A stretch of DNA of 34,281 nt from Sulfurovaceae bacterium (lineage in GTDB: Bacteria > Campylobacterota > Campylobacteria > Campylobacterales > Sulfurovaceae), in assembly GCA_016744315.1 (NCBI GenBank), contig JADGER010000007.1, forward strand, positions 1 through 34,281. Direction: 5' to 3'. Positions 1 through 34,281 of this stretch are shown piece by piece. A program made the translations under genes and the position numbers. The notes beneath the pieces were generated by a model. It was not told the DNA's origin. It made no database searches and worked only from the letters and a program-made list of their open reading frames with translations. Within the stretch, counting starts at the first letter, position 1; each line of letters begins with the position of its first letter.

Positions 1-22
1 TAAAATTTCATTTCTACAAGAT

Positions 23-98
23 GGGGAATTAGCTCAGCTGGGAGAGCGCTTCGCTGGCAGCGAAGAGGTCGACGGTTCGATCCCGTTATTCTCCACCA
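23..98 (+). tRNA. tRNA-Ala (anticodon GGC)
   Basis: The sequence folds by eye into a complete 76-nt cloverleaf. The acceptor stem is GGGGAAT/ATTCTCC with one G-U pair, the D arm is GCTC/GAGC, and the anticodon stem is CTTCG/CGAAG around loop CTGGCAG. The T arm is GACGG/CCGTT around TTCGATC. The anticodon GGC at 56-58 reads GCC/GCU alanine codons, and the 3' CCA is encoded. No other tRNA or rRNA is seen beside it. A type III restriction-modification system begins 176 nt downstream, and tRNA genes are common insertion points for such cargo. Confidence 0.97.
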
Positions 99-274
99 TT
101 GTAACTTCACAAAATTATCTTAAAAAAATCAAAATATATTATTAGAAATAAGAAAAGACTTAGAATACTATTAAAATTATGGACATTAAGCTCTGTATTA
201 TATAGTGCCTAAATTTTTTAGATAAACCTCATTCTACTAGATAGCAATTAATACTATAAACAAAAAGGACACAA

Positions 275-2011
275 ATGCCATATATAGATTGGATGGGTAA
301 AGAAGATGTACAAAATCATCATAAAAATATTACTTATAAGACGATTGAGTGTAAAGAAGAGATAGGCGATAAAGATAGTGAGAATATGATTATCAAGGGC
401 GATAACCTCTTAGCACTTAAATCACTTTTGCCTTATTATGCCTCTAGTGTCAAGATGATATACATTGACCCACCTTATAATACGGGGAATACTTCGTGGG
501 TTTATAATGATAATATGGATAGTCCTCTTATCAAAAAATGGCTAAACGATACAGTCAATGCCGATGATTTGAGCAGAAGCGACAAATGGCTTTGTATGAT
601 GTATCCACGACTTAAACTTTTGAGAGAACTACTTAAAGATGATGGGGTGATTTTTATCTCTATTGATGATGCAGAAGTAGCACATCTTAGAATGATATGT
701 GATGAGATTTTTGGTTCTGAAAATTTTATAACAGAAGTGATATGGGAAAGAGCTTTTGCCCCAAAGAATGATGCTAAATATTTTTCAGTCAGTCATGATT
801 ATATTTTAGTTTATGCTAAAAAAATTGATAAATGTAAAATAAATAGATTGGCTAGAACAGAAGAAGCAAATAGCCGATATAAAAATCTTGATAATGACCC
901 TAGAGGTATATGGATTTCTGATAATTTAACAGTAAAGACTTATTCTGAAAAATATGATTATCCAATAGAAACACCTAGTGGTAAATTAATTAATCCATCA
1001 ATAGGTTTGTGTTGGCGTGTATCACAAGAAAAACTTAAAGAGTTAGTTGATGATAATAGGATTTGGTTTGGTAAAGAAGGTTCAAATGTACCTCGTCTAA
1101 AAAGATTTTTATCCGATGTTCAAGATGGAATGGTGCCGATTAGTCTTTGGAAACATGGAGAAGTTGGACATAATCAAGAAGCAAAACAAGAAAGTAACAA
1201 AATTTTATTTGATAAAACTCTTTTTGAAACTCCTAAACCAGTAAGGCTAATTCAAAGAATATTACAACTTTCAACATCAAAAGATGACATAATCCTAGAC
1301 TCATTCGCAGGAAGTGGTACAACTGCTCATGCTGTATTGGAACAAAATAAAGAAGATGGTGGAAATCGTAAATTTATATTGATAGAAACTTTGGATTATG
1401 CCAAAGATATAACAGCTGAACGAGTAAAAAGAGTGATACAAGGGTATGATTTTACGGGGAAAGATAAAACTACTTTGTATGAAAATAAACTCACAACGAC
1501 ACAAATATTAAAGCCTGAGACTATGGAAAAAGTATCTAAAGAAGTAAGTAAAATAGTGGAAGATGAAAAGCTAAATTATACAAAGATAGAAAAGACTTTT
1601 AAAGATAATATACTTAAAGTTGAGGGTATTAAAAATATAAAAAGCTTTAAAGATGGCATTGGTGGAGGGTTTAAATATTGTGAATTAAGTTATGATATTT
1701 TTGATGAGTTTGGAGAGCTAAACGCTAATCTTAGCTTTGAGCAAATCGCAAAACATATCTATTTTGTAGAGTTTAAAAAGCCTATAGATAAAAGAGAGAG
1801 AGAAGCTCCTTTTGTAGGTTCATTTAAAGATACTCATATCTATTTTTATGAAAATAAGTTTCTCAATAAAGATTTGACACAAGTGCTAAAAAGAGATAAA
1901 GTCTATAAAAATATTATTATTTATACTACCAAAACCACGGTATCAGACGATATATTAAAAGAGAAAAATATTATCATAAGATATATCCCTTATGACATAA
2001 AGGATAATTAA
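275..2011 (+). CDS. mod: Type III restriction-modification DNA methyltransferase (Mod)
   Basis: This is the modification and specificity subunit of a type III R-M system. It transfers a methyl group from S-adenosylmethionine to adenine at one strand of a short asymmetric site. The catalytic motif IV DPPY is at residues 65-68, and the SAM-binding motif I (FAGSGTT) follows at about 344-350. Motif IV before motif I is the beta-class order typical of type III Mod. The segment between them (about 150-310) should hold the target recognition domain, so the recognition site cannot be read from sequence. At 578 aa it is somewhat short but within the family range. A good SD (AAGGA) precedes the ATG. 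The stop overlaps the ATG of res (TAATG), implying translational coupling. The 176-nt AT-rich gap before the gene shows no confident promoter. High A+T and the tRNA-side location suggest horizontal acquisition (inference). Confidence 0.93.
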   Translation: MPYIDWMGKEDVQNHHKNITYKTIECKEEIGDKDSENMIIKGDNLLALKSLLPYYASSVKMIYIDPPYNTGNTSWVYNDNMDSPLIKKWLNDTVNADDLSRSDKWLCMMYPRLKLLRELLKDDGVIFISIDDAEVAHLRMICDEIFGSENFITEVIWERAFAPKNDAKYFSVSHDYILVYAKKIDKCKINRLARTEEANSRYKNLDNDPRGIWISDNLTVKTYSEKYDYPIETPSGKLINPSIGLCWRVSQEKLKELVDDNRIWFGKEGSNVPRLKRFLSDVQDGMVPISLWKHGEVGHNQEAKQESNKILFDKTLFETPKPVRLIQRILQLSTSKDDIILDSFAGSGTTAHAVLEQNKEDGGNRKFILIETLDYAKDITAERVKRVIQGYDFTGKDKTTLYENKLTTTQILKPETMEKVSKEVSKIVEDEKLNYTKIEKTFKDNILKVEGIKNIKSFKDGIGGGFKYCELSYDIFDEFGELNANLSFEQIAKHIYFVEFKKPIDKREREAPFVGSFKDTHIYFYENKFLNKDLTQVLKRDKVYKNIIIYTTKTTVSDDILKEKNIIIRYIPYDIKDN

Positions 2012-4644
2012 TGCTAAAAAGATACCAAAAAAAATCATTAGAAACTTTAGATGCTTTTTGTCAAAAATCACTTAATAGTACACCTACGGAAGCTTTTAGA
2101 GAGATGACTTCAAATCAATATCTTGAAGTAGATGATTATACAAATCCTTATGTATGCCTAAGAGTGCCTACTGGTGGTGGCAAGACACTGATAGCCACAA
2201 AAAGTTTGAGGATTTTGGTTAATGAATATCTAGATAAAAAGTATCATCTTGTTTTTTGGTTAGCCCCAAGTGATAAGATAGTAAGCCAAACACTTGAAGC
2301 ACTCAAAGACAAAAGGCATTTTTACAGACAATCTTTGGATAGGGATTTTGACAATATAAATGTAATGAGTGTCAAAGAGAGTTATAAACAAAAGTTTGAC
2401 CCTCAAAATGAATTGGTGATTATTATTGGTACTATTCAAAGCTTTAGAACAAAGAATAAAGAGGGTAGAAAGTTTTATGATGAAAATGGACATTATTATG
2501 AATTACTAAAATCTTATGATATTAAACCCTCTTTAGACAATGCGATGAAGCATTTTAAACCTATTATTATTCTTGATGAAGCCCATAAGTCTAGCACAGG
2601 ACTTAGTCTCACAAATTTACTTGCGTTAAAGCCCTCATTTATATTGGAGTTTACGGCTACACCAGTGACCAAAACGAGTAAGGCAAAGAGTATCTATGCT
2701 AGTAATATTTTATACAGTGTCAATGCCTCACAACTCAAAAAAGAGAATATGATAAAACTACCTATACTACTAAAAACTATTGATGATACAAAGTTGATAT
2801 TAAAAGAGAGTATTGAAAAAAGAGATTATTTAGAACAGTTGGCAAAGTTGGAGATGATAGTAACAGATAAATATATACGACCTATCAACCTCATAAGAGC
2901 AGATGAAAATAGAGGTAGTGACTCTATGACTTATGATAAAATCAAAGCTATCTTAATGGAAGACTTTAATATAGCAGAAGAGCAGATAGCCATCCAAACT
3001 GGGAACTTAAAAGAGATAGATAGCGTTGATTTATTAAGTGATAGTTGTAAGATAAGATATATTATCACAGTAGATGCACTCAAAGAGGGGTGGGATTGTC
3101 CTTTTGCGTATATCCTTAGTGTCGTATCTAATATGCAATCAAAAACAGCAATAGAACAGCTTATCGGTAGAGTGCTAAGAATGCCCTATATAGAAGAGAA
3201 AAATAAAAAAGAGTTGGGTTATAGTTTTGTTTATGTAAAAAGTGAAAACTTTGAAGAGGTGGCTTCTAGTATCGGAGATACACTTATAAAGAGTGGATTT
3301 GAAGAGTTTGAAGCTAAGGTAAGTATAAATAATACAGACGATACCAATGAGTTTATGGGAGAATTAGGTGGTATATTTGGAGCAGATTTATATGAAGATA
3401 GACAAATAGAAGTAGATGATATAGATTTAGAAGAATTAAACAAACCATCTATCTCTCCTTATATAAATTATAATAATGAGACTAAAGAATTAACTATTAT
3501 TAAAATGCCTACAGCTTCAAAAAGAGAAGCATTTATTAAAAGTGTTCAAAAAATTGTACCTGATAATAAAAGAGATGAAGTTGAAAAAATAGTTAGAGAT
3601 TTAGAAAAACTAAACAGTGATAAATTAGATTTGATTACAGATATAGTATTACCTAGACTATTGATAAATAAAGGTGGTGAAGAGATAGAATTTGAAGAGA
3701 GTTTAATATTAGAGTATATTGATATAACAGATAAAGAGTTGATACAAAATGCTTCTTTGACACTTGACGAATTTAGTGTAAATATAGAAGAGCATATAGG
3801 ACAAATTGATATAACTCAAAGTAATAAACTCTCAATAATAGAAGTAACAACAAAAAATTCTCTTTTTGATGCACAAGAAAATAGTTATATATCAGATGTA
3901 ATCAATGAATATGGTATCAAAGTAGATGATAAATCAAATATAGCTAAATTATCAGTGGGTATATCCAAACTTATTAGAGATGAAAATAGTGATATATTAA
4001 AAATAATAAGTTCAGAGCAACTTAATCAGTTTGTCTCTTTAGTCATAATTAATTTAATAGATGAGAGAGAAGATATAAATATTTATATCTGTGAAAATCA
4101 TCAATATCAGCTAAAAAGAGCCATATTAATTAAATTAAATAAAATGATATTTGAATCTAAAAATCTAAGTTTTAATAATCTTTTAAATATTAATAGTTTT
4201 ACTACAAATATAGAAAGTGTATTTACACTCAATAACTATAAACCAAATGAAGATTCAAGAAGTTCAAGCTTTAATAAACATCAATATAAATATGCTGATA
4301 AATTTGATAGTAATGAAGAGTATATCTGTGCAAAATATATTGATAATTTACCACAAGTGACAACATGGATTAAAAATATATCTGGAAATTATGGAAACTC
4401 TTTTTGGTTACAAACTTCGACAGATAAGTTTTATCCTGATTTTATTATTAAACTAGATAATGGCAAGACAATAGTTGCAGAGTACAAAGGTGAGCATCTT
4501 AAAACCAATAATGATAGCAAAGAGAAAGAGATTATTGGTAATGCCTTTGCTTCATTAACTGATAATATTGAGTTTTTGATGTTATATAAAGATGACTATA
4601 AGAATAAATTGGATGAGGTAATTAAGGCTAAAACCAAGCATTGA
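2011..4644 (+). CDS. res: Type III restriction enzyme, helicase/endonuclease subunit (Res)
   Basis: This is the restriction subunit that acts with Mod, using ATP hydrolysis to communicate between unmethylated sites and then cutting DNA. Superfamily 2 helicase motifs appear in order: Walker A PTGGGKT (residues 53-59), DEAH (about 188-191), a TATP motif III (about 214-217), and motif VI as GRVLRMP (about residue 386). The C-terminus carries the expected PD-(D/E)xK nuclease: D810 in YPDF and E824-x-K826 in AEYKG. The 877-aa length is normal for Res, and all motif regions are present, so the enzyme looks functional. It starts at the ATG overlapping the mod stop. An A8 tract lies at codons 6-8. 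The ORF ends 77 nt before the convergent nuoN, with a palindromic terminator between them. Confidence 0.94.
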   Translation: MLKRYQKKSLETLDAFCQKSLNSTPTEAFREMTSNQYLEVDDYTNPYVCLRVPTGGGKTLIATKSLRILVNEYLDKKYHLVFWLAPSDKIVSQTLEALKDKRHFYRQSLDRDFDNINVMSVKESYKQKFDPQNELVIIIGTIQSFRTKNKEGRKFYDENGHYYELLKSYDIKPSLDNAMKHFKPIIILDEAHKSSTGLSLTNLLALKPSFILEFTATPVTKTSKAKSIYASNILYSVNASQLKKENMIKLPILLKTIDDTKLILKESIEKRDYLEQLAKLEMIVTDKYIRPINLIRADENRGSDSMTYDKIKAILMEDFNIAEEQIAIQTGNLKEIDSVDLLSDSCKIRYIITVDALKEGWDCPFAYILSVVSNMQSKTAIEQLIGRVLRMPYIEEKNKKELGYSFVYVKSENFEEVASSIGDTLIKSGFEEFEAKVSINNTDDTNEFMGELGGIFGADLYEDRQIEVDDIDLEELNKPSISPYINYNNETKELTIIKMPTASKREAFIKSVQKIVPDNKRDEVEKIVRDLEKLNSDKLDLITDIVLPRLLINKGGEEIEFEESLILEYIDITDKELIQNASLTLDEFSVNIEEHIGQIDITQSNKLSIIEVTTKNSLFDAQENSYISDVINEYGIKVDDKSNIAKLSVGISKLIRDENSDILKIISSEQLNQFVSLVIINLIDEREDINIYICENHQYQLKRAILIKLNKMIFESKNLSFNNLLNINSFTTNIESVFTLNNYKPNEDSRSSSFNKHQYKYADKFDSNEEYICAKYIDNLPQVTTWIKNISGNYGNSFWLQTSTDKFYPDFIIKLDNGKTIVAEYKGEHLKTNNDSKEKEIIGNAFASLTDNIEFLMLYKDDYKNKLDEVIKAKTKH

Positions 4645-4681
4645 TATAAGGTAAGTAAAGTACTGTATATAAAAGAAAGAT

Positions 4682-4710
4682 TCTAGCTAGAAAAAACTCT
4701 TCTAGCTAGA
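4682..4710. terminator. Bidirectional hairpin between res and nuoN
   Basis: Two exact copies of the self-complementary 10-mer TCTAGCTAGA (4682-4691 and 4701-4710) flank a 9-nt AT-rich loop, giving a 10-bp stem on either strand. The element sits between the stop of res (+) and the stop of nuoN (-), where a shared terminator is expected. An A-rich run follows the second arm, but there is no clear T tract on the + strand, so Rho-independent activity is plausible rather than certain. Confidence 0.55.
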
Positions 4711-4720
4711 GATGTAAAAA

Positions 4721-6211
4721 TTAATAACCGCTTGCACTTACCATATAGAAGATATATGAGATAAGAGGTTGCATAAAGAAGACTGAACCAACGGTTGCAG
4801 CGACTGCTATACCAATAATTGTCATCAATGGTTTAGATGCATTATAATAAACTGTATTATCATTTTCAACAGGGTCATATAAGAACATATAGACAATTAG
4901 TTTCAAGTAATAAAATGCAGCTATCGCAGAGTTAAGACCCATAACAACAGCTAACCAAATATATCCTGCATCAACTGCTGCACTCATAATATAGATTTTA
5001 CCCCAAAATATAGAGAATGGAGGAACACCTGCAAGTGAAAGCATAAAGAGTCCCATTACAACTGCACCCATTGGCATAATTTTAACTAATCCTGCAAATT
5101 TCTCGTAAGGGTGGTCATATCTTTCATGGAAAATTCTGTTTTTGTGACGACTAATCCATAACATTGCAAATGCACCAAGGTTTGTGAACATAAAGAGTCC
5201 ATAATAGAGGAATATCCCTGTATTTCCTTTGGTTGTATCAAGTGCCAAAGCAGCCATTACAAAACCTGCATGAGAGATAGAACTATATGCTAACATTCTT
5301 TTAACATCTTGCTGTACTAATGCCATCATATTTGAAAGAGTCATAGTAAGTACTGCGAGTATTAAAATCAAAATTCTAACCCACTCAACACCTAAATCAA
5401 TATACATACCAAAGATACGCATAGCTACTACAAATACTGCTATCTTAGGTACTATAGACATATAACCTGCTAAAGGAGCAGACGCACCCTCGTAAACATC
5501 AGGAGTCCAAGTATGGAAAGGGAAAAGAGAGAGTTTAAATGCAAATGCTGCAAGTAAAAATATTGACCCACCCAAAATTGTACCCATAACCGCAGGTTCA
5601 TTAATTCTATCTTGGAGAACATCTGCAACTTGGTATAACTCAATACTTCCTGTAAGTGCATAAATAATAGCAGAACCCATAACAAAGAAACCTGCTGCTA
5701 ATGCACCCATTGTAAAGTACTTCACTGCTGCTTCATACGAGTTGTTTCTATTATGAAGAGCAATAAGTGTATAAAGAGACAAAGATGCTGTTTCGATACC
5801 AACAAAAATAAGAACAAGATTATCACTTGCAACCATAAACTGGAATCCTGCAATCATAAACAAAAAGAGTGCAAAAAATTCAGGATATGAATACTCATGA
5901 AACCTTTTAGATGTTAATGCTAATGGGATAAACAGTATAGATGCTGCTAATATAAGAAGCTGTGAAATAATAGCAACACCATCAATAAGCATTACATCAA
6001 AAAAACCTCGTTCATTGACATTGAGTCCCATTACAGAACCAAAGTCAACAAATAGTATCAATATAGTCATCATAACATACAAAGACTTATGTAGGCCATC
6101 TTTGAATAGATCAATAATTAAAATAATCAATCCACCTGCTATAGCAATTAACATTGGTGATAAAGTTACCAAGTTTAGGGAAGCTAAACTTACATTAATA
6201 GGTTCTAACAT
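4721..6211 (-). CDS. nuoN: NADH-quinone oxidoreductase (complex I) subunit N
   Basis: This is an antiporter-like proton-pumping membrane subunit of complex I, last in the operon. The 496-aa protein is almost entirely hydrophobic, with about 14 predicted membrane segments. It has the hallmark helix with a buried glutamate (VGIETASLSLYT), the broken-helix motif FPFHTWTPDVYEG, and the lysine-bearing motif KRMLAYSSISHAGF, all shared with Mrp-type antiporters. Its ATG overlaps the nuoM stop by one base (TAATG), indicating coupled translation. Transcription probably ends at the palindromic hairpin just downstream. Confidence 0.96.
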   Translation of the reverse strand: MLEPINVSLASLNLVTLSPMLIAIAGGLIILIIDLFKDGLHKSLYVMMTILILFVDFGSVMGLNVNERGFFDVMLIDGVAIISQLLILAASILFIPLALTSKRFHEYSYPEFFALFLFMIAGFQFMVASDNLVLIFVGIETASLSLYTLIALHNRNNSYEAAVKYFTMGALAAGFFVMGSAIIYALTGSIELYQVADVLQDRINEPAVMGTILGGSIFLLAAFAFKLSLFPFHTWTPDVYEGASAPLAGYMSIVPKIAVFVVAMRIFGMYIDLGVEWVRILILILAVLTMTLSNMMALVQQDVKRMLAYSSISHAGFVMAALALDTTKGNTGIFLYYGLFMFTNLGAFAMLWISRHKNRIFHERYDHPYEKFAGLVKIMPMGAVVMGLFMLSLAGVPPFSIFWGKIYIMSAAVDAGYIWLAVVMGLNSAIAAFYYLKLIVYMFLYDPVENDNTVYYNASKPLMTIIGIAVAATVGSVFFMQPLISYIFYMVSASGY

Positions 6212-7737
6212 TATTCTGCCTCCTTCGTTTGTTTGCTGAGAATTATTGTCTCTTTGGCTTCAGGTGTCTGAGCCTTCTCTTCCATAAAGTTTAGTAGTGC
6301 TTTAACACTTGTATCAATAGGTGCTAACACTGGTTTAGGATATACACCTAACCATACAACAATTATAACAAGAGGAACTAATGCAGTCATTTCTCTAGCA
6401 TTTAAATCTGGAAGATTTCTATTTGCTTCATTTGTTATAGGACCAAAGAATGTTCTCTTAAAGAGTCTAAGCATATACATAGCCCCAATAATAATTGTTG
6501 TTCCTGCAAGAACTGTTGCTACTGGAGATACTTGATAGAATCCAAGAAGTACCAAAAACTCTCCAACAAATCCTATAGTAAGTGGTAAACCAACCGATGC
6601 CATTAGCATAATCCCGAAGATTACAGCATATTTTGGCATCACCGCAGCCAAGCCACCAAACTCGCTCATCTCTTTGGTATGTCGTCTATCATAGATAACA
6701 CCAACTAACATAAACAAAGCCCCTGATACAATACCGTGAGAGAGCATCAAAAAGACAGAACCACTAATACCTTCTGCATTCATAGCAAATGTACCTAGAA
6801 CGATAACACCCATATGTGATACAGATGAGTATGCAATAACTTGTTTCATATCTTCTTGAGCATATGCTACCATAGCGGTATAGATAATCATAATAACTGC
6901 TAAGACTGTCATAAATGGTATCATCATTACTGACGCATCAGGAAATAGCGGTAATGAAAATCTAATAAAACCATAAGTACCCATTTTAAGAAGTACCGCT
7001 GCAAGAATTACAGAACCTATTGTTGGTGCTTGACCGTGAGCGTACGGCAACCAAGTATGGAATGGAAACATTGGAACTTTGATAGCAAAGCCAGCAAAGA
7101 ATGCCATAAAGAGCCAAATTTGGTAATTAACAGGTAACACAAGTGCATACCAATCAGTAATAGAGAAACTCCACACACCAGAAACACTATAATAAAGATA
7201 TGCAATAAAGAGCATACCTACAAGCATTATAAGGGAACCTGTAAATGTATATAAGAAGAATTTAATTGACGCATAGATTCTTCTTGGTCCACCCCAAGCA
7301 CCAATAATATAAAGCATTGGTACCAAAGAGAGTTCCCAAAAGAGGTAAAATACAATAGCATCAAGAGCAACAAAAACACCTATCATCGTCATCTCTAAAA
7401 AGAGAAGAGAGATAATCATGTTTTTAACATCTTTTTCTATATTCATACCAATCATACCAAGAAGTGTCATCAAGGCAGCCATAATCACAATAAAGAGACT
7501 AATACCATCAACACCAACATAATAATTGATACCAAAATCAGGAACCAAAGGAATCAGTTCAACAAACTGCATTCCTGCATTAGTTCCATCAAAACTCATC
7601 CAGAGCCAAATAGCAAGTAGTAACTCCACTGTAGCTACACTAATACCATAGACCCTAGCACTACTTTTATCAACTACAAATCCTAGCAATCCTGCGACTG
7701 CGGGGAAGAATATTAATACACTTAAAATATTATCCAT
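6211..7737 (-). CDS. nuoM: NADH-quinone oxidoreductase (complex I) subunit M
   Basis: This is the second antiporter-like proton-pumping subunit. The 508-aa polytopic protein shows the buried glutamate helix (FWELSLVPMLYIIG), the FPFHTWLPYAHGQAP broken helix and a lysine/serine helix (KQVIAYSSVSHMGV). The length matches typical NuoM. The gene is preceded by a clear SD (TAAGGAG) in the 12-nt gap after nuoL and overlaps nuoN by one base. In the assembled complex it lies between NuoN and NuoL in the membrane arm. The polar C-terminal tail after about residue 480 is unremarkable. Confidence 0.96.
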   Translation of the reverse strand: MDNILSVLIFFPAVAGLLGFVVDKSSARVYGISVATVELLLAIWLWMSFDGTNAGMQFVELIPLVPDFGINYYVGVDGISLFIVIMAALMTLLGMIGMNIEKDVKNMIISLLFLEMTMIGVFVALDAIVFYLFWELSLVPMLYIIGAWGGPRRIYASIKFFLYTFTGSLIMLVGMLFIAYLYYSVSGVWSFSITDWYALVLPVNYQIWLFMAFFAGFAIKVPMFPFHTWLPYAHGQAPTIGSVILAAVLLKMGTYGFIRFSLPLFPDASVMMIPFMTVLAVIMIIYTAMVAYAQEDMKQVIAYSSVSHMGVIVLGTFAMNAEGISGSVFLMLSHGIVSGALFMLVGVIYDRRHTKEMSEFGGLAAVMPKYAVIFGIMLMASVGLPLTIGFVGEFLVLLGFYQVSPVATVLAGTTIIIGAMYMLRLFKRTFFGPITNEANRNLPDLNAREMTALVPLVIIVVWLGVYPKPVLAPIDTSVKALLNFMEEKAQTPEAKETIILSKQTKEAE

Positions 7738-7749
7738 TTATACTTCTCC

Positions 7750-9657
7750 TTAAGCTATTAACGCAGTAACTGCTGCGACGAGTAGCATCAAGACTAAACC
7801 TACTGCCATCCAATTAAGATAGTTAGAGAGGTTACCTGTCTGCATTTTTCTTGTTTGATCTCCACCTTTGAAGAAGAGATACGCAATTGCATCAACGCTA
7901 GCATCGATAATTTTCATATCTACTGATTTCCACATGATGTGTGATAAGAGGTAGTATGGTTTAGAAATAAACTCAGCATAAAATTGTGGAATATAGTATT
8001 GGTTTTTCAAGAGTTGATATATGAAACTATTTTCACATTTTTCATCTCTTTTAAGACCATTTCCATATTTTTTCCAAGCAAGTACAATACCACCAACTGC
8101 AAAAATAAGAACTAATATACCCAAATAAATTGCTAGATGATGAGTATGTTCACTCATTACATAGTCTGGCATAAGAGGTGAACTTGTAACAAACTCTTGA
8201 AATGCTCCTTGGAAGAATCCAGCAATAATTGCAAGTAATGCCAAAGGACTCATTGCAACTAATACAAATTTATACATTTCATGTGGATGAATATCAAACT
8301 CTTTATATCTTTCATCACCATCAAATGTTAAGAATACTTGTCTAAAGCTATAGAATGCTGTCATACCAGCAGTTACTACAAGCATAGCCCATAAAAAGAG
8401 TGTACCTTCATTGAATGCTGTTTCAATAATTGCATCTTTTGAGAAGAAACCAGCAAGTGGTGGAATACCAGCAAGAGCAATAGAAGCGATACCCATATAA
8501 AGATAAGTACCTCTCATCACTTTTTTAAGTCCACCCATTTTGAAGATGTCAAGCTCATCATGCATAGCATGCATAACATTACCTGCACCCAAGAATAACA
8601 ATGCCTTAAAGAATGCGTGTGCTGCAAGGTGGAAAAGTGCTATCCAATACGCACCAAGTCCAGCCGCTGCAAACATATACCCTAACTGTGAAAGTGTAGA
8701 ATACGCAATAATTCGTTTAAGGTCTCTATTAACCAATGCCATAGATGCAGCAAAAAATGCCACAAATGTACCAAGAGCTGCAATAAAGAAACTTACTTCA
8801 GAAACTTCAGGCATAGAATAAAGAGGATTTGCACGAATAACAAGGAAAACCCCTGCTGTTACCATTGTAGCTGCGTGAATCAATGCAGATACTGGTGTAG
8901 GACCTTCCATTGCATCTGTAAGCCAAGTATGCAGTGGAAACTGTGCTGATTTACCCATAGCACCAATAAAGAGTGCAATGGCTGCAAGTGTTAAGACAGA
9001 CTCATCTAAATATGGCAATGCTGCAAATACAACATCATACTGAAGTGACCCTGTGTTCCAATAAAGAACAAAAATACCAACTAGCATCGCAAGGTCAGCT
9101 ATACGGTTAACAATAAATGCTTCGTTTGCTGCCCAAGATGGAGAGATAGATGGATTAACTTCTGGAGACTCATCTTTTTTGTGATACCAAAAACCAATAA
9201 GTAACCAAGAACAAACACCAACACCTTCCCAACCAATAAAGAGTCCAGCAAAGTTATCACTCATAACAAGTACTAACATTGAGAAAACAAATGCTGATAG
9301 GTAAGAGAAGAATCTATTAAAACTCTTGTCGTGATCCATATATCCTATAGAATAAATATGAACAACTGTTGATACCAAAGTAACAACAACCATCATAGTT
9401 ACACTTACATGGTCAACCACAAATCCAAATGGAATAGCTAAATCACCTGCAGAAATCCAATCCATCATGGTTACATGAATACCATGCCCAGTTTGGACAA
9501 CATAGGCTGCTAAAATAGCTGAAGCAACAAAAGAGGTTGCTAAAAGTAAAGAGGCAATAACTCCAACAAAGGTCTTTTTAGGACTCATCCCAAAAAGAGC
9601 AGCAAAAAGAGAACTCACTAACGGTGCAAAAAGTGCAATATATACAAACTTTTCCAT
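7750..9657 (-). CDS. nuoL: NADH-quinone oxidoreductase (complex I) subunit L
   Basis: This is the distal antiporter-like proton-pumping subunit. The 635-aa protein carries the core antiporter fold, with the glutamate motif GWEGVGVCSWLL, the broken helix FPLHTWLTDAMEGPTP and the helix LIHAATMVTAGVF. It also has the long C-terminal extension expected of NuoL, whose amphipathic lateral helix (about residues 560-605) runs along NuoM and NuoN before a final membrane anchor. It begins 2 nt after the nuoK stop, with an SD-like AAAGGG inside the end of nuoK. Confidence 0.96.
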   Translation of the reverse strand: MEKFVYIALFAPLVSSLFAALFGMSPKKTFVGVIASLLLATSFVASAILAAYVVQTGHGIHVTMMDWISAGDLAIPFGFVVDHVSVTMMVVVTLVSTVVHIYSIGYMDHDKSFNRFFSYLSAFVFSMLVLVMSDNFAGLFIGWEGVGVCSWLLIGFWYHKKDESPEVNPSISPSWAANEAFIVNRIADLAMLVGIFVLYWNTGSLQYDVVFAALPYLDESVLTLAAIALFIGAMGKSAQFPLHTWLTDAMEGPTPVSALIHAATMVTAGVFLVIRANPLYSMPEVSEVSFFIAALGTFVAFFAASMALVNRDLKRIIAYSTLSQLGYMFAAAGLGAYWIALFHLAAHAFFKALLFLGAGNVMHAMHDELDIFKMGGLKKVMRGTYLYMGIASIALAGIPPLAGFFSKDAIIETAFNEGTLFLWAMLVVTAGMTAFYSFRQVFLTFDGDERYKEFDIHPHEMYKFVLVAMSPLALLAIIAGFFQGAFQEFVTSSPLMPDYVMSEHTHHLAIYLGILVLIFAVGGIVLAWKKYGNGLKRDEKCENSFIYQLLKNQYYIPQFYAEFISKPYYLLSHIMWKSVDMKIIDASVDAIAYLFFKGGDQTRKMQTGNLSNYLNWMAVGLVLMLLVAAVTALIA

Positions 9658-9659
9658 TA

Positions 9660-9962
9660 CTACCCTTTCATTGAAGCTAAATCATCAAGATCAAGCGTTC
9701 CAAATTTTTTGTAAAGGACTATAAGTAGTCCCAATCCAACCGCAACTTCACTTGCAGCAACTGCAATAATAAAGAATGCAAACATCTGCCCTGTTAAATC
9801 ATGGTAATAATATGATGCTGCTGCAAAAGCTATATTTGCAGAATTTAACATTATCTCTGTAGCAAAGAAGAGCATCAAAAGATTTCTTCTTCTAATAACT
9901 CCTACAAAACCAATTGCAAAAAGCAAACCTGAGAGTATAAGGTAATGACTAAGACCTATCAT
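9660..9962 (-). CDS. nuoK: NADH-quinone oxidoreductase (complex I) subunit K
   Basis: This 100-aa membrane subunit has three transmembrane helices and belongs to the proton-channel chain next to NuoJ and NuoA. The two conserved buried glutamates are visible in FATEIMLNSANIAF (helix 2) and AASEVAVGLGLL (helix 3). The size is exactly typical. Its start overlaps the nuoJ stop by four bases (ATGA), implying translational coupling. Confidence 0.95.
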   Translation of the reverse strand: MIGLSHYLILSGLLFAIGFVGVIRRRNLLMLFFATEIMLNSANIAFAAASYYYHDLTGQMFAFFIIAVAASEVAVGLGLLIVLYKKFGTLDLDDLASMKG

Positions 9963-10513
9963 TTTGTATCCTCCTGTGAGATGACTTTGTCATCGTTTGT
10001 AGTTAAACTATGATCCATCTTTTTACCTGCAAGAATAATACCTGCAATCATAGCAACCAAAAGCATCACCGCAGCTACCTCAAAAGGAACAAGATATTTA
10101 GTAAAGAGTACTAAACCAACTGCTTGTGCATTTCCTACTCCCTCTACAACAGGATACATAGCTTGAATATTTTCAGAAAATACAGGAGCAGCAAAAATAA
10201 TTACTAGCATAAGTGCTACCATACCACCCAAGAAAAATACTAAAGCATCATTTGTTGTTTTTTCTTTGATATCTCTTGTTGCATCAAAAAACATCATGGC
10301 AAATGCATATAGAGCCATTACAGCTCCTACATAAACAATAAGTTGAACAACTCCTAAAAAATCTGCTCCTAACATGAAGAAGAAACCTGAAATCAAAACC
10401 ATTCCTGCTGCCAATGAAGTCATCGCATACAGTATATTTTTACTTAAAACCGTCACTAAAAAAAGTCCTATTGTAAGGACTGAAAATAGATAAAAGGCTA
10501 TTTGCTCATACAT
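9959..10513 (-). CDS. nuoJ: NADH-quinone oxidoreductase (complex I) subunit J
   Basis: This 184-aa membrane subunit has five predicted helices. The conserved third helix, with its flexible glycine region (LIVYVGAVMALYAFAMM), is the pi-bulge helix linked to coupling in complex I. A strong SD (AAGGAG) lies in the 11-nt gap after nuoI. The hydrophilic C-terminal tail (about residues 168-184) is short and cytoplasmic by prediction. It overlaps nuoK by four bases. Confidence 0.94.
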   Translation of the reverse strand: MYEQIAFYLFSVLTIGLFLVTVLSKNILYAMTSLAAGMVLISGFFFMLGADFLGVVQLIVYVGAVMALYAFAMMFFDATRDIKEKTTNDALVFFLGGMVALMLVIIFAAPVFSENIQAMYPVVEGVGNAQAVGLVLFTKYLVPFEVAAVMLLVAMIAGIILAGKKMDHSLTTNDDKVISQEDTK

Positions 10514-10524
10514 TCTTTCTCCTT

Positions 10525-11148
10525 TTAGTATGCAAGTGGTGTTTGCTTGATAGTATCATCAGCATTTGGACTTACTGCACCAAATCCATCATACTCTTTT
10601 TGTTGTTTAAGGGCATCAATAGGTGTTAACATATCTTCAAACAAAGAGAAACTTGCTCTTTGTTCTGAAGCTGTCTCATACCGTCCGCCATGCACAATTG
10701 CAAGTTCAGGACATACTTCTGCACAATATCCACAAAAGATACATCGACCAAAGTTAATGGTATATTCAGTAACCTCTTTTCTTTGATTTTCATCATATTT
10801 TGTATCCATTTTAATACAATCAGAGATACAAATTTTTTCACAAAGACCACAACCAATACATCTATAATGACCACTCTCTAGGAGTCGTAACATATCATGT
10901 ATTGCACGGTATCGTGGAGAAATAGGTAACTTCTCTAAAGGATATTTAATAGTATGCATATTATCTTTAAAGAGTGCATTTCCCATTTCTCTAAGTGTAA
11001 CCCATAAGCCTACAAAGAGTTCCCCTTTTACTGTTCTCTCTACAACTTGACCAAACTTTCCTATACCACTTTGAGGGGTATGTTTAATGTCAAGCATTTT
11101 GTAAGACTGCTGTCCTGTATTTCTATTTTTAAATTCTTCTAAACTCAT
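10525..11148 (-). CDS. nuoI: NADH-quinone oxidoreductase (complex I) 2x[4Fe-4S] subunit I
   Basis: This ferredoxin-like subunit carries clusters N6a and N6b and passes electrons from NuoG to NuoB. Two C-x2-C-x2-C-x3-C motifs are complete: C97, C100, C103, C107 and C136, C139, C142, C146. In the first, the usual Pro after the last Cys is replaced (CISDC), with an extra Cys at 111. At 207 aa it is longer than many bacterial NuoI proteins because of N- and C-terminal extensions. The N-terminal amphipathic region (about 40-70) should anchor it to the membrane arm. An SD (GGAG) precedes the ATG. Confidence 0.95.
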   Translation of the reverse strand: MSLEEFKNRNTGQQSYKMLDIKHTPQSGIGKFGQVVERTVKGELFVGLWVTLREMGNALFKDNMHTIKYPLEKLPISPRYRAIHDMLRLLESGHYRCIGCGLCEKICISDCIKMDTKYDENQRKEVTEYTINFGRCIFCGYCAEVCPELAIVHGGRYETASEQRASFSLFEDMLTPIDALKQQKEYDGFGAVSPNADDTIKQTPLAY

Positions 11149-11157
11149 CTTGACTCC

Positions 11158-12186
11158 TTATATCATTACTACAATAGCGGTAATAAGAATATTTACCATC
11201 GCTAAAGGCATGAGTACTTTCCAACATAACCACATCAACTGATCAGGTCTAATATGTGGCCAAGAGGCTCTAACCCATAACATCAAGAAGAAGAAGAATG
11301 CAATTTTACCAATGATAATAAACCAACCAGCGATAAATCCTAAATCATTATATCCCCCAAGGAACATTACAGATGCCAAAATAGCTACAGTAATCATATT
11401 GGCATATTCACCAATAAAGAACATACCCCATCTCATACCTGAATACTCTGTTGCATATCCAGAGACAACCTCTGCTTCATGCTCCAAAAGGTCAAAAGGT
11501 GTTCTGTTTGTCTCTGCAAATCCTGCTATTAGGAATAATACAAATGCTACTGGCTGTTGCCAAATAAGCCATGATGTAAATCCACCAGCTTGATACTCAT
11601 TGAAATCAACCAATGAAAGAGAACCAACTAGCATAATAGGTGCAAGAATAGAAAGACCTGTTACAACTTCATAACTCAAAAATTGTATAGCTGTTCTTGC
11701 ACTTCCTATAATACCCCATTTATTTGCCTGTGCCATACCAGCAAGAAGTGGTCCATAAAGACCCGCTGCCATCATACCAAGAACAAAAAGAATACCTACA
11801 TTAATATCTGCTGCTATGGATGGTACAAATGTGCCACCCAAGAGAGGTATAAATTCAGGAATTGTAAAATCAGGAAAGACAGGAACTGCAGCTAAAGCAA
11901 TAAATGCTGTAGCTGCGGTAATCGCTGGTGCAATCTGAAAAATAAATTTATTTGCATTTTGTGGGATAATATCCTCTTGTGTAAAGAGTTTGATACCATC
12001 TGCCGCAATTTGCAAAAGTCCAAAAGGACCAACATGCATAGGTCCTAATCTTCGTTGCATAAATGCCAATATTTTACGCTCTATATAAGTACCAAATCCA
12101 GCAACGGCTGAGATTATTGCGAGAATAATAATCCCTTTTATAATCACACCCAGACTGGTTACTTCAGGTAATACTGTTGCTTCCAT
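11158..12186 (-). CDS. nuoH: NADH-quinone oxidoreductase (complex I) subunit H
   Basis: This is the membrane subunit that links the peripheral and membrane arms and forms much of the quinone chamber. The 342-aa protein has about eight membrane helices. It contains the family signature RRLGPMHVGPFGLLQ, followed by ADGIKLFTQEDIIP, and the acidic loop FAETNRTPFDLLEHEAE, both highly conserved around the quinone path. A strong SD (AAGGAAGG) overlaps the end of the preceding nuoG copy, leaving a 2-nt gap. Confidence 0.96.
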   Translation of the reverse strand: MEATVLPEVTSLGVIIKGIIILAIISAVAGFGTYIERKILAFMQRRLGPMHVGPFGLLQIAADGIKLFTQEDIIPQNANKFIFQIAPAITAATAFIALAAVPVFPDFTIPEFIPLLGGTFVPSIAADINVGILFVLGMMAAGLYGPLLAGMAQANKWGIIGSARTAIQFLSYEVVTGLSILAPIMLVGSLSLVDFNEYQAGGFTSWLIWQQPVAFVLFLIAGFAETNRTPFDLLEHEAEVVSGYATEYSGMRWGMFFIGEYANMITVAILASVMFLGGYNDLGFIAGWFIIIGKIAFFFFLMLWVRASWPHIRPDQLMWLCWKVLMPLAMVNILITAIVVMI

Positions 12187-12188
12187 AT

Positions 12189-14645
12189 TTATACCTTCCT
12201 TATTGTTACGGTTTTATATCTATCACTACCAAAGAGTGTATAAATATCATTTGCACTTTTGAAATCAGGGATAGAAACAATATCACCCTCCATTCTCTCA
12301 TCTGCAACCACATCAAAGAGCAGTGTACTTTTACCAAAGTCTACTTCTACTTTTTCACCCAATGCTTTTGCTTTTGCTGTACTAGCCGAGAGAGAGAATG
12401 TCTCAAAGATTTGATGTGCTTTATCAGAGAAATCATTAAACTGTCGCTGAGGATTACATCTGTACGCTATTTCACCTTCGATAACAAACTTTTCACTAAA
12501 TGGTTTTGGCTCATTTTTACCTGATCTTCTTCCAAGATTTTTCAGCAAATATCCACGATTTTCTTGACCTTCATTTGTATAACCATTTGGAAGATCATCA
12601 AAAGCCAAGGCTTGGAAACCTCTTTTAGACGCAAGTCTAGGAGTCCAATCTATAGTCAATAGTTCTCCACACTCTAAAGCATTCATAAGATCATTTAACT
12701 CATATCCCTCATACTCTAATGCTGCATTTGTTGGAGTTACTCTTTTGTGCATATTAGTCAGTGTTCCCTCTTGCTGGTTCATAGCTGGCATATCCAAATC
12801 ACCATCACCCAACGCAGAAAGTCTAAAGTCACCATTTTCATTATAACCTACAGTATAGCCTTCTACTTTTTCATCAAGCTCACACAAAAGTGCAACACCT
12901 AATGAATTAGTTTTAGGTGGAATCATAGCTACTTTCATATTACAACTTTTTTCTATCAAAGCAACAAGATGTGCCAAGTTTTCGGCTTTTGGATGATAAT
13001 AAAGATCTTCTCCAACGATAAGAGAGAATGACTCTTTTTTCTTCATCATTTTTTCAAATGTTTCAGCAAATTTATCATTACCACCAAGAAGTGTTACCAG
13101 AGAATTTCTCTCTACCTCTACCTCTTTTTCTACCATTTTAGGAACTTTTTTACTTACTTCTTTGCTCTCACCTGTTGCTTCATCTACAACAGTTTCAGTT
13201 ACTGTTTCCATCACTTTTTCTTTGATAGTAATAGTTTCTGTAAAGTGGAAAGAGTCAAGATAGCTTTTTGTACTCTCTTCTAACTTCTCTTTGTCGGCAA
13301 ATAAATCAAGAATCAAATAGAGTGCTGCTTCTTCTAGTCCTACTTTATGTGTAAAGGATACTACATTTTTTCCCATATCTGCAATAAGACTATCAGCAAT
13401 AGGATGGAAATAAAGACCTGCACCTTTATTCATTTTTTGGATATTATTAAAGGCATATCTTGCATTGGGATTATCATTTCGTAATGATGCTCCAACAGAA
13501 ATAACAAAATCTGTTGTCATAATCTCTTTGAAATCACTACCATACAAAAGATGACCAGATGGTTTTCCATAATATTTAAGAAATTTTTGGAAAGCATACG
13601 CATCAGAGTTTACTAACTTTTTGCCATACTTCTCTTTGAGCGTTTGAAGCATAAGTGCTTCTTCATTGCTAATAAGAGAATTAAATCGTATAGTATCTGC
13701 TTTTGTAAGTGCATCCACAGCATTATTAAAGGCTATTTCATCTTTACCGTTTACACGATTTTCAAAATCATATCCAAATCGCCCTGCTCCACAAAGTGAT
13801 ACATAGTTCCACTCATTTGTTACACGGAATATTTTTTCTGTATTATCTTCTATAGAAGCTGGTTTTGTCTCATAATATATCTGACATCCACTACTACAGT
13901 GCGCACAAGTAGCAGGAATCCGTTTAAGATCCCAAGCATTTGTAGTATATACAAAATCTCGACTTACTAATGCACCCACAGGACATACAGCAATACATTC
14001 ACCACAATCACTACAATTTGTCTCTGCTGTTCCATTGCTAGGAATAATCACAGATTTCTGAAGCTTATTCCACATAGCATAGGCATCTTTAGGCATAGAA
14101 TCTTTTAACTCTTTGCCTAATTTTTCTCCGCCTCTTGGCCCTGTTTTGATAGCTGCATCACCCATCATATCTTTACAAACTGTTACACATCTTTCACATA
14201 CAATACAAAGACCTGCATCATAATGAAGAATGCTACTCCAATCTACAGATTCTCTTTTAGTATCAGGAATCATATAACTTTGTGAATCTACAGCTAATTC
14301 AAGTGTGTAGTTTTGTAACTCACACTCACCACTTTGATCACAAACACCACATTGAAGAGGATGGTTCACATCATAAACTTCCATAATAGCTCTACGCTCT
14401 TCGAGAATCTCTTCAGTACTAGTTGTAACTTCCATTCCATCTTTGGCTTTTGCATTACATGCATACACTCTTTTTCCATCAGCTTCTACTAGACAGATAC
14501 GACAAGCAAGTGTTGGCGAACATCGTGTCAAGTAGCAGATAGCAGGAACAAAGATATTATTAGCACGAGCAGCATTTAGAATATATTCACCCTCTTGGGT
14601 TTTATACTCAACACCATCAATCTTAATCGTTATTTCATTACTCAT
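12189..14645 (-). CDS. nuoG: Complex I Fe-S subunit G, second tandem copy
   Basis: This NuoG-family subunit has an N-terminal Fe-S region followed by a degenerate molybdopterin-oxidoreductase-like domain. The cluster ligands are all visible: [2Fe-2S] C37, C48, C51, C63; His-Cys cluster H95, C99, C102, C108; two ferredoxin-type clusters C147, C150, C153, C157 and C211, C214, C217, C221; and an N7-type set C247, C250, C254, C285. Residues about 470-513 form a charged Glu/Lys/Val-rich insertion absent from the neighbouring copy. The 818-aa length is close to other epsilonproteobacterial NuoG proteins. It starts 1 nt after the stop of the first copy. The two copies are clearly paralogous (for example TNSLGVAL and GDLDMPA-NQQEG in both), pointing to an old tandem duplication. 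Confidence 0.93.
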   Translation of the reverse strand: MSNEITIKIDGVEYKTQEGEYILNAARANNIFVPAICYLTRCSPTLACRICLVEADGKRVYACNAKAKDGMEVTTSTEEILEERRAIMEVYDVNHPLQCGVCDQSGECELQNYTLELAVDSQSYMIPDTKRESVDWSSILHYDAGLCIVCERCVTVCKDMMGDAAIKTGPRGGEKLGKELKDSMPKDAYAMWNKLQKSVIIPSNGTAETNCSDCGECIAVCPVGALVSRDFVYTTNAWDLKRIPATCAHCSSGCQIYYETKPASIEDNTEKIFRVTNEWNYVSLCGAGRFGYDFENRVNGKDEIAFNNAVDALTKADTIRFNSLISNEEALMLQTLKEKYGKKLVNSDAYAFQKFLKYYGKPSGHLLYGSDFKEIMTTDFVISVGASLRNDNPNARYAFNNIQKMNKGAGLYFHPIADSLIADMGKNVVSFTHKVGLEEAALYLILDLFADKEKLEESTKSYLDSFHFTETITIKEKVMETVTETVVDEATGESKEVSKKVPKMVEKEVEVERNSLVTLLGGNDKFAETFEKMMKKKESFSLIVGEDLYYHPKAENLAHLVALIEKSCNMKVAMIPPKTNSLGVALLCELDEKVEGYTVGYNENGDFRLSALGDGDLDMPAMNQQEGTLTNMHKRVTPTNAALEYEGYELNDLMNALECGELLTIDWTPRLASKRGFQALAFDDLPNGYTNEGQENRGYLLKNLGRRSGKNEPKPFSEKFVIEGEIAYRCNPQRQFNDFSDKAHQIFETFSLSASTAKAKALGEKVEVDFGKSTLLFDVVADERMEGDIVSIPDFKSANDIYTLFGSDRYKTVTIRKV

Positions 14646-14646
14646 C

Positions 14647-16920
14647 TTAACTATCCATTGTTTCTAATTTGGGTTGATTAAATCTATAAGAGGATACCGT
14701 AGAGCTACTTAAGCCCATATCGAAGCTAGGGTTAATAGCTACAGTTCCTTTCATTAATGTATCAATCATAAACACTCGTTCATATACTACGCCATCTAGT
14801 TCAAATTTAACTTTCGCACCATCTTGGAGCTTTGCAATGCTTGCAAACTGTGCAGATCCTCTCAAAAGAGCTTCAGTTTGTAACTGTTCACAATTATTAG
14901 TAAAAGCAGAAAATTGAGTATTTGTGTTACAGTGATAGATAACACTTCCATCATAAGTAGGAAGTGTACTTACTTCATCCAATTTACCATTCTTTTTATA
15001 ACGAGACTGTGTTAATAAATACCCACGGTGTTCCTCTCCTACACTATTATAGTAATCAGGCAAGTCATCAAACTCTATTGCTTGATAGCCATTTTCTATA
15101 GGAAGTTTTACTGTGTAATCTATTGTATTTGTAGCATTAATATCTAAGGCATTGGCTATATCATTAAGTGTATATCCACCATAAGGGAGTCCTGCATTTG
15201 TAGGAACTACTCTTTTATCCAAAGAAGTAAACGACCCTTCTTGTTGATTAAGTGCTGGCATATCTAAATCACCATTACCCAAAGCACTTAAGACAAAATC
15301 AGCCTTTGTGTTATATCCTACGCTATATCCTTCTACCTCATCATCTAAATCACAAACTAATGCAACACCTAAAGAATTTGTTGCAGGTGGAACAAGAAGC
15401 ACTTCAAAATCACTATATGCTTGGATAAGACCCAAAATTTTAGCAATATTTTCAGCTTTAGGATGCGTATAAATATCTGCACCCACAACCAAAGTAAATC
15501 CTGATTTTTTATCAAAAGAGTGAAGAAGAGCATCAAGTTCTTCTTCTCCAATATTACTCTCAGCACTTAAATTACCAATATCTAAATCATCCAAATATGC
15601 TTGTACTACTTTTGTTGGTTTTTGAGCATCAAGCAATGTATACGCAAGCAACGCAGCCACACCCTCTTCGCTTCCAACTTCGTACTTTATAAATTGTGTA
15701 ATAATAGCTTGAAGAGAAGAATCTTCTATTGGATGCATATACGCAACTCTTGCTCTTTGTCGTCTACTTGCCATAGTAATATGATATTTAACCATAGGAT
15801 TATCATCATTAATGCGTGTACCAAAAACAATAATACCTCTTGATGTTGAAAGGTTTTGAAGATTTCCACTATAAAGAGATTTCCCTGTCATACTAGAAAA
15901 TGCATGTAAAAATTTCTGATAGCCTCTTGCTTCATCACAAATAAGCTTTGTTTGATACTTCTGCTTAATACTTTGAAGTATCATCGCTTCTTCGTTAGTA
16001 ATAGTAGCCGTAAAAGAAATACTCTCTGCTTTTTTTACAGCCTCTACAGCTTTGGCAAAGGCATCACTATCTTTGCTTACTGATTCATTAGCATAATCAA
16101 AACCAAATCGTCCAGCACCACAAAGAGAAGAGAATTCAAAATTATTCGTTACTCTATATATCTTCTTTTGTGTATTTCCAATAGCTGTATCTTTTATCTC
16201 ATAATTCATTTGACATGCCGCACTACAATGAGAACAACTTGCAGGAATTTTTTCTAACTCCCAAGCATTGGAAGAGTATTTAAAATCTGTACTCACTAAT
16301 GCCCCTACAGGACAAACAGACATACACTCACCACAATTACTACATACTTCATCTTGTTTGGTATTAATAATAGTAGAGTTATATCCTCCAGCTGAAATAG
16401 CTAAAACATCATCACCTACAATCTGTGTACATACATGCACACATTTTTCACACATAATACACAGGCTAGGGTCATACGAAATAAAACCCCAATCTTGCAC
16501 AGGTCTATGAGGCTCTTTAGCAGAAAAACTCTGCCCAGCTACATCAAATTCCATAGTCTTATTTTGTAAGTCACACTCACCACTCTTATCACAAACACCA
16601 CATTCAAGTGGATGGTTTACATCATAGAGTTTCATAATACTTTGTCTTTGTTTATGAATTGCGTCTGTAGTTGTTGTAATAACAGCACCATCAACAGCTT
16701 TCTCCTGACAAGAGAGAATCATACCATCAACACCCTCCACATCAACCACACACATTCTACAAGATGCTATTGGTTCTACTTTTGTGAGGTAACACATTGT
16801 TGGGATATAAATATCATTAGCTCTAGCAATATTTAAAATAGTATCACCTTTGCTTCCTTGACAACTCTTTCCGTCTATAGTAAGTGTTATACTATTTGTA
16901 TCTATTTTTTTTGCTGTCAT
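14647..16920 (-). CDS. nuoG: Complex I Fe-S subunit G, first tandem copy
   Basis: This is a second NuoG-family protein, 757 aa from the chosen start. The ORF track begins at 16989, inside nuoF. The ATG at 16920 (MTAKK) is preferred because it lies 1 nt after the nuoF stop and puts the [2Fe-2S] domain at the usual distance from the N-terminus. The ligands are complete: C43, C54, C57, C71; H103, C107, C110, C116; C154, C157, C160, C164; C193, C196, C199, C203; and N7-type C229, C232, C236, C267. The C-terminal half is a molybdopterin-enzyme-like fold without catalytic signatures. Compared with the second copy it lacks the charged insertion. Which copy occupies the canonical NuoG position cannot be told from sequence. 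Confidence 0.92.
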   Translation of the reverse strand: MTAKKIDTNSITLTIDGKSCQGSKGDTILNIARANDIYIPTMCYLTKVEPIASCRMCVVDVEGVDGMILSCQEKAVDGAVITTTTDAIHKQRQSIMKLYDVNHPLECGVCDKSGECDLQNKTMEFDVAGQSFSAKEPHRPVQDWGFISYDPSLCIMCEKCVHVCTQIVGDDVLAISAGGYNSTIINTKQDEVCSNCGECMSVCPVGALVSTDFKYSSNAWELEKIPASCSHCSAACQMNYEIKDTAIGNTQKKIYRVTNNFEFSSLCGAGRFGFDYANESVSKDSDAFAKAVEAVKKAESISFTATITNEEAMILQSIKQKYQTKLICDEARGYQKFLHAFSSMTGKSLYSGNLQNLSTSRGIIVFGTRINDDNPMVKYHITMASRRQRARVAYMHPIEDSSLQAIITQFIKYEVGSEEGVAALLAYTLLDAQKPTKVVQAYLDDLDIGNLSAESNIGEEELDALLHSFDKKSGFTLVVGADIYTHPKAENIAKILGLIQAYSDFEVLLVPPATNSLGVALVCDLDDEVEGYSVGYNTKADFVLSALGNGDLDMPALNQQEGSFTSLDKRVVPTNAGLPYGGYTLNDIANALDINATNTIDYTVKLPIENGYQAIEFDDLPDYYNSVGEEHRGYLLTQSRYKKNGKLDEVSTLPTYDGSVIYHCNTNTQFSAFTNNCEQLQTEALLRGSAQFASIAKLQDGAKVKFELDGVVYERVFMIDTLMKGTVAINPSFDMGLSSSTVSSYRFNQPKLETMDS

Positions 16921-16921
16921 A

Positions 16922-18931
16922 CTACACCGCCACCATAGAGATATAATAACAACGCATACATCGTTCAGACTCTGCAAGTGCTTCTTCACCTGTAAAACCT
17001 AGATTAACTTCTTTATTGTTATCTCTTCGCTCGTCTACCCCAAGTTTTTCACTCTCTGCTCGTGGTAAACCTGGCATCCAGCCTGTAACTTTCTCTTTTT
17101 TATCATAAACTCTCAACTTATTAAGATGATCTTCCATAATCTCATCATCAGTAAGTGATATTTTGCCATCATAAATATAACGACTCATTACTGAAGCTGC
17201 TCTTTTGGCTTGTCCTACTGCATTTACAATAGTCATAGGACCATATTCACAATCTCCACTCGCAAAAAGCCCTGCTCTACTTGTCATATAATCTTTACCA
17301 TTTGTAAGGATAGTATTCCACGAAGTAAGTTTGATTTCCCATTCTTCAGGCAGAAGTTGTAAATCAGCAGCTTGTGAAACAGCAGGAATAAGATAATCTG
17401 TTTCTATTTCAAAATCACCATCTTCAATCTTCAATAATTGTGCTCTTCCACCATTTGGATCAGGAACAAGTTCAAACTTATTGATAAGTAATTTTGTTAA
17501 TTTATTATTTTCATCATAAATTTTCTCTACAGCTGAGTGGAAGATAAACTCTACACCCTCTTCTACTGCTTCGTGATACTCTTCGTAAGTAGTATTACGG
17601 ATAATAGTCTTCTCATCACGACGATAAATCATCACAACTTTTTTGGCTCCCTCACGAATAGAACATCGTACAACATCCATAGAGGTAAATCCACCACCAA
17701 CACATACAACAGTTTTGTCTTTGAGATCTTCAGAAGCAGAAGAACCAATACCATATTTGCTCCATAGATTTACTTTATCAAGCATATCTATCGCACCCCA
17801 ATATCCATCCATATCTGGTCGTTCATTTTCTGCACGAACCTTTTTGGAAAGACGAGTACCAAAAGCAAGCATTGTAGCATCATACTCTGCGTCAATCTCT
17901 TTGAGTCTAGTAGCGTCAACACGATGATTAGAATAAACAGTAACTGATTCCATAGAAGTTACGAGTTCAATATCTTTATTATACTTATCTATTGGCATAC
18001 GATATTCAGGTACACCTACAGCAACTTCACCACCAAGTACTGGTAGCTCTTCAAAAATATCAACTTGGATACCTTCTAAAGCCAAATAGTAAGCCGTAGT
18101 CAAACCAGCAGGACCAGCTCCAATAATAGCAACTTTCTTACCATCATTTTTCAAAGGCTTTGGCTCAAAAGGGTGCATCCACCCTAAACCATGATCTGTC
18201 TCATAATCTGCACCTAATCTTTTGAGTTCCATAATAGCTATAGGCTCATCAAGATTAGTTCGTCTACACGCATCTTCACATGGATGAGGACAAACTCGTC
18301 CACAAGTATGTGCCAAAGGCATAGTTCCTCTTGTAGCAGCAAGTGACTCAGAGAAAACCATATCTCGAACACCCTCTATATATGCAGGAATATCTACATG
18401 TGCAGGACACATATCTGTACACGGTGCAGTAACTTTGGCTATATAATTAACATCTGCATTATAATGTTTAGAAGGTGTTTGATTATCTATAACATAATCA
18501 AACTGATCTTTATAATGCTCCATCAAATCTAATATTGGCTTTGGTACAGTTCGTCCTATCTCACATTTGGAAGTAAGCATCATAGTCTCACTTACCTCTT
18601 TAAGGTGATCTATATCTGCTGTAGTACCCTCGCCTCTAGCTATTTTATCAAGAAGGTCAAAAAGTATTCGTCCACCCCATCGTCCAGGTGCACATCTACC
18701 GCATGCTTCTGAATAAACTTGATATTGAGCTGCGTACTCTGTTGCAAGTCTTATAGCATCTATATCCTCTTGGAATATTGCTACACCGTCCCATCCGATA
18801 AAAGCTTTAGAGCGTCTATCGGCAGTGTAATCCTCAGGAAGTTTAAATGCTGACTGTCCCCACTCATCAGATGATTTACCACGATTATCGATAAACTCAT
18901 CTTGCCAAGTGGAGAAAACAACTTCTGACAT
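16922..18931 (-). CDS. NuoF-position flavoprotein: NuoF-like Fe-S remnant fused to GltD/NfnB-like oxidoreductase
   Basis: This protein occupies the nuoF place in the operon but is not a normal NuoF, as the FMN/NADH-binding domain is absent. Residues about 75-140 resemble the NuoF C-terminal Fe-S domain, with C77, C80 and C123. The third ligand position is Gly83. Residues about 165-235 form a DPYD/GltD-type double-cluster domain (C171, C175, C210, C214, C218, C222). An FAD-binding Rossmann motif follows (GAGPAGL, 271-277), and then an NAD(P)-binding one (VGGGFTSMD, 411-419). The C-terminal flavin motif is GLFASGD. A C-terminal ERCMRC (C658, C661) may supply missing cluster ligands. The likely role is to pass electrons between NAD(P)H or ferredoxin and the NuoG Fe-S chain (inference). 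Its ATG overlaps the preceding stop (TAATG). Calling it nuoF by position would mislead. Confidence 0.85.
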   Translation of the reverse strand: MSEVVFSTWQDEFIDNRGKSSDEWGQSAFKLPEDYTADRRSKAFIGWDGVAIFQEDIDAIRLATEYAAQYQVYSEACGRCAPGRWGGRILFDLLDKIARGEGTTADIDHLKEVSETMMLTSKCEIGRTVPKPILDLMEHYKDQFDYVIDNQTPSKHYNADVNYIAKVTAPCTDMCPAHVDIPAYIEGVRDMVFSESLAATRGTMPLAHTCGRVCPHPCEDACRRTNLDEPIAIMELKRLGADYETDHGLGWMHPFEPKPLKNDGKKVAIIGAGPAGLTTAYYLALEGIQVDIFEELPVLGGEVAVGVPEYRMPIDKYNKDIELVTSMESVTVYSNHRVDATRLKEIDAEYDATMLAFGTRLSKKVRAENERPDMDGYWGAIDMLDKVNLWSKYGIGSSASEDLKDKTVVCVGGGFTSMDVVRCSIREGAKKVVMIYRRDEKTIIRNTTYEEYHEAVEEGVEFIFHSAVEKIYDENNKLTKLLINKFELVPDPNGGRAQLLKIEDGDFEIETDYLIPAVSQAADLQLLPEEWEIKLTSWNTILTNGKDYMTSRAGLFASGDCEYGPMTIVNAVGQAKRAASVMSRYIYDGKISLTDDEIMEDHLNKLRVYDKKEKVTGWMPGLPRAESEKLGVDERRDNNKEVNLGFTGEEALAESERCMRCYYISMVAV

Positions 18932-19236
18932 TACTCAGCCTTCTCTTCATCAGTCAGGGAAGACTCTTCATTTTTTTGTGCATTAATTCTTGCTTGAGCT
19001 ATAGTTTTATCAACTTTTTTAACTACAATTGTCCAGTCAACTTCATTGAATTTTAGGGAATTCATAAGGTCATTTCCTGATGCTTTAATAAAGTCTGCAC
19101 TTTTTTGAATAGAAGAAAAATCGCCTACTTCAAAAAGGAAAATACCAACTTCACCACTCTTTAACTCTTTGTCAATCAATTCACCCATTCTATCATAGAA
19201 TTCATTTTTCAAATGTCTTAAATCATATCTTTGCAT
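18931..19236 (-). CDS. Small NuoE-position protein without Fe-S ligands
   Basis: This 101-aa soluble protein lies where nuoE normally sits. It contains no cysteine at all, so it cannot carry the [2Fe-2S] cluster N1a of true NuoE. By size and operon position it matches the small complex I accessory proteins of Helicobacter and Campylobacter (the HP1264/Cj1575c type). The N-terminal part (about 1-75) looks like a compact alpha/beta fold, and the last 25 residues are charged and probably disordered. A very strong SD (TAAGGAGG) precedes the ATG, and the stop overlaps the start of the flavoprotein gene, so the two are probably made in a fixed ratio and may bind each other. The molecular function is unknown. 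Confidence 0.75.
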   Translation of the reverse strand: MQRYDLRHLKNEFYDRMGELIDKELKSGEVGIFLFEVGDFSSIQKSADFIKASGNDLMNSLKFNEVDWTIVVKKVDKTIAQARINAQKNEESSLTDEEKAE

Positions 19237-19245
19237 TGTGCCTCC

Positions 19246-20475
19246 TTAGCGGTCAACTTCACCAAATACGATATTGGTTGTACCAATAATCGTAACAACA
19301 TCTGCGATATATGTCCCCACCAAAATCTCTTGTAACAATCCTGTATGGAAGAAACTAGGTGCGCGACACTTCAATCTATATGCATACGGCTCACCTTCAG
19401 ACTTGATATAGAATCCAAGCTCACCTTTTGGTGATTCAGTAGGTGCATATACTTCACCTACTGGTGGTCTCATACCCTGAGTAACCAACACAAAGTGTTG
19501 CATCAAAGCATAGTTTTGTGTCATTATCTCTTCTTTTGGAGCTGAGATATATTGCGGTGCATGTGCCATAAGTTTTGGTTCAGTCTTATCATACATAGGG
19601 ATAAGTTGTCTTAAAATTCTTACTGATTGACGCATCTCTTCCATATAAAGAGAATACCGTCCATAACTATCACACTTATCAGAAATAGGAACATCAAAAT
19701 CAAGCTCACCATAAAGCTCATATGGTTCTTCTTTACGAATATCATATTTGATACCAGAACCTCTAATCATAACTCCAGAACAACCCCAAGAGAGAGCCTC
19801 TTCTGCTGAAAGAACTCCTACATCTTCAAGACGCATTTTCCAGATTCTATTTTCTGTCAAGAGTGCTTCATAAGTATGCTCTAGCTCATAATTTACCTTT
19901 GTACAAAACTTAGATAAATCTGTTAACCAGTTTTTTGGAAGATCCAAAGGGACACCACCAATACGAACAGCTGAGTGAGTCAATCTTGCACCACAATAGT
20001 CTTCCATTAAGTCCATAGCAAACTCTCGTTCACGGAATGCATACAAGAATACAGACATAGCTCCAACATCAAGTGCATGTGTTGCTACAAAGAAAAGGTG
20101 AGAGATAATACGGTTAAGCTCTAGTAGCATTGTACGAATTACTTTTGCTCTTCTAGGGACTTCTAAACCTATCAATCGTTCTACACTCAAAGCATACGCA
20201 TAGTTATTAGAAGTAGATGCAATATAGTCTAGTCTATCTGTTGTTGGCAAAAACTCATTATAAGTCATATTCTCTGCCATTTTTTCAATACCACGGTGAA
20301 GATACCCAATATCTGGATATGCTTTTTTGACAAGCTCACCCTCTAATTCTAGCACCAATCGTAACTGACCATGTGCAGATGGGTGTTGTGGTCCAAAGTT
20401 GATTACCATTGTATTGTCATCTCGTTCAAAATTGAGGTTTTCAAAGAATGGGGTTAATTTATTGGTTACTTGCAT
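19246..20475 (-). CDS. nuoD: NADH-quinone oxidoreductase (complex I) subunit D
   Basis: This 49-kDa-type subunit forms the quinone headgroup pocket together with NuoB and is descended from the [NiFe]-hydrogenase large subunit. The 409-aa protein contains the conserved loop [20 protein letters not shown] near residues 28-47, with the quinone-contacting histidines, and ends in the conserved [18 protein letters not shown]. The hydrogenase Ni ligands are absent, as expected for complex I. Here nuoC and nuoD are separate genes rather than fused. A GGGAGAG SD lies in the 9-nt gap after nuoC. Confidence 0.96.
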
Positions 20476-20484
20476 GTTCTCTCC

Positions 20485-21276
20485 CTACTTTCTTTTCTTC
20501 AGCGTTGTTGTACCTGTAGTGTAGTCAACCATAAATGTTTTACTATACTCTATTGGACTCTCTTCTTCTTTACCCTCTTCAAGTTCAGCACCAAATGGAA
20601 CTTCATATCCAACTCTTGAGAATCTTTGAGAATCATAACGCTCTACACTAGCGGGGTCTCTATTTTCTGGACCTACAACATCACGATACTCTTTACCAAA
20701 TATTTTATCTACTTCATACCAAGATGCAAATTCATCTCCTTGAAGAGGATAAGTTTTAAGAAGAGGATGTCCTTCCCAATCATCAGGCATAAGTATTCTT
20801 TTCATAAAGGGATGATTATTGGCTTTAATACCAAACATATCAAACATTTCTCGTTCTGCAAAGTTTGCACTTTTAAACAAAGGAACAATACTTTCTACTG
20901 CTTCACCCTCTTTGATACGGCATACAATTCTTACTCGTTTGGCTTCGTTGAGATTGAGCATTTGATAAAATACTTCAAACTCTCCATCTTGTGCAAGATA
21001 ATCTACAGCACTTAGCTCTGAACACATAGCATAGCCACACTCATCACGAAGTATTTGCAACGCTTTAAAGTTATCTGTAGCATTAATAACAATACGGAGC
21101 TGACCTATCTGAACGCCAGCTTCTTTGATAGTAACTGCATTAGAAATAGTATCTACAACACTCTCAAAATGAGAGCCTGCTTCTACTTCTAAAGTAGGTA
21201 CTCGTGGAGCAACCCAAAATCTATCAGTATAGTAAGATTTTTTTTGTACATTGTCTTTTGGTGTATATTTTCTCAT
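20485..21276 (-). CDS. nuoC: NADH-quinone oxidoreductase (complex I) subunit C
   Basis: This is the 30-kDa-type peripheral-arm subunit, which packs against NuoD and NuoB and has no cofactor. The family signature is seen in FAEREMFDMFGI and in the following HPFMKRILMPDDWEGHPLLKTYPL (quoted in part). At 263 aa it exceeds the about 200 aa of many bacterial NuoC proteins, mostly through an N-terminal extension and a charged C-terminal tail. That is usual for epsilonproteobacteria. The start lies 1 nt after the nuoB stop. Confidence 0.94.
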   Translation of the reverse strand: MRKYTPKDNVQKKSYYTDRFWVAPRVPTLEVEAGSHFESVVDTISNAVTIKEAGVQIGQLRIVINATDNFKALQILRDECGYAMCSELSAVDYLAQDGEFEVFYQMLNLNEAKRVRIVCRIKEGEAVESIVPLFKSANFAEREMFDMFGIKANNHPFMKRILMPDDWEGHPLLKTYPLQGDEFASWYEVDKIFGKEYRDVVGPENRDPASVERYDSQRFSRVGYEVPFGAELEEGKEEESPIEYSKTFMVDYTTGTTTLKKRK

Positions 21277-21277
21277 T

Positions 21278-21790
21278 TTATACTATCCTCTGCTTCACAT
21301 TTTTTTTCATATCCGCAGACTCTCTTCTAATCTTCTTTTGCAACATCATCATAGCATATTGCAATGTTTCAGGTCGTGGAGCACAGCCTGGAAGATAAAT
21401 ATCTACAGGAACTATTCTATCAACCCCTTGCACTGTTGCATAAGTATTAAACATACCACCTGTATTTGCACAAGACCCCATAGAAATAACCCATTTTGGC
21501 TCAGACATTTGGTCATAGAGTCTGCGTGCAAACTCTGCATGTTTTTTAGAAAGTGTTCCTGCAAGTATCATAACATCTGCTTGTCTTGGTGACGCTCTAA
21601 ATATTGTACCCATTCTATCAAAGTCATAACGACTCGCTCCAGATGCCATCATCTCAATCGCACAACAAGCCAAACCATAAGTAAGTGGCCAGAGTGAATT
21701 AGATCGTCCCCAGTTGACTAGTTTGTCTACTGATGTTAGTGCTATTGGTAACCCTGCTGATGAGGCGTAGTTTACTTGATGCTGTGCCAT
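21278..21790 (-). CDS. nuoB: NADH-quinone oxidoreductase (complex I) subunit B
   Basis: This is the PSST-type subunit carrying the terminal [4Fe-4S] cluster N2, which reduces quinone. The unusual tandem cysteine pair C42-C43 (LACCAIEMM), C107 ([10 protein letters not shown]) and C136 (LPGCAPRPE) are all present. At 170 aa it is typical in length. The gene overlaps the end of nuoA by 19 nt, and its SD (AAGGAG, 7 nt before ATG) lies inside the nuoA coding sequence, which supports this start and tight coupling. Confidence 0.97.
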
Positions 21791-22161
21791 TCAAGTGCTC
21801 CTTTTTTCCATGCGTAGACGAATCCAATCGTCAAAAGTAATATAAACAGAACCATCTCTGCAAAACCGAACCATCCAAGCAACTTAAAGTCAATCGCCCA
21901 TGGAAACATAAATATGATCTCTACATCAAAAAGAATAAAGAGTAGTGCAATCAAATAAAACTGTATTGATATTGTATTTGGTTGCTTTGTTACTTCTGGT
22001 CCGCATTCATATATCGATAGTTTTAACTTTTGCGTATCAAGTTTTGCAAGCTTCCTACTAACAAATCTAGCTGCTGCTAGAGTTGCAGGGAAGGCAATAG
22101 CCGTCAATGCAAACAGAAAAAAGATACCGAAGTACGGGTGTTCTGTTACCACATGAGTCAT
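21772..22161 (-). CDS. nuoA: NADH-quinone oxidoreductase (complex I) subunit A
   Basis: This is the first gene of the complex I operon. The 129-aa protein has three membrane helices. The loop after helix 1 contains the signature YECGPE, and helix 2 has the conserved FLLFDVE-like stretch (here [15 protein letters not shown]). It helps form the entrance to the proton path and the quinone chamber with NuoH and NuoJ. A strong SD (GGAAAGGGG) precedes the ATG. The upstream leader contains a 9-nt inverted repeat complementary to this SD, noted separately. Confidence 0.96.
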
Positions 22162-22164
22162 TAT

Positions 22165-22237
22165 AACCCCTTTCCTATAACGAGAATAATCTCAGAGAAT
22201 TTGAACTAATCATAACAAAAAAGAGGTTAAAGGGGTT
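22165..22237 (-). promoter_or_regulatory. nuo operon upstream region with inverted repeat over the SD
   Basis: AACCCCTTT (22165-22173) and AAAGGGGTT (22229-22237) are exact inverted copies separated by 55 nt. On the - strand the copy nearest nuoA is the SD itself (GGAAAGGGG). A -10-like TATGAT lies between them (22209-22214, - strand), without a good -35. If transcription starts upstream of both arms, they can pair and cover the SD. If it starts at the internal -10, the repeat may be an operator. Which one applies is undecided. Confidence 0.35.
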
Positions 22238-22311
22238 TTAGTAAATTATTATCAAATCATTACTTTTTTGAATGTAACTATGTGAAACAAGCTTTTAAAA
22301 GAAAAAGGCGT

Positions 22312-22317
22312 TACAAT
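22312..22317 (+). promoter_or_regulatory. -10 box for the rhodanese gene
   Basis: TACAAT lies 26 nt before the start codon and would place transcription initiation near 22324, with the AGGAAA SD downstream. No good -35 hexamer is seen 16-18 nt upstream, which is common for sigma-70 promoters in this phylum. Confidence 0.4.
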
Positions 22318-22343
22318 ACGAAAAAACTAAGGTTTAGGAAATT

Positions 22344-22763
22344 ATGAAAGATAAACATATGAATATTCTCTACTGGATTGCCATGGCTCTCTTGCTTGGA
22401 TACTTTGCTTATATTAGAGGATGGATTCTTACAGACTTTGAATCTCTAACTCCCAAAGAGATAGCCAGCCTAATCCAAAAGGAAGAGAACAATATTTCGC
22501 TATTAGATGTTAGGACTCTTTTGGAATTTGATCGAGAACATATTGAAAATGCAGAAGTTATTCCACTTAATTTACTCCCAGATTCTCTGAATAAACTAGA
22601 GAATATCAAAAATAAAAAGATTATTGTCTACTGTCATAGTGGAAGTAGAAGTATCAAAGCTTCTCGTATTCTTAAAGCCCAAGGCTTCACACCTATAAAT
22701 ATGCAAGGTGGATTGATAGATTACAAAAAAGCAGGGTTTGAGGTAATTAGAGTAGTTAAGTAA
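22344..22763 (+). CDS. Membrane-anchored rhodanese-domain protein
   Basis: This 139-aa protein has one N-terminal membrane helix (about residues 7-24) followed by a single rhodanese domain. The active-site loop CHSGSRS carries the catalytic cysteine C97, which would form a persulfide. Upstream LLDVRTLLEFDREHI (53-67) is the typical rhodanese strand-helix region. Because the N-terminus is an anchor, the domain probably faces the periplasm, which would suit sulfide or thiosulfate handling, but orientation is not certain. The SD AGGAAA lies 2-3 nt from the ATG. It is divergent from the nuo operon and followed by nadA, which has its own promoter. The substrate cannot be stated. Confidence 0.86.
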   Translation: MKDKHMNILYWIAMALLLGYFAYIRGWILTDFESLTPKEIASLIQKEENNISLLDVRTLLEFDREHIENAEVIPLNLLPDSLNKLENIKNKKIIVYCHSGSRSIKASRILKAQGFTPINMQGGLIDYKKAGFEVIRVVK

Positions 22764-22782
22764 CATATTTTTAATAGACTTT

Positions 22783-22808
22783 TGGTAATATTACCATATA
22801 TTTATAAT
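22783..22808 (+). promoter_or_regulatory. nadA promoter with palindromic operator
   Basis: A perfect 14-bp palindrome TGGTAATATTACCA (22783-22796) is followed by a consensus -10 TATAAT (22803-22808), placing the palindrome across the -35/spacer region. The predicted start of transcription is about 22815, 16 nt before the TTG start codon. This geometry suits a dimeric repressor blocking RNA polymerase. The regulator is not identified. Confidence 0.6.
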
Positions 22809-22830
22809 AATTAGTAACAAAGGATATATA

Positions 22831-23838
22831 TTGTCAATTGATTATAGAGCAGAAATAGAACGAATGAAACAAGAACATAATATTACAGTTGTAGCTCATT
22901 TCTACCAACGAGATGAAGTGTTTGAAATGGGAGATATTACAGGTGATAGCCTAGAACTTGCACGAAGATGTCAAGCAGATGAGAATCCTTGGGTAGTCTT
23001 TTGTGGTGTTGGATTTATGGGACAAAGTGTTAAAGTAATTGCACCACACAAACGCGTTTTAATGCCCAAAATTGCTTGCTGTGCAATGGCTAGAATGATT
23101 GATGGAAGCTATTTTGATGAGAGTGTTGAATATATGGTACAAAGAGGTATTCCCAAAGAGGATATTCTCCCTATAACTTATATCAATTCAGATGCTACTG
23201 TTAAGTCAAAAGTTGGAGAGATGGGTGGGCTTGTTTGTACAAGCTCAAATGCCTTTAAAATTATTGAAAAAGGGCTAGAGAGTGGGAAAAAGATACTTTT
23301 TGTTCCTGATAGATGTTTGGGACAAAACTTTGCCAACTCTATGGGGCTAAAGTCTTGTGTTATTGGTGTGCAAGAAGATGGCAAAGAGTGTGACCCAAAA
23401 GAAGCAGATGTTATCTGTTTTAATGGTTTTTGTTCTGTTCATCAACTTTTTACACTTGATGATATTAGCTTTTATCGTGAAAAGTATCCTGATATTCTAA
23501 TAGCTGTACACCCAGAATGTGACCCTGCAATAGTCCAAGCATCAGATTTTTCGGGTTCTACCTCACAACTTATCAAGTATGTCAATGACCTTGACCCAGA
23601 ACAAAAAGTAGCAGTAGGGACAGAGTATAATCTTGTAAATCGTATGAGAGAGAAAAATACTTTTGTACTTTCATCTACCAAGCCAGAGTGTCCAACAATG
23701 AATGAAACTACCCTAGAAGATGTATATCTTACACTCAAATCAATAGAAGATGGGAAACCCATCAACGAGATTGTTGTAGACGAACACACGGCAAAATGGG
23801 CAAATATTGCCCTAGAGCGGATGCTAGCAATAAAGTAG
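22831..23838 (+). CDS. nadA: Quinolinate synthase A
   Basis: NadA condenses iminoaspartate with dihydroxyacetone phosphate to quinolinate, the second step of NAD synthesis from aspartate. Its [4Fe-4S] cluster has only three protein ligands. By comparison with family motifs these are probably C84 (CAMARM), C201 (GFCSVH) and C287 (ECPTMN). VCTSSNAFKI (135-144) and GDSLELA are other family signatures. The 335-aa length is normal. Translation starts at TTG, preceded by AAGGA at a good distance. The first in-frame ATG (codon 12) would cut into the conserved N-terminal helix, so TTG is preferred. It is convergent with hemN across a hairpin containing both stop codons. Confidence 0.95.
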   Translation: MSIDYRAEIERMKQEHNITVVAHFYQRDEVFEMGDITGDSLELARRCQADENPWVVFCGVGFMGQSVKVIAPHKRVLMPKIACCAMARMIDGSYFDESVEYMVQRGIPKEDILPITYINSDATVKSKVGEMGGLVCTSSNAFKIIEKGLESGKKILFVPDRCLGQNFANSMGLKSCVIGVQEDGKECDPKEADVICFNGFCSVHQLFTLDDISFYREKYPDILIAVHPECDPAIVQASDFSGSTSQLIKYVNDLDPEQKVAVGTEYNLVNRMREKNTFVLSSTKPECPTMNETTLEDVYLTLKSIEDGKPINEIVVDEHTAKWANIALERMLAIK

Positions 23839-23853
23839 GGATCTAATCCCTAC
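23835..23853. terminator. Hairpin shared by the nadA and hemN stop codons
   Basis: GTAGGGAT (23835-23842), loop CTA, ATCCCTAC (23846-23853) form a perfect 8-bp stem with a 3-nt loop. The TAG of nadA (23836-23838) is in one arm and the TAG of hemN (23850-23852, - strand) in the other. It probably ends or insulates both convergent transcripts. No T tract follows on either side. Confidence 0.5.
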
Positions 23854-25217
23854 ACCGTCTTAGAAAAGCTCTTCTTATTGCCACCGTATTTACCCATATA
23901 GGCATCAAACGGCATGGCTATATTTCTAATAAGAAGTGTGCCTGTGTCTGATACAGAGATTTTATTTTCTGTAATAGTTACTAAGTCACCCTCTACAAAT
24001 TCTATCAAAGCGTCCATAGCATCCGCAAAATATTCTCTAAAATTTATATTATGTTCAGCTTCTACTCGTTTGATGTCTATAGAGAAATTTGCCATAAGTT
24101 CCATAATAACAGCTTGACGAATCATATCATCGTCTGTAAGGTTGATACCTCTTTCAAATGGAAGTTTTCCAGCGTCTAACGCTTCTTCATATTTACTCAT
24201 CTCTTTTGTATTTTGAGCATAATACCCAACACCCTCACCAATACTTGTAAGACCGATACCCACAAGATTAGCACCACCTTTGGTTGTGTAGCCTTGGAAG
24301 TTACGGTGGAGTTCCCCTTTTTCTATTGCTGTAAAGAGTTCATCTTCTGGTTTGGCAAAGTGATCCATCCCAACCATTCTATAGCCATTATTTTCAAAAA
24401 ATTCTATGGTATAACTAAAAATAGCTAGTTTTACATCTGGACTAGGCAAAGTAGTTTCATCAAATTTTCGCATAGTCTTTTTGAGCCATGGAACATGTGC
24501 ATAGTTAAACACTGCCAAACGGTCAGGGTCTAATTGATATGCCATCTCTAAAGTCTTTTTAAAGCTCTCAAAGGTTTGGTATGGAAGTCCGTAAATTAAA
24601 TCTACATTAATACTTTCTATACCATATCTTCTTGCCAAATCAACGGCTTCTTTTGTTAGGTCAAAAGGCTGAATACGATGTATCTCTTGTTGGACTTTTG
24701 GGTCAAAATCTTGAACACCAAAACTAATACGATTAAAACCATGTTTTTGAAATACTTTCATCTGTTCTTCATTAAAAAAACGAGGGTCTATCTCGCAACT
24801 AATTTCTGCTTTTTTATTCCAATTAGGAAATTTTGACTTAACATAACTTACAATCTCATCAAGTTCAAAAGCTTTATAAAAAGTTGGTGTACCTCCACCA
24901 AAATGAAACTGTATAACTTCACGATTTGTATCAATATGCATAGCCAAAATATCTATCTCTTTTTTGAGATATTCTATATATGAGCTAAGTTTCTCTTCTT
25001 TAGAAGTAAAAACCACATTACATCCACAAAAATAACATGCAGAGCGACAAAATGGTAAATGTATATAGAGTGAAATTTGGTTAGTACCTTTATCTAAATA
25101 ACCCAAATATTCATCATAAGTAAAATCTTCGCTAAACTCCAAAGCTGTAGGATAGCTTGTATATCTAGGACCTGGTTTGGAGTATTTACTATATTTATCT
25201 AAGTCAATGCTACTCAT
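23850..25217 (-). CDS. hemN: Oxygen-independent coproporphyrinogen III oxidase
   Basis: This radical SAM enzyme decarboxylates coproporphyrinogen III to protoporphyrinogen IX in heme synthesis without O2. The cluster motif is C57-x3-C61-x2-C64, followed by C66, exactly the HemN pattern CxxxCxxCxC. The SAM-binding GGGTPTF (about 106-112) is present, as is the N-terminal GPRYTSYPTA, which separates HemN from the HemW-like proteins. The 455-aa length is typical. It lies 2 nt downstream of argF and is probably co-transcribed with it. The SD before its ATG is weak (GAGAG). It fits a microaerobic or anaerobic respiratory lifestyle. Confidence 0.95.
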   Translation of the reverse strand: MSSIDLDKYSKYSKPGPRYTSYPTALEFSEDFTYDEYLGYLDKGTNQISLYIHLPFCRSACYFCGCNVVFTSKEEKLSSYIEYLKKEIDILAMHIDTNREVIQFHFGGGTPTFYKAFELDEIVSYVKSKFPNWNKKAEISCEIDPRFFNEEQMKVFQKHGFNRISFGVQDFDPKVQQEIHRIQPFDLTKEAVDLARRYGIESINVDLIYGLPYQTFESFKKTLEMAYQLDPDRLAVFNYAHVPWLKKTMRKFDETTLPSPDVKLAIFSYTIEFFENNGYRMVGMDHFAKPEDELFTAIEKGELHRNFQGYTTKGGANLVGIGLTSIGEGVGYYAQNTKEMSKYEEALDAGKLPFERGINLTDDDMIRQAVIMELMANFSIDIKRVEAEHNINFREYFADAMDALIEFVEGDLVTITENKISVSDTGTLLIRNIAMPFDAYMGKYGGNKKSFSKTV

Positions 25218-25219
25218 AT

Positions 25220-26149
25220 TTATCTCTCTTTTCTATGTTGATCTAACCATACCATTACCCCTTTTTGGGCGTGGAGGCGATTTTCTGCTTCTGTAAATAT
25301 CTCATTGGCATGTTTTTCAAAAGTCTCTTCACTCACTTCATACTCACGGTACGCAGGCAAGCAGTGCAAGAAGATAGCATCCGCATCAGCAAGGCTCATC
25401 AATGCTTCATCCACCATATAACCGCTAAAGTCTTCAAGTCGTTTGGCTTTTTCTTCTTCTTGCCCCATAGAAACCCATGTATCTGTAGTTACAACAGTAG
25501 CTCCCCTAACTGCTTCTTTAGGGTCATCACCAATCGTAATTACTGCTCCACTCTCTTTGGCAAAAGCAAGAGCATCAGCTATGATAGAATCATCACACTC
25601 ATATCCCTTAGGTGTAGCAATTCGTAACTCAAAGCCCAATTTACTCGCAAGCATAAGCCACGAATGAGCCATATTATTCCCATCACCAATATACGCACAA
25701 ATAGGATTTGTATCTTTTCCAAATTCCATCATTGTAAGATAATCTGCCATCAACTGTACAGGATGATACTCATCTGTTAGTCCATTAATTACAGGAACTT
25801 TTGAGTGTTTAGCAAATTCCAAAAGCTTTTCTTGAGAAAAAGTACGAATCATTACCATATCAACCATTCGCGAAATAACGCGTGCAGTATCTTTCATGGG
25901 TTCCCCACGCCCTAATTGTATATCATTAGAAGAGAGAAAAAGCCCAATACCACCAAGCTGATAAATTCCCGTTTCAAAGCTTACACGCGTTCGTGTTGAA
26001 CTCTTTTCAAAAATCATCCCAAGTGTTTGATGTTCCAAATAAGGTACATACTGTTTTTTGTTCGTTTGTTGTTTGATTTTATGTGCAAGTGCTATCATCT
26101 CCAAGATTTCATCTTTTGTGAAATCTTTGAGTGTTAAAAAATGTTTCAT
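25220..26149 (-). CDS. argF: Ornithine carbamoyltransferase
   Basis: This enzyme transfers the carbamoyl group from carbamoyl phosphate to ornithine, giving citrulline in arginine synthesis. The phosphate-binding motif STRTR is at residues 51-55, with the catalytic HCLPAYR further on. The ORF track starts at 26164 (MRITQM). The ATG at 26149 (MKHFLTL) is preferred, because an AGGA SD lies 8 nt upstream of it and falls within the longer ORF. The chosen protein is 309 aa, normal for the family. It runs into hemN after 2 nt and is separated from gltX by about 110 nt. That gap contains weak hairpins but no confident terminator. Confidence 0.93.
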
Positions 26150-26262
26150 CTGAGTTATCCTCATGTGGCATTTGGAATATTGCCAAAATTAAAAAGTAAT
26201 CAGTGTACCATAAAAGGATTTGAACTAAGAGTTTTTAATCAATTTCTTAGAAAAAAATAATC

Positions 26263-27663
26263 TTATGACTCTTTATTACTTATAAACTCAATTGCCTTTG
26301 CAATTCTACTAATTGTTTCATCTACACCAACAATAGCCATAATCTCATCAAGTCCAGAACCTGTCATACTTCCTAAAAGAGCTACTCTTAGAGGCTGTCC
26401 TATTTTACCAAAACCTATCTCTTTGGTCTCCACAAACTTCTCTAGTACTGCATGGTACTCACTTGGCAAATGCAAAGGAGTCTCCCACTCTTTGAGCATC
26501 ACAGCAAAACCTTGTATAATATCTGAAGCATCACCCTTAAACGCTTTTTTGGCATTTTTTGGATTATATTCACTAGGAGCATTTAGGATAATATTCACTT
26601 GTTCAGCCAATTCCACCATAGTTTTTCCGCGTTCTCTTGTAGCATCTAATAAAATCTCTAATCTATCATGCCCTTCAACCTCAACACCATAACTCACAAG
26701 TAATTTTGCTAATTTATCATGAGGCATGTTTTTAATATAATGAGCATTGAGCCATAAGAGTTTATCCATGTTATAATTGGACGCACTTTTATTTATATTC
26801 TTAGGATCAAAAAGTTCTATCATTTCTGCAAGAGAAAATATTTCTTGGTCTCCATGACTCCATCCCAAACGAACCAAAAAGTTCAAGAGTGCTTCAGGCA
26901 AAAATCCTAATTTTTGATACTCCATCACATCTGTAGCACCATCTCTTTTAGAAAGCTTCTTCCCCTCTTCATTGTTAATCATAGCTACATGATAAAACTC
27001 TGGCAAAGCAAAACCAAGAGCCTTATAAACTACAATTTGTTTAGGTGTATTATAAAGGTGGTCATCTCCACGAATCACTTGTGTAAGTCCCATAAGTGCA
27101 TCATCAATAGCCACAACAAAATTATAAGTAGGTACGCCATCCGCTCTAGCTATAACAAAATCATCCACCTCACTACTAGCAATACATATCTCACCTTTGA
27201 CTCCATCACTAAAGATTATATCACCCTCTAATGGTGCTTTAATACGAATTACAGGTGCTACACCCTCTGGTGGAGTTCCATCAAAATCACGGTATCTTCC
27301 ATCATATCTAGCTCTTTGCTTATTAGCCATTTGCTCTTCTCTGAGAGCTGTTAATTCTTCTTTGGACATATAGCATTTATACGCTTTACCCTCATCTAAG
27401 AGCTGATTAATATACTTGGTATAAAGCTCAAATCTCTGAGACTGATACACAACTTCACCATCATAATGCAACCCTACCCAATCAAAAGCACGAATAATAG
27501 CATCTAATGCCTCATCACTATTACGAGAAAGATCCGTATCTTCTATACGCAGTAAAAATTTACCACCATTATGCTGAGCTGTAAGCCAAGAAAAGAGAGC
27601 TGTACGAAGACCTCCTATATGTAAATACCCTGTAGGAGATGGAGCAAAACGAGTAACTGTCAT
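26263..27663 (-). CDS. gltX: Glutamate--tRNA ligase
   Basis: This class I aminoacyl-tRNA synthetase charges tRNA-Glu, which also feeds tetrapyrrole synthesis by the C5 route. The ATP-binding motifs are HIGG (15-18, within FAPSPTGYLHIGG) and KLSKR (236-240). The 466-aa length is typical of bacterial GltX. Many epsilonproteobacteria carry two GltX paralogues, one of which charges tRNA-Gln. Whether this is the GltX1 or GltX2 type cannot be decided by eye. It is divergent from dnaG and has its own extended -10 promoter. Confidence 0.95.
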   Translation of the reverse strand: MTVTRFAPSPTGYLHIGGLRTALFSWLTAQHNGGKFLLRIEDTDLSRNSDEALDAIIRAFDWVGLHYDGEVVYQSQRFELYTKYINQLLDEGKAYKCYMSKEELTALREEQMANKQRARYDGRYRDFDGTPPEGVAPVIRIKAPLEGDIIFSDGVKGEICIASSEVDDFVIARADGVPTYNFVVAIDDALMGLTQVIRGDDHLYNTPKQIVVYKALGFALPEFYHVAMINNEEGKKLSKRDGATDVMEYQKLGFLPEALLNFLVRLGWSHGDQEIFSLAEMIELFDPKNINKSASNYNMDKLLWLNAHYIKNMPHDKLAKLLVSYGVEVEGHDRLEILLDATRERGKTMVELAEQVNIILNAPSEYNPKNAKKAFKGDASDIIQGFAVMLKEWETPLHLPSEYHAVLEKFVETKEIGFGKIGQPLRVALLGSMTGSGLDEIMAIVGVDETISRIAKAIEFISNKES

Positions 27664-27690
27664 AATAAAACCTTAAAATAAATTAATCGT

Positions 27691-27699
27691 ATTGTAGCA
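27691..27699 (-). promoter_or_regulatory. Extended -10 promoter for gltX
   Basis: On the - strand the sequence reads TGCTACAAT, an extended -10 (TGnTAnAAT). It would start transcription near 27684, about 20 nt before the gltX ATG, with AAGG as SD in between. Confidence 0.5.
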
Positions 27700-27728
27700 A
27701 AGATGTAGTTAAAGAGATACCTTTGAGG

Positions 27729-27734
27729 TATAAT
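27729..27734 (+). promoter_or_regulatory. Consensus -10 box at the dnaG start
   Basis: A perfect TATAAT ends only 7 nt before the dnaG ATG, so transcription from it would begin at or next to the start codon. The only SD-like sequence (GAGG, 27725-27728) lies 13 nt from the ATG and upstream of the expected transcript start. A weak TAGTTA at 27706-27711 could serve as -35. Confidence 0.45.
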
Positions 27735-27741
27735 ACTATTT

Positions 27742-30540
27742 ATGATAGATAACGCATCCATAGAGTCACTCAAAAGTACCATTGATATTGTTGATGTAGT
27801 TGGCAACTATATAGAACTACGAAAAGCAGGAGCTAATTATAAAGCTAATTGCCCCTTTCATGGAGAAAAAACTCCAAGCTTTGTAGTAAGCCCAAATAAG
27901 CAGATATATCACTGTTTTGGATGTTTAGCTCCTACCGAAGAGATTAGAACCAAGAATGGCTTAAAACAGATTCAAAATATTCAAGTTGATGATGAGGTTT
28001 TTAGCTCTAGTGGAAAACTCACTAAGGTTATTGAAAAACTCAAACATAAGCCTCAATATAAGATGTTGCAATTTAAAACTGATTTAATCAATAGTTGGTC
28101 TACTTTTACAGCCAACCATGATATGTTGATTGTCTCCAAAGAGGAGGCTTTTGAAAAGTTACCTTATATTCGTGTGGAAAAAAATAGACCCCAAAAGTTT
28201 TATGCTGTAATCAAAAAACGAAAACATCTAAAACCAATTACACTAGAGAGTAAAATTGCTTTTGCCCAAGATGTAAAAAAGGGAGATTACTTTTTATATC
28301 CTGTAGATAGAGATACTTTAGAAATAGACACAATAGAGCTAGACTCTTTTTGGGAAAATAAAAAATTTGGTCCATCTCCTATTAAAATTAAATCTGTAAA
28401 TATAACTTCTGATTTAATGTGGATGTTTGGACTCTTTGTTGCTGAGGGTAGTACATATAGAGGTGGTATTAAATTTTCTTTACACTCTAAAGAGTTAAAT
28501 TATGCAAAAAGAGTTATTAAGATTTTAAAAAAGAGCTTTTCTAAGAATGCTTCTCTTTTTTATCCTAGAAATAGAAAAAACTCTTTGGAGGTAACTTGTT
28601 CTAGCACTAATTTAGAATATATTTTTAAAGAACTTTTTTCTAAGGGTGCAGAGAATAAGAGCTATCCTTATTACTTTAATTACTTAAAAAAAGAGTATAG
28701 AGAAGCTCTCTTTTGTGGTTTAATGGATGGAGATGGCTATTATGCAAGAGATAGCTATACAACTATTAGCCAAACACTAGCATACTCTTTGATTGATTTA
28801 TCTATTAGCTTAGAGAAGATACCTGCTCTTTATAGATACTCTGCCTATCAAGATAAACATGGAGTCAATCATAAAAAAAGTTATGAAATACTATTTAAAA
28901 AAAGAGAATCATTAAAGAGCTTTTTTGAAGAAATTTATGGTGTAAAATATCTTTTTATGAGAGTAAAAGAGATTAAAAATGCACCTAAAGAAGAGTTTGT
29001 TTATGATATTACCGTTGATGACTCTAGTCACACATTTTTAACCAAAAACTTTTTGGTAGGAAATTGTGGGGTTGGCGGTGATAGCATAAAATTTGTGATG
29101 GAAATAGAAAAACTTAGCTATCCTGAAGCGATAGAAAAATTAGCCTCTACTTATAATTTTAGTCTGCAATATACCCAAGGAAGTAGTGATTATAGTGAGT
29201 CTAAACGCATCTTAGAATCACTTCAAAAATGGTATGTTAAGAATTTAGACTTTAATAAATCTGCTAGAGAATATCTTTATGATAGAGGCATTAGCAATAA
29301 TTCTATAGAAGCATTTGAAATAGGATTTGTGGGTGGAGGTGGAGAGGTTATGAAATTTCTTTCATCTAACCTTTTTCCTCTTCCTCAAGCACATGAAGCA
29401 GGAGTTATAGCCCAAGGGGAGAAAAAAGAATTTTATGCAAGACTCACCCAAAGAGTTACCTTTCCTATTTATTCTTCTAATGGTTCTATTGTAGGCTTTG
29501 GGGGAAGAACGCTAGGGAATCATCCCGCCAAATATATCAATTCCCCACAAACAAAATTATTTAATAAATCTCGTTTACTCTATGGGTATCATAGAGCTAA
29601 AGAGAGTATTTATGCTCATAAAAAGATTATTATATGTGAAGGGTATTTGGATGTAGTGATGTTCCATCAAGCAGGATTTACACAAGCTGTAGCTACGCTT
29701 GGTACTGCTCTTACCCTAGAACATCTTCCTCTTTTGAGAAAAGGCTCACCTGAGATTATATTAGCGTATGATGGAGATGGTGCAGGAGTTACAGCTGCAT
29801 TAAAAGCTGCACAAATCCTTACCACAGGAGGTTTTGATGGAGGTGTAGTACTTTTTCCTAATGGTCAAGACCCAGCAGATATGATAGCTAATGGACAAAG
29901 TGAACTTGTGGCAAAACTCCTAAGAGAAGCCAAACCTCTTATTCCTTTTATATTAGAAACCATAGCCAATAGCTATAATCTCTCTGACCCAAGAGCCAAA
30001 GAGAGTGCTTTTGCTGATATTAAAAAGTTTTTGGAAACATTGAGTACAATTATGCAAGATGCCTATATTCCTACAGCAGCTAGCTATTTGGGTATATCAC
30101 CCAACCTCTTTGGTAAATCTACCACTATAGCCCAAGCCCATGATAACTTAACAATAGCCAGAGAAGATATAGCACAACTAAGTATTCTAAAGACTCTTTT
30201 GGAAAATCCTTATCTTATAGATGATGTGCTAAATGTAATGGATGGGAGTATGTTTGGTTCTTACCAAAATCTTTTTACTCTGCTTCTTGATAATCAAAAA
30301 GACCATCCTGCCCTTATGGGATTAGCCGTAGATGATACACTTCAGGTACTCAGCAAAGAAGAACTCAAAGTTTCATTACGAAGTTTTTTAATCCGTCAAT
30401 ACAATCTTATGCTCAAAGAGATTGTGACTGATGGTAATATTAATTTTGCTAAAAAAAGCTTTTTGATGCGAAAAATAAAAAGTGATATACTCCCAAGACT
30501 CAAACGAGGAGAATTAGTAGTGTTTAAAAAACTGCTTTAG
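27742..30540 (+). CDS. dnaG: DNA primase DnaG, interrupted by an intein
   Basis: This primase makes RNA primers for replication. The 932-codon ORF encodes a precursor. Removing the 381-aa intein (residues 61-441) gives a mature protein of 551 aa, normal for DnaG. The CHC2 zinc domain is at the N-terminus: C37, H40, C58 and, after splicing, C442 (HCFG joined to CGVGGD). The TOPRIM catalytic core is intact, with E633 in CEGYLD and D677/D679 in YDGDGAG (mature E252, D296, D298). The C-terminal helicase-binding region is divergent, as usual. The start at MIDNASIESLKS matches the family N-terminus. Because primase is essential, splicing must be efficient. The gene is divergent from gltX, and a metal efflux operon follows about 95 nt downstream. 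Confidence 0.95.
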   Translation: MIDNASIESLKSTIDIVDVVGNYIELRKAGANYKANCPFHGEKTPSFVVSPNKQIYHCFGCLAPTEEIRTKNGLKQIQNIQVDDEVFSSSGKLTKVIEKLKHKPQYKMLQFKTDLINSWSTFTANHDMLIVSKEEAFEKLPYIRVEKNRPQKFYAVIKKRKHLKPITLESKIAFAQDVKKGDYFLYPVDRDTLEIDTIELDSFWENKKFGPSPIKIKSVNITSDLMWMFGLFVAEGSTYRGGIKFSLHSKELNYAKRVIKILKKSFSKNASLFYPRNRKNSLEVTCSSTNLEYIFKELFSKGAENKSYPYYFNYLKKEYREALFCGLMDGDGYYARDSYTTISQTLAYSLIDLSISLEKIPALYRYSAYQDKHGVNHKKSYEILFKKRESLKSFFEEIYGVKYLFMRVKEIKNAPKEEFVYDITVDDSSHTFLTKNFLVGNCGVGGDSIKFVMEIEKLSYPEAIEKLASTYNFSLQYTQGSSDYSESKRILESLQKWYVKNLDFNKSAREYLYDRGISNNSIEAFEIGFVGGGGEVMKFLSSNLFPLPQAHEAGVIAQGEKKEFYARLTQRVTFPIYSSNGSIVGFGGRTLGNHPAKYINSPQTKLFNKSRLLYGYHRAKESIYAHKKIIICEGYLDVVMFHQAGFTQAVATLGTALTLEHLPLLRKGSPEIILAYDGDGAGVTAALKAAQILTTGGFDGGVVLFPNGQDPADMIANGQSELVAKLLREAKPLIPFILETIANSYNLSDPRAKESAFADIKKFLETLSTIMQDAYIPTAASYLGISPNLFGKSTTIAQAHDNLTIAREDIAQLSILKTLLENPYLIDDVLNVMDGSMFGSYQNLFTLLLDNQKDHPALMGLAVDDTLQVLSKEELKVSLRSFLIRQYNLMLKEIVTDGNINFAKKSFLMRKIKSDILPRLKRGELVVFKKLL
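27922..29064 (+). mobile_element. Intein with LAGLIDADG homing endonuclease in DnaG
   Basis: This is an in-frame 381-aa intervening protein, residues 61-441. The splicing blocks are visible. Block A begins with nucleophile C61 (CLAPTEEIRT). Block B is T123-A-N-H126. Block F is VYDITVDDSSHTF with H430. Block G is NFLVGN ending in N441, followed by extein C442. The penultimate residue is Gly440, where His is usual. The endonuclease part has block C LFVAEG (E235) and block E LMDGDG (D331) with both catalytic acids, then a block H-like stretch at about 338-362. It is therefore a complete class 1 intein, apparently competent for splicing and homing. It lies exactly between G60 and the fourth zinc ligand of DnaG. 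No frameshift or stop is seen. Confidence 0.95.
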
Positions 30541-30583
30541 AGTAATTGTATCTTAAATCAAAAAACTAACTTAGCATATATAC

Positions 30584-30611
30584 TTTAGAAATAGTTAGAC
30601 TCGCCTATAAT
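30584..30611 (+). promoter_or_regulatory. Promoter of the RND efflux operon
   Basis: TATAAT (30606-30611) with TTTAGA (30584-30589) 16 nt upstream gives a reasonable sigma-70 promoter, starting near 30618 and leaving a short leader with SD AAAGGT before the small ORF. The spacer contains GTTAGAC..GCCTA, which recurs upstream of the outer membrane factor gene. Confidence 0.5.
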
Positions 30612-30635
30612 GAATCAACAACAAAAAGGTAAAGC

Positions 30636-30935
30636 ATGAAGTCTGCAAAGATAGGGGTACTACTATTTGTATTATCATTTTCTGCACTCCATGACATTTT
30701 TATCTCTACTGTAGATACTAAACATCCCAATATTTCTCATTATATAATGGAGAATGATACTCTACCTCAATGTACACAAATTAATGAAGTACATAATCTA
30801 CTACATTTTATTGCTATATTAGATTTTAGCCATATCTCTTTTGCTATTTCCAAAAATTTTACACTTTTATCAGAACAAACACTCCCTAATACAGCCCCCG
30901 ATATAGAAAATTCATATAAACCGCCTATAGTCTAA
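30636..30935 (+). CDS. Small exported protein heading the metal efflux operon
   Basis: This 99-aa protein has a hydrophobic N-terminus (about residues 5-17) that could be a signal peptide cleaved after SFSA. The remainder is polar and has several histidines (for example H19, H29, H35) and one cysteine (C46). I do not recognise its family. By size, export signal and place as first gene before a CzcC/CzcB/CzcA-type set, it recalls CzcI, a small periplasmic protein of czcICBA operons. That is an analogy from context, not a sequence match. It has a good SD (AAAGG) and a promoter just upstream. It could bind metal in the periplasm or tune pump expression. Confidence 0.6.
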   Translation: MKSAKIGVLLFVLSFSALHDIFISTVDTKHPNISHYIMENDTLPQCTQINEVHNLLHFIAILDFSHISFAISKNFTLLSEQTLPNTAPDIENSYKPPIV

Positions 30936-30971
30936 AACTACATTATTCAAATAATTTTCCATCCATAGTTT

Positions 30972-30992
30972 TGTTAGACAATGAGCCTAACA
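30972..30992 (+). repeat. Small hairpin between the leader ORF and the TolC-family gene
   Basis: TGTTAG (30972-30977) and CTAACA (30987-30992) form a 6-bp stem with a 9-nt loop, 28 nt before the next start codon. It could moderate expression of the pump genes relative to the small ORF, or it could mark a second regulator site (GTTAGAC-GCCTA motif). Confidence 0.35.
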
Positions 30993-31019
30993 TACTTTTA
31001 TACATCATAAAGGACGACA

Positions 31020-32210
31020 ATGAAATATATCATTCTATTGAGTATACTTATAGAACTAAGTTATGCCAATACAATAACCCTAGAGAATATTATCACATCG
31101 AGTAAAAAACATAATAAGTTTATAAAATCACTTGATCAAAAGAGTATTGCCCAAGAAGCAAAAAACCAAGCAGACACTGCTTCAGATCCTATGGAACTTT
31201 TTGTAGTAGGAACAAAAGCTTATCCTACTAATGCACCTCATGATTATGAGTATGGTGCAGGTCTCTCCAAAAAGATTCTCCTTGATACTATTCAAGCCAA
31301 AGAGCAGATGATAACACGACTCAACAACCAAGCAGGACAACTAGAAGAAGAGTTACAGATACGCAATTTTCACCAAAATATCAAAAACCTCTACCATCAA
31401 CACTGTGTTGACCTCAATGATTATCAAAGCTTTATAGAAAATTATAATGACTTTGATAAACTCTATAGCAAAAAAGAAAAAGCCTATAACTATCAAGAGA
31501 TTTCAAAAACAGAACTTATGCAATTAGCCATAGAAAAAAACACTCTTTTTGCACAGCTCCAACAGAGTAAAAGAAGACAAGAACAATCCAAAAAATCCCT
31601 ACTCCTACAGGCTCATATACCCTATAGTCCAAAAAGTAAGCTCTCTTGTTCTGATAGATTCCCTATAAAAGAGAGTGTTACTCTTCCTAAAGAGCAATTT
31701 AAACTCTCTACACAAGCCTATCAAAAGCGTATAGAAAGTACAAAAGAAACTATGCAGAGATATAGTTCTGTGATAGATTCTGTAGACTTAAATGTACAAT
31801 ATGACAAAGAAATAGATATGGAAAAATATAGCATAGGTTTTTCACTACCACTTAATTTTACAAGTAAACGCTCAGAAAAAGAACGGGTGGCAGCCTTGTA
31901 TCAAGAGCGTGCTACAAGCCTAAAACACGAAGAAAATATACACCAAAAAAAGAGTCAAATACTCTATCTTAAAGAAAAAATTAGAAGCAAAGCTATAATG
32001 ATAAACTCTATAAAAAAGAATATCCAAGAGTATCATACTCAACTACTCCCACTTATCAAAAAAAGTTATGCCTTGGGTGAGAGTTCGGTTATTGAATATC
32101 TTCTTAATAGACAAAAATTCTACCAACTTAAACAAGAACTTTATATGACCCAAAGAGAGTACTATCAAACTCTTTTTATACTCTATTCAATAAGCGAAAC
32201 AAAGGAATAA
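31020..32210 (+). CDS. TolC-family outer membrane efflux protein
   Basis: This is the outer membrane channel of a tripartite RND efflux pump. The 396-aa protein starts with a signal peptide (hydrophobic residues 4-14, likely cleavage near SYA-NT). It then consists mostly of long, heptad-rich helices (for example residues about 85-190 and 290-385), typical of the periplasmic alpha-barrel of TolC/CzcC proteins. Two structural repeats, each of coiled-coil plus strands, can be made out. It has SD AAAGGA 6 nt before the ATG and is followed after 3 nt by the adaptor gene. The substrate is not readable from this subunit. Confidence 0.85.
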   Translation: MKYIILLSILIELSYANTITLENIITSSKKHNKFIKSLDQKSIAQEAKNQADTASDPMELFVVGTKAYPTNAPHDYEYGAGLSKKILLDTIQAKEQMITRLNNQAGQLEEELQIRNFHQNIKNLYHQHCVDLNDYQSFIENYNDFDKLYSKKEKAYNYQEISKTELMQLAIEKNTLFAQLQQSKRRQEQSKKSLLLQAHIPYSPKSKLSCSDRFPIKESVTLPKEQFKLSTQAYQKRIESTKETMQRYSSVIDSVDLNVQYDKEIDMEKYSIGFSLPLNFTSKRSEKERVAALYQERATSLKHEENIHQKKSQILYLKEKIRSKAIMINSIKKNIQEYHTQLLPLIKKSYALGESSVIEYLLNRQKFYQLKQELYMTQREYYQTLFILYSISETKE

Positions 32211-32213
32211 ATT

Positions 32214-33296
32214 ATGAAAAATATTATCACACCTATCACACTCTTAACTTTTTTTATCTACTCTCTTCAAGCACAAGAGATTATACTTAGCAAAAAACAA
32301 CTAGATAATTGGCAAATTAAAACAGCCAAAGCTATTACTGCAACACAACTTCCTCTAGGTAAGTTTATCGTAGAAGTCTCTACGCCACCATCCCTGCTCT
32401 CTACTATCTCTTTGCCTTTTGAAGCTAATGTAAAAAAGCTCTTTGTAGCGAACTACCAAAAGGTAAAAAAAGGGCAAATATTAGCTGAGGTAACAGGAAC
32501 ACAATGGATAGCAACCCAACAAAAAGCAATTTCTGATGCCATAGAACTTCGCCATCATACACACTTAGCCAAAAGAAAAGCAATACTTTGCAAAGAGAAT
32601 ATCATACCAAAAAAAGAGTGTGTAGCTGCCAATGCCGAACTCAAAGCAGACCAAATTAAAATAGTAGCATCCAAAGCTCTATTACAAAGTTATGGAGCAA
32701 GCAAAGAGACTATAAATACTCTGATAAATGATCTTGTACTCTCTCCTACTATCGCACTCAAAAGCCCAGTTGAAGGTCATATTATAACACTCAACGCATC
32801 AGCAGGCAAAAGTACAAGCCCCTCTGATGCTCTCTTTATCATAAAAAAAGAGGGTGAATTATGGCTAGAATCTGATATAGAAGCGACTAGGACAACCCAA
32901 CTCAAAGAGGGACAAAAAGTCCATATCACACTAGCTAATCAGAGTTTTGATACTACTATTTTACAACTCTCACCCACTGTTAATCCTCGTAACCAAACAC
33001 GCCATGTACGGTTTTTAGTTCCCAATGGCGTAGAACTCCTTTCTGGATTACGAAGTAGTGCTAATATTAATCAAACTCTTCCTAGTCTTAAAATTGCAAA
33101 AACGTCTATTATCAATCATGAATCAAACTCTATACTTTTTATCAAAACAGAGAAGGGATTTAATTCTGTAATTGTAAAGGTTTTAGGTGAAAAAGTAGGT
33201 TACTATTTTATTGCCAAAACTCCTGAACTAGAAGGTGAAATAGCCACAACTTCTGTAGCTATACTCAAAAACCTTTTAGGAGGAGATGATGAATAA
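32214..33296 (+). CDS. RND efflux periplasmic adaptor (CusB/CzcB type)
   Basis: This is the membrane fusion protein linking the inner membrane pump to the outer membrane channel. The 360-aa protein has an N-terminal signal peptide (about residues 1-20, ending SLQAQ). A lipoyl-like half-motif (PFEANVKKLFVANYQKVKKG, about 68-87) leads into a short alpha-hairpin (about 95-160). The second lipoyl half (SPVEGHIITLNASAGKSTS) and a beta-barrel domain follow (about 215-290). There is no His/Met-rich metal-binding N-terminus like that of CusB. The last 8 nt overlap the pump gene start. Confidence 0.86.
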   Translation: MKNIITPITLLTFFIYSLQAQEIILSKKQLDNWQIKTAKAITATQLPLGKFIVEVSTPPSLLSTISLPFEANVKKLFVANYQKVKKGQILAEVTGTQWIATQQKAISDAIELRHHTHLAKRKAILCKENIIPKKECVAANAELKADQIKIVASKALLQSYGASKETINTLINDLVLSPTIALKSPVEGHIITLNASAGKSTSPSDALFIIKKEGELWLESDIEATRTTQLKEGQKVHITLANQSFDTTILQLSPTVNPRNQTRHVRFLVPNGVELLSGLRSSANINQTLPSLKIAKTSIINHESNSILFIKTEKGFNSVIVKVLGEKVGYYFIAKTPELEGEIATTSVAILKNLLGGDDE

Positions 33297-34281
33297 GCTT
33301 ATAGGTTTTGCTCTTGCTCAGAGACTCTTTTTCTCTTTGCTTGCCATAGTAATATTGGGATTTGGTATCAAGTCATACAATGAACTCCCCATAGATGCAT
33401 TCCCTGACATCTCACCTACACAGGTCAAAATTATTATTAAATCAAGTGGTATGACTCCTGAAGAAATAGAGTCTCGTATCACTATTCCTATAGAAATGAA
33501 AATGGTAGGTATTCCTTATGAAACTGTAATGCGGTCTACTTCCAAATATGGACTCTGTGACATCACCATAGATTTTGAAGATGGCACAGATATATACTGG
33601 GCAAGACAACAAGTTTCAGAGAGGTTAGCAGATATAAAAGAGTCTTTGCCTAGTAATATAGAAGGAGGACTCGCGCCTATCTCTACTCCCCTTAGTGATA
33701 TTTTGATGTTTACCATCGAATCAAAGACCCTTTCTCTTAGTGAAAAACGAAGTCTCTTAGATTGGATTATCTCGCCAAAAATTCGTTCTGTCGCAGGTGT
33801 AGCAGAAGTAAATGCTCTTGGTGGAAAAGTCAAGACTTATGAAGTCATACCAAACCTAGATAAAATGCGTACTATGGGTATTACCCTTGACCAACTCTTT
33901 GAAGCTCTCCATGAGAATAACCAAAATGACGGTACAGGACGCGTTTCACAAGGAGTAGAAAGTATACTTGTACGAAGCGTAGGCAGACTTAAATCATTAG
34001 AAGAAATAGCCTCTTTGCCCGTTACCAAAAAAGATAATAAAGTTATTACTATAGCCGAAATAGCCAGAGTAGAAATAGGGCATCTTACTCGTGCTGGATT
34101 TGTAAGTAAAAATGGTGAGGGGGAAGCAGTTCAAGGATTAGTCTTAGGACTCAAAGGCTCTAATACAGCTAAAGTTTTGGAAAATGTTAAAGTTGAATTA
34201 GCAAAACTAGAACCAATGCTTCCAGAAAATACAAAAATAGATATTTTTTATGATCGTTCCGATTTAGTTAATTTAGCCACA
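33289..34281 (+). CDS. Heavy-metal RND efflux pump (CzcA/CusA family), partial
   Basis: This ORF is missing from the ORF track because it runs off the window with no stop. I translated 331 open codons. It opens with MNKLIGFALAQRLFF, a first membrane helix, then YNELPIDAFPDIS, a signature of the HME subfamily of RND pumps. The periplasmic porter region follows (for example RSVAGVAEVNALGGK). Full-length members have about 1,030 aa, so only a third is visible. The helix-4 residues that predict metal specificity lie beyond the edge. A perfect AGGAGG SD (33278-33283) is 5 nt from the chosen ATG. An ATG 3 nt earlier is too close to it. It probably exports a divalent or monovalent metal ion by proton exchange. 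Confidence 0.9.
   Translation, partial: MNKLIGFALAQRLFFSLLAIVILGFGIKSYNELPIDAFPDISPTQVKIIIKSSGMTPEEIESRITIPIEMKMVGIPYETVMRSTSKYGLCDITIDFEDGTDIYWARQQVSERLADIKESLPSNIEGGLAPISTPLSDILMFTIESKTLSLSEKRSLLDWIISPKIRSVAGVAEVNALGGKVKTYEVIPNLDKMRTMGITLDQLFEALHENNQNDGTGRVSQGVESILVRSVGRLKSLEEIASLPVTKKDNKVITIAEIARVEIGHLTRAGFVSKNGEGEAVQGLVLGLKGSNTAKVLENVKVELAKLEPMLPENTKIDIFYDRSDLVNLAT

Follow-up and report, generated by a model that had tools for sequence, protein, structure and literature searches.

Why would a single operon for a proton-pumping complex I encode two NuoG subunits side by side? The question is raised by the window, a stretch of 34,281 nucleotides from a vent-type bacterium whose family was identified as Sulfurovaceae in a scan of named genomes, and in which an unbroken nuo operon runs on the minus strand from nuoA at 22161 to nuoN at 4721.

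The operon, its two NuoG genes and the flavoprotein

The gene order is A, B, C, D, X, a NuoF N3-domain/GltD fusion, G1, G2, H, I, J, K, L, M, N, on one strand and with neighbouring genes separated by no more than about 15 bases (Table 1). The initial annotation had described two adjacent nuoG genes in one operon, both with complete Fe-S ligands including N7, as duplicated yet diverged copies. This description stands: both are intact open reading frames, both score above the curated cut-off of 591 of the NuoG model NF006305/PRK08493, and their alignment of 801 columns, C-terminal blocks included, gives 40% identity. Because the same order is repeated in more than 100 independent genomes, the two-nuoG arrangement is not a product of chance or an assembly artefact.

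Table 1. Features of the nuo operon in the window, with position, strand and the evidence for each assignment.
Feature	Position	Strand	Evidence
nuoD, nuoC, nuoB, nuoA	19246..22161	-	C, D: NCBIfam; A, B: position and homology to other loci
nuoX, 101 aa, no cysteine	18931..19236	-	PF16514, E 3e-40; family of FMN-binding HP1264
NuoF N3-domain/GltD fusion (Fglt), 669 aa	16922..18931	-	Pfam PF10589, PF14691, PF07992
Fglt NuoF-type N3 domain, third ligand Cys to Gly (CGRCAPGR)	18497..18715	-	CCGC in 135/135
Fglt GltD part	17174..18430	-	six invariant Cys; GxGxxG FAD motif; GGGFTSMD and YRRDE nucleotide motifs
nuoG1 (G1), first NuoG, 757 aa, proposed flavoprotein-G2 adapter	14647..16920	-	NF006305, 889 bits; five ligand sets
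G1 N1b-type [2Fe-2S] ligands	16708..16794	-	complete in 143/144 G1; remaining one cut by contig end
G1 N5-type His/Cys3 ligands	16573..16614	-	144/144
G1 two-cluster ferredoxin domain (N4-type FS-A and FS-B)	16312..16461	-	FS-A 144/144, FS-B 91/144
G1 N7 ligands	16120..16236	-	CCCC 131/144, CCHC 9
G1 residues ~350-512, NuoY-homologous part	15385..15873	-	profile-profile alignment and kept columns
G1 residues ~639-757, second NuoY-homologous part	14650..15006	-	profile-profile alignment and kept columns
nuoG2 (G2), second NuoG, 818 aa	12189..14645	-	NF006305, 1080 bits; found in both operon states
G2 N1b ligands	14457..14522	-	176/177
G2 N5 ligands	14322..14363	-	177/177
G2 two-cluster ferredoxin domain, insertion between clusters	13983..14207	-	FS-A 177/177, FS-B 176/177
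G2 N7 ligands	13791..13907	-	intact in window; 121/177 overall
nuoH, I, J, K, L, M, N	4721..12186	-	H, I, N: NCBIfam; others: position and homology

The gene set is that of a proton-pumping complex I (NDH-1), with nuoA, H and J-N alongside B, C, D and I, and the place of nuoE-nuoF-nuoG is filled by nuoX, the fusion, G1 and G2. The operon shares NuoA-D, NuoH-N, the NuoG fold and the N1b, N5 and N4-type clusters with the canonical NADH-linked NDH-1 of E. coli and Thermus, but has neither NuoE nor a NuoF with the FMN/NADH domain PF01512, which was not found in the fusion and whose sole match in the genome lies on another contig. It further differs in its two NuoG genes, in an N3 site with three Cys, and in an extra ferredoxin-type cluster per NuoG, as the E. 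coli and Thermus proteins have one fewer than G1 or G2. Pieces of a canonical complex I are present elsewhere in the genome bin, namely a nuoCD fusion, nuoE and a nuoF with the normal N3 motif SCGQCTPCREG (G000:C162:566-3977, L232) and a separate 455-aa canonical NuoG (G000:C272:28617-29984, L231); these may represent a genuine second complex I or bin contamination. Since the bin carries its own nuoCD-E-F and canonical NuoG, neither G1 nor G2 need serve NuoEF, and we rejected the explanation that one of them does so elsewhere in the genome. Outside the operon, dnaG (27742-30540, plus strand, 932 aa) has an apparent intein, with a Zn-ribbon at residues 4-69, intein-splicing and homing-endonuclease (LAGLIDADG) domains at about 171-440 and the primase core from 498, and a 578-aa DNA methylase followed by an 877-aa ResIII-domain protein (275-4644, plus strand) has the appearance of a type III restriction-modification pair.

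Five cluster sites are found in each NuoG copy: N1b, N5, two ferredoxin-type [4Fe-4S] sites and N7. The ligands in G1, whose start was placed at the ATG at 16920 (with the alternative GTG, 69 bases upstream, the gene would overlap its neighbour), are C43, C54, C57 and C71 for N1b, H103, C107, C110 and C116 for N5, C154, C157, C160, C164, C193, C196, C199 and C203 in the two-cluster ferredoxin domain, and C229, C232, C236 and C267 for N7. The G2 equivalents are C42, C48, C51 and C63; H95, C99, C102 and C108; C147, C150, C153, C157, C211, C214, C217 and C221; and C247, C250, C254 and C285. N1b, N5 and N4-type ligands, the hallmarks of NuoG, are thus present in both copies, and the AlphaFold model of G1 (mean pLDDT 86.5) has the NuoG/formate dehydrogenase fold (TM 0.76-0.78; E. 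coli NuoG, TM 0.76). Across 144 G1 and 177 G2 sequences these ligands are practically never lost from either copy, the pattern expected if both carry electrons, and because of this near-invariance the canonical wire clusters (N1b, N4, N5) appear to be selectively kept in both; in the first set of G2, N1b, N5 and both ferredoxin clusters were kept in 41/41. The emphasis initially placed on N7 did not survive the larger sample: its ligands are absent from G2 in 56/177 sequences, and 22 of these loci retain G1. In these alignments N7 is dispensable. The idea that the N7 of G2 is a port for the extra module, based on a first hint (22/41, from the first 40 loci), failed with more genomes, and is ruled out by Helicobacteraceae-type NuoY loci that keep N7 and by the 22 G1-bearing loci without it. 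Some loci have an unusually long G2 (955 aa in L220, 929 aa in L224), which suggests further NuoG insertions.

The fusion combines a NuoF-type 4Fe-4S domain (residues 73-145), a GltD 4Fe-4S domain (168-247) and an FAD/NAD(P) oxidoreductase domain (265-575). In its N3 site, residues 77-123 of the protein, the third Cys is a Gly (CGRC[AT]PG) in every fusion holding the site; no variation is seen in the other three N3 Cys, in six Cys of the GltD part or in a CxxC at the C-terminus. The site may hold an Fe-S cluster with an open or unusual ligand, and a normal N3-to-N1b hop is doubtful because it is one ligand short in every sequence. As to the donor, NADPH is suggested by sequence motifs, YRRDE in particular. 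The closest solved relatives, by sequence and by fold, are the NADPH-binding subunits of NfnABC/StnABC, followed by NfnL, for a structure model of the fusion with a mean pLDDT of only 73. Like the StnABC/NfnABC transhydrogenases (8oh5, 9bov, 9n5u), the window links a GltD FAD/NADPH module to NuoG-type Fe-S clusters; in contrast to them, it does so on separate polypeptides encoded in a membrane complex I operon, and the NuoF-like FMN/NAD subunit is reduced to its N3 domain, with no PF01512. Without that subunit, there is no evident site for bifurcation. Aquifex aeolicus NuoEFG (7q5y) and the bifurcating hydrogenase HydA (7t2r, 7q4v) also have a NuoG-type N-terminus with two ferredoxin-type clusters, but have one NuoG-type subunit and a canonical NuoF-type partner.

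NuoY and the fate of G1

NF006305 has matches in 284 of 298 Campylobacterales genomes at E <= 0.001, 240 of them above the cut-off. Among 100 loci and the window, the region from nuoX to G2 occurs in two states: 58 have the fusion together with full-length G1, and 41 have neither and carry a short gene of 215-343 aa instead, the rest being cut by contig ends. Another 80 loci came from the scan of named genomes; 76 of them have the full set and the other four are cut by contig ends. The pairing of flavoprotein and G1 is also obeyed in further lineages of Campylobacterales. Wherever a sampled family has the two genes, they keep to the nuo operon. G2 is the orthologue of the single NuoG in the Campylobacter/Helicobacter-type complex I, and the short gene has the position of HP1265/Cj1574c (NuoY), after nuoX and before nuoG. 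From gene order and the description of nuoXY (PMC6682613), the NuoY state was placed in Campylobacter, Helicobacter, Sulfurospirillum and part of Arcobacter. The flavodoxin-linked, epsilon-type complex I of Campylobacter and Helicobacter shares with the window its operon order, a PF16514-type NuoX, a G2-type NuoG and the lack of NuoE/NuoF. It has NuoX/NuoY in place of NuoE/NuoF, whereas the window has no short, Fe-S-free NuoY and in its place a cluster-bearing, full-length G1 with the NuoF-N3/GltD flavoprotein.

NuoY sets from four families aligned with G1 in HHalign at 99.9-100% (E 5e-31 to 3e-64) and less strongly with G2 (7e-7 to 5e-24); comparison with NuoC, NuoD, NuoI and the fusion gave no match. 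Six NuoY examples had no significant match to a relevant Pfam family and only weak NuoG matches in NCBIfam. Nor was any NuoF, FMN or N3 family matched by these six, although HP1265 has been annotated as NuoF; the NuoY-NuoF comparison was made with the N3 domain of the fusion (no match). The homology covers two parts of G1 (Table 1), and NuoY is without the middle block (G1 residues 513-638) and without every Fe-S domain. On these comparisons NuoY is a stripped, Fe-S-free C-terminal piece of G1; a guess from BLAST labels that it is an N-terminal Fe-S fragment of NuoG was wrong, as it corresponds to the C-terminal half. In the open literature that we searched, no statement deriving NuoY from NuoG was found and the second nuoG was not discussed, though an earlier mention in single-genome papers is possible.

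In a tree of the shared part, G1 and NuoY are split from G2 with 100/100 support, and the NuoY of the Helicobacteraceae-type family (f2) clusters with G1 from that same family. Uniting all NuoY in one clade, as a single origin would require, is rejected (AU p=0.0047). According to these trees NuoY arose by repeated, parallel truncation of G1, and the nesting of NuoY within G1-bearing lineages, above all in family f6, argues for loss rather than gain. On a NuoB+D+H tree the operon states need six changes, at least five of them on well-supported branches, so that the fusion and full-length G1 were lost jointly at least five times. Flavoprotein and G1 are concordant in 5/5 independent pairs (p=0.0625, with only 5 pairs). 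In the sampled genomes full-length G1 is an obligate companion of the NuoF-GltD flavoprotein. This coupling, the gene content, the ligands, the identity of NuoY and the parallel losses are all read from sequence.

These trees also date the duplication, for which the initial annotation had assumed a tandem event and proposed a phylogeny as the check. Run across Campylobacterales, it places the divergence of G1 and G2 (100/100 support) before the split of all sampled families; a duplication is upheld, but a local, recent tandem event is contradicted. With distant outgroups as root G1 appears paraphyletic, and long branches make this root unreliable. The combination of G1 and flavoprotein is probably the ancestral state, as judged from the nesting of the NuoY states within trees that leave the root unfixed. 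Orphan NuoY genes (256 aa) occur outside nuo operons in two Arcobacter-type genomes (L212:8107-8877 and L213:7773-8543), both of which have a complex I of the canonical NuoEFG kind; the L212 copy is flanked by genes for an AAA ATPase and a PF02621 protein of menaquinone biosynthesis. Given that it survives there outside any nuo operon, this C-terminal part of G1 may also do something else.

A probable place for G1 in the complex

We consider it fairly probable that the operon encodes a complex I, likely in its ancestral Campylobacterales form, with G2 and a permanent G1, the C-terminus of which anchors it while its Fe-S half adapts the flavoprotein. G2 would be the ordinary NuoG, seated on NuoI/NuoCD, and G1 a second NuoG, permanently incorporated, with its C-terminal domain anchoring beside G2 and its Fe-S half serving as adapter for the NuoF-N3/GltD flavoprotein. 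Electrons would enter from NADPH (or NADH) to the FAD of the GltD domain, pass to the GltD [4Fe-4S] and/or the modified N3 site, and continue through the G1 clusters (N1b, N4-type, N5) and the G2 clusters to N6a/N6b (NuoI), N2 (NuoB) and menaquinone. The presence of both NuoG in one particle, their arrangement in series, the donor and the direction are what we infer here; 'in series' is the favoured reading. Flavodoxin or ferredoxin could still enter nearer to G2, as in C. jejuni, and where NAD(P)H input was abandoned, the flavoprotein and the Fe-S half of G1 would have been lost together, leaving the anchor as NuoY. The nearest worked example for electron transfer from GltD to NuoG is, by analogy, StnC, in which a GltD domain is joined to a NuoG domain and electrons run from NADPH via FAD and 4Fe4S to the NuoG clusters, the N7-side branch being off-path (PMC10482914). 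For C. jejuni, a passage of PMC4178425 that cites Weerakoon and Olson reports that flavodoxin feeds in through NuoY, probably together with NuoX, and H. pylori NuoX (HP1264) binds FMN (PMC6269979). This link between NuoY and the flavodoxin-dependent activity of complex I makes it probable that the domain from which NuoY descends binds the complex, and a flavodoxin role together with an FMN-binding NuoX is consistent with an anchor next to the entry site.

The alternative that fares best, although we regard it as unlikely, has G1 and the GltD fusion working apart from complex I as a soluble oxidoreductase, for example a Stn/Nfn-like NADPH:ferredoxin enzyme, whose genes are merely co-transcribed with those of the complex. 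The building blocks are those of soluble StnABC/NfnABC and the two genes are perfectly coupled; however, both hold their place in the nuo operon in every sampled family that has them, the fusion lacks the FMN/NADH domain of NuoF that Stn/Nfn possess, and the C-terminal part of G1 was retained in place at least five times after loss of the module, which argues for contact with complex I. Slightly more doubtful again is a single complex with G1 as a parallel or branch entry, feeding NuoI beside G2 or bridging the flavoprotein to ferredoxin. The same three wire-type clusters are preserved in G1 and G2, the altered N3 site makes standard NuoF docking unsure and NuoG-type clusters can act as a branch in Stn, but the operon encodes one NuoI and one NuoB, with a single canonical NuoG place on NuoI, and a parallel second NuoG site on complex I has, to our knowledge, no precedent.

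The initial annotation had offered three options: two NuoG in series, alternative isoforms, or one copy working with the flavoprotein. The first and third merge into one because full-length G1 obligately accompanies the flavoprotein and is most simply placed between it and G2. Isoforms, with either G1 or G2 in each complex and swapped for different donors, would suit full-length homologues in one operon, but we think them very improbable: both operon states have G2, which G1 never replaces, the G1 remnant persists as NuoY, encoded beside G2, and the two copies have distinct family-wide patterns of cluster loss. That G1 is a redundant or decaying, functionless duplicate can hardly be maintained, for although it evolves faster (60-71% identity to near relatives, compared to 68-78% for G2), its wire ligands are all preserved in 144 sequences, it is conserved across families spanning Campylobacterales, and dN/dS is about 0.15, a rough value from the single computable pair and near saturation (dS is saturated in most pairs, which leaves dN/dS of little use).

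A possible origin of flavodoxin-linked complex I

A fuller reading, which we put forward tentatively and as an even call at best, is that two serial NuoG with NADPH input via the GltD flavoprotein are ancestral, and that stripping of G1, several times and independently, gave rise to the flavodoxin-linked form seen in Campylobacter, Helicobacter, Sulfurospirillum and some of the Arcobacter group. On this reading the ancestral complex would comprise some 16 candidate Fe-S sites (five in each NuoG, two in GltD, one modified N3, two in NuoI and one in NuoB), the flavoprotein would dock on the outer NuoG, and NuoY would be a cluster-free anchor.

The most valuable new point is what NuoY is, together with its repeated origin: a subunit without a family is placed as a descendant of NuoG and is probably not a NuoF, and the flavodoxin-linked complex I of Helicobacter/Campylobacter-type bacteria gains a concrete origin. 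The two operon states provide natural before/after pairs for studying how complex I gains or gives up an electron donor module, and for asking whether a second NuoG can lengthen the electron wire. The proposed electron path would be reversible and, in sulfur- or hydrogen-oxidising autotrophs, would plausibly run backwards, using the proton-motive force to make NADPH; if true, this would be a route to NADPH by reverse electron flow in such autotrophs at vents.
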